Translations under genes and position numbers: made by a program
Notes under the pieces: model-generated
What the model was told of the DNA's origin: nothing
Databases searched by the model: none
What the model saw: the letters and a program-made list of their open reading frames with translations, nothing else
Shown here: positions 1-48,003 of the stretch, one piece after another
Position numbering within the stretch: position 1 is the stretch's first letter
Layout: each line of letters begins with the position of its first letter
Assembly (NCBI GenBank): GCA_012522575.1
Contig: JAAYKE010000133.1
Span: 1 to 48,003 of the forward strand
Origin: Armatimonadota bacterium
Lineage (GTDB): Bacteria; Armatimonadota; UBA5829
Reading direction: 5' to 3'
Length of the DNA stretch: 48,003 nucleotides

Positions 1-978
1 CCGCAGTGGCACGCACTGATATCTATCGAGGCATGCCAGGCAGGCAAAGATGTCTACTGCGAAAAACCGATATCCCTGTATCCGGCGGAATCTCAACTAA
101 TGCTCAAGGCTGCCGTCGAAAACAAGCGCATGACGCAGGTCGGCACGCAGATTCACGCTGGGGACAACTTCCGACGATGTGTCGAGATTGTTCGATCGGG
201 CATGCTTGGAAAGATCAGCACTGTTCGTATAGTTTGCAATATGAACGAGTATCCCGGACTCAAGCGCGTTGCAGACTCCGAGCCGCCTGAAGGGCTTGAT
301 TGGGACACATGGGTTGGCCCCGCTCCCCTGACCAAGTTCAATAAGTCTCTGTTCGAAGAGCATCGCTACTTCCGCCATTATTCTTGCAGTTACCTGCACG
401 AGCTTGGCCCGCATATCGTTGACCTTGCGTGGTGGGCGATGGATCCTGGTCCGCTGAGAGCAGTCTCAGCCTCCGGCGGTCGGTTTGTTCTGCAGGATAT
501 GAGTGACATCCCGGATACTTTCAACGCGACGTGGGAATTTGACGACTTCTCAATGGTTTGGATGCATTCATTGGTCAACGGGTATAACTTCGGCTTTGGC
601 GGCCCCACCGGCGGCGGACGCAAGCTGGCTGTTATATTCCAGGGCACTAACGGAACGCTTATAGGAGATTATGGCTCGCTTCAGCTATATAACGATGGAG
701 GCGACAAACTCGATGAGTCCGCAGTTCCTGCGCCCAGTATTCCATCTTCGCCCGGACATGATCGGGAATTTTTGAACTCGATCAAATCCCGCGAGCTGCC
801 GTTGTGCTCGTTCCAGTATCATCAGCCGATGGCGCTGGCGTTCGACCTTGCACAACTGTCGTACGATACCGGTCGAAAGCTGCAGTGGGATGCCAGCAAA
901 GGTCAGGTTGTGGGTGACGCCGAAGCGCAGAAACTGTGCAGACCCACATACCGGAAACCTTGGGCGTTGCCCAAGTAA
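1..978 (+). CDS. Gfo/Idh/MocA family oxidoreductase (5' truncated by window edge)
   Basis: The frame is open from base 1 and codes for the last 325 residues, so the N-terminal Rossmann start with its NAD(P)-binding glycine motif lies outside the window. The first visible residues, PQWHALISIEACQAGKDVYC followed by EKP, are the signature of this family: the EKP lysine helps bind the nicotinamide and substrate. The rest has the alpha/beta C-terminal domain with GPHIVDLAWW, where the histidine is usually at the active site. These enzymes oxidise or reduce sugar or cyclitol hydroxyls with NAD(P). The next gene, 13 bases downstream, is a sugar isomerase-like protein, so the two probably act on the same carbohydrate. 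The substrate cannot be told from sequence. An ATG at 100 is internal and should not be taken as the start. Confidence 0.9.
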   Translation, partial: PQWHALISIEACQAGKDVYCEKPISLYPAESQLMLKAAVENKRMTQVGTQIHAGDNFRRCVEIVRSGMLGKISTVRIVCNMNEYPGLKRVADSEPPEGLDWDTWVGPAPLTKFNKSLFEEHRYFRHYSCSYLHELGPHIVDLAWWAMDPGPLRAVSASGGRFVLQDMSDIPDTFNATWEFDDFSMVWMHSLVNGYNFGFGGPTGGGRKLAVIFQGTNGTLIGDYGSLQLYNDGGDKLDESAVPAPSIPSSPGHDREFLNSIKSRELPLCSFQYHQPMALAFDLAQLSYDTGRKLQWDASKGQVVGDAEAQKLCRPTYRKPWALPK

Positions 979-991
979 GTGAGGGACTAAC

Positions 992-1885
992 GTGAACAGG
1001 CGTGAATTTTTAATCGGGGCGACCGCGACAGCGGTCACCCTGGGAACACTGCGATCGAAATCGGAGGCTAATGCGTTGTCACAATCGAATGCAGACGGCA
1101 AGCTCAAAAAGGGTATCATCTTCAATATGCTGCCCGGTTCATTGAGCGTGGAAGATAGATTCAAACTGGCAAAGGACGTTGGGTTTGAGGGCATTGAAGC
1201 CTCTCCTACCGATGATCCGGCCCAGGTCAAGGCGCTGTGCGATGCAGCGGAGAAAACCGGCTTACCTATCCATTCCGTTATCTTCGGCGGATGGCAGTCC
1301 CCGCTGTCTTCGCCGGATGATAATGTGGGCAAACAGGGCGTTGAAGAGTTGAAGAGAGCGCTTCAAAACGCCAAGGACTTTGGCGCAGACGGACTTTTGC
1401 TTGTGCCCGGCGTGGTGAACGAGGAAGTTCGATATGTGGATTGCTATACTCGCTCACAAAAGCGCATCAAGGAAGTTATCCCGACTGCCGAGAAGCTCAA
1501 AATACCGATTCTTATAGAAAACGTCTGGAACAACTTTTTGTTGTCTCCCCTTGAAGCCGTCAGATATATCGATGAATTCAAAAGCAAATGGGTTCAGATG
1601 TATTTCGACGTCGGCAATGTAATCGCTTTCGGGTGGCCGCAGGACTGGATTCGAACCCTGGGGCCGAGAGTAAAGAAGGTTCACCTCAAGGACTTCAAAA
1701 AAGGTCCGCGAGAATGGGTCAATTTGCTTGAGGGCGACGTCAATTGGCCGGAGATCAAGGCGTCTTTGGGTGAGGTAGGCTACAGCGGATATCTGACCGC
1801 TGAGTTGTCGGGCGGAGACGAAAAATATCTGCGCGATCTTAGCGAAAGAATGAGCAAGATCATAGCCGGCACAACCAAAGCCTGA
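992..1885 (+). CDS. Secreted sugar phosphate isomerase/epimerase-like TIM barrel protein
   Basis: This 297-residue protein begins at GTG, with GAGGGA six bases upstream. The N-terminus MNRREFLIGATATAVTLGTL has a twin-arginine-like RR followed by a hydrophobic stretch, suggesting Tat export. The body matches the xylose isomerase-like TIM barrel (AP endonuclease 2 superfamily): metal-ligand motifs are visible as LIENVW, YFDVGN, KKVHLKD and a terminal LTAELSGG. These proteins isomerise or epimerise sugars, or act with Gfo/Idh/MocA dehydrogenases on keto-sugars and inositols. Its position 13 bases after such a dehydrogenase supports a joint role. The exact substrate is unknown. Confidence is high for fold and family, low for reaction. 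Confidence 0.85.
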   Translation: MNRREFLIGATATAVTLGTLRSKSEANALSQSNADGKLKKGIIFNMLPGSLSVEDRFKLAKDVGFEGIEASPTDDPAQVKALCDAAEKTGLPIHSVIFGGWQSPLSSPDDNVGKQGVEELKRALQNAKDFGADGLLLVPGVVNEEVRYVDCYTRSQKRIKEVIPTAEKLKIPILIENVWNNFLLSPLEAVRYIDEFKSKWVQMYFDVGNVIAFGWPQDWIRTLGPRVKKVHLKDFKKGPREWVNLLEGDVNWPEIKASLGEVGYSGYLTAELSGGDEKYLRDLSERMSKIIAGTTKA

Positions 1886-1942
1886 TATCGAGAAATATGA
1901 GCAGCGTCGAATCCGGCGCTTGAGAGGTAGAGCTGCGCGTAT

Positions 1943-2755
1943 ATGCCGTATATTGTATTGTCGGTGGTCCTGGCCATACTGTGGCATTTGACCGTTGCGC
2001 GTGCTGCGCCGCGATTCGGCCTGCTCAAAGTCAATTTTCGCAATGACCTCATAATGTCATCTTACGGGCTGATCGAATTCCCGTATATCGCCACTGCTGC
2101 AATCATCCTTTGCGCTTCAGGAGTCGTCGAGTGCACGCGCGTCTGGCAGTATCTGACGGTGATGGGCGTGATGTGGATACTGGGCGCGATTGACGACATC
2201 TGGGGCAGCCGCGAAGTCAGCGGATTCAAAGGCCATTTCAGAAAACTCCTTTTTGAGGGCAAGGTCACGACTGGCGCAGTCAAGGCGTTAGGCGGCGGAC
2301 TGACTGCGCTTGGGGCCGGGTTCTGGTTATACAATGACAGCGTATTCTTTGCTCTGCAGGCCGGATCTGTCATTGCGCTATCTTCTAATCTAATTAATCT
2401 TTTTGATCTGCGTCCGGGCAGGGCAGTGGCTATTATTTTTTTTGGATTGGTAGTAACATATATAGTGAAGTGCGGCCGTCTTGTCGCTATGCCGCTGGTT
2501 GGAGCAATCGCAGCTATTGCCTTGGCATTTGGAATTGTTGACGCGCGTGGAAAGGCAATGATGGGAGACTCAGGGTCCAACTCACTCGGCGCCGCCTTGG
2601 GAATGACAATCGCCCTCAGCGCCCCGAATTGGATGCTGCCCGCGATCATACTAATGGCAGCCGTGCACATCTACTCAGAAAAACGCTCGATCTCAGGCGC
2701 GATTGAATCTAACCGCCTGCTTAAAGAGATCGACCGTCGCTTGGGGGTACGCTAG
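1943..2755 (+). CDS. MraY/WecA-type phosphoglycosyl transferase (glycosyltransferase family 4-like)
   Basis: A 270-residue polytopic membrane protein. Hydrophobic segments alternate with the catalytic loops of the polyprenyl-phosphate sugar-1-phosphate transferase family: GAIDDIWG (paired Asp), NLFDLRPGR and MGDSGSNSLGA. Family members move a sugar-1-phosphate from a UDP-sugar to undecaprenyl phosphate on the cytoplasmic face, starting wall or surface-glycan synthesis. It is shorter than MraY or WecA (320-360 residues), and NLFDLRPGR replaces the usual NxxDGxxG, so it is a divergent subfamily and the donor sugar is uncertain. The ATG at 1943 has no close Shine-Dalgarno (GAGAGG lies about 14 bases upstream), so the start is provisional. 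The next gene starts 2 bases after its stop, which may be chance co-location rather than a shared pathway. Confidence 0.75.
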   Translation: MPYIVLSVVLAILWHLTVARAAPRFGLLKVNFRNDLIMSSYGLIEFPYIATAAIILCASGVVECTRVWQYLTVMGVMWILGAIDDIWGSREVSGFKGHFRKLLFEGKVTTGAVKALGGGLTALGAGFWLYNDSVFFALQAGSVIALSSNLINLFDLRPGRAVAIIFFGLVVTYIVKCGRLVAMPLVGAIAAIALAFGIVDARGKAMMGDSGSNSLGAALGMTIALSAPNWMLPAIILMAAVHIYSEKRSISGAIESNRLLKEIDRRLGVR

Positions 2756-2757
2756 TT

Positions 2758-2961
2758 TTGGCTGAAATTAAGATAGATCGTGAGAGATGCAAAGGTTGTG
2801 AGCTTTGCGTGCATTTTTGTCCAGCAAACTGCATCGAAATTGATGAAACATACAACAACAGGGGATATCGCCCGGCCTGTTTTGTCAGACAAGAAGATTG
2901 TACGGGATGCGCAATATGCGCCAGGGTATGCCCAGACGTGGCGATAGAGGTCTGGAGATAA
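2758..2961 (+). CDS. 2-oxoacid:ferredoxin oxidoreductase, delta (ferredoxin-like) subunit
   Basis: A 67-residue protein with two [4Fe-4S] motifs, CKGCELCVHFCP and CTGCAICARVCP, each CxxCxxCxxxCP. This is the bacterial-type 8Fe ferredoxin subunit (KorD/VorD) that passes electrons from the thiamine diphosphate site to external ferredoxin. It starts at TTG two bases after the preceding stop, with GGGGG upstream. It is followed after three bases by the alpha subunit and then beta and gamma, giving a compact D-A-B-G operon. The substrate, branched-chain 2-oxoacid or 2-oxoglutarate, is not resolved by this subunit. Confidence 0.9.
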   Translation: MAEIKIDRERCKGCELCVHFCPANCIEIDETYNNRGYRPACFVRQEDCTGCAICARVCPDVAIEVWR

Positions 2962-2964
2962 TAT

Positions 2965-4038
2965 ATGACAAATCGCAAGTTAATGAAGGGTAATGAGGCC
3001 ATCTGTTACGGAGCCATAGCCGGAAGATGCGATGCGTTTTTCGGTTATCCTATCACGCCTCAAAATGAGATTCCCGAGCTGATGTCGACTTTGATGCCGG
3101 ACAATGGACACGTGTGTTTGCAGGCGGAAAGCGAAGTATCGGCGATAAATATGGTCTATGGAGCTGCCAGCACAGGCAAAAGAGCCATGACGTCCTCTTC
3201 GAGTCCCGGAATCAGCCTAAAACAAGAAGGAATTTCCTATATTGCGGCAGCGGAACTTCCCTGCGTTATAGTCAATGTTCAGCGAGGCGGGCCGGGATTG
3301 GGCAATACTCAGGCCGGACAAGCCGATTATTTTCAAACGGTCAAAGGCGGCGGACACGGCGATTATAAGGTGATAACCCTGGCTCCGTGGAGCGTGCAGG
3401 AATGTTATGACTTTATGCCGCTTGCCTTTGATTTGGCCGATGAGTATCGCGGCCCGGTTGCTATCTTGATGGATGCAATAATCGGCCAGATGCTCGAGGC
3501 AGTTGAGTTGCACGATAACTTTGAAATCGTCGATCGACCCAAGCCCTGGGCTGTTACGGGTATGCGGGAAAGAGATCATAACGTCGTGAACTCGCTGTGG
3601 ATCGATGTCAATGTGATGGAGGAAGTAAACCTGCGTCTTCAGGCTCGTTATCGCGAGGCGGAGAAAAATGAGGTGCGATACGCTGAATACAAAGTTGAGG
3701 ACGCGGATATGGTTTTCGTGGCCTACGGCTGCTCCGCCAGGGTCTGTCGAACGGTTGTCGATCTAGCCAGGGAAGAAGGCATCAAACTGGGATTGTTCCG
3801 ACCTGTTTCGCTGTATCCGTTCCCGTCAAACAGGATAGCCCAGATAACCAAATCCGGATGTTCTTTTATGGCTGTGGAGATGAGCTGCGGGCAAATGGTG
3901 GAGGACGTCCGATTGGCGGTTAACGGCGCATCGGAGGTTCTGTTCTATGGCAGGACCGGAGGAGTTGTCCCCACCCCGACCGAGATTCTTGACTACGTGA
4001 AACAGGTTTATGACATAGCTGCAAACCCGACATCGTGA
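2965..4038 (+). CDS. 2-oxoacid:ferredoxin oxidoreductase, alpha subunit (VorB/KorA type)
   Basis: A 357-residue protein carrying the alpha-subunit domains: an N-terminal pyrimidine-binding region ([20 protein letters not shown] then PITPQNE) and a C-terminal transketolase-like region. Length and opening motif match VorB/KorA proteins of about 350-380 residues. With the other subunits it decarboxylates a 2-oxoacid oxidatively to acyl-CoA, CO2 and reduced ferredoxin. The ATG at 2965 follows GGAG by about six bases. The region [20 protein letters not shown] is typical of these subunits. Such enzymes are found mainly in anaerobes or in organisms with low-potential ferredoxin metabolism. Closest in architecture to 2-oxoisovalerate or 2-oxoglutarate enzymes; substrate is an inference only. 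Confidence 0.88.
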
Positions 4039-4066
4039 AGCATTGCAGACAAGAGAGCATGAGATA

Positions 4067-4801
4067 ATGAAAAAAGTATTTGAACGACCAAAATCCCTGA
4101 GGCAGGCTGAGTTTACCTACTGCCCGGGCTGCATACACAGCATAATCCACCGCATGGTAGCAGAGACGATGGATGAGCTCGACATCACAAATCGCACGAT
4201 CGGCGTTTGTCCGGTGGGTTGCGCGGTGTTTATGTATGAATATATGAACTGCGATATGATCGAAGCCGCCCACGGCCGCGCGCCGGCTGTCGCGACCGGG
4301 GTTAAGAGGGTGTTGCCTGATAAGTTTGTGTGGGCGTATCAAGGCGATGGCGACCTGGCATCGATCGGAACAGCGGAGATTATCCACGCTGCCGCCAGAG
4401 GGGAAAAGATTTCGGTGGTGTTTATCAACAATACCACATACGGAATGACGGGCGGGCAGATGGCCCCGACGACGCTGGTTGGTCAGAGGGGATCAACCTG
4501 TCCGGCGGGCAGAGACCCTGAGCATACCGGATATCCGATTCGAGTATCAGAGATGCTTGCTACTCTGGATGCTCCATCGTATATTGCCCGCGTGACGCCG
4601 ACATCTCCTGCCGGTTTGGTTAAGACAAAAAAGGCGATAAAACGTGCGTTTGAAAATCAGCTTGCCGGCAAGGCTTTTTCTATGGTCGAAGTGCTTTCAA
4701 ACTGTCCGACACACTGGAGAATGACGCCTATCGAGAGCTTTAAGTGGATCGACGAAAACATGACCCCGGTTTTTCCGCTGGGTGTGTTTGTCGATAGATA
4801 A
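4067..4801 (+). CDS. 2-oxoacid:ferredoxin oxidoreductase, beta (thiamine diphosphate-binding) subunit
   Basis: I take the ATG at 4067 (MKKVFERPK), giving 244 residues; a TTG eight codons upstream is possible but would add residues unlike the family. The protein has the YCPGC cysteine motif near the N-terminus and the thiamine diphosphate motif GDGDLASIG followed by [16 protein letters not shown], as in beta subunits of KOR/VOR enzymes. This subunit holds the catalytic cofactor and probably one cluster. It sits 28 bases after alpha and 10 bases before gamma. Confidence 0.88.
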
Positions 4802-4811
4802 GGATAACATT

Positions 4812-5357
4812 ATGCTAAAGCGCCAAGAGGTTAAAATTGTAGGAATGGGTGGCCAGGGCATAATGGTCATTGGTCAACTGCTGGCTCACGCAGCCCTCAT
4901 AGAGGGAGCAAATGTCGTGTGGTTTCCGTGTTATGGGCCGGAGACCAGGGGCGGGCTGGCGGAGTGCACAGTTATTATCTCATCCGATGAGATTGGCTCG
5001 CCGGTAACATCGACTCCGGATACCCTTATCGCAATGACTCAGCCCCTGCTCGATAAGTTCGCCCCGACAGTTAAGCCGGGCGGAGTTATCTTCGTCAACA
5101 CGTCCCTTGCCCAGCCTCCGAAATATCGTGACGATTGCAAAATTGTGGAGATACCGGCAAACGACATAGCCACCGAGCTTAGCAATCCCAAAACGGCTAA
5201 TATGGTGATGCTGGGCGGGTACGTTGAATTGATGAAGCCGGTAAAGCTGGAATCATTGAAGGCTTCTTTGAAAGAAGTGCTCCCGGAGCACAACCACCGC
5301 TTTATCCCAATCAATAATACGGCTCTCGACAAAGGCGCAGAAGTCACATCTCGATGA
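4812..5357 (+). CDS. 2-oxoacid:ferredoxin oxidoreductase, gamma subunit
   Basis: The ATG at 4812 is preceded by AAGGA at seven bases, so I prefer it to the TTG at 4782 that would overlap the beta gene. The 181-residue product starts with KIVGMGGQGIMVIGQLL, the glycine-rich opening of the gamma domain (POR_N/gamma family), followed by FPCYGPETRGG, another invariant-looking motif. In these enzymes gamma binds coenzyme A or shapes its site. It is the last gene of the operon; a stem with nine paired bases follows 33 bases later. Confidence 0.88.
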   Translation: MLKRQEVKIVGMGGQGIMVIGQLLAHAALIEGANVVWFPCYGPETRGGLAECTVIISSDEIGSPVTSTPDTLIAMTQPLLDKFAPTVKPGGVIFVNTSLAQPPKYRDDCKIVEIPANDIATELSNPKTANMVMLGGYVELMKPVKLESLKASLKEVLPEHNHRFIPINNTALDKGAEVTSR

Positions 5358-5390
5358 CCTTCATCGGCCCATCAATATAAAGACAAGCAA

Positions 5391-5424
5391 AACGGCCGCA
5401 GATATTTCCTAATCCGCGGCCGTT
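5391..5424. terminator. Convergent-gene stem-loop (possible bidirectional terminator)
   Basis: Nine-base perfect arms AACGGCCGC and GCGGCCGTT around a 16-base loop lie between the + strand oxidoreductase operon and the - strand 40-residue gene. The + strand downstream tract is only moderately T-rich (ATATTATTA), so Rho-independent function is likely but not certain. Confidence 0.5.
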
Positions 5425-5430
5425 ATATTA

Positions 5431-5553
5431 TTACTCCTGGATAGTGAATCCCTTGGTGGCTTTCTCTTCCAGTTTTGCTTTTTTTGCAGCCTTCTTTTCC
5501 TTTATGCTCTTTTTAGCCACTTTTGGCTCTTTTCGAATTGATCTGTCTTTCAT
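5431..5553 (-). CDS. Small lysine-rich protein, 40 residues
   Basis: A short frame with ATG at 5553 and AGGGG nine bases upstream, ending at TAA 5431. The product begins MKDRSIRKEPKVAKKS and ends KGFTIQE; 15 of 40 residues are lysine or arginine, and the middle is an alternating Lys/Ala/Glu stretch likely to be helical. It has a proper ribosome binding site and a stem-loop after its stop, which argues for a real gene. Small proteins with a similar MKDRS-type opening and lysine-rich body occur in other bacteria in my recollection, but I cannot assign a role; nucleic-acid or ribosome binding is a guess from charge. Confidence 0.55.
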   Translation of the reverse strand: MKDRSIRKEPKVAKKSIKEKKAAKKAKLEEKATKGFTIQE

Positions 5554-5639
5554 GGCTTGACACCCCTATCTTAAGGCGAGTCCTCAGACTCATTATACAG
5601 GTTACATAGAAGACGATGAAAATCCTTCCCGATCTCAGA

Positions 5640-7103
5640 TTACAGCCTGGCCTCGAGTTTATTGGTGAACTCAATCATCTTGGCGCGGAATCCCATCAAG
5701 TCCGTAGGAGTGAGTTTATCCATAGGTTTGATCATAAAAGCAGCCAGATACGCCTCGGTCGCCGCTATATAGTCCTTGTCTGCCTCGCGTTTTTTGTCTT
5801 TTAGCTCGCGCAGAGCTTTCATATATGTTGTTATGAAGCGCGTATCGGTGACACCTTCGCGCATCGCCATAGTTAGCAATGAATCGAGCCTTTCGGGAAA
5901 ATCCGTTTCATCTTTGGGCATCCAGAACGGCATACAACCGTAAAGCCCGCTTCGCCAGAGGGCTATGCCGGAATTCATACGATTCTCGTGAACTTCCCTG
6001 CGGGCATCCCACCAATACCACTCCCATTTGTTGGTGCGCTCAGATCCGCCGTTGATCAGCGCCTGGACATAGGGCATATCGATATTGTAGTTGAGCGCGT
6101 GGCAAACAGGGAGCAATTTCTCAGCGGTTTCAGAGTCTGATACAGTCGCTGCCACCTGACATCCTGATTGTCGCATCAGGCGGGCTTTCTCGACTGCAGC
6201 GGCGGTCTCTTCTTCGCTACAGGGATTATTCGCGCAGAACTGAAAGATTGTTGGTATTCCGGCGGTTCTTTTGGCGGTCTCAACAGCACGAATCTGCTCG
6301 ACTGTTGGCATATCGCAACCAGATGCGAACGCGAGCACAGGAGTGCCTCCGACCAGCCCTGCGCTGCAGCAAACTCGAAGCACATCGCCAATGTTCTCCG
6401 GCATAGCAGAAATTGCAACTGCTCTAAAGCCCATATCGGCAATTGCCTGAACGAAATTCGCGTAAGAATCCGTATCGAGAGCGGATGTTCCCTCGCCAAA
6501 CGGGGACAGCGAAGTGTATAACGCATACTGCTTCGACGAACCTATCAAACGCATAGGAATGACGTTTACATCCAGCGGAACGACATCCCATTGTTTGTCC
6601 TGATATGAAAAGTTTATATATCCTTTATAAAGGCCCGGTTTGGTTCCTTTGGGCACTGTAACATCGACCCAAAACAGCGCCGCTGCAGGGCCGATTTCTA
6701 TATTATTTGCGGGCAGGAGATCGTTGCCCTTAACCAGTTTCACTTTGACATTCTCTTTTGCGATCTTACCTGGGCCGACTAGCTCGGCTCCCGACACAAT
6801 CACATCCAGAGGTTTTCCGAACACCACGGAAAAAGTCGATGGCGCAGTTTGTTCCGCACACATTGTCACAGTCAACTTGGATGGGCCAGTCGCCGGTATC
6901 GCCTCGAAAGGCTGACCAACCACTACTTTCATATACTTCGGGCCAGTTGGTATTACCACTGCCGGCGGTTTGGCTGCGGCAGTAGTGGCGGCCTTTGTGA
7001 CCGGTTTCGCTTTTACGGCCTTTTTAGCGGCGGCAGAGGCAAATGAGCCTACAAAAACTGCGAGAACTGCAATCATTGCGCAAAATCGGGCAATTCTGAA
7101 CAT
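5640..7103 (-). CDS. Secreted protein of unknown function, glycoside hydrolase-like C-terminal part
   Basis: 487 residues from ATG 7103 (GGAG about seven bases upstream; an ATG four codons earlier lacks a good site). Residues 1-25 form a signal peptide (MFRIARFCAMIAVLAVFVGS then FASAAA), followed by an Ala/Lys/Pro-rich linker. The segment at about 45-190 looks like a beta-sandwich, and the remainder (about 190-487) alternates helices and strands with features such as QFCANNPCSEEE and NKWEWYWWDARREVHENRMN. The Trp-rich tail and the final long helices recall beta-sandwich-plus-barrel sugar-binding or hydrolase-like proteins, but no catalytic motif can be named. It is probably exported to the periplasm or cell surface. 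Confidence 0.7.
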   Translation of the reverse strand: MFRIARFCAMIAVLAVFVGSFASAAAKKAVKAKPVTKAATTAAAKPPAVVIPTGPKYMKVVVGQPFEAIPATGPSKLTVTMCAEQTAPSTFSVVFGKPLDVIVSGAELVGPGKIAKENVKVKLVKGNDLLPANNIEIGPAAALFWVDVTVPKGTKPGLYKGYINFSYQDKQWDVVPLDVNVIPMRLIGSSKQYALYTSLSPFGEGTSALDTDSYANFVQAIADMGFRAVAISAMPENIGDVLRVCCSAGLVGGTPVLAFASGCDMPTVEQIRAVETAKRTAGIPTIFQFCANNPCSEEETAAAVEKARLMRQSGCQVAATVSDSETAEKLLPVCHALNYNIDMPYVQALINGGSERTNKWEWYWWDARREVHENRMNSGIALWRSGLYGCMPFWMPKDETDFPERLDSLLTMAMREGVTDTRFITTYMKALRELKDKKREADKDYIAATEAYLAAFMIKPMDKLTPTDLMGFRAKMIEFTNKLEARL

Positions 7104-7233
7104 ATTAAACTCCATAGAACAGATAGAACAAATGCCGCAACTGCGATCCGTCAGGCGGCTGGGTTATGGCAAAAGGGTAATGTTTATACCTCATATATCA
7201 GGCTGCTGCCAATTAGCGATATTGCCAACCGAG

Positions 7234-7668
7234 TCACTTCTTGTTAGTAAAGTGCTCGATGCGCCTCAGAGTGGCAAGAGAAACCTTTCTTCGCTCCAGG
7301 GCCTGCTGCACTTTCAGTGAAAGCAGTTCAAATACATCAACCCCGGGAATATTCTTTTCGACATAGTCAAAGGCTCCCCTTTTCATACACTCAACCGCGT
7401 TACCGACGTTGCCATAGGCAGTCAGCACGATGAGTTCCGTAAAAATATCAGAGGCTAGCGCCGTCTGGAGCACCTCCAAACCGCTGGTAGGGGACTCCAT
7501 TACCATATCGGTGACAACCACATCATACGGCGGGTTATGCGTATTGATGGCCTCAATTCCCTCGGCCTGAGTTTCTGCGGTATCTACTTCGTAGTTGTCT
7601 CTTTCCAATCTTCGCTTAACCGCGCTGCGCACGGCTTCTTCGTCATCAATAACCAGTATTTTGCACAC
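7234..7668 (-). CDS. Response regulator receiver protein (stand-alone)
   Basis: A 144-residue CheY-like receiver with the phosphorylation site at Asp54 in VVVTDMVM, the acidic pair in VIDDEE near residues 8-10, and the conserved Thr/Ala (LTAYG) and Lys (YVEKN) switch residues. There is no DNA-binding or enzymatic output domain, only about 25 helical residues at the end. Start is GTG at 7668 with GGGAGG eight bases upstream. It lies 31 bases downstream of the histidine kinase on the same strand, so the two are a two-component pair. The output partner is not in this window; it could be another protein or a phosphorelay. Confidence 0.9.
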   Translation of the reverse strand: MCKILVIDDEEAVRSAVKRRLERDNYEVDTAETQAEGIEAINTHNPPYDVVVTDMVMESPTSGLEVLQTALASDIFTELIVLTAYGNVGNAVECMKRGAFDYVEKNIPGVDVFELLSLKVQQALERRKVSLATLRRIEHFTNKK

Positions 7669-7699
7669 CGGAAAACCTCCCTTGATATTGTAGGCTATA

Positions 7700-9487
7700 T
7701 TATTCTTCAGTGTTTACGCGTTTTCGTCGCGGAGCCTCGCATTTGCACGGCAGTAACAGGGTGAAAATTGCTCCAACTCCCGCTTTGCCGCTTTCATAGA
7801 TAGTCCCATTGTGCGCGTCCACGATGCCTTTTACTATAGACAGCCCAAGTCCCATGCCCTTGGCTCGAGATGTGTAAAACGGATTAAATATCTTGGGCTT
7901 GTTTTCAGACTTCACTCCGGGGCCGGTGTCGGCAAACCTCACCGCCACATATTTCCCGGATCTTTGAGACGGTTTGAGCCACTTTTTGCTTCTCGAATCG
8001 GCAATTGAGGTGCTTACCACAACTTCGCCGCCTTCCGGCTGGAAGCTGAGCGCGTTTTCCAGCAACTCGGAAAAACATCTTTTCAACTTTGTTGTATCGG
8101 CGCAAATGTGCGGCAGACTCTCATCCAAATCGAGTCGCAGTTTGGTGGCTGATCGCTTAGGAAATGTTTCCGCTATAGTTTCTTTGACCAGCAGATTGAT
8201 GTCGGCTTCGACCAGTTCGACCTGCGTGGCTTTGACAAACTCTCGGAACTCGTTGAGTATTTCTTCAAGCAGGAATATGCCTTTTTTGATGCTTTCAAGC
8301 AATCCCCAGGCGTCCTGCGGCTCGACATCCCCGGAGTTGAGGAGAAATTCAATCTCGTTTACGTCTCCTTTGATGGCAAAGACGCGATTGCCGATCATAT
8401 GCGCCGAACGCGCCGACATCTCACCCCAGGCGGCAAGTCGCTCGGTTTTGACGAGTTGATCAACTAATCTCGCATTTTCCAACGCAACTGCGAGTTGGCC
8501 GGCAATCGTGGAGAGTATCCGTTCCTCATCTTCGGTGAAGTCGTTGCGAAACCAGTTATACGGGCTTTTGCGTCTCTGAACACGCAGCACCCCTAACAGA
8601 TCATTTCTCCCGACAATCGGAACGCCCATAAAGGCTCCGTCCTCGACATTTGGCAGTTCCTGATGCAGGCCGCGCCATCTGGAGTCGCTGCTGGGATTAA
8701 TCACTCTGATAGATTGCTTATTTTGCGCTATCCATCCGGTCAGCCCTTCCCCAAGTTCATAAGCGGCCTTGCCGATCATCTCTTTGAGCGGCCCGCGCGA
8801 AGCCTTCAAAACCAGCTTGCCGGTAGTTCGATCGACCAAAAACAGTGAGCAGTCCTCAAAACTCAACGCTTCTGCTGCGACGTCAAGCACTTTTTGTGGG
8901 ATAGCGCTGATATCTGTAAACCCGTTTAATTCTTTGCCGATTTGCACCAGAGCCGTTTCACGTGAACGATGATCGGCCAGCACCATAGCCATAACCGCCA
9001 GCCTGGCGAGCGCAAGGACAAACCGTTCGTGATCTGAGGTAAAGTTTGAGTGTTTGACGCTTTGTATATTTATCACGCCTCGCGTGCGCTGGTCTCCATC
9101 CACCAACGGAACCGCAAGCTCGCTTTTTACGTCGTCAAAGGAGCGGATATAATATGGGTCTATAGTCACGTCGGGAGCATTATAGATTATGCCCGTCGCC
9201 GCAACGTGGCTGGTGATTCCCCCACCCGTCTCCTCCGAGACTTTGAGCCTGCCAAGGCGTTTTTCCTCGCTCCAACCCTCGCCGCAGGTGTAACGAACAT
9301 CCAATTCGCCTCTGTCGTGGTCAACAATCGCCAAAAAACCGCGGACCGCGCTGCAAACATTAACACATTTCTCTAAAATGTTTTGCAGAGTATCCGCGAC
9401 AGGCCTGCCGCTTATTGCAAGGCGACCAATTTCGACAACGAACGCAGATTCATTGCCGAGGTCGATGTTGGAGAGATTGAATCCCAT
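7700..9487 (-). CDS. Cytoplasmic GAF-domain sensor histidine kinase
   Basis: 595 residues with no membrane segment. Two GAF domains span roughly 30-170 and 190-340; the kinase core follows. The probable phospho-acceptor is His363 in SARSAHMIGN, a divergent H-box. The ATP-binding domain has an N box (SELLENALSF), G1 (FADTGPGV) and G2 (GMGLGLSIVKG), so it should be active. GAF domains sense small ligands or bind chromophores or haem; here the ligand cannot be told. The receiver gene follows directly. The start lies 11 bases from a perfect 8-bp hairpin (9499-9522). Confidence 0.9.
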   Translation of the reverse strand: MGFNLSNIDLGNESAFVVEIGRLAISGRPVADTLQNILEKCVNVCSAVRGFLAIVDHDRGELDVRYTCGEGWSEEKRLGRLKVSEETGGGITSHVAATGIIYNAPDVTIDPYYIRSFDDVKSELAVPLVDGDQRTRGVINIQSVKHSNFTSDHERFVLALARLAVMAMVLADHRSRETALVQIGKELNGFTDISAIPQKVLDVAAEALSFEDCSLFLVDRTTGKLVLKASRGPLKEMIGKAAYELGEGLTGWIAQNKQSIRVINPSSDSRWRGLHQELPNVEDGAFMGVPIVGRNDLLGVLRVQRRKSPYNWFRNDFTEDEERILSTIAGQLAVALENARLVDQLVKTERLAAWGEMSARSAHMIGNRVFAIKGDVNEIEFLLNSGDVEPQDAWGLLESIKKGIFLLEEILNEFREFVKATQVELVEADINLLVKETIAETFPKRSATKLRLDLDESLPHICADTTKLKRCFSELLENALSFQPEGGEVVVSTSIADSRSKKWLKPSQRSGKYVAVRFADTGPGVKSENKPKIFNPFYTSRAKGMGLGLSIVKGIVDAHNGTIYESGKAGVGAIFTLLLPCKCEAPRRKRVNTEE

Positions 9488-9498
9488 GAACTCACTCT

Positions 9499-9522
9499 GA
9501 GGAGACGTTATTCTGTCTCCTC
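9499..9522 (-). promoter_or_regulatory. Perfect 8-bp hairpin just upstream of the histidine kinase start
   Basis: Arms GAGGAGAC and GTCTCCTC with an 8-base loop lie 11 bases upstream of the kinase ATG. No T-run follows, so it is not a terminator. It could fold in the kinase mRNA leader and affect translation, or be a protein-binding dyad. Confidence 0.35.
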
Positions 9523-9615
9523 TGCCTTATCCAATAACGTAACTTCCAAGGATTGCAACAAGACAAGCCTACAACAAGAGTGGGCGAACTACAAGCTACT
9601 GGCAAAAAGTCGGAT

Positions 9616-10152
9616 TTATTTATCCGGACGAAGGTGTTTGACCATAAAACCGTGGCGATCTTCCACCCATTTTGTCACTGCCACAAGCCTGTCGGATTTT
9701 GTGACTGCGCTCCGCTGATAAACCTCAACCACTACCCGGTTCTTAAATCTGGCCAGGTTGAGTTGTGCCGCCTGCAGGGACAAGTGCTCGATATTATCCG
9801 CACTCAGATCTCCGGGAACCACAAGTATCAGCTTGCCTTCTCCATAATGCGCATCAAGCACTTGTTGGTATCGGGTCATCAGATCTGCAGCCAACTTAAA
9901 ATGCGGCTCATCATCATAGCTCCCAAATGCCAACTGCGCAGGGGGAACATACTGAGACTGATTTTTCTGGCTGCCTTGCTGTTTGACTTGATGTATAAAA
10001 AAAGCCGATGCCGCAAGCAGAAGAATCAATGTAGCAACCCAGAGCTTGTTATTGTTGCTTAAACGAAAAATAAACGACCTCTGCTCTTCGTCTGCCTCAG
10101 TAACTTCCTTTGCCCAACCTTCTGTTCGAATACGTCTTTTCAGTCCAGCCAT
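9616..10152 (-). CDS. Single-pass membrane protein of unknown function
   Basis: 178 residues: about 37 cytoplasmic, charged residues, one transmembrane helix (LWVATLILLLAASAFFI), then about 120 residues predicted outside. The external part has mixed alpha/beta character with ILVVPGDLSADNIEHLSLQA and a basic end. No family is recognised. It lies 128 bases upstream of the kinase on the same strand and might belong to the same transcript, but nothing in its sequence links it to signalling. Confidence 0.65.
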   Translation of the reverse strand: MAGLKRRIRTEGWAKEVTEADEEQRSFIFRLSNNNKLWVATLILLLAASAFFIHQVKQQGSQKNQSQYVPPAQLAFGSYDDEPHFKLAADLMTRYQQVLDAHYGEGKLILVVPGDLSADNIEHLSLQAAQLNLARFKNRVVVEVYQRSAVTKSDRLVAVTKWVEDRHGFMVKHLRPDK

Positions 10153-10313
10153 AGTGTTCGAAGCGTCCTCCTAGACAACTACGTGGTGAAATTATACCAG
10201 AGTTCATACCCTAACGGCAAACCCGGCGCGGATTTATTATACACCTCGTTTCAATGCAATACATAAAATATCGGCAAGAAGGGTAACAGGGTCAATGGGG
10301 CTAATATAAGCTT

Positions 10314-12497
10314 ATGATGAAAACACAAATGATTGTTCTGACGCTGATGTTGGCTGTATGCGCATCCTGCGTTTATGCAGCTCTTAGCACTAATGTTGAC
10401 GGCTCATTTCAGGCTATTGCCCAGGGGCCAAACTGCATTGAACTTTATTGGCGGCATAACGACCGCCCTGCCGAGCTTTTCGTTGACGGCAGGAGCCTGG
10501 GTGAGTTTCCACCAAACCCAAAACACTCATTTGCTTCAAAGAAACTCAACGATCTCAAGCCAAACACAACCTATGCGTTCAAGTGTTCGGCGGCTGAAGG
10601 CTCGATAACCGAGCAAACCTGGGCGGATCTGCCGGAGAAGGCTGCTTACGATGTTCTGGTCATCGGCGGCACTGCATCCGGTGTTGCGGCTGCAATCACG
10701 GCAGCAAGGGCAGGTTTGAACGTTGCTCTCGTGGAGACCACCAACCGTCTGGGCGGGATGTCGAGCAATGGCCTTGGGGCTGCCGATACGGCAAACCCAT
10801 TGTATGTAAATGGTATGTTTCGCGAATTCGGCGAGCGTATCTGGCAGTACTATGACCTCCCACCCGGTCGAGTCAAGTTCGAGCCGCGAGTTGCTAATGC
10901 GATAATTAAATCTATGGTCTATGAGCAACCGGCCATTACCATTTTCATGAAAGCGGACGCGGTCAGCCCTATAATGGCGGGTAACAGAATCACCGGAGCA
11001 GAGATTTGGGATCAATCCGGGAAGAGAGGGTTACTGTATGCAGCAGTGATCGTCGATGCCACCGATACCGCAGACATCGCCGCCGCCGCAGGCGCTCCGT
11101 GGCGTGCAGGCAGGGAGGCCCGGTCCGAGGCCGAACCTCACGCAGGAGTTATCTACTACGATGACCGCGCTCAAGAGATTCTGCCTGGCTCCACAGGAGA
11201 AGCGGACTCCAAGATGCAGTCATATTCCTATCTGATGATTTGGAAGGACTATGGCGACAAGGAAGCGACGCTTATCTCCAAACCCAATGGCTACAGCGCG
11301 GATACCTTTGCGCCTTCACCGGAATGGAAACAAACCTGGAATGTAACCTCCGGAGCTTTGCAAAACAAAAAATATGAGATAAATACGCACCCATTCGGGG
11401 GAGACTGGCCGGGAATCAACCACGATTATCCGACCGCTACCCATCAGCGCAGGAAGGAAATCGACGATCTGAATCGCGATCGCGGCCTCGGTTACCTGTA
11501 TTTTATGCAAAATGAGCGCGGCCACAAAAACCTTGGTCTGGCTGATGATGAATTCCTCGATAACGACAATTTCCCGCACGGATTATATGTTCGAGAAGCC
11601 AGACGAGTGATGGGCGAGCATATCCTTGCAGAAAATGAGGTCACTTTTGCGCGAGATATCCATAGGGTCAATTCGATCGGGATAGCCGGTTATCCGATGG
11701 ACAGCCACGCGATGGAAGACCTCAAGGATCCTACCCGCAAGGATAAGGGCGAAGGGGAAATGTTCCTCAGCAAGGTCACCACTTGGAGCCAGATACCCTA
11801 CGGGGTGATCGTGCCGCAGAAAATCGAAGGGCTGCTGGTAACCACCGCCGTATCCGCCACGCACGTTGCTTACGGCACATTGAGAATGGAGCCGGTGAGA
11901 ATGTCCTGCGGACAGGCGGCAGGCTTTGCGGCATATTACGCAATCACCAGAAATATCAGGCTGCGCGATGTCAATGCCTCCTGGATTCAGGATAAAATCC
12001 TGTCTCAGAATGCTTACATCAGTTGGAACTCCGATATCACCCCTAAAGTTCGCCATTTCAAGGCGATCAACTTTATGGGAGCAAGAGGCGTCCTGCAGCA
12101 GGAGCCATATAACCCGGACGAAGCTCTCACTTACAAGCAGGCAGCCGGGGCTTTGAACACATTGATAGCTCTCGAAGGTGAAACGGCGGTGGTTGACTCT
12201 ATACCGCCCGGACAGGCTGACGCAGCGATTTCGCGCGGGGAATTCGCGTCATGGCTGGTTGAGGCCAAAACAAAAACCGATCCCGCGTGGCAAGTGACCG
12301 TCTCAGGGCAAAGTTATGACGACGTCCCGAAAGACTCTGCATATTATAAGGCAGTTGAGATTCTGCGCGCACATCGCATAACATCCGCCCTGTTCAGCAA
12401 CTACGAACCTGGCAAGTTCCAACCGTATGAGCCTATAAACCGCGGGGATGCGGCTCAGGCGATGTATCTGGCACATCGCGCATCAGCAATGAAATAG
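10314..12497 (+). CDS. Secreted FAD-dependent oxidoreductase with N-terminal Fn3-like and C-terminal SLH-like region
   Basis: 727 residues. A signal peptide (about 1-22, ending VYA) is followed by a beta-rich fibronectin-III-like segment (30-105, LKPNTTYAFKC is typical). The FAD-binding Rossmann motif is DVLVIGGTASGVAAAITAAR at about 113-132, with the second motif TNRLGGMSSNGLG. The middle resembles the FAD_oxidored family found in polysaccharide-degrading bacteria. The last 130 residues look like one or two degenerate S-layer homology repeats (SYDDVPKDSAYYKAVEILR, then YEPGKFQPYEPINRGDAAQ), which would anchor it to the cell wall or envelope. No clear Shine-Dalgarno lies before the ATG. The substrate is unknown, possibly a glycan. 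Confidence 0.8.
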   Translation: MMKTQMIVLTLMLAVCASCVYAALSTNVDGSFQAIAQGPNCIELYWRHNDRPAELFVDGRSLGEFPPNPKHSFASKKLNDLKPNTTYAFKCSAAEGSITEQTWADLPEKAAYDVLVIGGTASGVAAAITAARAGLNVALVETTNRLGGMSSNGLGAADTANPLYVNGMFREFGERIWQYYDLPPGRVKFEPRVANAIIKSMVYEQPAITIFMKADAVSPIMAGNRITGAEIWDQSGKRGLLYAAVIVDATDTADIAAAAGAPWRAGREARSEAEPHAGVIYYDDRAQEILPGSTGEADSKMQSYSYLMIWKDYGDKEATLISKPNGYSADTFAPSPEWKQTWNVTSGALQNKKYEINTHPFGGDWPGINHDYPTATHQRRKEIDDLNRDRGLGYLYFMQNERGHKNLGLADDEFLDNDNFPHGLYVREARRVMGEHILAENEVTFARDIHRVNSIGIAGYPMDSHAMEDLKDPTRKDKGEGEMFLSKVTTWSQIPYGVIVPQKIEGLLVTTAVSATHVAYGTLRMEPVRMSCGQAAGFAAYYAITRNIRLRDVNASWIQDKILSQNAYISWNSDITPKVRHFKAINFMGARGVLQQEPYNPDEALTYKQAAGALNTLIALEGETAVVDSIPPGQADAAISRGEFASWLVEAKTKTDPAWQVTVSGQSYDDVPKDSAYYKAVEILRAHRITSALFSNYEPGKFQPYEPINRGDAAQAMYLAHRASAMK

Positions 12498-12522
12498 AGG
12501 ATAAATAAATGCCGAGGCCGTC

Positions 12523-14460
12523 TCAGGCTTTGGCGCGTTCGGTCTGCACTACAGGAATGCTCGCTGGGTGCAGACCTGTTTTAATAAGCTCAGTTGCCGC
12601 CTCAACAATTCTCGACGAACTCAGCCCTGTTTTCTCCCGCAGATTATCCAGTGAATCATGTTCGACAAACGAATCCGGCACGCCTACGAGCTTGATCGAG
12701 TTTGCATTGCAGCCGTTTTTGGATGCCAGCTCGAGAATTGCCGACCCGAACCCGCCAACTATCGTATTATCTTCGATTACAATGGTTGGCACGCCCTTGC
12801 TCAGGACATCCAATATCAGGTTCTCGTCCAGAGGCTTAACAAACCGCGCGTTGACTACTTCTGTTGAAATGCCGATTTGTCTGAGTGAACATGCGGCCTG
12901 CACCGCCGGATATACGGTGGAACCGAGCGCGATAATGGCCACATCATCCCCTTCAAGCAATCGCTCGCCCTGCCCTATCGCCAATATTTCGGGCTTGCTA
13001 CACTCATAAGGACATGGGCCGCCGCCTCTCGGATATCGGACTGCCATAGGGCCGTCGTGTCGCAAAGCCGTGGATATGAGGTTTCGCAGCTCGACGGTAT
13101 CCTTTGGCGCAGCGACTACGAGCCCGGGCGCGTGCCTGAGGAAAGAGAGGTCGAACACTCCGTGATGAGTGGGGCCATCTTCGCCGACAAGCCCTGCCCT
13201 ATCTATTGCGAAAATCACAGGCAGATTCTGCAGGCACACATCGTGTAGTACTTGATCATAAGCGCGCTGAAGAAACGTTGAATACAGGGCGACAACCGGC
13301 CTGAGACCGCCTGCAGCCAATCCTGCCGCGAAAGTGACGGCATATTCTTCGGCAATGCCAACATCGAAAAACCGATCTGGATATGCTTCGGCGAATTTGG
13401 AAAGCCCTGTGCCATCGGGCATAGCGGCCGTAATCGCCACTATGCGTTCATCCTCAGCGGCCAGTTCAACGAGCGTATCGGAGAATACTTTTGTGTAACT
13501 GGTATTGCCGTTGGATCGTTCTATGATCCCATCGGAGACGTCAAAACCGCTGATCCCGTGAAACATTCGGGAGTTGCTTTCGGCAAATTCGTAGCCCTTG
13601 CCCTTTTGGGTGACGATGTGAATCAGCAGCGGGCCGGAGAGCTTCTTCGCACTTTCCAGCACGTCAATCAAAACTTCCGTGCTGTGTCCGTCTATCGGGC
13701 CAAGATAGGTAAAGCCCATTCCTTCGAATACGGCTCCTGCCTCGGATGCAAGCAGGCGCGTCACGCCGTGGCTCAAGCCCTCCGCCGTCCTTGCAAGAGC
13801 CTTTGCGGCTGGAATCCTTTGAGCCATTTCCCTGGCTCGCGTTTCCACTCTCTGATACAACGGAGCCAAGCGCAATTTGCTGAGGTGAAGGGCCAAAGCT
13901 CCGACGTTTTCCGAAATAGACATCGTGTTATCATTCAAAATCACGATTAAATCTGTGTTTAGCTGCTCGGCGTTGTTGAGGCCTTCGAGAGCTAGCCCGC
14001 CGGTCATCGAGCCGTCTCCGATAACCGCTACTACATGTTCATCACGTCCGCGAAGCTCCCTGGCCTTTGCCAGTCCCAATGCCGCAGAAATTGAAGTGCT
14101 GGCGTGACCTGCGCCGAACGCATCGTGTTCGCTTTCATCTCGCCGTGTGAATCCGGACAATCCCCCGCCCTGTCTCAACGACGAAAAAGCATCCCTGCGT
14201 CCGGTAAGCAGTTTGTGAGTGTATGTCTGGTGGCTTACGTCCCACACGATTTTATCGGCAGGCGACTCGAAGACGGTGTGCAGAGCAATCGACAATTCGA
14301 CAGCTCCAAGATTGGATGCCAGATGTCCGCCTGTGCGGGAAACCGTATCGATTATTACGGCGCGAACCTCCTCTGCCAATCCCTTTCTTTCGGTTTCTGA
14401 AAGCGTTTTCAGGTCGGCAGGGCAATTTATTCTATTTAGAATATAATCGTTTGGGTTCAT
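12523..14460 (-). CDS. dxs: 1-deoxy-D-xylulose-5-phosphate synthase
   Basis: 645 residues, normal for the family. The protein condenses pyruvate and glyceraldehyde-3-phosphate to DXP, the first MEP-pathway step. Visible signatures are the N-terminal GGHLASNLG (catalytic His), the thiamine motif GDGSMTGG (about 148-155), DAFGAGHASTSISAALG, and the transketolase-type region with DRAGLVGEDGPTHHG. It begins 3 bases after the NTP transferase stop and is the last gene of the block, so it is co-transcribed with ispE and probably linked to the triose-phosphate genes upstream. The C-terminus meets the FAD oxidoreductase convergently with 25 bases between stops. Confidence 0.96.
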   Translation of the reverse strand: MNPNDYILNRINCPADLKTLSETERKGLAEEVRAVIIDTVSRTGGHLASNLGAVELSIALHTVFESPADKIVWDVSHQTYTHKLLTGRRDAFSSLRQGGGLSGFTRRDESEHDAFGAGHASTSISAALGLAKARELRGRDEHVVAVIGDGSMTGGLALEGLNNAEQLNTDLIVILNDNTMSISENVGALALHLSKLRLAPLYQRVETRAREMAQRIPAAKALARTAEGLSHGVTRLLASEAGAVFEGMGFTYLGPIDGHSTEVLIDVLESAKKLSGPLLIHIVTQKGKGYEFAESNSRMFHGISGFDVSDGIIERSNGNTSYTKVFSDTLVELAAEDERIVAITAAMPDGTGLSKFAEAYPDRFFDVGIAEEYAVTFAAGLAAGGLRPVVALYSTFLQRAYDQVLHDVCLQNLPVIFAIDRAGLVGEDGPTHHGVFDLSFLRHAPGLVVAAPKDTVELRNLISTALRHDGPMAVRYPRGGGPCPYECSKPEILAIGQGERLLEGDDVAIIALGSTVYPAVQAACSLRQIGISTEVVNARFVKPLDENLILDVLSKGVPTIVIEDNTIVGGFGSAILELASKNGCNANSIKLVGVPDSFVEHDSLDNLREKTGLSSSRIVEAATELIKTGLHPASIPVVQTERAKA

Positions 14461-14463
14461 TTT

Positions 14464-15222
14464 TCACTCTGGTTCGCCAACGCGCAGAATGTCACGCACA
14501 GCATACAGATCGGCGGGTTTGTCCACATCTTCGCCAATCTCCGGATAGTCGCTTACGACGGCGGCTACTTTGCCACCAAGAATTCTCTCAACTGCTCGTT
14601 CAAGGTATGCAACTGTCAGCAACTGCGGAAATATCTGTGCCATGATAACACGTAACAGCGCTCCAATCCCAATCATCCTGGCCAGCTTGTCCAGCCGCTT
14701 TCGAGATTCATAGGCTTTTTGAATGCTTGCCCAGTTGCGTTCGACAAATATCGGGCTTAGGATCATCACATTGCCGCCGGTGAAAACCCCGTCTCCTGTC
14801 TTTAGATACGTCCGTTTAAGCTCGGGATGTTTCGAACACGACCCTCGGCGAATAATCGGATACGCAAGCTCGACGTCTTTTGGCGCAGAAGAGATGAAAT
14901 CATCTATCGCCTCGGAACTGAGCAGCGGAATATCTGAGCACACCACTAAAACAGGCTCAGTCGCCGCAGCGCTCAAGCCCAGCCTTATATTGCCGATAAG
15001 GTCACTCGACGGGTCAACTACCTCATCGATCCCATCTGCCTTCACGTCGCCTACAGCAACGATTCGGCCAACGCAGGACGCTCCCTTGAGGGCATCGACT
15101 ATCCATTGCAGCATCGTTTTGTCTCCGACGCTCAGCATTGCCTTGCTCAACTGCGGAGCATCAGGGCTGAGATCCGCTCCGGCAGGCGCGCCTGCTAATA
15201 TGACAACGTCCAGCTTGCTCAA
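14464..15222 (-). CDS. MobA-like NTP transferase (nucleotidyltransferase family)
   Basis: The open frame runs further upstream but overlaps ispE; I place the start at TTG 15222, 4 bases after the ispE stop, giving 252 residues starting MSKLDVVILAG. The opening VVILAGAPAGADL and KAMLSVGDKTMLQWIVDAL match the nucleotidyltransferase superfamily that activates sugar or alcohol phosphates with NTPs (MobA/GlmU/IspD-like fold); VVCSDIPLLSSEAIDDF holds the metal-binding Asp. IspD would be the MEP enzyme expected beside IspE, but the IspD motifs are not clear here, so I leave it unnamed. The Shine-Dalgarno is weak, so translation may be coupled to ispE. Confidence 0.75.
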   Translation of the reverse strand: MSKLDVVILAGAPAGADLSPDAPQLSKAMLSVGDKTMLQWIVDALKGASCVGRIVAVGDVKADGIDEVVDPSSDLIGNIRLGLSAAATEPVLVVCSDIPLLSSEAIDDFISSAPKDVELAYPIIRRGSCSKHPELKRTYLKTGDGVFTGGNVMILSPIFVERNWASIQKAYESRKRLDKLARMIGIGALLRVIMAQIFPQLLTVAYLERAVERILGGKVAAVVSDYPEIGEDVDKPADLYAVRDILRVGEPE

Positions 15223-15226
15223 TATT

Positions 15227-16108
15227 TTATACCAATGTCGATTCGGCTCGCGTAAGGGTTCTGCATGCAAAGGCCATCTCGATATCCGAACCCAGCCCGT
15301 TGATCGCGGTCTGCGCTTTATATTCGAAATCAAACACGCCAAATACTGCCGAACCTGACCCACACAGCAATGTGGTCTCGGCTCCCGCCTGGTTCAAGTG
15401 TCCCTTTGCACGAGCGATTTCAGGTATTAGCTCGGTTATTACAGGATCAAAGTCGTTGCTAAGCGCAGCGATCAACTGAGGATAGCTGGCATCTTCTATG
15501 GCACTTTTTACCCGATTCGTACCGTCTCCGTAGCCGATGGCATTCCTGCGATCCAACTCACTATATGCCCACTTTGTCGACACGCCGACTCTTGGTTTCA
15601 GTACTGCTAAATGAAAAGTCGGCGCATCATTGAGCCGTTCGACGTGTTCGCCTCGACCGCTAATGCAAACCGTGCCGCCATATATAAATAGCGCGGTATC
15701 AGACCCGACCTTTGCAGCGATAGCCGCCATATCGTCGGCGCTGAGTACGTTGCCATACAGGCGATTGAGTCCTGCTACTGCGGCAGCAGCATTTCCGCTC
15801 CCGCCACCAAGACCGGCCTGCATTGGTATGCGTTTTCGCAGCACAATGCGAACGCCCGGTTCAATTCCCGTAGTCTTGAAAAACGCATCGCATGCGTGAT
15901 AAATGATATTATCCGACCCTGATGGAGCGTCCCCATCCTCGACAACAACATCAATAACGCCGTCTGCGGCAGCGTATATCTCAAGTGCATCAGCAATATC
16001 GATCACTTGAGCGACGCTGCATATATCGTGATACCCATCGCTGCGCAGGTTGGATACATCCAAACTAAGGTTGATTTTGGCATACGAAGAGAGCGTAATC
16101 TTTTTCAT
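15227..16108 (-). CDS. ispE: 4-diphosphocytidyl-2-C-methyl-D-erythritol kinase
   Basis: 293 residues from ATG 16108 (AGGG six bases upstream; an upstream start at 16132 has no good site). It is a GHMP kinase: PMQAGLGGGSGNAAAAVAG is the glycine-rich ATP motif, KINLSLDV holds the substrate-side Lys/Asp, and the late LLCGSGSAVFGV is the third GHMP motif. It phosphorylates CDP-methylerythritol in the MEP pathway. It lies downstream of groES and upstream of the NTP transferase and dxs. Confidence 0.95.
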   Translation of the reverse strand: MKKITLSSYAKINLSLDVSNLRSDGYHDICSVAQVIDIADALEIYAAADGVIDVVVEDGDAPSGSDNIIYHACDAFFKTTGIEPGVRIVLRKRIPMQAGLGGGSGNAAAAVAGLNRLYGNVLSADDMAAIAAKVGSDTALFIYGGTVCISGRGEHVERLNDAPTFHLAVLKPRVGVSTKWAYSELDRRNAIGYGDGTNRVKSAIEDASYPQLIAALSNDFDPVITELIPEIARAKGHLNQAGAETTLLCGSGSAVFGVFDFEYKAQTAINGLGSDIEMAFACRTLTRAESTLV

Positions 16109-16164
16109 AACACACCCTGCAATACGCCGCATGCGTATAACGTATCAGGTCGGCAATCCGGCGC

Positions 16165-16449
16165 TTATTCTATGATGGCAAGGATGTCGTCCTGGCGCAA
16201 TACGATATATTCCTGGGCTCCGACTTTGACCTCAGTGCCGGCGTATTTGCCGTAGATCACTTTGTCCCCGGGCTTAACATCAATGGGTCTAAACTCGCCG
16301 GAGCCAAGTTGTTCTCCGGGTCCAACAGCTAGCACTTCGCCTTCCAACGGCTTTTCCTGAGCGCTTTCCGGCAACACAATCCCGCTCGGTGTCACTTCTT
16401 CGGCTGATAGCGCTTTTGCAATAATTTTATCCCCAATCGGTTTCAGCAT
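16165..16449 (-). CDS. groS: Co-chaperonin GroES
   Basis: 94 residues, full length. MLKPIGDKIIAKALSAEEVT then SGIVLPESAQEKP shows the mobile loop region, and GEVLAVGPGE then VIYGKYAGTEV are standard for GroES. The start has GGAGGAG at six bases. It caps the GroEL chamber. No groL gene follows; ispE starts 57 bases downstream, so groEL must be elsewhere. A terminator-like stem precedes it, so it may have its own promoter, but no CIRCE-like inverted repeat is evident near the start. Confidence 0.96.
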   Translation of the reverse strand: MLKPIGDKIIAKALSAEEVTPSGIVLPESAQEKPLEGEVLAVGPGEQLGSGEFRPIDVKPGDKVIYGKYAGTEVKVGAQEYIVLRQDDILAIIE

Positions 16450-16486
16450 TGATGCTCCTCCACGAAACTAGCTTGTTTATGAATAA

Positions 16487-16507
16487 AGGGCGAGCAATGC
16501 CCGCCCT
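16487..16507 (-). terminator. Rho-independent-like terminator downstream of tpiA
   Basis: On the - strand AGGGCG, a 9-base loop and CGCCCT are followed by TTTATTC. This stem lies between the tpiA stop and the groES start and could end the gap-pgk-tpiA transcript. The stem is only 6 bp. Confidence 0.5.
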
Positions 16508-16530
16508 CGTTTTGTATCACATGATTCAGG

Positions 16531-17331
16531 TTACTGTGCCGCTTTGATTATTGTGGCAAAAGCGTCAGCCTTGAGGGCTGCGCCGCCGACCAAAGCGCCG
16601 TCTATATTGGGTTTGGCCAGCAGTTCAGCAGCGTTCTTGTCGTTTACACTGCCGCCATATTGAATGCGCACGGCCTCGGCGACGTCCTCGCCATACATAT
16701 TCTTCACGATTCCTCGAATAAGCCCGCACACCCTGTCGGCCTCGTCCGAATCGCAGACCTTACCGGTTCCGATAGCCCACACCGGCTCATAAGCAATCAC
16801 CATTTTAAGGGCTTGCTCTTTAGTAAATCCGTCCAGGCAAACTTTCATCTGAGCGGTGATAACATCATCTGTCCTGCCGGATTCTCGCTCAGAAAGCAGT
16901 TCACCGCAGGCAATAATCGGCAGCAAGCCAGAGGCAAACGCGTATTTGGCCTTCATATTGACGGTCTTATCGTTGTCCCCGAAATACGAGAGCGCGCCCG
17001 CCAGTTCATCGTCAACCGTGCCAAATCGGCCTCTGGTCTCGGAGTGACCGACGATCACCCACTTACACCCGGCATCCATCAGCATCTGCGGTGAAATCTG
17101 GCTGGTCCAAGCGCCTGATTCCTTCCAGAACATATTCTGCCCGCCAAGCATAATGTTGCTGCCCTTGATCGCCTCGCCGACCGCTGCCAGTGCCACAAAG
17201 GTCGGGCAGACGGCCACGTCCACGTCGTCGACACCCGCGATCTGGTCCTTCAGCTCATTGGCGAGAGCGACGCCCTCGGCGATGGTCTTGTTCATCTTCC
17301 AGTTTCCGGCTATGAATGGTTTTCTTGACAT
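16531..17331 (-). CDS. tpiA: Triosephosphate isomerase
   Basis: 266 residues from ATG 17331 with AGAGGAGA six bases upstream; the frame extends to 17388 but the family begins at SRKPFIAGNWKMNKT. Catalytic residues are visible: Lys in GNWKMNKT, His in VIVGHSETRGRFG, Glu in VIAYEPVWAIGTG, and the phosphate loop IQYGGSVNDKNA. The motif GHSETRG differs from the common GHSERR. It interconverts DHAP and G3P. It lies downstream of the zinc-ribbon gene by 109 bases. Confidence 0.96.
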   Translation of the reverse strand: MSRKPFIAGNWKMNKTIAEGVALANELKDQIAGVDDVDVAVCPTFVALAAVGEAIKGSNIMLGGQNMFWKESGAWTSQISPQMLMDAGCKWVIVGHSETRGRFGTVDDELAGALSYFGDNDKTVNMKAKYAFASGLLPIIACGELLSERESGRTDDVITAQMKVCLDGFTKEQALKMVIAYEPVWAIGTGKVCDSDEADRVCGLIRGIVKNMYGEDVAEAVRIQYGGSVNDKNAAELLAKPNIDGALVGGAALKADAFATIIKAAQ

Positions 17332-17440
17332 TAGTTCTCCTCTAAAAGCTTCTTGAGCTCGTCCCAGACACTTTGTGCTACCGCCCATTTGCGCATGTAA
17401 AAGGAACAGTCGGGATGTCTATGCCCATAATGGGGTGACC

Positions 17441-17758
17441 CTAGAGCTCAGCCAGTATCTCTTTCGCCCGCTCTGCGTCTTCCTTGCGCACGAGCGCCTT
17501 GACTCCGCCGTCCGCAAACACAAGGACAATATCGGTCTGAGACATAATCTCATTTAAGAGCACGGTCTCAATACCATTTGATTCAAGCAAGAGCTTAGCT
17601 TGCTGGGCGATAGACTCGAATGGATAGGCGCCAACGACGACCAACTCAGTGTCCCGGCTACTCGGCTTCGAAAGCTCGTCGACAAGTTGCGCATCACAGT
17701 CAGGGCAGGTCTTAATGCCTGACCTGTACTCATACTTGCACTTTGGACAGTATGGCAT
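17441..17758 (-). CDS. Zinc-ribbon plus DUF2007-type small protein
   Basis: 105 residues: a zinc ribbon with Cys4, Cys7, Cys18 and Cys21 (CPKC, CPDC), then a DUF2007-like domain, typified by ELVVVGAYPFESIAQQAKLL and a hydrophobic VLVFADGGVKALVRKED. DUF2007 is described as a possible signal-transducing domain. Tight packing (3 bases after pgk) places it in the glycolytic operon. Function is unknown; it may sense a metabolite or be a chaperone-like factor for an operon protein. Confidence 0.7.
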   Translation of the reverse strand: MPYCPKCKYEYRSGIKTCPDCDAQLVDELSKPSSRDTELVVVGAYPFESIAQQAKLLLESNGIETVLLNEIMSQTDIVLVFADGGVKALVRKEDAERAKEILAEL

Positions 17759-17761
17759 TGC

Positions 17762-18997
17762 TCACTTATCCTGCAGGCAGACGACACCCGGCAGTTCCTT
17801 GCCTTCGAAGAACTTCAAAGACGCGCCGCCGCCGGTAGACACGTGATCGATTTTACTTGCAAAACCAAGCAATTCTACGGCAGCCGCAGAATCTCCGCCG
17901 CCGACAATCGTAACGCCCTCGCATTGCGCCATAGCTTCGGCAACGCCAAGCGTGCCCTTGGCAAATCGAGAGTCCTCGAACACTCCCATCGGGCCGTTCC
18001 ATATCACGGTCTTTGCCGCCTTAATCTTCTCAGCAAACAATTTGATAGACTCCGGTCCGATATCAACGCCTCTGTAGCCGTCCAGCATAGCCGTAGCAGG
18101 CGCATTGGCAATCGCGACATCCTGAGGAATGCCTTTTGGTATGTCGAAATCCGCATCCAACTCGACTTCTACGGTATCGACAGGCAGAAGCAACTCTACG
18201 CCCTTTTCCTCGGCTTTTTTGAATGCGGCCAGCGCCAATTCAACGCCGGGACCATCGACCATTGAATTGCCGACGCTGTGACCCTGCGCGTTAAGGAAAG
18301 TGTAGGCCATAGCTCCGCCGACAATCAACTGATCAACCTTGTCCAGCAGATTGTCGATGACTCCGATCTTCCCGGAGACTTTCACGCCTCCCAGAATCGC
18401 CAAAAACGGCCTTTCCGGGTTCTCCATAGCCTTTCCGAGGTAGTCTATTTCCTTCTCCATCAGGAAACCGGCCACGCTCGTAAGATAACTGGTGATTCCC
18501 GTTGTGGAAGCGTCATTATTATGTGCAGTGCCGAATGCGTCGTTGACATACAACTCACCCAGACCTGCCAGTTGTTTGGCGAAATCCGGGTCATTTTTCT
18601 TCTCACCGGCACGGAAGCGCAAGTTCTCAAGCAGCATTACATCTCCGTCTTTGAGATTCTTCGCAGCCTGCAGCGCAGCATCGCCAATGCAATCATCGAG
18701 TTTGACGACAGGCTTACCCAGCAACTCGCGCAGAGCTTCGACGACCGGATCGAGGTTGAATCTAGCCACCGATTCGGCATCCGCTTTTCCGGAATCATCG
18801 GTTTTAGGGCGGCCAAGGTGACTCATAAGGATCACCCTGGCGCCGTTATCTATAAGGTAGTTGATGGTAGGAAGCGCCGCAACGATACGGCGATCATCGG
18901 TAATTTTGCGATCGGCATCAAGCGGGACGTTGAAGTCCACCCGGACCAGAACGCGTTTCCCACGAACGTCGATATCCTTTACGGTCTTCTTGTTCAT
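17762..18997 (-). CDS. pgk: Phosphoglycerate kinase
   Basis: 411 residues, typical size. VLVRVDFNVPLDADRKITDD and ILMSHLGRPK near the N-terminus bind the 3-phosphoglycerate, and the C-terminal VWNGPMGVFED with VGGGDSAAAVELLG binds the nucleotide. It starts one base after the gap stop, with AAGGGCC inside gap serving as ribosome site, so gap and pgk are translationally linked. It makes 3-phosphoglycerate and ATP in glycolysis. Confidence 0.96.
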   Translation of the reverse strand: MNKKTVKDIDVRGKRVLVRVDFNVPLDADRKITDDRRIVAALPTINYLIDNGARVILMSHLGRPKTDDSGKADAESVARFNLDPVVEALRELLGKPVVKLDDCIGDAALQAAKNLKDGDVMLLENLRFRAGEKKNDPDFAKQLAGLGELYVNDAFGTAHNNDASTTGITSYLTSVAGFLMEKEIDYLGKAMENPERPFLAILGGVKVSGKIGVIDNLLDKVDQLIVGGAMAYTFLNAQGHSVGNSMVDGPGVELALAAFKKAEEKGVELLLPVDTVEVELDADFDIPKGIPQDVAIANAPATAMLDGYRGVDIGPESIKLFAEKIKAAKTVIWNGPMGVFEDSRFAKGTLGVAEAMAQCEGVTIVGGGDSAAAVELLGFASKIDHVSTGGGASLKFFEGKELPGVVCLQDK

Positions 18998-18998
18998 C

Positions 18999-20012
18999 TT
19001 AGAGGCCCTTCTTCACCACAAGATCGATGAGGTCGCCGACTCTCTCAGAGTAGGCCCACTCGTTGTCATACCAGCTTACAACCTTCGCAAACTTGTCTCC
19101 AAGCATCATAGTGCAAAGGCCGTCAAAGATCGAGCTGTTGCCATCGCCCTTGAAGTCCGATGAAACAACCGGATCCTCAGTGTAGCCCAGATAACCCTTC
19201 ATGGTCGTCTCGGCGGCCTTCTTCATAGCTGCATTGATTTCTTCGACTGTAGCGGACTTAGACAGATTGACGGTGAGGTCTACGCAGGAAACCGTGGTAG
19301 TCGGGACGCGCAGAGCATAGCCGTGCATCTTACCCTTAAGCTCAGGAATAACCAGCGCGATAGCCTTGGCTGCGCCGGTGGTCGTAGGAATGATGTTGGC
19401 TGCAGCGGCGCGTGCCCTTCGCAGGTCCTTGTGCGCCTGGTCAGCGGTCTTCTGATCGTTGGTATAGGCATGCACGGTGGTCATGAAGCCGCCCTCAATG
19501 CCCCAATTGTCCTGAAGAACCTTGGCAAACGGCGCAAGGCAGTTGGTTGTGCAGCTTGCATTGGAAATGATGTGATGCTTTGCAGGGTCGTAGTCTTTCT
19601 CGTTTACGCCCAACACAATAGTGATGTCCTCGTTCTTCGCAGGAGCGGAGATGATGACTTTCTTGACGCTATCGTGGATATGCGCCTTGGCTTTCTCTGC
19701 ATCAGTGAAAATACCGGTGGCTTCTACCACAACATCCACACCGTGCTTCTGCCACGGGATAGCTGCGGGGTCTCTTTCCGAGTAGACAGCGATTTTCTTA
19801 CCATCGATTACGATTGCGTCCTCTTCCGCCTTGACTTCACCCGGCCATACGCCGTAGTTAGTGTCATACTTGAAGAGGTGAGCGTTGGTTTTGGGGTCGA
19901 ACAGATCGTTAATCGCGACTACTTCGATCTCGTTGGCATACTTCTGCAACATAGAGCGCAGCGAAAGGCGACCGATTCTACCGAATCCGTTGATACCGAC
20001 TTTTACCGACAT
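18999..20012 (-). CDS. gap: Glyceraldehyde-3-phosphate dehydrogenase
   Basis: 337 residues from ATG 20012 ([18 protein letters not shown]); AGGAGGAA lies about 10-12 bases upstream. The catalytic Cys154 is in [12 protein letters not shown], the NAD-binding loop is VAINDLFD, and [12 protein letters not shown] is standard. It is the first gene of the block and has a good promoter with a leader of about 100 bases (20013-20116). Confidence 0.97.
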
Positions 20013-20122
20013 GTTTATGAAATTCCTCCTATATATTGGCTTGACGACCACAATGGCCGGGTCTCAAGCGATACAGCAAAATAGCTCGACAACGTGTCGC
20101 CGAGCTGCTTAAAAACCAATAT

Positions 20123-20151
20123 ATTCTAACCGTCTCGAAGTCGGCTGTCAA
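20123..20151 (-). promoter_or_regulatory. Sigma-70-like promoter for the gap-pgk-tpiA block
   Basis: On the - strand TTGACA (20151-20146), 17 bases, then TAGAAT (20128-20123). The predicted start is near 20116, leaving a leader of about 104 bases to the gap ATG. The leader contains an imperfect stem (AGCTC..GAC with GTCGAGCT, about 20082-20105) with an AT-rich stretch after it, possibly regulatory. The opposite (+) side to 20275 holds nothing else recognisable. Confidence 0.7.
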
Positions 20152-20275
20152 TGAATCGCGCAGGAAGTTTGCCTCCAATACGCACAAAATTATCATTTGA
20201 CAGTGACATCGCCGCAAAATGACTTTTCTCATAGCAACTGATATCACCTCTGCCGGCGTTCTCGCGTGTAAAGAT

Positions 20276-20935
20276 TCACTTTTTACTTTTCAGGTCGGCA
20301 TTCCAAACTAGATGGATGCTAAATTCGGTTTTCTCTCCGCCGCCGGGTAAAAGAACTCCGCCCTCAATACCGAAAGTGGGAGTAAACTGATAACCCAAAC
20401 CGATCGATGCGGGATTTACCCCTGCGCTGGTGCAGTCACACATGAACTTGGCCTTGCCAAACTCCCTTTCGAAGCCTACTATCCAGCAGGACTCCGCTTC
20501 TACCGTCATAGCTCCAAAGTGGATTCGGCCCAGTGGCGTTTGTGTGGAGGTGACGCCGAAAAAGGACGGCTTTTTGTGTCGTGCTATGTCCTGGAGGCCA
20601 AATGCGACAGCAAAATTGTTGTCCTTTGTGGTTGCGGCTACATATTTGAAGTTACCCAGCACTTTAGTGGAATCCGTTCCGCGAGGAACAAAGTCGACCC
20701 CTACCTCTACTCGGTCGCCAATGCCCACCTGGTTGTTGATCAGCACAGTATGTATTGCGGCTCCGCTGACCACGCCATCCGTTTGAAATTCACCGGAGTA
20801 TTGCCCGTCTCCTACAGTATCGGCAGTAGGGATTACCAACAGGCCGCTGCCGCAGCACATCCCCGCGTTGCTGAGGGTTAGCAAAAACAGTATGCCCATC
20901 AGCAATCGAGCAAAGCTTGCAAGGTGATTATTCAT
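20276..20935 (-). CDS. Secreted outer-membrane-like beta-barrel protein
   Basis: 219 residues with an N-terminal signal peptide (MNNHLASFARLLMGILFLLT, then a small-residue stretch before CCGSG). The mature part is rich in alternating beta strands with Gly/aromatic turns (VEVGVDFVPRGTDSTKVLGN, IGLGYQFTPTFGIEGGV) and ends with a strand (EFSIHLVWNADLKSKK), as in small outer-membrane barrels. No named family is recognised. It starts at ATG 20935 with GGAGGAG upstream and is the only gene of its transcript. Its promoter carries a clear operator, so it is specifically regulated. Confidence 0.65.
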   Translation of the reverse strand: MNNHLASFARLLMGILFLLTLSNAGMCCGSGLLVIPTADTVGDGQYSGEFQTDGVVSGAAIHTVLINNQVGIGDRVEVGVDFVPRGTDSTKVLGNFKYVAATTKDNNFAVAFGLQDIARHKKPSFFGVTSTQTPLGRIHFGAMTVEAESCWIVGFEREFGKAKFMCDCTSAGVNPASIGLGYQFTPTFGIEGGVLLPGGGEKTEFSIHLVWNADLKSKK

Positions 20936-20951
20936 ATTTACTCCTCCAATA

Positions 20952-20969
20952 AGTTAGGCTTTCCTAACT
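20952..20969. promoter_or_regulatory. Perfect 7-bp palindromic operator over the -10 region of the barrel gene
   Basis: AGTTAGGCTTTCCTAACT has 7-base perfect arms with a 4-base spacer and overlaps the -10 hexamer and presumed start. The core TTAGG-N4-CCTAA resembles DtxR/MntR-family metal repressor boxes, but this is similarity by eye. Position alone predicts a repressor site. Confidence 0.55.
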
Positions 20970-20995
20970 ATATCAGCGACAAAATAAATAGTCAA
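20967..20995 (-). promoter_or_regulatory. Sigma-70-like promoter of the barrel gene
   Basis: On the - strand TTGACT (20995-20990), 17 bases, TATAGT (20972-20967). The start point would fall near 20960, within the palindrome, about 25 bases before the start codon. Confidence 0.7.
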
Positions 20996-21049
20996 GCACA
21001 TAAAAGGAGAAATAATGAAAAATGTTGAGGTTGGTTATTTTATCGAATA

Positions 21050-21137
<88 letters not shown>

Positions 21138-21188
21138 GCGCAAACCACATAAGGTCAAAACCGTAAGCTCGACTCAGCGTCGACTGCG

Positions 21189-21264
21189 TGGTGGCCGATG
21201 AGGGAATCGAACCCCCAACGCCCGCCTTAGGACGGCGGCGCTCTATCCATTGAGCTAATCGGCC
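21189..21264 (-). tRNA. tRNA-Arg (CCT)
   Basis: 76 bases with encoded CCA. Acceptor GGCCGAT pairs with ATCGGCC; the anticodon stem CCGCC/GGCGG encloses GTCCTAA, so the anticodon is CCT, reading AGG. It is the middle of three tRNAs read from one promoter. Confidence 0.95.
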
Positions 21265-21269
21265 GAAGA

Positions 21270-21345
21270 TGGCGCGCTTGGAGGGAATCGAACCCCCGAC
21301 CTAATGGTCCGCAACCATTCGCTCTATCCCCTGAGCTACAAGCGC
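21270..21345 (-). tRNA. tRNA-Arg (GCG)
   Basis: 76 bases with encoded CCA. Acceptor GCGCTTG pairs with CAAGCGC; the anticodon stem AATGG/CCATT encloses TTGCGGA, so the wobble base is G34 and the anticodon is GCG, reading CGC and CGT. Most bacteria use ACG (inosine-modified) for these codons. It is the first tRNA of the cluster. Confidence 0.93.
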
Positions 21346-21363
21346 GCGCTGAATGCAGGAAAA

Positions 21364-21392
21364 AGTATAACACGGCAACCCGGCAGTGTCAA
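21364..21392 (-). promoter_or_regulatory. Consensus promoter of the tRNA cluster
   Basis: On the - strand TTGACA (21392-21387), exactly 17 bases, TATACT (21369-21364). It lies 19 bases before the tRNA-Arg(GCG) 5' end and reads through all three tRNAs. Confidence 0.8.
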
Positions 21393-21415
21393 TCAAAAAC
21401 GTGCCAAGTAACAGC

Positions 21416-21695
21416 TCACGAATGATGAGTACTCCTGTCCGCGGTGTCCGATCTCCGTCTCGGACTAGGCTAGGACAGATGCCATCCGCTTCACTTGAAT
21501 GCGTCAAGTAAATTGTCATTCCGAGGCGAATGCCGAGGAATCTGCTTTTTCCCTTCCCTTTTTCGGGTTTCGCTTCTTTCGGGCTTTCGCGATTTACAGA
21601 AAAGCAGATTTCTCACTACGTTCGAAATGACATGGTTTGTTTGGCTGGGACAAGATGCCAGCCACTGCAATCACTCACGAAGAGTGAGTTGTTAC
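21416..21695. repeat. Composite intergenic repeat element, copy 1
   Basis: This gene-free stretch between the tRNAs and miaA contains modules found again, inverted, at 28968-29224. A 22-base block (21444-21465) is identical to the reverse complement of 29203-29224, and about 96 bases (21600-21695) match 28968-29063 at about 90 percent by eye. It includes the AAATCTGCTTTT/ATTTCGAACG core also seen at 30762-30795, plus a module reading CATTCCGAGG at 21519-21570. The latter type of element is widespread in bacteria. Confidence 0.8.
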
Positions 21696-21737
21696 CGTGC
21701 CAAAACGGATAGAAGGATTCTTTAAGTTGACACAGTA

Positions 21738-21746
21738 TGGTATACT
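21738..21746 (+). promoter_or_regulatory. Extended -10 promoter for miaA
   Basis: TGGTATACT forms an extended -10 element (TGn-TATACT). The predicted start falls about 7 bases downstream, at or next to the miaA TTG start at 21754, which has no Shine-Dalgarno. There is no good -35. Confidence 0.45.
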
Positions 21747-21753
21747 TTAGTGA

Positions 21754-22680
21754 TTGAATAAGGCTGGTAGATGCGAAAATCCAATAGTTATTGTCGGCCC
21801 CACGGCGGTTGGCAAAACGGCTGTGGCGGTTGAGCTTGTGTCAAAAATCGGCGGGGAGATTATTTCCGCTGATTCTATGGCAGTTTATACGGGAATGGAT
21901 ATAGGCACTGCGAAGCCCACGTCCAGGCAAAGAAGTCGCGCCAGATTTCATCTAATAGATGTGGCAGACCCTGCATTGCCGTTTAGTGTCGGAGATTTTC
22001 AGAAGCAGGCCGAGATTGCCATTGATGAGGTTTTGAAACGCAATCCGCCTGCTGTAGTCGTGGGTGGCAGCGGATTATATGTCCGTGCTGCCGTCGATGG
22101 GCTGGATCTGGATATACCCGGCCGCAGCGACGAGTTGAGGGCTGATATAGAGGATCAGGCTCGTCAGTTTGGCAATGAACATGTGCATAATTTGCTGCGA
22201 GAACTGGACCCTGTATCTGCAGATCGGATACACCCGAACAATCTGAAGAGGGTGATTCGAGCTATTGAAATATGTAAAATAAGCGGTGTCGCTGCGTCTG
22301 AGATGTTTTCGGGAACTAGACGGCAATATGAGCATGCCCGATGGTATGGCCTTACGATGAAACGAGAAAGGCTGTATGAGCGTATAAACAATCGAGTCGA
22401 TTCGATGATGGCGGAAGGGCTTGTCGACGAAGTAGCGACGCTGATGCAACGGGGCATAGACACCCGAATGACGTCAATGCAAGGGTTGGGTTACAAAGAG
22501 ATTGCCGGTTTTCTTAGCGGCGACTACGACAAAGAAAAGGCTGTTGAGTTGCTCAAAAGAAATACCAGAAGGTTTGCTAAACGCCAGTACACCTGGTTCC
22601 GTCAAGATACGCGGATCAAATGGCTGAATATAGACGATATGACCGCCGAACAGGTGTCAGAGACGATTATGAAGGAGTAG
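21754..22680 (+). CDS. miaA: tRNA dimethylallyltransferase
   Basis: 308 residues. It prenylates A37 of tRNAs that read codons starting with U. The P-loop is VGPTAVGKTAVA near residue 15, with ISADSMAVYTGMDIGTAKPT and the tRNA-binding VVGGSGLYV following. Start is TTG 21754 with no Shine-Dalgarno. Immediately downstream is hfq, a classic gene pair. The dimethylallyl donor comes from the MEP pathway, whose genes lie in the same window. Confidence 0.95.
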   Translation: MNKAGRCENPIVIVGPTAVGKTAVAVELVSKIGGEIISADSMAVYTGMDIGTAKPTSRQRSRARFHLIDVADPALPFSVGDFQKQAEIAIDEVLKRNPPAVVVGGSGLYVRAAVDGLDLDIPGRSDELRADIEDQARQFGNEHVHNLLRELDPVSADRIHPNNLKRVIRAIEICKISGVAASEMFSGTRRQYEHARWYGLTMKRERLYERINNRVDSMMAEGLVDEVATLMQRGIDTRMTSMQGLGYKEIAGFLSGDYDKEKAVELLKRNTRRFAKRQYTWFRQDTRIKWLNIDDMTAEQVSETIMKE

Positions 22681-22686
22681 TATCGA

Positions 22687-22971
22687 ATGAATAGAACCTC
22701 AATGAACCTGCAGGATCTCTTTTTGAATCAGGTTCGAAAAGAGAATGTGCCGGTTACTATATATCTGGTGAGCGGCGTTCAACTCAAAGGGCTTGTGAAG
22801 GGCTTTGACTCTTTTACGCTGATTCTGGAGACCCCCGGCAAACCTGCTCAATTGGTGTATAAGCACGCCATGGCGTCGGTTGTGCCTGCTCGTCCTCTCG
22901 GAGGTTTGATCGGTCGAGATGAACAACAATATGAAGATCGTTCCGGCGCGCGTGAAGAAGATCCTCAGTAA
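22687..22971 (+). CDS. hfq: RNA chaperone Hfq
   Basis: 94 residues. Sm1 ([20 protein letters not shown]) and Sm2 ([15 protein letters not shown]) motifs are intact, the latter with the YKHA pattern. AGGAG lies nine bases before ATG 22687. The C-terminus is short and acidic/basic mixed (ending EDPQ), different from the long tail in enterobacteria. It forms a ring that pairs small RNAs with mRNAs. Confidence 0.95.
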
Positions 22972-22991
22972 CCCTTGAAAGGCAGACCGCT

Positions 22992-23858
22992 GTGAGATTT
23001 ACCAAGATGCACGGAGCCGGCAACGATTTTGTGGTGGTAGACGGCTTCAAATATTCCATTGCAGAGGCCGATCTGTCGGCTGTATCACAGAAGATATGTG
23101 ATCGACATTTCGGCGTTGGAGCCGACGGGCTTATACTTGTGCTGCCCTCAGAGGTCGCCGAATTACGCATGCGAGTGATTAATGCCGACGGCAGTGAGGC
23201 GGGGATGTGCGGCAATGGAATCAGGGTATTTGCAAAATATGCATTTGACCGCGGCATACACTCTCAGCCCGTGCTGACCGTTGACACTCCGGACGGCATC
23301 AAAACCATAAAGCTCGAAACCTCCGAAGGCAAAGCCCATGCGGCGCGAGTCGATATGGGCGAGCCGCGATTGATGCGCTCCGAAGTGCCTATGGTCGGAG
23401 ATAACACGCAGGTTATAGGCGAACCGCTGCAGGTGGGAAACTGCACCATTGACATTACCGCTATCTCGATTGGTAATCCCCACTGCGTGACCTTTGTTGA
23501 CAATGTCTCAGATTATCCGGTGGACAAAATAGGGCCGGAAATCGAGAACCATTCCAGCTTTCCTGACCGCACTAATGTTGAATTTGTTGAGATATTGGGG
23601 CCCGAAGAGATCAATATGCGGGTATGGGAGCGCGGATGTGGCGAAACCCTGGCCTGCGGAACAGGCTCATGCGCCTCGGTGGTGGCAGGAGCGCTCAACG
23701 GTCTCACTCAACGTAAAGTGACGGTACACCTCAGAGGCGGTGATCTGTTGATCGAATGGCTCGATGACAATCACCTGTATATGACCGGGCCGGCTGCTGA
23801 AGTTTTCGAAGGTGAGATCGAAGCTGACGTCCTTGAAAACTGGCGACACGGCGCTTAG
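22992..23858 (+). CDS. dapF: Diaminopimelate epimerase
   Basis: 288 residues from GTG 22992 with AAAGG ten bases upstream. The two catalytic cysteines are Cys73 (GMCGNGIRVF) and Cys222 (ETLACGTGSCAS). It makes meso-diaminopimelate from LL-DAP for peptidoglycan and lysine. The next gene is the LL-DAP aminotransferase, so the two form the aminotransferase route. Confidence 0.96.
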   Translation: MRFTKMHGAGNDFVVVDGFKYSIAEADLSAVSQKICDRHFGVGADGLILVLPSEVAELRMRVINADGSEAGMCGNGIRVFAKYAFDRGIHSQPVLTVDTPDGIKTIKLETSEGKAHAARVDMGEPRLMRSEVPMVGDNTQVIGEPLQVGNCTIDITAISIGNPHCVTFVDNVSDYPVDKIGPEIENHSSFPDRTNVEFVEILGPEEINMRVWERGCGETLACGTGSCASVVAGALNGLTQRKVTVHLRGGDLLIEWLDDNHLYMTGPAAEVFEGEIEADVLENWRHGA

Positions 23859-23948
23859 CCGGATATCGTGAAAGAATTATCTACTGAATCGGGCGGAGTC
23901 GCTGGCTTCGCCCGATACTATCAATACAGCGTTTATTTGGAGGAAGAT

Positions 23949-25127
23949 TTGCAGCGAGCACAGAGACTGGATAAAATCCCACCCTATTTGTTCGGTGAAA
24001 TAGCGCGACTGAGAGCAAAAGTAGCCGCCGAAGGCGTTGATCTCGTTAATCTCAGCATTGGAGACCCCGACCAACCCACCCCGCAGCCGATTATAGACAA
24101 ATTATGCGAGGCGGCCAACAATCCTGAGACCCATCGCTATGATGAAAGCGAGGCGGGATGGCCGGAGTATCTGTCGGCTGTCGCGAAATGGTATAAAAAT
24201 CGATTCGGCGTGGATATCGATCCCGACTCTGAGGCGATGCTTCTTTTAGGCTCCAAGGATGGGCTGGCGCATATATGCTGGGCTATGATCGACCCCGGCG
24301 ACATCAGCCTCGTGCCGGATCCCGGCTATACGGTATATAAGGTCAATACAATGTTAGCCGGCGGCGATACGGTGGCGATGCCTCTGCTTGAAGCAAACGG
24401 CTTTCTGCCCGATCTCAGCGCGATACCATCCGATGCGGCAAAATCGGCCAAGCTGATGTTTCTAAATTATCCGAACAACCCTACCGGAGGAGTCGCCGAC
24501 CTTAAATTCTATGGCGATGTGGTCAAATTCGCCAGAGAATATGACATCGCCGTAGTGAGCGACATAGCCTACTGCGATGTGACTTACGATGGATACGTCG
24601 CGCCGAGCATGCTCGAAATTGATGGCGCCAAAGATGTTGTCATCGAGATGCATTCCCTTTCCAAGTCATTTAACATGACCGGATGGCGGATAGGTTTTGC
24701 CGTCGGCAATTCCGATATTGTCGCTGCGCTGAACAAGCTAAAATCCAACCTGGATTCCAGGCAGTTCCCCGCCATCGACCTTGCAGCCGCCTATGCATTG
24801 AACAACGTGACAAATGAGCAGACCCTGGCGTTATATAAGAGACGTCGTGACATTTTAGTTGATGGACTTAATGCCATTGGCTGGAAGTTGAACAAGCCGG
24901 TTGCGTCTTTGTATGTTTGGGCGCGAGTGCCGGATGGTTACACGTCGGCGGACTTTGCTAAGATGCTTTTGATGGAGGCCGGCGTGCTGGTTATTCCGGG
25001 TAATGGGTATGGAGAGTACGGAGAAGGCTATGTCAGGATGTCATTGACTGTCGCTGATGACGTCAACGGAGATAGAGTGACCGAGGCCGTCAAAAGAATC
25101 TCCGAATTGAATATAAAATGGAGCTAA
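23949..25127 (+). CDS. dapL: LL-diaminopimelate aminotransferase-like class I/II aminotransferase
   Basis: I start at TTG 23949 (product begins MQRAQRLDKIPPYLFGEIAR), with GGAGGA four bases upstream; the frame extends to 23868, but the extra 27 residues are unlike the family. 392 residues. PLP lysine is in HSLSKSFNMTGWRIGF; YPNNPTGG and DIAYCDVTYDG are standard. DapL converts tetrahydrodipicolinate to LL-DAP directly. Adjacent dapF supports this role over a generic aminotransferase. Confidence 0.85.
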   Translation: MQRAQRLDKIPPYLFGEIARLRAKVAAEGVDLVNLSIGDPDQPTPQPIIDKLCEAANNPETHRYDESEAGWPEYLSAVAKWYKNRFGVDIDPDSEAMLLLGSKDGLAHICWAMIDPGDISLVPDPGYTVYKVNTMLAGGDTVAMPLLEANGFLPDLSAIPSDAAKSAKLMFLNYPNNPTGGVADLKFYGDVVKFAREYDIAVVSDIAYCDVTYDGYVAPSMLEIDGAKDVVIEMHSLSKSFNMTGWRIGFAVGNSDIVAALNKLKSNLDSRQFPAIDLAAAYALNNVTNEQTLALYKRRRDILVDGLNAIGWKLNKPVASLYVWARVPDGYTSADFAKMLLMEAGVLVIPGNGYGEYGEGYVRMSLTVADDVNGDRVTEAVKRISELNIKWS

Positions 25128-25172
25128 AACTCAAGTGGGCGAGCGCTTATTGGCGTCGCCTGCCAGTCTAAA

Positions 25173-26465
25173 ATGAATCCACTAAATCCAACTCACGATA
25201 CGGGTTCAGGGGATCGTGCCCTGCTGATAGTCGTGGACGCAAAAGATCAGCGCGAATCCGACGCGAACACGGAGGAATTGCGGCTGCTGGCGGACTCCGC
25301 CGGGGTCAAGACTGCGGATGAGATGCACGTCCGCCGCCAATATCCCGATGCGCGTTTCTATATTGGTTCCGGCAACGCTGAAGAGGCTCATCTGCGAGTT
25401 CAGGAAACCGGAGCCAATGTCGCAATTGTAGGAGCTGATCTGTCCCCGGCACAGCAGCGCAATCTCGAAACAACCACCGAGGTCCGCGTCGTCGACCGCA
25501 CTCAGTTAATTTTAGATATATTCGCTCAGCGTGCACGCACAAGTGAAGGCAAGCTCCAGGTTGAATTAGCCCAACTGCAATATTTGCTTCCTCGATTATC
25601 CGGCAAAGGCATTGCTATGTCTCGACTGGGAGGCGGCAGCGCGGGAGGCGTCGCAACCCGAGGTCCGGGTGAAACAAAGCTTGAAACGGACAGAAGAAGG
25701 GTGCGGGATCGCATATCTCTGCTGAAAGATGAGCTTGAATCCGTTGTAAAACAGCGCGCGGTTCAAAACAAAGCCCGACGACAACTTCATATCCCGGGAG
25801 CTGCGCTGGTGGGTTATACAAGCGCAGGAAAATCGACGCTGCTCAATCTGCTGGCGGGAGCCGATGTTGAAGCGCACGCGAGGCTATTCGCAACGCTTGA
25901 CCCCACAACCCGTCGCGTGGATTTACAGGATGGCGCGTCTATTTTGCTCTCCGATACGGTTGGATTCATACGCAACCTGCCGCATCACCTTGTCGCCGCG
26001 TTCAGGGCAACTCTCGAGGAAGTCACCGATTCGGATTTTCTGATCCACGTAGTGGATTCCGCCCATCATTTCCTGCACGAGCAGCGAATTGCAGTTGACA
26101 ATGTGCTTGCCGATTTGGGCGCGCAAAACAAACCTGTTATCACCGTGTTTAACAAGAGCGATCTGTTGAGCAATCAATATGAATTGCGCCGACTCGTAGC
26201 CGAGACTCCCGATTCATGTTATATGTCTGCTCTCACAGGGGAAGGGCGGCAGTATTTAGAAGCCCTCATCCAAAAGATGATCTCGCGGCTTATGACGCGC
26301 ATAAATGCGACGGTTCCGTATGATCGAGGAGATCTCGTCGCCCTGTGCCATGAACATGGACGCATTCTGAGCACGGAATATGTGCCGGAGGGAGTGCTTA
26401 TTGAGGCGGAAATACCGCCGAATCTGGCGGCGCGATTCGAACAATATGGGATAACGATTTCCTGA
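25173..26465 (+). CDS. hflX: GTPase HflX
   Basis: 430 residues. N-terminal HflX domain with PDARFYIGSGNAEE and ATRGPGETKLETDRRRVRDR, then the G domain: G1 GYTSAGKS, G3 DTVGF, G4 NKSD. It splits stalled 70S ribosomes and is a ribosome-associated GTPase. It lies between dapL and cysK; no direct pathway link. Confidence 0.95.
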   Translation: MNPLNPTHDTGSGDRALLIVVDAKDQRESDANTEELRLLADSAGVKTADEMHVRRQYPDARFYIGSGNAEEAHLRVQETGANVAIVGADLSPAQQRNLETTTEVRVVDRTQLILDIFAQRARTSEGKLQVELAQLQYLLPRLSGKGIAMSRLGGGSAGGVATRGPGETKLETDRRRVRDRISLLKDELESVVKQRAVQNKARRQLHIPGAALVGYTSAGKSTLLNLLAGADVEAHARLFATLDPTTRRVDLQDGASILLSDTVGFIRNLPHHLVAAFRATLEEVTDSDFLIHVVDSAHHFLHEQRIAVDNVLADLGAQNKPVITVFNKSDLLSNQYELRRLVAETPDSCYMSALTGEGRQYLEALIQKMISRLMTRINATVPYDRGDLVALCHEHGRILSTEYVPEGVLIEAEIPPNLAARFEQYGITIS

Positions 26466-26529
26466 GAGTTTGCGTCATACATTATAATGGGTGGCGCAGA
26501 CGAGATATTTCATCAACACAACCTGGAGG

Positions 26530-27459
26530 ATGAGTTTGTCGGTCAATAATAATCTTTTATGCATAAACAACATTATAGAACTGGTCGGTAATACGCCGAT
26601 GCTGCGCCTGTGCGAGCTTTCGCGAGGGTGCGTATTCGGCAAAGCTGAATTTTTGAACCCTGCGGGCAGCGTCAAGGACAGGGTCGCAAAATATATCATC
26701 GAGCAGGCCGAGGCGTCCGGTAAATTGCAGCCCGGAAATACCATCGTTGAAGCTACCAGCGGCAATACGGGCATTGCGCTGGCTTTTGTGGCCGGCCTGA
26801 AGGGATATAAATGTATAATTTGCATGCCTTCGGATATGAGCGAGGAGCGAAAAAGGCTGATACGAGCATTGGGTGCGCAGCTTATTGAAACTCCGGCAGA
26901 GTTGAGCATCTCCGGTTCGGTTGCCAAAGCAGAAGAAGTGCATGCGCAGACCAAAGACTCTTTTCTATTTGGTCAATTTGTCAATCCATTGAACCCTGAA
27001 GTCCACTATCTCACCACTGCACAGGAGATTTGGGCGCAGATGGATGGAGATGTCGATGCTTTTGTTGCAGGAGTCGGAAGCGGCGGCACGCTCTCAGGAG
27101 TTGCACGATTTTTGAAGGAAAAGAACCCGAATACGCTCATCGTTGCCGTCGAACCGAAAAACTCCGCTGCGTTGCTCGGACACGAGCCGGGCTTCCACGT
27201 GATTCAGGGCATCGGGGATGGATTCGTGCCGCCGGTGCTCGATGTTGACCTGATAGATGAGGTAATCACGGTTTCTGATGAGGACGCCATAGATACCACT
27301 CGGCGAATTGCAAGCATCCAGTGAGCCTTGGTCGGCACATCGTCCGGAGCTAATGTGTGGTCTGCTATAAAGTTAGCGGACAAGCTTGGGCCGGATAGCC
27401 GCGTGGTTACTGTGTTGCCGGACAGGGCTGAGAGGTATTTTAGCACAAGTTTGCTGTAA
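26530..27459 (+). pseudogene. cysK: Cysteine synthase (cysK-like), interrupted by an in-frame TGA
   Basis: An open frame from about 26530 to 27324 encodes a convincing O-acetylserine sulfhydrylase: GNTPMLRL, the PLP lysine motif AGSVKDR, EATSGNTGIALAFVAG, and VGSGGTLSGVARF. It then meets TGA at 27322-27324. In the same frame the sequence continues ALVGTSSGANVWSAIKLADK to a TAA at 27457, exactly like the CysK C-terminus, where a Gly usually occupies the TGA position. One base (GGA to TGA) would restore it. Start: ATG 26530 directly abuts GGAGG, so TTG 26536 or the earlier GTG 26491 are possible. The loss of about 45 residues probably inactivates the protein; a sequencing error cannot be excluded. 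Confidence 0.85.
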
Positions 27460-27472
27460 TGTTGCGCGGTTA

Positions 27473-27548
27473 TGGTAGGTCGGACGGGACTCGAACCCGT
27501 GACCAATGCCTTAAAAGGGCACTGCTCTACCAACTGAGCTACCGACCC
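27473..27548 (-). tRNA. tRNA-Lys (TTT)
   Basis: 76 bases with encoded CCA. The acceptor GGGTCGG pairs with CCGACCT, with a G1:U72 wobble; anticodon loop CTTTTAA gives TTT. The T arm GTTCGAGTC is intact. Its 3' end faces the cysK end convergently, 13 bases apart. Confidence 0.94.
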
Positions 27549-27559
27549 AAAACCACAAA

Positions 27560-27589
27560 ATTATATCATTCCAAGGCGGCCCTGGTCAA
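27560..27589 (-). promoter_or_regulatory. Promoter of tRNA-Lys
   Basis: On the - strand TTGACC (27589-27584), 18 bases, TATAAT (27565-27560), 12 bases before the tRNA 5' end. Confidence 0.75.
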
Positions 27590-27643
27590 CTTAACCGGGC
27601 ATATTTAATTCGATAAATCCGATTTTTGCTGAAAAGGTGTGCT

Positions 27644-28912
27644 ATGAATCTGTATTTTAGCGCCTTTGCGCTGGTTATGGTTATATTACTGTCCGGCTCC
27701 GGTGCGTCTGCCTCCGCATCTAATGGCACGGCAAAATCATCGGACGACGCACTCGATCAGCCGCTGCGAATTGGCCTTCTTCGATACCTGAAGGGAGTCA
27801 AGGAGATAACCTTGCAGGCCGGTTCGGATTATGACGTTATGCGCAACGGCTCTGAGGATCCCCTGGCCGCCTGCGCCAAACTTGAACCTGTCACCATCAG
27901 CTTTTGCGAAAAGCAACTGCTCATCAAGCTGGCCAACGGCAAAAACTGCCGGGTTGATGGAGTAGTCACCGTGCAATCGTCGGATGACAAAGCCATATTT
28001 ACCGTCTCCTCTGCCGGTCGAACGCGCAGAAAATACAGAGGAGCAATTGAGGTGTCGGCGCAAAATGGGACATTGCACGTGGTGAATGTTGTCAAGATGG
28101 ATGACTACCTGCCCGGGGTGCTGGCCGGTGAGATGCCCTCGGATTTTCATATCGAGGCCCTCAAAACTCAGGCGGTGGCCGCTCGGAGCTATACTATTAG
28201 ACAGCGACGCCGACACAATGATGACGGGTTTGATCTGTGCGACAACGTTCACTGCCACGTATATGAGGGCACGATAGGCGAGCGACCGGCCTACCTCAGC
28301 GCGATTGCCGCCACTGCCGGCCAGACGCTGATGCATAACGGTCAGGTCGCCTCGATAATGTATTCAGCCGACTGCGGCGGGGTGACTGAATCTTATGCCG
28401 ATGTCGATAAGCACGCCGTACCGTATCTAATCTGCGTGACCGAGCCGACCGGGATAGCTCATAAGTTATGGGAGAAGTCGTTCACGCTCAAGGAGCTTTC
28501 CGCAATACTTGTGGCGGCGGGAGTGAAGCAGGCAAAAGGACTTAAGAGCCTGTCCATAGAGAGAAAAACCACATCCGGGCGGGCGGCGATGGTCAGGGTA
28601 ATCGGAGCGGACGGGACAACCACCGTCGGCGGCAACACTCTGCGGTGGGCTATTGGAGGAACCACAATCCCAAGCACGCTCTTTACCATCGATGTTTCCG
28701 ATGAGGGTATGGTCACTTTCAAGGGAAAAGGGTTTGGGCACGGCATAGGGATGTGCCAGATAGGAGCAAATGCGCTCGCCAAACCGCCGTTTAACTATAC
28801 CTACGATCAAATATTGCAGCACTACTATCCGACCACGACGCTTGCCAATGCCTGCGACACAGACACTTTGGCCGCCTCTCCCCTGCCCGACTCCGGTACG
28901 ACGTCCAATTGA
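27644..28912 (+). CDS. Secreted SpoIID/LytB domain protein
   Basis: 422 residues from ATG 27644 (AAAGGTG before it; an upstream TTG at 27626 is possible). Signal peptide at 1-27 (FALVMVILLSGSGASASA). The SpoIID motif is VVKMDDYLPGVLAGEMPSDF followed by EALKTQAVAARSYTIRQRRR, with the later TAGQTLMHNGQVASIMYSAD and GFGHGIGMCQIGANALA. SpoIID-type proteins are lytic transglycosylases that cut glycan strands lacking stem peptides. They occur in many non-sporulating bacteria, so this does not prove sporulation. Confidence 0.9.
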   Translation: MNLYFSAFALVMVILLSGSGASASASNGTAKSSDDALDQPLRIGLLRYLKGVKEITLQAGSDYDVMRNGSEDPLAACAKLEPVTISFCEKQLLIKLANGKNCRVDGVVTVQSSDDKAIFTVSSAGRTRRKYRGAIEVSAQNGTLHVVNVVKMDDYLPGVLAGEMPSDFHIEALKTQAVAARSYTIRQRRRHNDDGFDLCDNVHCHVYEGTIGERPAYLSAIAATAGQTLMHNGQVASIMYSADCGGVTESYADVDKHAVPYLICVTEPTGIAHKLWEKSFTLKELSAILVAAGVKQAKGLKSLSIERKTTSGRAAMVRVIGADGTTTVGGNTLRWAIGGTTIPSTLFTIDVSDEGMVTFKGKGFGHGIGMCQIGANALAKPPFNYTYDQILQHYYPTTTLANACDTDTLAASPLPDSGTTSN

Positions 28913-28967
28913 CCACTCGCGCTTAGCGTGTTACGATATGAACGCACTCAAATTTATCAGGTATTTA

Positions 28968-29224
28968 GTAACAACTCACTCTTCGTTAGTGATTGCAGCG
29001 GCTGGTCTCTGTCCCAGCCAGGCAAACTATGTCATTTCGAACGCAGTGAGAAATCTGCTTTTTTCGATGTCCGAGGTCAGATGTCCGAAGTTCGAGCCGG
29101 TATGGCTAAACCATTCCCAAGCTCTAACCTCCAACTTCTAACCTCTAAACCGTAGCGGCTGGTCTCTGTCCCAGCCAGACAATCTATCAATGAACACTAG
29201 CTGTCCGAGACGGAGATCGGACAC
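28968..29224. repeat. Composite intergenic repeat element, copy 2
   Basis: The 350-base gap between the SpoIID gene and tyrS contains the inverted counterpart of the 21.4-21.7 kb element (96-base block 28968-29063 and 22-base block 29203-29224). It also holds two direct copies of GGCTGGTCTCTGTCCCAGCC (29006-29025 and 29157-29176), each able to form a GGCTGG/CCAGCC hairpin. No gene is seen here. Confidence 0.8.
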
Positions 29225-29275
29225 TACAGGACGGTATTTATTCTAACCTGAGCGATCAGACTTATGGAGCATTCA

Positions 29276-30496
29276 GTGACTGTTGAGCAACAATTTGAAA
29301 TTATCAAACGCGGCGTTCTGGACATCGTGCCGGAGGAAGAGCTGCTGGCAAAACTTAAAAAATCCCATCAAACCGGCAAGCCTCTCAGGATAAAACTCGG
29401 CATCGACCCGACGGCTTCCGACATACACATCGGGTTCGCCGTAGTCCTCAGGAAGATGCGGCAATTTCAGGATATGGGCCATCAGGTCATATTGATTGTC
29501 GGCGATTTTACCGCGTCCATCGGTGACCCGTCCGGCAAATCCGAGACCCGACCGATGCTTTCTGCCGAGCAGATACGGACAAATGCGGAGACCTTCGCGT
29601 CGCAGTTCTGGTTGATTCTCGACAGGGAAAAGACCACTGTGACGTTCAATGGCGATTGGCTCGGAAAGATGAGCTTTGCGGACGTGGTGCGGGAGACCTC
29701 GCGCGTCACCGTGGCCAGAATACTGGAGCGCGATGACTTCCAGAACAGGCTCTCTGAGGGCCGACCTGTCGGTTTGCATGAACTGCTGTATCCGATCGCG
29801 CAGGCCATTGACTCCGTGGAAGTGCAGGCGGATGTGGAGGTCGGCGGCAGCGATCAGCGATTCAATATACTTATGGGCAGAGATTTGCAGGAAGCCAACG
29901 GGATGGAGGCGCAGGTCGGGCTGTTTTTGCCGATTCTGCCCGGCATTGACGGCGTGCAGAAGATGAGCAAATCACTCGGCAATTATGTTGCAGTGACCGA
30001 CGAGCCGAATGATATGTTCGGTAAGATAATGTCGATTCCGGACGATGTGATGGCCGATTATTATACTCTTTGCACGGACGTCGGTACCGATGAAATCGAA
30101 GCTATAAAGGCAGGAATCGCATCCGGCAGCGTGCATCCTATGGACGCAAAGAAGCGTCTTGCCAGAGAAATTGTAACGATTTATCACTCAGCGCAGGCAG
30201 GCGTCGACGCGCAGGCAGAATTCGAGCGAGTCTTTAGTTCCAGGGAAGTCCCTCTCGATATGCCGGAGATTAATTTGCCCGAGTCCGAGCTTGAAAACGG
30301 ATCGATACGGCTGACCAGGCTGATTGCAATTGCCGAGATGGCATCATCGAGCAGCGAGGCCAGGCGGTTGATTCAATCCGGCGCGGTTTCTATCGACGGC
30401 GAAAAGATAACCGATGTTATGGGATCGATCACGCCGATTGATGGGCAGACTCTGCGGGTAGGCAAGCTCAAATTCGCACGATTACGCATGATTTGA
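29276..30496 (+). CDS. tyrS: Tyrosyl-tRNA synthetase
   Basis: I start at GTG 29276, with GGAG six bases upstream; the ATG at 29264 lies four codons earlier but has no site, and TyrZ-type enzymes begin as MTVEQQ-like. 406 residues. The class I signatures are HIGF (HIGH-like) and KMSKS, the middle has VGGSDQRFNILMGRDLQEAN, and the C-terminal S4 domain begins at about SIRLTRLIAIAE. It charges tRNA-Tyr. Confidence 0.95.
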   Translation: MTVEQQFEIIKRGVLDIVPEEELLAKLKKSHQTGKPLRIKLGIDPTASDIHIGFAVVLRKMRQFQDMGHQVILIVGDFTASIGDPSGKSETRPMLSAEQIRTNAETFASQFWLILDREKTTVTFNGDWLGKMSFADVVRETSRVTVARILERDDFQNRLSEGRPVGLHELLYPIAQAIDSVEVQADVEVGGSDQRFNILMGRDLQEANGMEAQVGLFLPILPGIDGVQKMSKSLGNYVAVTDEPNDMFGKIMSIPDDVMADYYTLCTDVGTDEIEAIKAGIASGSVHPMDAKKRLAREIVTIYHSAQAGVDAQAEFERVFSSREVPLDMPEINLPESELENGSIRLTRLIAIAEMASSSSEARRLIQSGAVSIDGEKITDVMGSITPIDGQTLRVGKLKFARLRMI

Positions 30497-30527
30497 GCGT
30501 TATTCTCATTTTCTGTTGTCCAAAGGC

Positions 30528-30556
30528 TTTACATGGAGTGCGCAGAGTGTTATACT
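30528..30556 (+). promoter_or_regulatory. Promoter of the initiator tRNA
   Basis: TTTACA (30528-30533), 17 bases, TATACT (30551-30556); the tRNA starts 12 bases later. Confidence 0.8.
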
Positions 30557-30568
30557 AGGTCTCGATGC

Positions 30569-30645
<77 letters not shown>

Positions 30646-30679
30646 TTTTGAAATCAGGAACTCAGAGAGGTCTGCGCAG

Positions 30680-30710
30680 TCACAAAGCAGCCTTTGTGAG
30701 TTCTTTTTTT
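30680..30710 (+). terminator. Rho-independent terminator of the initiator tRNA
   Basis: TCACAAAG, a 4-base loop CAGC, CTTTGTGA (8-bp perfect stem), then GTTC and seven T. Confidence 0.85.
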
Positions 30711-30766
30711 CGGACATCGAATATCGGACATCGGACCTCGGACATCGGACCTCGGACATCGAAAAA
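30711..30766. repeat. Short tandem repeat, 14-base units
   Basis: Four consecutive 14-base units beginning CGGACATCG; two middle ones are identical (CGGACATCGGACCT), the outer ones differ in the last five bases. The same words occur in inverted form at about 29062-29090. Confidence 0.8.
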
Positions 30767-30795
30767 AGCAGATTTCTCACTTCGTTCGAAATGAC
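30762..30795. repeat. Dispersed repeat core, copy 3
   Basis: The AAAGCAGATTTCTCAC block and following TTCGTTCGAAATGAC match cores at 21600-21633 and (inverted) 29029-29063. A partial further copy, GTTCGAAATGAC, follows at 30806. The repeat stretch ends at the stop of the methylase gene (30841). Confidence 0.75.
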
Positions 30796-30840
30796 AAAGG
30801 CGGGCGTTCGAAATGACAAAGGCGGACACAAGGGCGGGCG

Positions 30841-33800
30841 TTACAGGCCGTATAGGGCGGCTACGCGCTCGTCGATCTCCCTCTCCCACTCCTCGCAGCC
30901 CTCTCCTCTCGCATCCAGACATTTCTGAACCAGACCCGATATCACCGCCATGTCGATTGACGAACAGCATGGCACAGGAAGGATCTTAGTGTATTGATGT
31001 TTGAAGCGCAGATATCCGCCTCTAATGGAAGCACATATCTGACGATAATATGTTTCAACAGAGGCGGAGTTGAGTAATCCAAGCAAAAATAGATCACTGC
31101 TCGCAATAAAACCAGCGGTGCACTCTACATAGTATCCCGAGTCTGCTAATGTAAAACGCGGCTCCTTGCAAATGTCGGGATGCACGATCTTAGGTTTGTC
31201 GAACTCATCGTAGTATTTGCAAGATCTCAGCTCCCACCATTGATCTCCTTTAGCTTGGCGTTTTTCCAATTGCGGCTGCCAGCGTTGAAGATGTTCCATT
31301 ATGGCAGGATAACGATTCATGTCAATCCCAACCTTGGTTGAAATTATCCAATTGTCCTCGCCTACAATCCGCCACTTTCTAACATCCTTTCCTACAATAA
31401 GCGGATTGATAATCTCAGCGCTTTTTGGGTCTGCGTCTATCAGTTCCTGCCTCTTCCCGGAGTTAATTATAAATGCCTTATTAAAGCCGATCAGTAATCC
31501 ATAATATATTTTACCGTTGACATATTCTCCTAGAGGCGTTCCTGCTTTGCGCATTTTCTCCAGAATATCTGCAGTTGTCGAATCCGCCAAAGTCCAGTTC
31601 GATCCCGCAAATGCGGATTCGGGAAGTTGGATACCCTGCCGGGTGGTTAGCTCGTGCACATTCGGGTATGGATCGTCAAGGGATTCAACATCTGTGAGAA
31701 CAGTACTCTGATGCGCTTCTCCTTTGCGGGCAATAAAAATCATCGCATAGGCAGTTGCATTTTGGAAAACAGGCAGATCTCCGAAATCGGTAATGCTCGT
31801 GACGGTGCAGTTGTCGGCGACGTGTTTTCTGAGCTTTTCCCCATAGCGTGCTTTTAACCATTTGTTGCTGCTGATAAATGACAACATACCGCCTTCTCTG
31901 AGCATCTGGATTGCACGCAGATAAAAATAGACATATAGATCGGCTTCGCTGCAGAAGAGGTCATCGTAGATTCCCTTTAGAGCGGGCTTGTCCGGCTTTA
32001 TCAATCGATGCCGAATGTAGGGCGGGTTTGCGACGATTATATCGAACCCGCCGGGTCGATTGTTCTGCGGATTGAATATCTCGGCGAAGTCCACCGACCA
32101 ATCGAATCGGATTTCATCTGTCTGCCTGCCGTCCATAAGGGCAATCTCCATGCGGAGATCGGAGATCGTCTTGTATAATTCGTGCTTTTGCGCGTTATGG
32201 GCGAGCAGATATTCCTCTTTGGCTTTCACATATTCATCGACTATGGTTTTGCGTAAATCGGTTGGCTGCGGGTTGGGACATATAACGCTGTCCCCTCGCT
32301 CTATCTTAAAGTCCAAGTTAGGCAGGGCAACCGCGTCGCGGGCATCGGGGTCGTCGATAGGATTTCTGGTGTCGTCAACCACCAGTGACAGCCACAGCCT
32401 CAGACGTGCGATGTTGACGGCGAACTGATCGCTGTCTACGCCGTAGAGGTTGTTTTGAATGATCTCCAGCTTGCGCTCATATACAGTGGCGGCGTCGACC
32501 TGCTTCACAGTGAACAGACAGGCGCGAAGGTCGAGAAGCTCGTGCAGCATTCCAAGCAGATATGCTCCGCTGCCGCACGCAGGGTCGCATACCCGCACGC
32601 TCTTTAACGCCTGCAAAGCGCGCTCCGGGTTGATGACGCCGGATGGGTCGTGCTCGTCTACGAATTTGGCGATGGCATCGCCTGAGGCTTCGGGCAACTG
32701 CTCGGACAGGTAGCCTTTGAGAGCCTCGCGGCACATAAAGGAGACAATGGGCTTGGGCGTGTAGTAGCTGCCGGTATCGTGGCGATTGGTTACCAGTTTT
32801 TCGAATATGCTGCCGAGCATCTCCGGGTCTACCGCCACATCGACGTCCAGTGGAGCGCTCTCGGTGATGGTAAAATTATATCCGCAAAACAGGTCGTTTA
32901 TGATGCGGTCGAACGCCCGGTTGTCTATCTGAACCGCGTCTTTGTGGTCGTCGACATCCTCGCACTGGAACAATCCGCCGTTTAGATATGGGACTTCTCC
33001 AATGGTGTCAACAACCTTTTTCTTTTCCTCGTCTTTAAAGGTCGGCGCAACTCCGGCAGCAGGCGAGCCGAGGCCGCAGAAGAAAAGCCAGTAGAGTCGA
33101 TCTCTGTAGAAGTTTTCCCCATTATCTATTGCCTCTTTATACAGCGTTTGGAGATAATTGGAGCTGCCCTTATACCTCAGCCACTTCTTTTTTTGTACGA
33201 ATTGCAGAAACAGCAGGCGGTTAAACAGGCGTATCGCAAACAGGCGTTTGTCGTTTTGCGTATGGCCGATGAATTGCTCTTCGACTGTTTTGAAGACAGC
33301 CTCATAGTTTCTGTAGAAGTCGTTGGATACCCGCTCTACGTCCCACGCGCTCAGCCAACGCTCGCGCATCGCATCCCAGTCCGGCTCATCTGACTTATTA
33401 AACTGCATCTTTAGCGCGGGCAGGTTGAACTCCAGCAGGGTTCTGGTTTCCTCCACACTGTCGGTCTCCCAACCGAATGTGCTCAACTTGGGCTGCTTGT
33501 TATCCCGCTGCTGGAAATGGGCGAAACTGAAACCGGAGTAGTTGTTGATTGCGCAGATGAAGATGATGCCTTGCAGGCTCTTGTTCTGGTATTGGCCTTG
33601 CGTGCGCATCTGTTCTCGAATGCGCCTTAGAATCTCGCGAAGCTCAGCTCTGCGGAACTGCGTTTCGAACTCGCAGAGCATAATGACAAATGGGTCGTCT
33701 GCTCCAAACGGGACGATCCGACTGACCTGCACTTTCGCTTCTGCGTTTGACGAAAGACGTGAGTCGGCGTAGGTGAAGGTGTCCTTATGATCCAGCGGCC

Positions 33801-33882
33801 AACTCAGAGTCTTATTGAGGAATGCGAAAAGGGTTTCTCGGTTGTGTATCGACGCCAGCGACTCTTTCGCAATGTAGGCCAT
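30841..33882 (-). CDS. Eco57I-like N6-adenine DNA methylase, large (operon A)
   Basis: 1013 residues from ATG 33882, whose A overlaps the helicase stop (TGATG) and has GGAG eight bases upstream. Motif I is VCDPACGSGAYLLG (about 431-444) and catalytic motif IV is IIVANPPYIRH (NPPY at 619-622), the order of gamma-class N6-adenine methylases. Residues 1-360 form a long N-terminal region with IVPFGADDPFVIMLCEFE then a helical module; no certain nuclease motif can be named. The C-terminal 300 residues probably recognise the DNA target (TaqI-like). Modification methylase in type IIG, BREX (PglX) or similar systems; here paired with a PLD-helicase. It ends against the repeats. Confidence 0.85.
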   Translation of the reverse strand: MAYIAKESLASIHNRETLFAFLNKTLSWPLDHKDTFTYADSRLSSNAEAKVQVSRIVPFGADDPFVIMLCEFETQFRRAELREILRRIREQMRTQGQYQNKSLQGIIFICAINNYSGFSFAHFQQRDNKQPKLSTFGWETDSVEETRTLLEFNLPALKMQFNKSDEPDWDAMRERWLSAWDVERVSNDFYRNYEAVFKTVEEQFIGHTQNDKRLFAIRLFNRLLFLQFVQKKKWLRYKGSSNYLQTLYKEAIDNGENFYRDRLYWLFFCGLGSPAAGVAPTFKDEEKKKVVDTIGEVPYLNGGLFQCEDVDDHKDAVQIDNRAFDRIINDLFCGYNFTITESAPLDVDVAVDPEMLGSIFEKLVTNRHDTGSYYTPKPIVSFMCREALKGYLSEQLPEASGDAIAKFVDEHDPSGVINPERALQALKSVRVCDPACGSGAYLLGMLHELLDLRACLFTVKQVDAATVYERKLEIIQNNLYGVDSDQFAVNIARLRLWLSLVVDDTRNPIDDPDARDAVALPNLDFKIERGDSVICPNPQPTDLRKTIVDEYVKAKEEYLLAHNAQKHELYKTISDLRMEIALMDGRQTDEIRFDWSVDFAEIFNPQNNRPGGFDIIVANPPYIRHRLIKPDKPALKGIYDDLFCSEADLYVYFYLRAIQMLREGGMLSFISSNKWLKARYGEKLRKHVADNCTVTSITDFGDLPVFQNATAYAMIFIARKGEAHQSTVLTDVESLDDPYPNVHELTTRQGIQLPESAFAGSNWTLADSTTADILEKMRKAGTPLGEYVNGKIYYGLLIGFNKAFIINSGKRQELIDADPKSAEIINPLIVGKDVRKWRIVGEDNWIISTKVGIDMNRYPAIMEHLQRWQPQLEKRQAKGDQWWELRSCKYYDEFDKPKIVHPDICKEPRFTLADSGYYVECTAGFIASSDLFLLGLLNSASVETYYRQICASIRGGYLRFKHQYTKILPVPCCSSIDMAVISGLVQKCLDARGEGCEEWEREIDERVAALYGL

Positions 33883-36800
33883 CAACGGACTCCTTTTTTC
33901 ATCTCCATCCAGCAGACGAGAGTGGAGACGATGGTGGACGGCAGCGATATGTCGGCAAAAGATGATCGGACAGCGGTTTTGAGGCGTTGTAACCCTCTGG
34001 ACAGCGTTGCCTCATCTGACGGCATAGCCGAATGCTCGCCCTCCACGGTTTTGGAAAGCATACCGAATATTTCTCCGGCTTCCAGCGTGATTCCTTTGTC
34101 GGTTTGCTCCATCGCCAAGACAGGACGGCCAATGACTGTCGCTAACTTCTCTTTGTCAAGCTCAGTAGCGCGCGGCGTGGGCTGCATTGTGAACAAAGCA
34201 AATAGACCATCAAGCGGCGCATTGTTCCATACTCCAAAAGCTCCGGGCGGCAAGGCGTCAAGCGTGGCAAGGGTTTTCTCGTCGGGCTTATCAAAGAGGC
34301 GTATATATTGCGTGGTCGCCTTATCCTGAGTGGTGACTTCGCCTTCATAGAACCTGTTGAACTCCTTCAGAGTGCCGTCAGGGTCGGTCGATTTGAAGAA
34401 CGATTCGTCGATGCCGATCGCCTTGCTGATCTTGAGCGTGCGATGCTCTACGGAATCTACCAGCCGGATGATCTCTTCGATTTCTGTGCAGGGCAATACG
34501 TTGTATATGGTGAACTCGTGTTTTTGCGGGGTGGTTTCCGCATCCAGACGACGGTCTACCCTGCCGATGCGCTGGATTAGGCGCACGGGGTTCCAGTGGA
34601 TGTCGTAGTTTAGAATGGCTCCCGCTTCCTGAAGATTGACTCCTTCGCTTAGAACATCGGTCGATATCAGCACATCGATTCTCTCTGGCACTGAGGGAGA
34701 TGAGGCCGCATCGTTGTAGCCGGGACAAAATGCATAGACTATCGCCGCTCGGGTTTTCTCGACTCGGGAGTCGATGCTGGCTATGTTGTATCCCTTGAGA
34801 CGATCGCGCAGTTCCATCGCAAGATATTCCGCCGTTCGCTGGCTCTGGGTGAACAGCAGTATGCGCTTGCCAGTCTTGAGTTCGTCCTCTATTTTCGGTA
34901 TGACTACTTTCAACTTTGGGTCGGGCTGCCTGCGCGCATCGATGATAGCTGCGTGTACCTCTTTGAGGAAGCCGAGGTCCTGGACAATATCGTCCCGCCA
35001 CCTATCGACGTCGAAACATTCCTGCGTGAAGCCTCTGAGCTTGCTATCCAACTTGCGCGCTCTAATAGCCTGCTCCAGCCATTGATCGACTTCGGCTCCG
35101 GAGGCGTCGAGCGCATCGCCGTCGACTGCTGCATCGATGTCGGGTTCGTCATCGGTGTCGGTATGGTGAATGAGTGTTCTGACCCATTGCTCGTGTTTGT
35201 CAGCGTATTTGTGTGCCTGGTCGCCTAATACGTGCTTGAGCCGGGCAATCAACCCGATGCCGATGCTTTGAATTATGCCCTGGAATGCCGCGGGGCTGCT
35301 TTCCAATTGTTTTAGAGCGTTTGCAAATACCAATCCGGCAAGGTGGACCTCGTCGCTGTATTGTTTGCTGGATGGCAGGGGTTGGCATCGGTATTGCTCG
35401 GTGAGGAAGGCCGCCAACTTGATGCCTTTTTTGGGGCCTTTCCTGAGGCAGGCAGGCAGGTCTGTTTTGCCGGCGCCTCTTATTTTTTCCAGCTCTCTTT
35501 TTACGTCTTCCAGATATTTGACGCCGGGACGAAACAGCTCGTGGGCGCGCTTGATGAGCTTGCTGTAATTCTCGCTTTCTTGTTCTATTTCATATTCGAT
35601 GCAAATCGGGCCGTGGCGTATCGGGAATCGGAGTTGCTCGCCGGTGGCCGCCGACAGGGCCTTGCAAGTGGCGCGGCTGCGCTGGATCATTACCTGTTCG
35701 AGGACCTGGTTCAGTGTTTTGTCGGGCGCTTCGATCGGCTTGAGCGTAAACTGGCCGGTGTAGTCCACTGTTTCTTCCTCTTTGTCCAGATTCCTTGCCG
35801 CTTTTCGGATTTGGTCTATTCCAAAACCGCCGATGCGTCCATCATCGTGCGTGATCAGCGCAAGTTGTGCGCTAATGTCCCTGTAGGAGGTGTTGATGGG
35901 AGTTGCCGTTAGCATTATGACCTTTTTGCGCTCCCCATTGACAGGGCCTATGATCTTGAACAGATTGACATAACGGTTCGCAGAGGTGGTGCGGAAGTTG
36001 TGGGATTCGTCGATCACAATCACGTTTGCACGACGCGAAAGACGCTCTACCTGCTTGCACTTGGACTCATTTGAATAATCCTCCGGGTCGAATCCGAAAT
36101 CGGTCATCGACAGTTTTCTGAAGTTGCCGAAGTCCTCGTCATAATCGCTCAGATGCCGCTTCAAATAGCCATTCCAACTGTTTTCGAGTATGTTTTTTGG
36201 AGCAATCAATAGAACATTGTTTGCTTGTTGGCAATAGTGTTCGATCAGGGCTAACGCGATAAAGCTCTTGCCCAGCCCTACTCCGTCTGAGATGAGAACG
36301 CCGTGCTCCCGCTCAAGTATCTTCAAGGATTGGAAGACTCCGTCAAGCTGGTGCTTGTCGAGCATTCTTATGAGTTCGCTCTCACGCGCGGTGGTGTCGC
36401 CCTGCCGATGCTGTCCCCAGGCGTATAGAGATTTTAGATAGAGATAATATGGGTCGTATAGCTCGATTTGTCGTCGAATCTCAGCCAGAAGATCATCTGT
36501 TACCACATCATCGACTGCTTCGTTCCATCGCTCGTCGTACCAGTTCCTGAGTTGGTTGGTCTGTTCTGGGGTCAGTTCAACGTTTAGCTCGATATTTTGC
36601 AGTAGTCCCGGCCTGGTAAAGTTGCCGCTTCCGATTACACCCATCTGCGCAGGGTGAATCGTTGGTCGTGTTATGAGATATGCTTTGGCATGAAATTTTT
36701 CTTTGGTGTAACAGCGGGCTTGCACGGCTCCGTTTGCAAACAGCTTTTCGATTTTTTTGAGTGGTGAAAGAAGAGACAGGTTTTCGCGCTGGGCCAAGAG

Positions 36801-37049
36801 ATCGGAATCCGAGACAGCGCGCAGTTTTTCCATCAACTGAACTCGCTGCCTGGCGCTGGCGTCATCGCCGAATAGAATTCGAACGCTGCTAAAGTCGGCA
36901 ACAACGTCGGCAAGTAGAAGCAGGGCCTCTAATGAAAAAAAAGCGGACGCAATCAACAGTTCATTACCGCCCGCCCCCATACGATCCAGACCAGCCAGAA
37001 GAGTGTTATCTTGACGATTATCTATAATGCTCAAATGAAGATCAGACAT
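33882..37049 (-). CDS. PLD-nuclease/SNF2-type helicase (operon A)
   Basis: 1055 residues from ATG 37049 with GGGGAG close upstream. Residues 1-160 are a PLD-like nuclease: one HxK half-site HAK (120-122) and GSGN (140-143), as in PLDc domains, so two subunits would be needed for a full active site. The helicase follows: Walker A DGVGLGKS (255-262), DESH (347-350), VIMLTATPINTS, and a C-terminal helicase lobe ending with the arginine-rich QRIGRVDRRLDAE. It probably translocates on DNA and may cut it. A TTGACT 17 bases upstream of CATATC (37105-37077) may be the promoter. Partner to the coupled methylase. Confidence 0.85.
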   Translation of the reverse strand: MSDLHLSIIDNRQDNTLLAGLDRMGAGGNELLIASAFFSLEALLLLADVVADFSSVRILFGDDASARQRVQLMEKLRAVSDSDLLAQRENLSLLSPLKKIEKLFANGAVQARCYTKEKFHAKAYLITRPTIHPAQMGVIGSGNFTRPGLLQNIELNVELTPEQTNQLRNWYDERWNEAVDDVVTDDLLAEIRRQIELYDPYYLYLKSLYAWGQHRQGDTTARESELIRMLDKHQLDGVFQSLKILEREHGVLISDGVGLGKSFIALALIEHYCQQANNVLLIAPKNILENSWNGYLKRHLSDYDEDFGNFRKLSMTDFGFDPEDYSNESKCKQVERLSRRANVIVIDESHNFRTTSANRYVNLFKIIGPVNGERKKVIMLTATPINTSYRDISAQLALITHDDGRIGGFGIDQIRKAARNLDKEEETVDYTGQFTLKPIEAPDKTLNQVLEQVMIQRSRATCKALSAATGEQLRFPIRHGPICIEYEIEQESENYSKLIKRAHELFRPGVKYLEDVKRELEKIRGAGKTDLPACLRKGPKKGIKLAAFLTEQYRCQPLPSSKQYSDEVHLAGLVFANALKQLESSPAAFQGIIQSIGIGLIARLKHVLGDQAHKYADKHEQWVRTLIHHTDTDDEPDIDAAVDGDALDASGAEVDQWLEQAIRARKLDSKLRGFTQECFDVDRWRDDIVQDLGFLKEVHAAIIDARRQPDPKLKVVIPKIEDELKTGKRILLFTQSQRTAEYLAMELRDRLKGYNIASIDSRVEKTRAAIVYAFCPGYNDAASSPSVPERIDVLISTDVLSEGVNLQEAGAILNYDIHWNPVRLIQRIGRVDRRLDAETTPQKHEFTIYNVLPCTEIEEIIRLVDSVEHRTLKISKAIGIDESFFKSTDPDGTLKEFNRFYEGEVTTQDKATTQYIRLFDKPDEKTLATLDALPPGAFGVWNNAPLDGLFALFTMQPTPRATELDKEKLATVIGRPVLAMEQTDKGITLEAGEIFGMLSKTVEGEHSAMPSDEATLSRGLQRLKTAVRSSFADISLPSTIVSTLVCWMEMKKGVR

Positions 37050-37444
37050 TTTTCTCCCCACAACAACAGCCGATGAGATATGACAGACTTAAATATAAGA
37101 GTCAATATCCCTTCTGTTGAGATATCAGGAGTTGGGATTGGTAAGAGGAATTATTCTACGTCGGCAGTAAATACCTGGCGGCGCCAAGGGGACAGGAGGG
37201 ATCTCGTGTAAACCACGTTCAATTCCAGGCGAAATATTTGGGAAAACGGAGGTTTCGGGTGAAGGTGTGGGAGTGAGGGGGGGAGTTGAATAATTGAATT
37301 TATGTGTACTTAATGGGTAGACTTTCACGGTGGTAGCTGCCAACACGTGAAGACCCGGCCTACTAACTAATCAACGAATCGTACTCATTAAGCATCGACT
37401 GTTACACACTGCCGCCTGCAGCAACAGGCGGCTCAACAGGAGTT

Positions 37445-37467
37445 GGTTCACCCCCACATGCGTGGGG
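37445..37467 (+). repeat. Isolated 23-base copy of the CRISPR repeat
   Basis: All 23 bases equal bases 2-24 of the 29-base repeats at 47792 onward (GGTTCACCCCCACATGCG, then TGGGG). It then continues into a further G run (GGGG) and AGCGG, not the AATAC end. It lies in the 700-base gap between operons A and B. No spacer periodicity or second copy is present here. Confidence 0.85.
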
Positions 37468-37550
37468 GGGGGAGCGGTACGCACTGGCGGTTGCTCACAT
37501 AGTAGATTGTCAGCCCAGGAACAAGAAATACGAGTTAGCAGCGTGTTATT

Positions 37551-37594
37551 CTGTATATCCTGGAGCTTATGCGTGGATGCTCCAAGATATACAG
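37551..37594 (-). repeat. Large imperfect hairpin in the inter-operon gap
   Basis: Arms CTGTATATCCTGGAGC and GCTCCAAGATATACAG pair over 16 bases with one mismatch, which is a G:U pair in - strand RNA, around a 12-base loop. It lies inside the ASCH remnant frame. The loop contains ATGCGTGG, also a word in the CRISPR repeat, though this may be chance. Upstream, a second hairpin GCCGCCTG/CAGGCGGC lies at 37411-37432. The rest of 37050-37366 has no gene that I can see. Confidence 0.6.
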
Positions 37595-37751
37595 AGAATT
37601 CAGCCATTTCCTGTGCGTAGAACACTTGGTTTGTTTGAGGTCCATATAACCGAGTGTGATTTCGACATTACTATAGGTAACTCTGAAATCAACGCATTAT
37701 TCACAGAGCAAGCAAGAAATCTGGCTCTCGATTTTTAGGATTATATAGGCA

Positions 37752-40436
37752 TTAGTCTATGGTAACGACTGCATCCGTCGTCTGATACTGACCTACCAAA
37801 TGACTCAGCGTCGCGCTGGCACCTACCGCATCGTGTGGAATCAGCACATACTTCCATGGTTTGCCGCCGTGCTCCGATTCATGCTGGGTGGCATAATGGC
37901 ACCAGAGACAAGCGGCATCTGTCTTCGCCCGAACATCCATGTCTTCCAGTTCAGATGCTCTTTTAGTCTCCACAATTAGCTTTTCACCTTCTGTCTCGAC
38001 TACAAAGTCCGGCTCATAAAGATGCCCGTCTTTATAATCAATTCGAAACTGGCCCCGAGCAGGCTTGAACCATTTCAACTCTTCTCTGCAGTCCTCAAGT
38101 ACTATGGCGAAGCGGCGTTCGGTATCATTGTCAAATTTTTGTGTGGGATAAAGGCAGCGCCGGAAGCCACCGAAGAGCATTCCGCGCATATATAAGCGGT
38201 CATCGACCGGCGCACGGAAAGGCTTAATGTCTTGTCCGGCCAGCGCTGCGAAGCTGTTAGACCTCAAGGTTTCGAAGCCTTTGCTGACGTTGGCCTCGTA
38301 GCCGACTGCCTTCTCCCAATAGTGCGACTGCATCTGTGTATGGATGAATTCCGCGAGGGATCGCTGATGATATTGCAGCACATTGGAAAGCTCCTCCTCG
38401 TCCTTGAGATAGGACTGGAGATGCGTCACCATTTGGCTTGCGAGGTCGTATAGCAAGTCGGAATGATCATCATAGCTGATATCATCGTAATCCATCAGCG
38501 CCCGGACAAGATAATCTTCAGACCGCTCTTCGTGAATAACACCATCACCACTGATAAGTGACATACGCTCGTTTGACTGCAGGTGGTGGATGAGAATATC
38601 CCTGGCAACCGGCTGTGGGCGTATTCCGCTTATATCCAGAGTAAATGGATTGAATCCGCAGGATACTTCACCTTTGGGCACAACAATGATTCGTGGGATA
38701 TCGATGGAGTTCTCGATGAATGTGTCGATTGTCTTGGCGACGATATCGGCCACGTCCGCTTTCTCAGCAATTCCCTCGAACTGAGCTTGCGCCGGGGCGC
38801 ACACAGCCGACACCTGTTGAATTATCTGTTCTTGAACTTCCTCTGCTCGAAGGTTCGCTGATCTGGGCAACTTCTCAAAACGTCGGATGACTTCCAATGT
38901 AGCCTGCGCAACCTGGCGTTCAGCGGGGGATTCGAAAAGTAATTCCTGCTCTGCTGCAATAGCATCACTGGATGTGACACGGGTAACAAAGACCGGATTC
39001 ACGACTACCGTCTCCCGGCGTTCATCCGGGATATCACGACCAATGACGACGCCGGTGCGGATGATTGAGTTCGGATTGTTGGCTTCATCAATAATTTCTT
39101 GGAACTTATCGTGTGCAACAATTGTGAGACGGTCGACGGCTGCGACTCCTGTCCTCTTCCCGTAAGGAAGGCGCAGACCACGCCCTATAGTCTGGTGTAC
39201 CAAAATTTCAGCTTTAGCTGCTCTAAGAGGGACTATGGTATACAGGTTGTTTACATCCCAGCCCTCTTTGAGCTTATTTACGTGAATGACTATCTCAGTC
39301 GGTTCTTGAGTGCTCTCCACCTGAAGCAGGCGCTCGATAGTATCATCACGCTCTTCACCGCGCTGATTGGAGTGAACGGTAATCACGCGGTTTTCATATC
39401 GCCCATCGAAGAACGATTCGTCCCGAATCACCTTCTCAAGCGCATCCGCGTGCGTCGTATCCTGTGCAACCACCAACATGAAAGGCTTCACGATTGGCTG
39501 TTCATTCTGGCGGGCGTATACTTCTAGCTGGACTTTTGTATCTTCGTGAACTCGCACACCATCTTCCAGCTTGAGTCGTTCCAACTGCTCTTGTGTATAA
39601 TTGGATGCATTGAAGTTTTCACGTGTAGCGACTGCCGGCTCTTTAACGAAACCATCCTGCATCGCCGCTGATAGAGGATATCTGTAAATAATATTTTTGA
39701 ATGGAACAGGACCGCTCGGGCTTTCTTTCTGAGGTGTTGCCGTCAGTTCAAGACCGAGAATTGGCTTGAGTTCATTGATCGCGTTGATGCCTGCGGTAGC
39801 TCGGTATCTGTGCGATTCATCCATCATTAGAACAAGATCGTTCAAGTCGGAAAGGTAGTCGAAGTAGCTCTGGCCTATGTACTCCGAAAGCCGCTTGATT
39901 CTGGGTGCGCTGCCGCCTCTGACCTCGGAGTTGATCTTGGATATATTGAATATGTTGATGTGTACGACGTCACTGCCGAACAGAGTGACGCCTCTGATGC
40001 CACGCCCACTTTCGTAATTGTCCCCGGTAATGATCTCTGGCGGATTCTGGGCGAACTCGGCGATACCCTGAAATACATACTTAGGATTGCCGGGAGTGAA
40101 GTCGCCGATCAGCTTATTGTAAATCGTAAGGTTAGGAGCCAATACGAAGAAATGGCGAATGCCCTTGGCTTGAGAGAGATAAGATATGAAAGCGCCCATC
40201 AGTCGGGTTTTGCCGACGCCGGTGGCAAGAGCGAAGCACAGCGATGGAAAGTCACGCTCGAAGTCTTCAATGCCCGATTCTGGGAATTGCTGTTTGATTG
40301 CTTCCAAAGCTGCTGAAACATCCTGATCTTTGTCAAGCGGCAGCAGATCGGCAATTTCAGCCAAAATGTCCAGTGATGTCTTTTGGGGCGGTCGGAGGCT
40401 GAGGCGTTGGCTTATTGCGTTTGCTATCCTGTTCAT
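37752..40436 (-). CDS. Type III restriction endonuclease subunit (Res), helicase-nuclease
   Basis: 894 residues. Walker A ATGVGKT (71-77), DESH (206-209), LELTATPQ and VHQTIGRGLRLPYGKR (arginine-rich motif VI) are intact. The C-terminus has a PD-(D/E)xK nuclease: EPDFVVETEGEKLIVETKRA at about 808-827, with Asp810, Glu823 and Lys825. In type III systems Res moves or diffuses along DNA after Mod recognition and cuts about 25 bases away. The start codon overlaps the mod stop by 4 bases (ATGA). Last gene of operon B. Confidence 0.92.
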   Translation of the reverse strand: MNRIANAISQRLSLRPPQKTSLDILAEIADLLPLDKDQDVSAALEAIKQQFPESGIEDFERDFPSLCFALATGVGKTRLMGAFISYLSQAKGIRHFFVLAPNLTIYNKLIGDFTPGNPKYVFQGIAEFAQNPPEIITGDNYESGRGIRGVTLFGSDVVHINIFNISKINSEVRGGSAPRIKRLSEYIGQSYFDYLSDLNDLVLMMDESHRYRATAGINAINELKPILGLELTATPQKESPSGPVPFKNIIYRYPLSAAMQDGFVKEPAVATRENFNASNYTQEQLERLKLEDGVRVHEDTKVQLEVYARQNEQPIVKPFMLVVAQDTTHADALEKVIRDESFFDGRYENRVITVHSNQRGEERDDTIERLLQVESTQEPTEIVIHVNKLKEGWDVNNLYTIVPLRAAKAEILVHQTIGRGLRLPYGKRTGVAAVDRLTIVAHDKFQEIIDEANNPNSIIRTGVVIGRDIPDERRETVVVNPVFVTRVTSSDAIAAEQELLFESPAERQVAQATLEVIRRFEKLPRSANLRAEEVQEQIIQQVSAVCAPAQAQFEGIAEKADVADIVAKTIDTFIENSIDIPRIIVVPKGEVSCGFNPFTLDISGIRPQPVARDILIHHLQSNERMSLISGDGVIHEERSEDYLVRALMDYDDISYDDHSDLLYDLASQMVTHLQSYLKDEEELSNVLQYHQRSLAEFIHTQMQSHYWEKAVGYEANVSKGFETLRSNSFAALAGQDIKPFRAPVDDRLYMRGMLFGGFRRCLYPTQKFDNDTERRFAIVLEDCREELKWFKPARGQFRIDYKDGHLYEPDFVVETEGEKLIVETKRASELEDMDVRAKTDAACLWCHYATQHESEHGGKPWKYVLIPHDAVGASATLSHLVGQYQTTDAVVTID

Positions 40437-42202
40437 ACCCCTACCTCGTCGTCGAAGAGATTCATTGTACCTGTGTCCAGCTTCGTTCGCTTGCCGTCGT
40501 TTGAGGATTGCACTTCTTTGCCGACTTCCGACGGCGCTGGCGGCAGGACGGATATCTGCAGGCTGTAATCATCTCGGCCGTATTCGCACTTATTCAAAAC
40601 GGCCTTGGGTATCTTTTTAATCGTAAGGTTATGAAACTCGTCCTGATTGGCGCGAAACGCAGTGCAGCAGATAAGAAGTGTGCGTTGTTCGCCAACTTCC
40701 TCGCTTATTTGCGCAAGTTGATTGCGGCTGAGTGTTTGCGTAGTAATATATATAAAATCGGATTCGGTGGAGCGCCCGTGCTGCCAATAGACCGCATCGC
40801 TGGGGTCGAACTCGAAGTTCAGGTGTTTGCACATTGCCTCCGCGAGCATTTCGGCATTATATTCTTTGTTGATGATAAGGTTGCCCCATTTGTCTTTTTG
40901 CAGCAGGGACGGCGCCAGCCTGTAATACCGGAACCCTCCTCCGCCTTTCCAGTCAACAGCTTTGCTGATGCCGCCCTGGTCTTCGCCATCTATCACTTTG
41001 CGCAAACGCGGGATTATGTGTGTATGGCAATGTTCGCCAAGCTCGACCATGATCCATCGTCGTCCCATCTTGTGGGCAACAGCACCGGTCGTGCCGGAAC
41101 CAGCAAAGGAATCTAATACCCAATCACCCGGCTCTGTAGAGAGATCGAAAACGCGCTTGATTAGACCTTCCGGTTTTTTGCCCTTTGGAAAATGTACCCC
41201 GCCCTCCTTATGCAGATTGTTTGATAGAATATCATCCCAAATCGTTGTGAGCGGTTCGCCTGACACGTACTTGCCATCAATCATTTTCAGTTTATCGCTG
41301 TAGAATAGTATTCGCTCTCCGCCGATGAAATACATGTTGGAGTGCCCATCACGCTCCAGCAGGAATATTCTGGATGGTTTGGCTACTGATCGGTCGATCA
41401 TTGCTCTCACCTGAGCACCTACGCCGTCGTAGTTTGGACGAGCCGTACGAATCACACGATCTGCGTTCTGCAAAACAAAGTCACTCAGCAGAGACTCAAA
41501 CTCGGCTTTCTTTCGCAGAGTCTTGACATCAATTCTACCCTCTCGTGCTAACGCCTGCGTAAGAGGCACAAATCGCCATTGTTGATAAGGATCTTCCTTA
41601 TTTTCAATGATCTTTGTGTACCGCTTGTCCCGCTCCCTAGCTGTGTAAACTCGATTGCACTTCCATTTGGATTTATCCCTGACATACATGAGCACGAAGT
41701 TTGAGGTACTGACACAGCCTGGATTAATGGCTTTATGGCCGGTTGCTGATCCTTGTTTGAAAGTGATAACAGACACTCTATTATCGCGGCCGAACACCTC
41801 ATCAAGCAATACAATAAGATACCCAAGCTCCACATCGTCTATATGCACGAAGATTGTGCCTTCCTGATGCAGCAGGCGACTCAGCAGTTCCAGTCGATCA
41901 CGTATTAGTGACAGCCATGTTGAGTGCTCGACACCATCTTCATAATATTCGGATACGTCCGGGATGTTGAAAGGCGGGTCAATATATATGCACTTGATCT
42001 TCCCTGCGAATTCTTGCTCCAGAGCCTTTAGCGCAAGGAGGTTATCGCCGAAGATAAGACGGTTATCAAAGATGTCGCTATCCGACACTCGATGCCGGGC
42101 GTGATACGACAACTCCGGATCCTCCAATAGAATCCTAGGCTCCAGCCTCGGCCGGTTTTCTTTTCCTATCCAGGTTAGTTCGAGTTTGGTATGGTTGGGC
42201 AT
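40433..42202 (-). CDS. Type III modification methylase (Mod), N6-adenine, beta class
   Basis: 589 residues from ATG 42202 (AGGAA upstream; the frame runs 18 codons further but those overlap the ATPase gene). Catalytic motif IV DPPF (75-78) precedes the SAM motif DSFAGSGTTG (364-373), the beta-class order of type III Mod. The middle 200 residues form the target-recognition domain. Mod defines the recognition site for both methylation and cleavage. It lies 8 bases after the ATPase stop and overlaps res by 4. Confidence 0.93.
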   Translation of the reverse strand: MPNHTKLELTWIGKENRPRLEPRILLEDPELSYHARHRVSDSDIFDNRLIFGDNLLALKALEQEFAGKIKCIYIDPPFNIPDVSEYYEDGVEHSTWLSLIRDRLELLSRLLHQEGTIFVHIDDVELGYLIVLLDEVFGRDNRVSVITFKQGSATGHKAINPGCVSTSNFVLMYVRDKSKWKCNRVYTARERDKRYTKIIENKEDPYQQWRFVPLTQALAREGRIDVKTLRKKAEFESLLSDFVLQNADRVIRTARPNYDGVGAQVRAMIDRSVAKPSRIFLLERDGHSNMYFIGGERILFYSDKLKMIDGKYVSGEPLTTIWDDILSNNLHKEGGVHFPKGKKPEGLIKRVFDLSTEPGDWVLDSFAGSGTTGAVAHKMGRRWIMVELGEHCHTHIIPRLRKVIDGEDQGGISKAVDWKGGGGFRYYRLAPSLLQKDKWGNLIINKEYNAEMLAEAMCKHLNFEFDPSDAVYWQHGRSTESDFIYITTQTLSRNQLAQISEEVGEQRTLLICCTAFRANQDEFHNLTIKKIPKAVLNKCEYGRDDYSLQISVLPPAPSEVGKEVQSSNDGKRTKLDTGTMNLFDDEVGV

Positions 42203-42210
42203 GAGTATTC

Positions 42211-44583
42211 CTACGGGCGTTCCAAAGGGCGCATTTCGACGCCACCGCATTGACATCTGTAGTGATCTCCCGCTTGGCGCCTAGCTAGACTGCCACAAGT
42301 GGGGCAAACGAGCGCATTTACGAAATCTAAGGTATTCTTGCCAAACGCCTCCACATCGGTGTTGGCAATTTCCGAACCATCCACATTGAAATGGCAGCCG
42401 ACTTGGTTTCTGATAAACGCAAGTCTGCTAACCTTGTCATACAATGGCTTAATCTGAATCTCTACAGCAGGAGGTTGTACACCATTTTCCTTTGGCGGCT
42501 GCCGTTTCACGATTAGCACCTTCGAAAGCTTCGCGACACTGTCGAGCAGTTCACCGAGTGTAAAGTCGCCGCTTCTACGGTGTGGCACCGCGCAGCCATA
42601 TAGCATCGACACATGATCCAGCACAGCCTCAAGTAGTATGCCTGATTCTGCGGCCACAGACTGACGAGCAAATGGTTCGCTGGCAAGCTTGACTTTCAGC
42701 TCGTCCACTTGCAGTTTCGTATTATACATACGGACTCCGTTGTTCCTAGACCATCGATGCAGCTCGACTAACTGTACGGCACGCCCTGGTGCTTGTGATA
42801 GTCGGTAACGGTCGCGCCACTGACGAAAATGCGTTGTGATAATGAGATGGTTGAAACTACTGCTTTCGTCCGCCAGAAGGTCAATTATCCGAGTCAAGTG
42901 CACGGCATCCACCGATGTGAATATGTCATCCAGCACGACGATGGCATCACCGTTACTGTAGTGTTTTGCTACGGCAAGAAACATCGCAAAACCAAGTGTA
43001 TCAAGGTGAGATTCGCTAAAGTAGGCCTGCGGCGGAACCTCGGCCGCACCAAGGAATGTGGCGTCTTGGTACAAGGAACCTTTCTTTTTGTCGTCCAGAT
43101 ATAGGCGCAAGTCACCAAGTGATTCCCCAGGATGCAATTTCTCGTATATGCGGTTACACTCTGCCGATACTTCATTCAATATATTTTGACTGAACTTCAA
43201 TCGTTTGCTCCGCACAATCTCAGATGCCTTTTCTAGCCCTTCCGATACGGCTTTAGTGTCTCGAACCTTCTCTTCATTCTCTAGCATGCGTTCGTAGTGC
43301 AAACTGACGGCGTTGAACTGTTCAATATCCGAAGATAGCTGTTTTTCAATCATCTGCATTTTCGCTTTATTTCCGCTCAAAGCTGATAAAGTCGCGGCTA
43401 CCTGCTTGATATCCATCGCTTTACCGTTCTCGTCCATATCTGTTTCGGGAACAGATGATTGAGACACAGGACAATCATCAATCTGTGCTTTGCACAATGC
43501 ATCCAGTGATTGGAAGAGTTTACCTGCCTCGAGTAAAACATCCTCTGTAGTGCTTGCAACCTGTTTTTTAGCCAGTTCAACATCACGTTCTGCTGACTGT
43601 AGTCGTTCATTGATAGTACTCAGGTTAGTCATGGCGGAAAGTCGAGCGTTTATCCGATTCAACAAATCAGCCGCAACAATTGGGTTCTCGCAAAGAGGAC
43701 AAGCCTTTCTGTCGTTATGAGCCGCAATAAATATCTTCCCCTTTTCCAGTATATCGACGATATCTACACCATCTTCGCCCTCTATTGTCGGTGCCTTTGC
43801 TGCATCTTTTTGGGCATTAGCAAGCACATTTCTCGCGGCTGAAAGGTCCGTGTTATATTTCTCTAATCTCGCTACCTCGGTTTCACACTTGTTCAGTTGC
43901 TGTAGCAGTTCACTGATAGCTGAATGCTGTGCTTTCACGACTGTCATGTCTGCCGCAGACTTCGCAGCAGCCCAACCCACAGCACTGATAGAAGGAGAAT
44001 CAGGTTTGCCCTCAGCCTCCCAGAGTTTCTGGAGATAGTCTTCTGCTTCCACCTTCGCCTTGACAGCCTCATCATAACGCTGTTTGGCAACACGTGCGGC
44101 GTCTATCAATGCATCCTCGCATCTTTCTATGCCCTCTACATCTATGAATCTTTTGAGTTCTCCAAACCTATCTGCCGGCCGTGCTTCAATGAGGCGCAGC
44201 AATTGACTTCTTCTAAGAATATGCGCAGATGGATTAGGAGTAGGGCCAACGGTTACTATGTCTCGGCCACTCATGTTTCCCTTCCACGCGTTACCACCCA
44301 AATGGACCTCAACCTGGAGTTCCGTTTGTTCACTTCCCAAGGACGGCAGGTGCTTCTGTATGGTTGTGGAGCTTCTCTCGGCAACTGATCCACCAGACTT
44401 GTTGCAAACAAAATCTATAGCATCGACAATGGTTGACTTGCCGGTGCCATTTTCACCAAAGATTACAGTTACCGGTTTGTTGGTGTCGAAGTTCAACTCA
44501 GTCTTGGCGGTTGCACCCCTGAATTTGGTCAGGCATATCTTATTGATGCGCTTGCTACTATCAGGCTTGCTTGTGTTTAACAT
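42211..44583 (-). CDS. Rad50/RloC-like ATPase with CPLC hook, HEPN-like motif and zinc ribbon
   Basis: 790 residues. I start at ATG 44583, with GGAGG six bases upstream; the frame runs 23 codons further but those overlap the 65-residue gene. Walker A is GENGTGKS (43-50). A long helical region (about 170-480) contains CPLC (295-298), like the zinc hook of Rad50 and RloC. Walker B is in AIVVLDDIFTSVDAVHL. After the ATPase lobes comes a helical module with RLAFIRNQVGCHF, an R-x5-H pattern (Arg725, His731) typical of HEPN ribonucleases, then a zinc ribbon (CPTC, CQCGG; 760-779). RloC is a hook-containing ATPase linked to anticodon nuclease activity and restriction loci. RNase activity here is inference. 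Confidence 0.8.
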   Translation of the reverse strand: MLNTSKPDSSKRINKICLTKFRGATAKTELNFDTNKPVTVIFGENGTGKSTIVDAIDFVCNKSGGSVAERSSTTIQKHLPSLGSEQTELQVEVHLGGNAWKGNMSGRDIVTVGPTPNPSAHILRRSQLLRLIEARPADRFGELKRFIDVEGIERCEDALIDAARVAKQRYDEAVKAKVEAEDYLQKLWEAEGKPDSPSISAVGWAAAKSAADMTVVKAQHSAISELLQQLNKCETEVARLEKYNTDLSAARNVLANAQKDAAKAPTIEGEDGVDIVDILEKGKIFIAAHNDRKACPLCENPIVAADLLNRINARLSAMTNLSTINERLQSAERDVELAKKQVASTTEDVLLEAGKLFQSLDALCKAQIDDCPVSQSSVPETDMDENGKAMDIKQVAATLSALSGNKAKMQMIEKQLSSDIEQFNAVSLHYERMLENEEKVRDTKAVSEGLEKASEIVRSKRLKFSQNILNEVSAECNRIYEKLHPGESLGDLRLYLDDKKKGSLYQDATFLGAAEVPPQAYFSESHLDTLGFAMFLAVAKHYSNGDAIVVLDDIFTSVDAVHLTRIIDLLADESSSFNHLIITTHFRQWRDRYRLSQAPGRAVQLVELHRWSRNNGVRMYNTKLQVDELKVKLASEPFARQSVAAESGILLEAVLDHVSMLYGCAVPHRRSGDFTLGELLDSVAKLSKVLIVKRQPPKENGVQPPAVEIQIKPLYDKVSRLAFIRNQVGCHFNVDGSEIANTDVEAFGKNTLDFVNALVCPTCGSLARRQAGDHYRCQCGGVEMRPLERP

Positions 44584-44758
44584 CAAGTGCCTCCTCAATC
44601 CAGCGGTTCCAGTCTTCTGCTTTCGCTGTTCCTGTCGTGAGTTTCTTGACAATATCCGCCTCTCTGGTATTGATGACCAGTTCCGCGTCCTTAAGAGCTT
44701 TTGCGACTACTACTGCAAGCTCTTCATTCGGTGTTTTTAATACAATCTCATCGGACAT
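44561..44758 (-). CDS. Small protein of operon B, 65 residues
   Basis: 65 residues with AAAGGTGG six bases before ATG 44758. It overlaps the ATPase start by 23 bases and follows the helicase stop by 17, so expression is coupled. The sequence (MSDEIVLKTPNEELAVVVAK, then helical, ending DWNRWIEEALDVKHKQA) is mostly helical with a mild acidic character and no known motif. It may be a structural or regulatory partner of the ATPase or helicase. Confidence 0.75.
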   Translation of the reverse strand: MSDEIVLKTPNEELAVVVAKALKDAELVINTREADIVKKLTTGTAKAEDWNRWIEEALDVKHKQA

Positions 44759-44775
44759 TTAGTCCACCTTTCCGG

Positions 44776-47637
44776 CTAGGTTACCTGCCATCTCACATTG
44801 AACAACACAGAACTACTAACTTCTTGCTGCAACCTTGCCTCAACCTTGGTAATCAACTGCTCTTTGCTCTCATCAATTTTATCTTGCGCTGCAAACAACT
44901 CACGGCGCTTCCTGTTGCGCTGGGATTCCAGATTTTTCTTTTCCTTGTGAAGGGCAATCTTATCTTCGAGTGCCGCTGTTATTTTGGCATCCCTTGAAAC
45001 TTGCTTGATCTGCAGATCAAGATCCTTAAGTTCTGTTTCCAGGCCGTGCTTCAGGTCTTCCGCCCAACGGTCCAATTTTTCTATCTCTTCATCGAAAAAC
45101 TTGTTGTTACGCTCTGCAATGCCGCTAATTACTGACTCCTGCAAACCGGTGGAGATATCGGCAAGCGATGCACCGACTTCATCGGAAATAGCAACCTCGC
45201 CAGCCAACTTGCCGGGAACACTAAATAGCTTTTCGCAAGCATCCGGCAACATGGAGTTGCCATTGTCATCGATACCGGCAAGAATCATTACATCTTCATC
45301 TTCCAGCGCCGAGACTGTGAGCTTGCTTACCTGCAACCACCCTGATTTCCCAACAAGCTCTTTGATAAGTCCCGCGTGTTCGGGCCAGTTCGTATAATCG
45401 AAAACGATATGAACCGGCGGCAACGTCCGTTGCTTAGCTCGATCGATAATAGCTTCGGCGAGTTGACCGCCATAACGATAAGGTCTCAGGCCGTCCACAC
45501 TGTGTCCCGGTGCAAGAAACTGATAACGCCCGGTCTGAAAATCCGGCAAACCATCTGGAGCGCTCTTGATGTGAAACTGTAGGTCTGAATCGTTGAACTC
45601 CGCATTGTGTGAAAGCTCTGACTTTGTGAGTTCCCAAAAGTATCGCTCCACCTTCCCAAGAAACGCAGTGCTCTCTTCGCTGTTTATTCGGAGCCTATTG
45701 CGCACGTCCTCATCGAAGTTTTCCAAAAGCTTGGTCCGAGTGTCGGCCATACGAGCTTGAATCTCTTCGTCAAGCTCAAGTCTCAACTGATCGAACGCGC
45801 AGTTTATCTCACCTTCCGTGCGACAGCGTTGGTAGATATCAGCAATTCGGCGTTCAAAATCCATACCCGACTCAAGCGCACCAAGCACTTCATCTGACGA
45901 ACCAAAAACACCTTGGAACAGGCGGAACTTCTCGTCCAGAAGTTCAAATACACGCCGGTCGGCTGCATTGCTGCGATTCAGGAAGTTAATGACCACGACG
46001 TCATATTCCTGCTTGTATCTGTGACATCTACCTATTCTCTGTTCTATCCGCTGAGGGTTCCAAGGCAGGTCGTAGTTAATCACAAGAGAACAGAACTGGA
46101 GATTAATCCCTTCGGCAGCGGCTTCAGTTGCTATAAGTATATCAGAGTGGTCTCGAAAATGCTCCACGAGTGCGACGCGGATATCGACTACCTTGCTGCC
46201 GGTGACGACCGGTTCGCCCTTGTGCAACTCGACCCACGCCTTATATATCTCTCGGCTGCGATCGTCGGAGTTGACTCCGTTGATAGTGAGAACATTGCCA
46301 TCGTAGCCATTGTTACTGAGAAGAGAGAACAAATACTCCTGTGTACGCCGTGATTCGGTGAAGATAACAGCCTTTCGGTTTGCGCCGAGTTCCTCTAATT
46401 TCTCAAATCCTTGTCTAAGCGCTACAAGTAGTGCCTGTCCTTTTGCGTTGATAGTGATAGATTTTGCAAGGTCGCCGAATTCAGCGAGTTCCTTTATCTC
46501 GGCTAGAATCTCCTGCTTTTCAGAGGATTCCCGGCTTTCAAGTTCAATATTTGTCGCTGTATCCGGATCCGCCCATTCCTCGGATATTTCCTCAAGAGCC
46601 TCGAAATCTTCTGAGGCAGATTTTAATACATCCTGGTGCTTACCTTCAAGGCGGGACTTCAGTGATTCCAACGTAGCCGCAATTGCAAACGTGGAGGATG
46701 CCAACAGTTTCCGTAAAACCAACGTCACCAAGCGGCGCTGGCTGATGGGAAGTGCGTGAAGCTCGTCCTTGCTGAGATAACTGGAAACTTGATCATAAAG
46801 GAGTTGTTCTTCATTAGTCGGCGTAAAGTCCTGAGTTATCGGAATGCGATTCGTAAAACGAACATATTCTGTTACTTGCCGTCGAAGCGTGCGTTGACAA
46901 ATCGGCTTCAGCCGCAAACGAAGTTCGTTTAGTTGCCGGTTTTCGATTGGCCCGTGCATATAGCGAGCCTTGAATGCATTTATATCACCGAAGAGATGTT
47001 CATCAATAAAACTAACCAGACCATACAACTCCAATAACGAATTCTGCAGAGGGGTAGCTGTGAGCAATAGAAGTGGCCTATTCGATATAGACTTTCTGAT
47101 GGAGGTTGCTATCCGATTGCCGGGCTTATACACATTACGGAGTCGATGCGCCTCATCGACAACAACCAGATCCCAAGGTACGCCAGCGATTTCACGATTC
47201 TTGCCCCATGCGAAGTGATACGAACAAATAACCACCTTGTTATCCTGCAAGATCGCCGATTCCCCACGTTTTGCTTTCGCCTTATATTCGCGAGAATCTA
47301 CAATTACAGAATCGATATGAAACTTGTCTGCCAGTTCTTGCGCCCACTGTTTACGCAGTATTGTGGGGGCAATAATCAGGATGCGTCGCTTATGCTCACA
47401 CCAAAGTTGGCTGATAATCAAGCCTGCTTCAATAGTCTTTCCTAGACCTACCTCATCGGCGAAGATTGCCCCACGAGATAATGGAGAACGAAATGCAAAA
47501 AGAGCGGCATCCAGTTGATGTGGGTTCAGGTCGACCATTGCGCTAAAAATCGATGGCCCTAACTTGGCAAGATTATCGGAGGAATTCCTCTTGGTTAATT
47601 CGTGAGCGTAGTAAGCTGCGTGATATGGAGTTGACAT
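44776..47637 (-). CDS. SNF2-like helicase with C-terminal coiled coil (first gene of operon B)
   Basis: 953 residues from ATG 47637; the frame extends 32 codons further to 47733, but those residues are unlike the family. Motor motifs: Walker A DEVGLGKT (61-68), DEAH (161-164), LLLTATPLQNS, and a second lobe with NPQRIEQRIGRCHRYKQEYD. The last 110 residues are a coiled coil (EIEKLDRWAEDLKHGLETE, then KEKKNLESQRNRKRRE). No nuclease motif is seen. It probably moves DNA-bound complexes. Upstream Shine-Dalgarno is weak; TATAAT lies about 40 bases before the start. Confidence 0.9.
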   Translation of the reverse strand: MSTPYHAAYYAHELTKRNSSDNLAKLGPSIFSAMVDLNPHQLDAALFAFRSPLSRGAIFADEVGLGKTIEAGLIISQLWCEHKRRILIIAPTILRKQWAQELADKFHIDSVIVDSREYKAKAKRGESAILQDNKVVICSYHFAWGKNREIAGVPWDLVVVDEAHRLRNVYKPGNRIATSIRKSISNRPLLLLTATPLQNSLLELYGLVSFIDEHLFGDINAFKARYMHGPIENRQLNELRLRLKPICQRTLRRQVTEYVRFTNRIPITQDFTPTNEEQLLYDQVSSYLSKDELHALPISQRRLVTLVLRKLLASSTFAIAATLESLKSRLEGKHQDVLKSASEDFEALEEISEEWADPDTATNIELESRESSEKQEILAEIKELAEFGDLAKSITINAKGQALLVALRQGFEKLEELGANRKAVIFTESRRTQEYLFSLLSNNGYDGNVLTINGVNSDDRSREIYKAWVELHKGEPVVTGSKVVDIRVALVEHFRDHSDILIATEAAAEGINLQFCSLVINYDLPWNPQRIEQRIGRCHRYKQEYDVVVINFLNRSNAADRRVFELLDEKFRLFQGVFGSSDEVLGALESGMDFERRIADIYQRCRTEGEINCAFDQLRLELDEEIQARMADTRTKLLENFDEDVRNRLRINSEESTAFLGKVERYFWELTKSELSHNAEFNDSDLQFHIKSAPDGLPDFQTGRYQFLAPGHSVDGLRPYRYGGQLAEAIIDRAKQRTLPPVHIVFDYTNWPEHAGLIKELVGKSGWLQVSKLTVSALEDEDVMILAGIDDNGNSMLPDACEKLFSVPGKLAGEVAISDEVGASLADISTGLQESVISGIAERNNKFFDEEIEKLDRWAEDLKHGLETELKDLDLQIKQVSRDAKITAALEDKIALHKEKKNLESQRNRKRRELFAAQDKIDESKEQLITKVEARLQQEVSSSVLFNVRWQVT

Positions 47638-47674
47638 ATTTTTTATCGCAATACGAGTTGATTTTCGTCTCTTT

Positions 47675-47680
47675 ATTATA
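47675..47680 (-). promoter_or_regulatory. Possible -10 element of operon B
   Basis: TATAAT on the - strand gives a predicted start near 47668 and a leader of about 31 bases. No convincing -35 is visible, and the site lies between the array and the first gene. Confidence 0.35.
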
Positions 47681-47791
47681 TATTCATTTCGGGCAGAGAT
47701 ATTCCTTCGATGACTGCAGATTATACAACGCACTCACACAATGATTTGCGGTAACTCTCAAGAGCCAACATAACTGACTGATGCACTCGTG

Positions 47792-48003
47792 CGGTTCACC
47801 CCCACATGCGTGGGGAATACACTCTGGTTGTGTGTGTCATTTTAGTTCTCCCCGGTTCACCCCCACATGCGTGGGGAATACATTCAGGGGCTGCGCGATG
47901 GCGGCTCAATCGACGGTTCACCCCCACATGCGTGGGGAATACTCGACCTCAGCAGCGCCCTTGGTGTTGAGCGCCGGTTCACCCCCACATGCGTGGGGAA
48001 TAC
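47792..48003 (-). CRISPR. Type I-E-like CRISPR array (runs off the right edge)
   Basis: Four identical 29-base repeats begin at 47792, 47853, 47914 and 47975, with three 32-base spacers (47821-47852, 47882-47913, 47943-47974). The repeat begins CGGTTCACCCCCACATGCG and ends TGGGGAATAC on the + strand; it has a GC-rich dyad. By analogy with E. coli, the transcribed form is the reverse complement, starting GTATTCCCC and ending GTGAACCG (the crRNA 5' handle). That makes transcription leftward, towards operon B, and puts the visible end at the leader-distal side. Spacer and repeat lengths fit subtype I-E. No cas gene is in the window. Confidence 0.95.

Follow-up and report, generated by a model that had tools for sequence, protein, structure and literature searches.

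An Armatimonadota type III restriction operon with a Snf2-family gene and an apparent two-gene ATPase cargo between snf2 and mod

The window analyzed here, a stretch of 48,003 nucleotides from an Armatimonadota bacterium (contig JAAYKE010000133.1), contains an operon of five open reading frames, all on the minus strand in the order snf2-small-ATPase-mod-res, which is very probably defensive. As judged from sequence comparisons, the operon is apparently built of two layers, a snf2-mod-res host and a small protein-ATPase module inserted in its middle. The explanation favored here, held with slightly more confidence than doubt, is a composite operon in which a restriction host carries an autonomous and independent second-line defence module, perhaps abortive like PrrC. 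The features are displayed in Table 1. In gene order, the junctions in the open-frame list of the window are a 17-base gap, a 23-base overlap, an 8-base gap and a 4-base overlap, exactly as the first-pass annotation had given them for these five genes. Its identification of a type III Mod and Res joined to an SNF2 motor, a small protein and a Rad50/RloC-like ATPase is supported by matches and motifs, and all Mod and Res motifs sought were found, in agreement with its description of them as complete.

Table 1. Features of the operon, with positions in the window
Feature	Position	Strand	Remarks
Snf2-family helicase/ATPase, DrmD-like, first gene	44776..47637	-	953 aa; ATG at 47637
Small protein	44561..44758	-	65 aa; 23-base overlap with ATPase gene
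ABC ATPase, Rad50/SMC type (coiled coil, CPxC hook, C-terminal domain)	42211..44583	-	790 aa
CPLC, putative zinc hook at coiled-coil break	43690..43701	-	ATPase aa 295-298
RNQVGCH, HEPN-like Rx4-6H motif, C-terminal domain	42391..42411	-	ATPase aa 725-731
CPTC...CQC, probable C-terminal zinc ribbon	42247..42306	-	ATPase aa 760-779
Type III Mod methyltransferase	40433..42202	-	589 aa; DPPF motif IV, DSFAGSGTT motif I
Type III Res helicase-nuclease	37752..40436	-	894 aa; GVGKT, DESH, IGRGLR, PD...ExK
Proposed cargo slot between snf2 and mod, filled here by small protein and ATPase genes	42203..44775	-	26-locus comparison

The product of the first gene contains the motifs GLGKT, DEAH and IGRCHR, matches Pfam SNF2-rel_dom (3.1e-35) and scores 708 bits with the PADLOC model DrmD, 173 bits with HmaA and 130 bits with DrmA. 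With the NCBIfam model DISARM_DrmD_b it reaches 712.6, under the cut-off of 950, and with the other NCBIfam DrmD model 259, for which the cut-off is 610. In Mod, DPPF (aa 75-78) precedes DSFAGSGTT (aa 364-372), which are motifs of beta-class amino-methyltransferases; matches were obtained to PADLOC MTase_III (655 bits) and Pfam N6_N4_Mtase (8.5e-36), and PDB relatives are Mod 6k0w and EcoP15I Mod 4zcf. The DPPF motif is compatible with m4C or m6A. The res gene adjoins mod, and Res contains GVGKT, DESH and IGRGLR of SF2 helicases together with PDFV...ETK of PD-ExK nucleases, matching PADLOC REase_III (794.5 bits), Pfam ResIII (2.6e-20) and EcoP15I Res (1.6e-6). The first-pass annotation had likened the make-up to the Hma class, and a variant of Hma or DISARM would account for a helicase that resembles DrmD and, more weakly, HmaA and DrmA. 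However, this explanation is very improbable, and the gene content is considered to refute it: the scores of Mod and Res are those of type III proteins, and drmA, drmB and drmC were assigned to none of the other four genes. Against Hma in particular, the helicase scores far better as DrmD than as HmaA, and DUF499, which characterizes HmaC in the available part of PMC12839542, is absent from the Pfam matches of the ATPase, 12 in total (E up to 0.1). DISARM itself was rejected on the missing drm genes and on a helicase below the NCBIfam DrmD cut-offs.

The host layer is of an already published kind, the type III system in which a third, helicase-like gene precedes mod on its 5' side. In the accessible text of Murray 2021 (PMC8259958), m4C type III systems with such a gene are reported from more than 500 genomes, and the function of the additional helicase-like ATPase found in hundreds of type III systems is stated to be unknown; the SNF2 motor, which the first-pass annotation had regarded as an extra component, is thus no new addition. 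The gene at 44776-47637 lies upstream of mod, encodes a helicase-like ATPase and is no Res homologue, as in the third group of that study. Snf2 proteins of the same family, about 43% identical to that of the window, occur in E. coli NCTC86, B4103-1 and F9792, strains named in Murray 2021. NCTC86 is the Eco86II strain, and SNF2-Mod-Res is present in it, with the SNF2 site at 5046030-5048921; a tRNA-Leu region considered as its snf2 site held no SNF2. According to the portion of PMC8259958 available, Eco86II and BspHIV resemble the window in possessing a Snf2-family gene 5' of mod/res on one strand. However, the snf2-mod interval is empty in NCTC86, whereas it contains a two-gene module in the window, and the Mod of NCTC86 is only distantly related to the Mod found here and, at 1040 aa, much longer.

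The small protein and ATPase genes appear to be cargo in a recurrent slot rather than an invariable component of a single complex, because the slot is also found empty or with other complete systems, and the pair is also found alone. Among 26 loci with snf2 and mod in this order, the slot is empty in 6, contains this pair in 6 and contains other genes in 14; these loci were hand-picked for variety from larger lists of matches, and therefore the proportions are no survey. Mod is only distantly related to that of the window in 8 of the 26 (L044, L093, L094, L096, L097, L098, L102 and L109). L104 and L106 belong to a single type (85% DNA identity), and L102 and L109 to another. Placed outside the 26 were L012 (BREX-5), L022, L034, L055, L023 (contig ends), L043, which lacks mod, L047, whose available 3 kb contain no snf2, L107, where mod and res are missing, and L108, a near copy of L105.

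Complete SIR2-HerA occupies the slot in L052 and L094, ietAS in L104 and, by record annotation, in L106, AbiD in L095, AbiD with AbiU in L105, and AIPR in L100 (AIPR/VapC, by record annotation); Kiwa is also present in one pair-bearing locus. Slot genes were scanned in part, the genes of L106 and the AIPR/VapC of L100 being named from annotation, and among the 14 loci with different contents, 7 gave no defence-family match in the genes scanned (L048, L050, L051, L053, L054, L097 and L099). The contents of the slot are exchanged between loci. The AU test rejects a single clade for the 8 Snf2 proteins that accompany this cargo (p 3.1e-6), and likewise a Snf2 clade of L020 and L023 (p 1.3e-6); the ATPases of these two loci group at 100. 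A plasmid from Salmonella and a chromosome from E. coli have snf2 and res that are 97% identical, with different DNA in between. No direct repeats of at least 16 bases were found within 41900-45000. Such highly varied and exchanged cargo is also consistent with neutral hitch-hiking, in which the snf2-mod gap merely tolerates insertions and supplies a promoter, and cargo and restriction do not interact; the 7 loci without a defence-family match among scanned genes point the same way. However, the defence families in the other 7 of the 14 seem, on an informal estimate, to exceed what a neutral gap would contain, and neutral hitch-hiking is considered unlikely.

Unrelated bacteria have the same pair in the snf2-mod interval, Hymenobacter and further genomes carry it on its own, and a distant version lies inside an archaeal BREX-5 locus (L012). 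Among 22 close ATPase loci, a set that leaves out L026 (P-loop only), L013 (a short relative without hook), the distant L010-L012, the partial plasmid matches H8, H9, H11-H20 and H22-H30, and the close match H5, 10 have snf2 and/or mod-res, 11 are alone (counting L017, which is cut just downstream) and 1 was not classified; L006, L017 and L018 are near copies of one another. Among 291 genomes from the phylum of the window, 11 gave a match to Mod and 5 to the ATPase with the thresholds applied. In viral contigs, 33 loci were returned by two peptide patterns, and none was accepted as a relative of the pair because most of the best segments cover just 30-90 residues at the P-loop, and the most extensive one, in L063, spans residues 13-280 at 24%. 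Since only two patterns were used, this is weak evidence of absence from phages.

The gene order was also sought in other genomes and is conserved elsewhere. The order snf2-small-ATPase-mod-res with Mod and Res of the window type is found in four further loci from named Proteobacteria (L014, L015, L019 and L020), three of which have additional inserted genes; res of L019 is cut by the contig end. L044 displays the same order with a different Mod and Res. The five-gene order is more than chance. One integrated system, with Snf2, small protein and ATPase as a sensor/motor complex controlling Mod-Res, would fit the conservation of snf2-small-ATPase across phyla, with other Mod/Res in L044 and, in the single case of L043, without mod/res, a case that might indicate joint action of the three proteins. 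Against it, snf2-mod-res without the pair is common, the pair is alone in 11 of the 22 close loci, and the same position is used by unrelated complete systems, so that such integration seems improbable. The same observations, including the pair without snf2, mod or res, speak against the single larger five-part complex suggested in the first-pass annotation.

We infer from their constant association that the ATPase and the small protein are functional partners. In all 19 ATPase loci with upstream DNA present, a homologous small gene lies at the same place, immediately upstream, and 7 of these small genes are absent from the profile used. The small protein has no family match in Pfam, NCBIfam or PADLOC. 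Its model (pLDDT 85.7) contains three predicted helices (10-24, 30-42 and 47-64), and the best Foldseek row has an E of 3.7, so no fold was assigned. A tblastn search in plasmids gave no match for it, and this search was insensitive, since plasmid homologues do exist.

The ATPase contains GENGTGKS, LDD and CPLC, and matches Pfam AAA_23 (1e-12); its top PADLOC match is LmuB at 81 bits, which covers part of the protein only. Foldseek of the predicted model (pLDDT 78.5, pTM 0.48) gave Rad50 at 1.1e-9 and LmuB at 4e-9, and the best seven rows of the fold search (VIA Z 21.1-22.4) are SMC/Rad50 heads, which dominate this whole-model search to the extent that it says nothing on the C-terminal domain. 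CPxC is found at aa 282-296 in 18 of 18 close homologues covering that part. The RN..G.H motif is found in 19 of the 20 close loci possessing the C-terminal domain; L024 lacks this motif, as do the distant homologues L010-L012. In L020 and L023 the cysteines of the zinc ribbon are missing. From its RNxVGxH motif, the C-terminal domain is possibly a HEPN-type RNase; sequence searches for a HEPN fold found nothing above chance in Pfam and a single, unconvincing PDB row (E 0.66). The homologues L045 and L046 are without this entire domain, and therefore it cannot be the sole effector. Whether known models already define the operon, a point raised by the first-pass annotation, can be answered for family models as distinct from system definitions: none of PADLOC, Pfam and NCBIfam matches the small protein or closely fits the ATPase.

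A zinc hook is a feature of RloC; the RloC identity of the ATPase is unproven, and its score with AAA_13 (RloC-type) is 23.6 bits over 63 residues only, the cut-off being 36. As described in the available part of PMC3710099, the anticodon nucleases PrrC and RloC resemble the window ATPase in combining an SbcC/Rad50-like ATPase with a C-terminal Rx4-6H domain, and PrrC lodged in the type I restriction operon PrrI is a precedent for a layered design. In contrast to PrrC and RloC, the window has a separate small partner gene, and an extra zinc ribbon is found in most relatives. The CxC ABC-ATPase/Pbe systems, in the text of PMC10853773 that was accessible, share with the window a zinc-hook ABC ATPase, a coiled coil of about 400 residues and an adjoining fast-evolving small-protein gene, and sometimes occur with methylases and a helicase; however, the DndE-like gene and HKD-helicase of Pbe are absent from the window operon, and PbeC models score at most 29 bits with the window ATPase. 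One LmuB model of Lamassu matches 10 of 10 ATPase family members, and the LmuA nuclease is not among the PADLOC matches listed for the five proteins (the best 25 for three of them). Lamassu was rejected on this lack of LmuA among the listed matches.

Defences embedded in other systems are already well known. The PDC/HEC candidates of the Payne 2024 preprint are reportedly defence modules nested in other systems, and the best PDC/HEC match of the pair among the models listed is PDC-S06 (35 bits). TgvAB and DarTG2 are embedded in type I operons, according to the available parts of PMC11411939 and PMC12255303. A complete module is likewise nested in the window, but the case differs from those of TgvAB, DarTG2 and PDC/HEC in that the host operon is of type III and includes a Snf2 gene, and in the position of the insert between snf2 and mod. 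In the partial text of the literature searched, nothing was found on the five-gene operon, the small protein-ATPase pair or a type III cargo slot, and the pair is apparently unnamed.

In the composite operon favored here, Mod and Res would methylate the host's own sites and cleave foreign DNA that is unmethylated, while the overlapping genes would supply a zinc-hook ABC ATPase and a small helical partner. A dimer of the ATPase with the small protein may watch for abnormal DNA, such as free ends and replication intermediates, or for an attacked restriction complex. The C-terminal domain with the RNxVGxH motif, which may be a HEPN-type RNase, would then be released and cause a growth stop, and the pair would back up restriction as a second line in the way that PrrC backs up a type I system. 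We infer the defence by the pair, its trigger and its effector activity. A wider proposal is tentative and somewhat doubtful: the snf2-mod interval might be a general docking site for interchangeable complete defences, with Snf2 coupling restriction failure to the docked system, and the pair might be an unnamed two-gene defence ranging from bacteria to haloarchaea, in which it lies inside BREX-5.

A slot beside Snf2 that repeatedly contains whole defence systems offers a handle on the role of Snf2 and on the dependence of the cargo on it. The slot could also be used to find new systems by their embedding, and the small protein-ATPase pair offers a concrete candidate whose motifs can be tested.

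The window spans all 48003 bases of contig C112, from a genome of 3.06 Mb in 189 contigs, and carries the order snf2, small, ATPase, mod and res. The junction sizes claimed for these five minus-strand genes in the first-pass annotation (17-base gap, 23-base overlap, 8-base gap, 4-base overlap) proved exact when the open frames were read, and the catalytic motifs that were looked for were all found in the window proteins. The proposal that the five genes form one complex was replaced: they amount to a type III host that carries docked cargo rather than one fixed machine, as 11 of 22 close ATPase loci are solo and the contents of the slot between snf2 and mod vary.

Coordinates of the operon, its neighbours and selected homologous loci (L numbers)
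Feature	Positions	Strand	Description
snf2	44776-47637	minus	window operon
small	44561-44758	minus	window operon, 65 residues
ATPase	42211-44583	minus	window operon, 790 residues
mod	40433-42202	minus	window operon
res	37752-40436	minus	window operon
CRISPR array	47792-48003		29-base repeat, period 61, type I-E look
Second defence pair	30841-33885, 33882-37061	minus	Eco57I/IIG-like methyltransferase, PLD-domain SF2 helicase
tRNA-Met	30569-30645		adjoins second defence pair
L012	8802-11466		Halorhabdus tiamatea BREX-5
L013	8062-9807		Streptomyces plasmid
L043	3212-8005		ATPase locus in the window's phylum

The CRISPR array, four copies to the contig end, stops about 155 bases upstream of the snf2 start. 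The two genes of the second defence pair overlap by 4 bases, and the stretch from the tRNA-Met to the contig end looks like a defence island.

The host layer is snf2-mod-res. In PADLOC, the type III methyltransferase model gives Mod 655 bits and the type III restriction enzyme model gives Res 794.5 bits; solved relatives are Mod 6k0w and EcoP15I Mod 4zcf for the methyltransferase and EcoP15I Res for the restriction enzyme. The nearest models of the window Snf2 are DrmD (708 and 712.6 bits, under the NCBIfam cut-off of 950), and its HmaA score is 173 bits. Snf2 homologues (E <= 1e-100) occur in 46 plasmid records. Among 5426 E. coli genomes, the L102-type Snf2 is matched in 146 (in 144 of them across 80% or more of the gene), the L104-type in 72, and the L105-type operon in 30 (24 over at least 80%). 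According to PMC8259958, more than 500 genomes have type III systems in which a third, helicase-like gene precedes mod on the 5' side, dispensable for methylation and not detected in partly purified Eco86II; that source places GAGCC systems in E. coli NCTC86, B4103-1 and F9792, the latter two predicted. Each of these strains has an L102-type Snf2 (98.8% DNA identity), and the L102 Snf2 is 43% identical to that of the window. The NCTC86 locus, ordered SNF2, methyltransferase (1040 residues) and DEAD/DEAH helicase, is very probably Eco86II. Therefore, given these third-gene systems and the L102-type Snf2 of the three strains, snf2-mod-res was already known. Additionally, a small HTH gene before the E. 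coli snf2 is annotated as MAD1 (methylation-associated defence system) at L105, L107 and L108, a name that may mislead at L105 and L108, both being type III restriction loci.

Among 26 loci with snf2 and mod in order, picked for variety so that proportions are no frequency estimate, the slot is empty in 6 (L049, L093, L096, L098, L102, L109), holds the small+ATPase pair in 6 (the window, L014, L015, L019, L020, L044) and holds other genes in 14 (L048, L050-L054, L094, L095, L097, L099, L100, L104-L106). Complete systems there by PADLOC are SIR2+HerA at L052 (bit scores 536 and 821) and L094 (398 and 790), IetA+IetS at L104 (350 and 1206), AbiD at L095 and L105, AbiU at L105 and, alongside the pair, KwaA+KwaB at L014 (183 and 410); L023, outside the 26, has AbiU/AIPR together with the pair. 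In E. coli chromosomal type III operons, ietAS lies between snf2 and mod at L104 (PADLOC) and L106 (annotation). The scanned slot genes of 7 of the 14 other-cargo loci gave no defence-family match: they comprise HTH and M78 (L048), HTH/DUF433 (L050), DUF3800 (L054) and SF1 helicase (L097), and those of L051, L053 and L099 had no match of any kind. A second position, the mod-res interval, holds RhuM (L014, L050), Schlafen-AlbA (L015) and GmrSD-like proteins (L093, L094).

As for the pair itself, the predicted ATPase model (pLDDT 78.5, pTM 0.48) has SMC/Rad50 heads (top seven VIA rows: Z 21.1-22.4, rmsd 4.7-5.5, 338-357 residues), and Foldseek returned Rad50 (1.1e-9) and LmuB (4e-9). Its coiled coil is interrupted at CPLC, the putative zinc hook, and CPxC lies at residues 282-296 in all 18 fetched close homologues covering that part. 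The C-terminal helical region carries RNxVGxH, with zinc-ribbon cysteines except in L020 and L023; RN..G.H is present in 19 of 20 close loci having this domain, the exception being L024. Unrecognised in Pfam and in the PDB, the domain may be a HEPN, judging by the motif as defined in PMC3710099. The small protein is predicted as three helices (pLDDT 85.7), and no fold match was found. In L013, an ATPase of 581 residues lacks the CPxC hook and has the same C-terminal motif (RNAVGAH).

The 291 genomes examined from the window's phylum include 11 with Mod (E <= 1e-100) and 5 with the ATPase (E <= 1e-30), the window being the sole overlap at these thresholds. Seven of the 10 other Mod loci have an upstream snf2 without the pair; L055 starts with the last 81 ATPase codons (65% identical), L034 is cut before snf2, and L047 shows no snf2 within 3 kb of sequence. 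As to the other ATPase loci, snf2-small-ATPase is followed by a different Mod and Res in L044 and by an HD-domain phosphohydrolase gene, without mod/res, in L043; L045 and L046 are solo loci whose shorter ATPases end before the C-terminal domain.

Plasmid tblastn with the window ATPase gave five full-length matches (32-35%, Hymenobacter and Fibrella), others being distant or partial. Four of the five (L006-L009) show the small gene overlapping the ATPase gene, and in about 20 kb blastp detected no homologue of snf2, mod or res. In the haloarchaeal locus L012, a distant ATPase and a 68-residue upstream gene lie between pglX and pglZ of BREX-5. Two peptide patterns, run against 84,980 species genomes, yielded 13 loci, one a P-loop match only. 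The full order snf2-small-ATPase-mod-res recurs in Gallionellaceae (L014), Chromatiaceae (L015), Methylotenera (L019, res cut by the contig end) and Deltaproteobacteria (L020), with further genes separating snf2 from small in L014 and L019, and mod from res in L014 and L015. Partial loci are L022 (ATPase-mod-res), L023 (snf2-AIPR-small-ATPase, contig end) and L021 (ATPase end, without mod after). The pair stands alone in five Hymenobacter loci, in one of which, L017, the contig stops at the ATPase. Overall, all 19 close ATPase loci with upstream DNA have the small gene immediately before the ATPase gene, 7 of them outside the profile training set; of all 22, 10 have snf2 and/or mod-res, 11 are solo and 1 (L021) is left unassigned.

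On the Snf2 tree, with 27 labelled rows, the pair changes state at least four times. In quick trees with groups partly picked after the loci were seen, AU tests reject a single clade for the 8 pair-bearing Snf2 (p 3.1e-6) and an L020+L023 Snf2 clade (p 1.3e-6), yet the ATPases of these two group at 100. Between L095 (Salmonella plasmid) and L105 (E. coli chromosome), DNA identity is 96.9% both for snf2 and for the 3' half of mod together with res, whereas the Abi genes show 66% similarity, only one of the two loci has AIPR, and the central part of mod does not align; nearly identical ends thus enclose different cargo and a different target recognition domain. In E. coli MB46, insertion sequences, Abi genes and DUF262 come after an L105-type Snf2 (99.3%), and the 13 kb read contained no mod/res.

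Layered designs have precedents in PrrC inside PrrI (PMC3710099), TgvAB and DarTG2 inside type I operons (PMC11411939, PMC12255303) and BREX auxiliary effectors (PMC12839542). CxC/Pbe systems join a zinc-hook ABC ATPase to a small protein (PMC10853773), MORC ATPases with helicases in restriction operons were noted in 2008 (PMC2292703), and embedding has served as a discovery method (PMC12988326). Its embedding marks out the small+ATPase pair as a strong candidate for a defence system in its own right, with its biochemistry inferred. As far as our literature searches reach, both this small+zinc-hook ATPase pair and the role of the snf2-mod slot in type III operons as a place that whole systems repeatedly occupy are new.

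Follow-up and report, generated by a model that had tools for sequence, protein, structure and literature searches.

A hooked ATPase with a predicted HEPN-fold domain and a small partner gene in a variable slot of DrmD-like helicase/type III restriction-modification operons

Introduction

Can a type III restriction-modification (R-M) operon carry a guard of its own, i.e. an effector that cuts RNA once restriction is blocked? PrrC, which like RloC is a tRNA cutter, is a characterised guard of a type I restriction system, and its pairing with this enzyme is the standard example of restriction guarding, while for type III systems a few RloC linkages have been noted before. The question is raised by a 48,003-nucleotide stretch of Armatimonadota DNA (contig JAAYKE010000133.1, hereafter the window), in which a gene for a hook-bearing ATPase was found next to type III genes. 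A sequence-only reading of this gene had proposed that its product ends in a HEPN-like module and could be an anticodon nuclease-like effector. In this study, the ATPase, its relatives and their genomic surroundings were analyzed.

Results and discussion

The ATPase gene

The gene is located on the minus strand (42211–44583), as are all features of the operon described below, and it encodes a Rad50/RecF-type ABC ATPase of 790 amino acids with a hook, a HEPN-fold C-terminal domain and a zinc ribbon (Pfam, alignment of relatives and AF2 modelling). The bounds given for it hold exactly, with the ATG at 44583 and the stop at 42211, and a GAGGAGG Shine-Dalgarno sequence lies upstream of the ATG. 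The protein is matched by the Pfam profile AAA_23 (E 1.1e-12).

All of the elements named in the sequence-only reading are present in the open reading frame. These are: (i) a Rad50-type Walker A motif, GENGTGKST (residues 43–51; 44431–44457), (ii) a mid-coil CPLC hook with C295 and C298 (residues 295–298; 43690–43701), (iii) a C-terminal helical module containing RNQVGCH (R725–H731; 42391–42411), the predicted active-site motif, and (iv) a C-terminal zinc ribbon, CPTC...CQC, built from C760, C763, C777 and C779 (residues 760–779; 42247–42306). The alignment of relatives further revealed an ABC signature-like YFSESHLD (residues 521–528; 43000–43023) and a Walker B motif with D-loop, VVLDDIFTSVD (residues 549–559; 42907–42939), with the DD...SxD pattern of RloC-type proteins. 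Among relatives of only about 20% identity no variation was seen at the Walker A residues, the CPxC of the hook (alignment A1), LDD, E652, H731 or the four cysteines of the ribbon, while R725 varies in the same alignment. The AF2 model of the whole protein consists of an SMC/Rad50 head (best Z 24), a coiled coil at about residues 150–483 with the hook located between the two arms, and a helical domain at the C-terminus.

In individual relatives the ribbon cysteines are gone (L031 and L034) or partly gone (L033) and the HEPN residues are retained, so the zinc ribbon is dispensable.

The small partner gene

A gene for a 65-amino-acid protein (44561–44758), overlooked in the sequence-only reading together with the helicase gene upstream of it, overlaps the start of the ATPase gene by 23 nt. 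A small open reading frame (about 55–90 amino acids) precedes the ATPase in 34 of the 35 loci with upstream sequence, from plasmids of Bacteroidota to haloarchaea, and therefore the unit is the gene pair. The two genes overlap (usually by 4–26 nt) or abut in nearly all loci, and in most of the plasmid relatives the small gene is annotated as a CDS.

Homologues of the small protein of the window that are 38–40% identical to it occur in two of the genomes analyzed (G042 and G121). The small proteins of the near clade can be aligned as a single family, which hhalign did not join with the distant-clade ones (E 0.043). The small protein matched no Pfam or NCBIfam family above cut-off, and its sole PADLOC match was weak (HEC-02B, E 0.007).

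Two near-clade loci keep the small gene and lack the HEPN domain: the ATPases of L092 (5802–7616, minus strand) and L095 (7201–9246) carry neither this domain nor the zinc ribbon. This state could reflect an alternative effector or decay.

The operon core and its variable slot

The sequence-only reading placed the ATPase gene within a type III R-M operon, and both flanking type III genes were recovered. The type III methyltransferase gene (40433–42256; PADLOC MTase_III, 655 bits) encodes DPPF and FAGSGTT motifs, and the type III restriction nuclease gene (37752–40436; PADLOC REase_III, 795 bits) encodes helicase motifs and PD...ExK. The methylase gene likely starts at the ATG at 42202 rather than at 42256, and with this start it no longer overlaps the ATPase gene. 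The first gene of the operon core encodes a DrmD-like SNF2 helicase (44776–47733), which scored 708 bits with PADLOC DrmD and 712.6 bits with NCBIfam DISARM_DrmD_b, below the cut-off of 950 for the latter.

With Bacteroidota excluded, the DrmD-like helicase was found upstream in all eight HEPN-bearing near-clade loci with enough sequence. A type III methylase and nuclease lie downstream in eight near-clade loci outside Bacteroidota, belonging to Gallionellaceae, Methylotenera, Chromatiaceae, a deltaproteobacterium, an uncultured proteobacterium, the window and the genomes G121 and G024. The helicase, the type III methylase and the type III nuclease constitute a recurrent core, and the operon is seen again in genomes of the window's own phylum. 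A reverse search, starting from the type III nuclease and the helicase, was performed in 291 genomes of the phylum of the window and yielded seven further loci in which this core encloses other content between helicase and methylase. In these loci the slot holds SIR2 with HerA, an IrrE-type peptidase together with an HTH protein, DUF3800, HTH_66/DUF433 genes or unknowns, or it is empty, and in other near-clade loci KwaB, Bro-N or AIPR genes are added. The ATPase-HEPN pair is thus one of several interchangeable accessories, and several of these are known or likely abortive-infection effectors.

Two loci illustrate the range of slot contents. In a genome of the phylum of the window (L125, contig G201:C13) SIR2-like, HerA-like and nucleoside deoxyribosyltransferase-like genes (3400–8097) fill the slot between helicase and methylase. 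In the Gallionellaceae locus (L025; 4335–8045 and 12890–13993) genes for a HATPase protein and for a KwaB-like one are found in the slot, and methylase and nuclease are separated by a RhuM gene.

The C-terminal domain has a predicted HEPN fold

The C-terminal domain (about residues 622–758; 42310–42720) was modelled with AF2 from the C-terminal 201 residues and an alignment of 13 sequences (pLDDT 82, pTM 0.79). The top 1000 Foldseek chains were re-aligned with VIA and the first 21 matches were all HEPN-type (Z 10.8 to 7.3, where values below about 13 are weak to modest for helical bundles), while unrelated bundles started only at Z 5.7. The best match was 2hsb (Z 10.8, rmsd 2.7 Å over 118 residues), and AF0298, HepT toxins, Csm6 and the sacsin HEPN domain are among the HEPN-type matches. 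Most titles of the 21 entries name HEPN, HepT/MNT or Csm6; the remaining ones (2q00, 2jpu, 1wty, 1ylm and 1wwp) we take to be HEPN-like. Considering the modest Z values, it is the exclusive ranking that makes the argument for the fold. The four-helix HEPN bundle is thereby predicted, as the structural check proposed in the sequence-only reading had envisaged, and the description of the protein as a hook-bearing ATPase with a HEPN-like C-terminal module agrees with the model and the structural alignments.

A very improbable explanation, already disfavoured, is that R-x5-H arose by chance in an ordinary helical tail with no relation to HEPN. Shuffling of the C-terminal stretch produced Rx4-6H in 53% of cases (R[NDH]x3-5H in 8.7%), so the motif alone means little; Foldseek alone gave no match with E ≤ 1e-3 in the PDB (HEPN structures ranked 6 and 9), and sequence searches of the domain against Pfam and the PDB returned nothing relevant and no HEPN family match. 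Chance, however, accounts poorly for top structural alignments that are HEPN-type in 21 of 21 cases and for a motif histidine that is invariant. The case for HEPN is carried by the conservation of the motif and by the fold, not by the motif itself.

Active-site conservation and a mobile arginine

Relatives were gathered from plasmids, genome contigs and whole genomes, and the 34 members with the C-terminal domain were counted. Conservation in the HEPN region is highest at H731 (34/34), at E652 (33/34; 42628–42630, helix 2), which is the predicted active-site acid, and at N726 (32/34). The HEPN survey lists a histidine, an upstream acid and a polar residue as the active site of these domains (PMC3710099), and the conservation observed is the pattern expected of a HEPN RNase site.

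The arginine behaves differently from the histidine. In the window and the near clade the Rx4-6H motif, with a polar residue after the arginine, takes the form R725-N726-x4-H731, while in distant members the arginine has moved. An arginine near position 725 was found in 21 of the 34 members (shifted by one residue in one of them, L035), and in the other 13 it is located at 648, four residues ahead of E652 (R-x3-E). Each member carries exactly one of these arginines; none has both and none has neither. The near clade, including the window, combines a glycine at the R-x3-E site (G648-x3-E652) with R-N-x-V-G-x-H. The conservation of both Arg725 and His731, on which the sequence-only reading had staked its case, holds fully for the histidine and for the arginine within the near clade, the distant members having R-x3-E instead.

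The C-terminal domains of the two clades are homologous (hhalign E 3.5e-14 over 175 columns). A tree of the ATPase part has two large groups that correspond to the two arginine states, apart from one or two long-branched exceptions, and this indicates that the relocation reflects few events. The paired loss and gain of an active-site arginine amounts to a natural mutational test of the way in which HEPN RNases function.

It could be argued that the domain has no catalytic activity and acts as an adaptor that binds RNA or protein, with the ATPase tethering or sensing DNA on behalf of the type III nuclease and the helicase. Non-catalytic HEPN domains are numerous (PMC3710099), the arginine is mobile, and the domain is absent in L089, L092 and L095. 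We nevertheless regard this as improbable, as conservation within the domain is highest at the His, Glu and Asn, with overall identity at about 20%, and exactly one arginine is kept in every member.

Comparison with known systems

RloC is a close parallel in architecture: like the protein of the window, it is an ABC ATPase interrupted by a coiled coil that carries a CxxC hook, which in the window is the CPLC between the coiled-coil arms. RloC and PrrC also have in common with it a C-terminal HEPN-class domain, the DDxxxSxD Walker B/D-loop pattern and a linkage to R-M. Their catalytic triad is R-x3-E-x36-52-H (PMC2610378), and distant members of the ATPase family show the same R-x3-E ... H order. 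The ATPase of the window lacks this triad: its arginine is at 725 and its Glu-His spacing is 79, against about 40. It differs further by the extra zinc ribbon and the near-universal small partner gene. The alignment to RloC and PrrC suggested in the sequence-only reading did not bring the nuclease domains together, since the profile comparison with eight AAA_13 sequences (hhalign) gave E 0.49 with the near clade and 0.012 with the distant one. The AAA_13 profile itself scored 23.9 bits with the ATPase, below the gathering score of 36, and 47.9 bits with one distant relative. An assignment to RloC/PrrC was rejected on these three grounds (nuclease domain, triad and AAA_13 cut-off). In the way it is proposed to work the protein is like RloC, but its nuclease domain and triad are not those of RloC. 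The same reading considered a pairing of such an enzyme with a type III system unusual; it is not unprecedented, as 8 of 72 RloC genes had already been reported at type I or type III loci (PMC2610378).

Lamassu was considered as well. LmuB is the best PADLOC match of the ATPase (81 bits) and holds Foldseek rank 4, and small partner proteins are likewise a theme of Lamassu. In the window, by contrast, the effector is a HEPN domain within the ATPase polypeptide itself, and neither LmuA nor LmuC appeared among the PADLOC matches listed (best 25 per protein) for the operon neighbours or the small protein. This assignment was therefore rejected.

Other systems resemble parts of the locus. MNT/HepT HEPN toxins and Csm6 share the predicted four-helix bundle, the R-N...H motif and the upstream acid, but here the HEPN domain is fused to a Rad50-like ATPase and there is no nucleotidyltransferase antitoxin. 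With DISARM class 1 and type III R-M the locus has in common the operon core, formed by a DrmD-like helicase and ordinary type III enzymes; it differs from DISARM in the helicase score, which is below the model cut-off, and within the window DrmA, DrmB or DrmC was not the best PADLOC match of any neighbour. PARIS and PrrC-type guards share the proposed principle of an RNA-cutting effector that is coupled to an ATPase and becomes active upon a block of restriction, although PARIS has another class of ATPase and another nuclease (OLD-ABC with TOPRIM). No Pfam, NCBIfam or PADLOC model names the ATPase-HEPN family. No description of the operon was found in the literature searched; a 2020 classification of the ABC ATPases of conflict systems may hold an earlier description of the family.

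Proposed mode of action and distribution

In the reading that we prefer, and on which our judgement is evenly balanced, the two genes form a back-up defence module (hooked ATPase with HEPN RNase, and small regulator) within the variable slot of the DrmD-like helicase/type III R-M operon. The head and the hooked coiled coil would sense DNA or the state of restriction, while the small protein would bind the ATPase and either keep it silent or signal firing. The C-terminal domain would be a metal-independent RNase with E652, R725-N726 and H731 as its active site, followed by the zinc ribbon. When invading DNA escapes or blocks restriction, an ATP-driven rearrangement of the head may free the HEPN site, which would then cut cellular RNA, most plausibly tRNA as RloC and PrrC do, and growth would stop. 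We infer the RNase activity, its RNA target, the role of the small protein and the trigger from the features described above. By analogy with the tRNA cutters PrrC and RloC, the module probably shuts the cell down once the first defence fails.

The main rival is that the small protein and the HEPN-ATPase are a self-contained defence (toxin-antitoxin-like) pair, which senses phage DNA structures itself and rides in the operon without coupling to the type III enzyme. The distribution of the pair is in keeping with such autonomy: it occurs without any type III system on plasmids of Hymenobacter, Fibrella and others, so coupling to restriction is not obligatory, and it is found near AbiE, DarT or TIR genes in alphaproteobacteria and within a BREX-5 cluster. 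The tight overlap or abutment of the two genes points the same way, and RloC itself is mostly unlinked to R-M and activated by DNA breaks. Against it, several phyla (near clade outside Bacteroidota) share one gene order, namely helicase, small gene, ATPase, methylase and nuclease, which suggests selected coupling. We consider full autonomy a serious but rather doubtful explanation.

Extended from the window to all relatives, the reading of a back-up module becomes more tentative, and we put it forward as a proposal slightly more apt to fail than to hold. It describes an unnamed family spanning bacteria and haloarchaea, composed of a small regulator and a hooked ATPase-HEPN RNase whose catalytic arginine has moved between two sites. 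The pair would be one of several interchangeable back-up effectors that plug into a dedicated DrmD-helicase/type III slot (and a BREX-5 cluster) and kill the cell or arrest it once restriction is defeated. If this is true, restriction guarding would be a general design, with a recurrent type III operon whose slot accepts toxic effectors unrelated to one another.

No relative was found in phage records, and in viral contigs only matches of the size of a Walker A motif were obtained. The BREX-5 case is that of Halorhabdus tiamatea (L007, 5021–13664), in which the small gene and the ATPase gene lie between pglX and pglZ. In the window, a second, defence-like pair of genes neighbours the type III operon (30841–37061, minus strand), encoding a PLD-nuclease/SNF2 helicase (33882–37061) and an Eco57I-type IIG restriction-methylase (30841–33885) with a 4-nt overlap. 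Together with the type III operon this IIG pair forms a 17-kb defence island, which follows a tyrosyl-tRNA synthetase-like gene (29264–30496).
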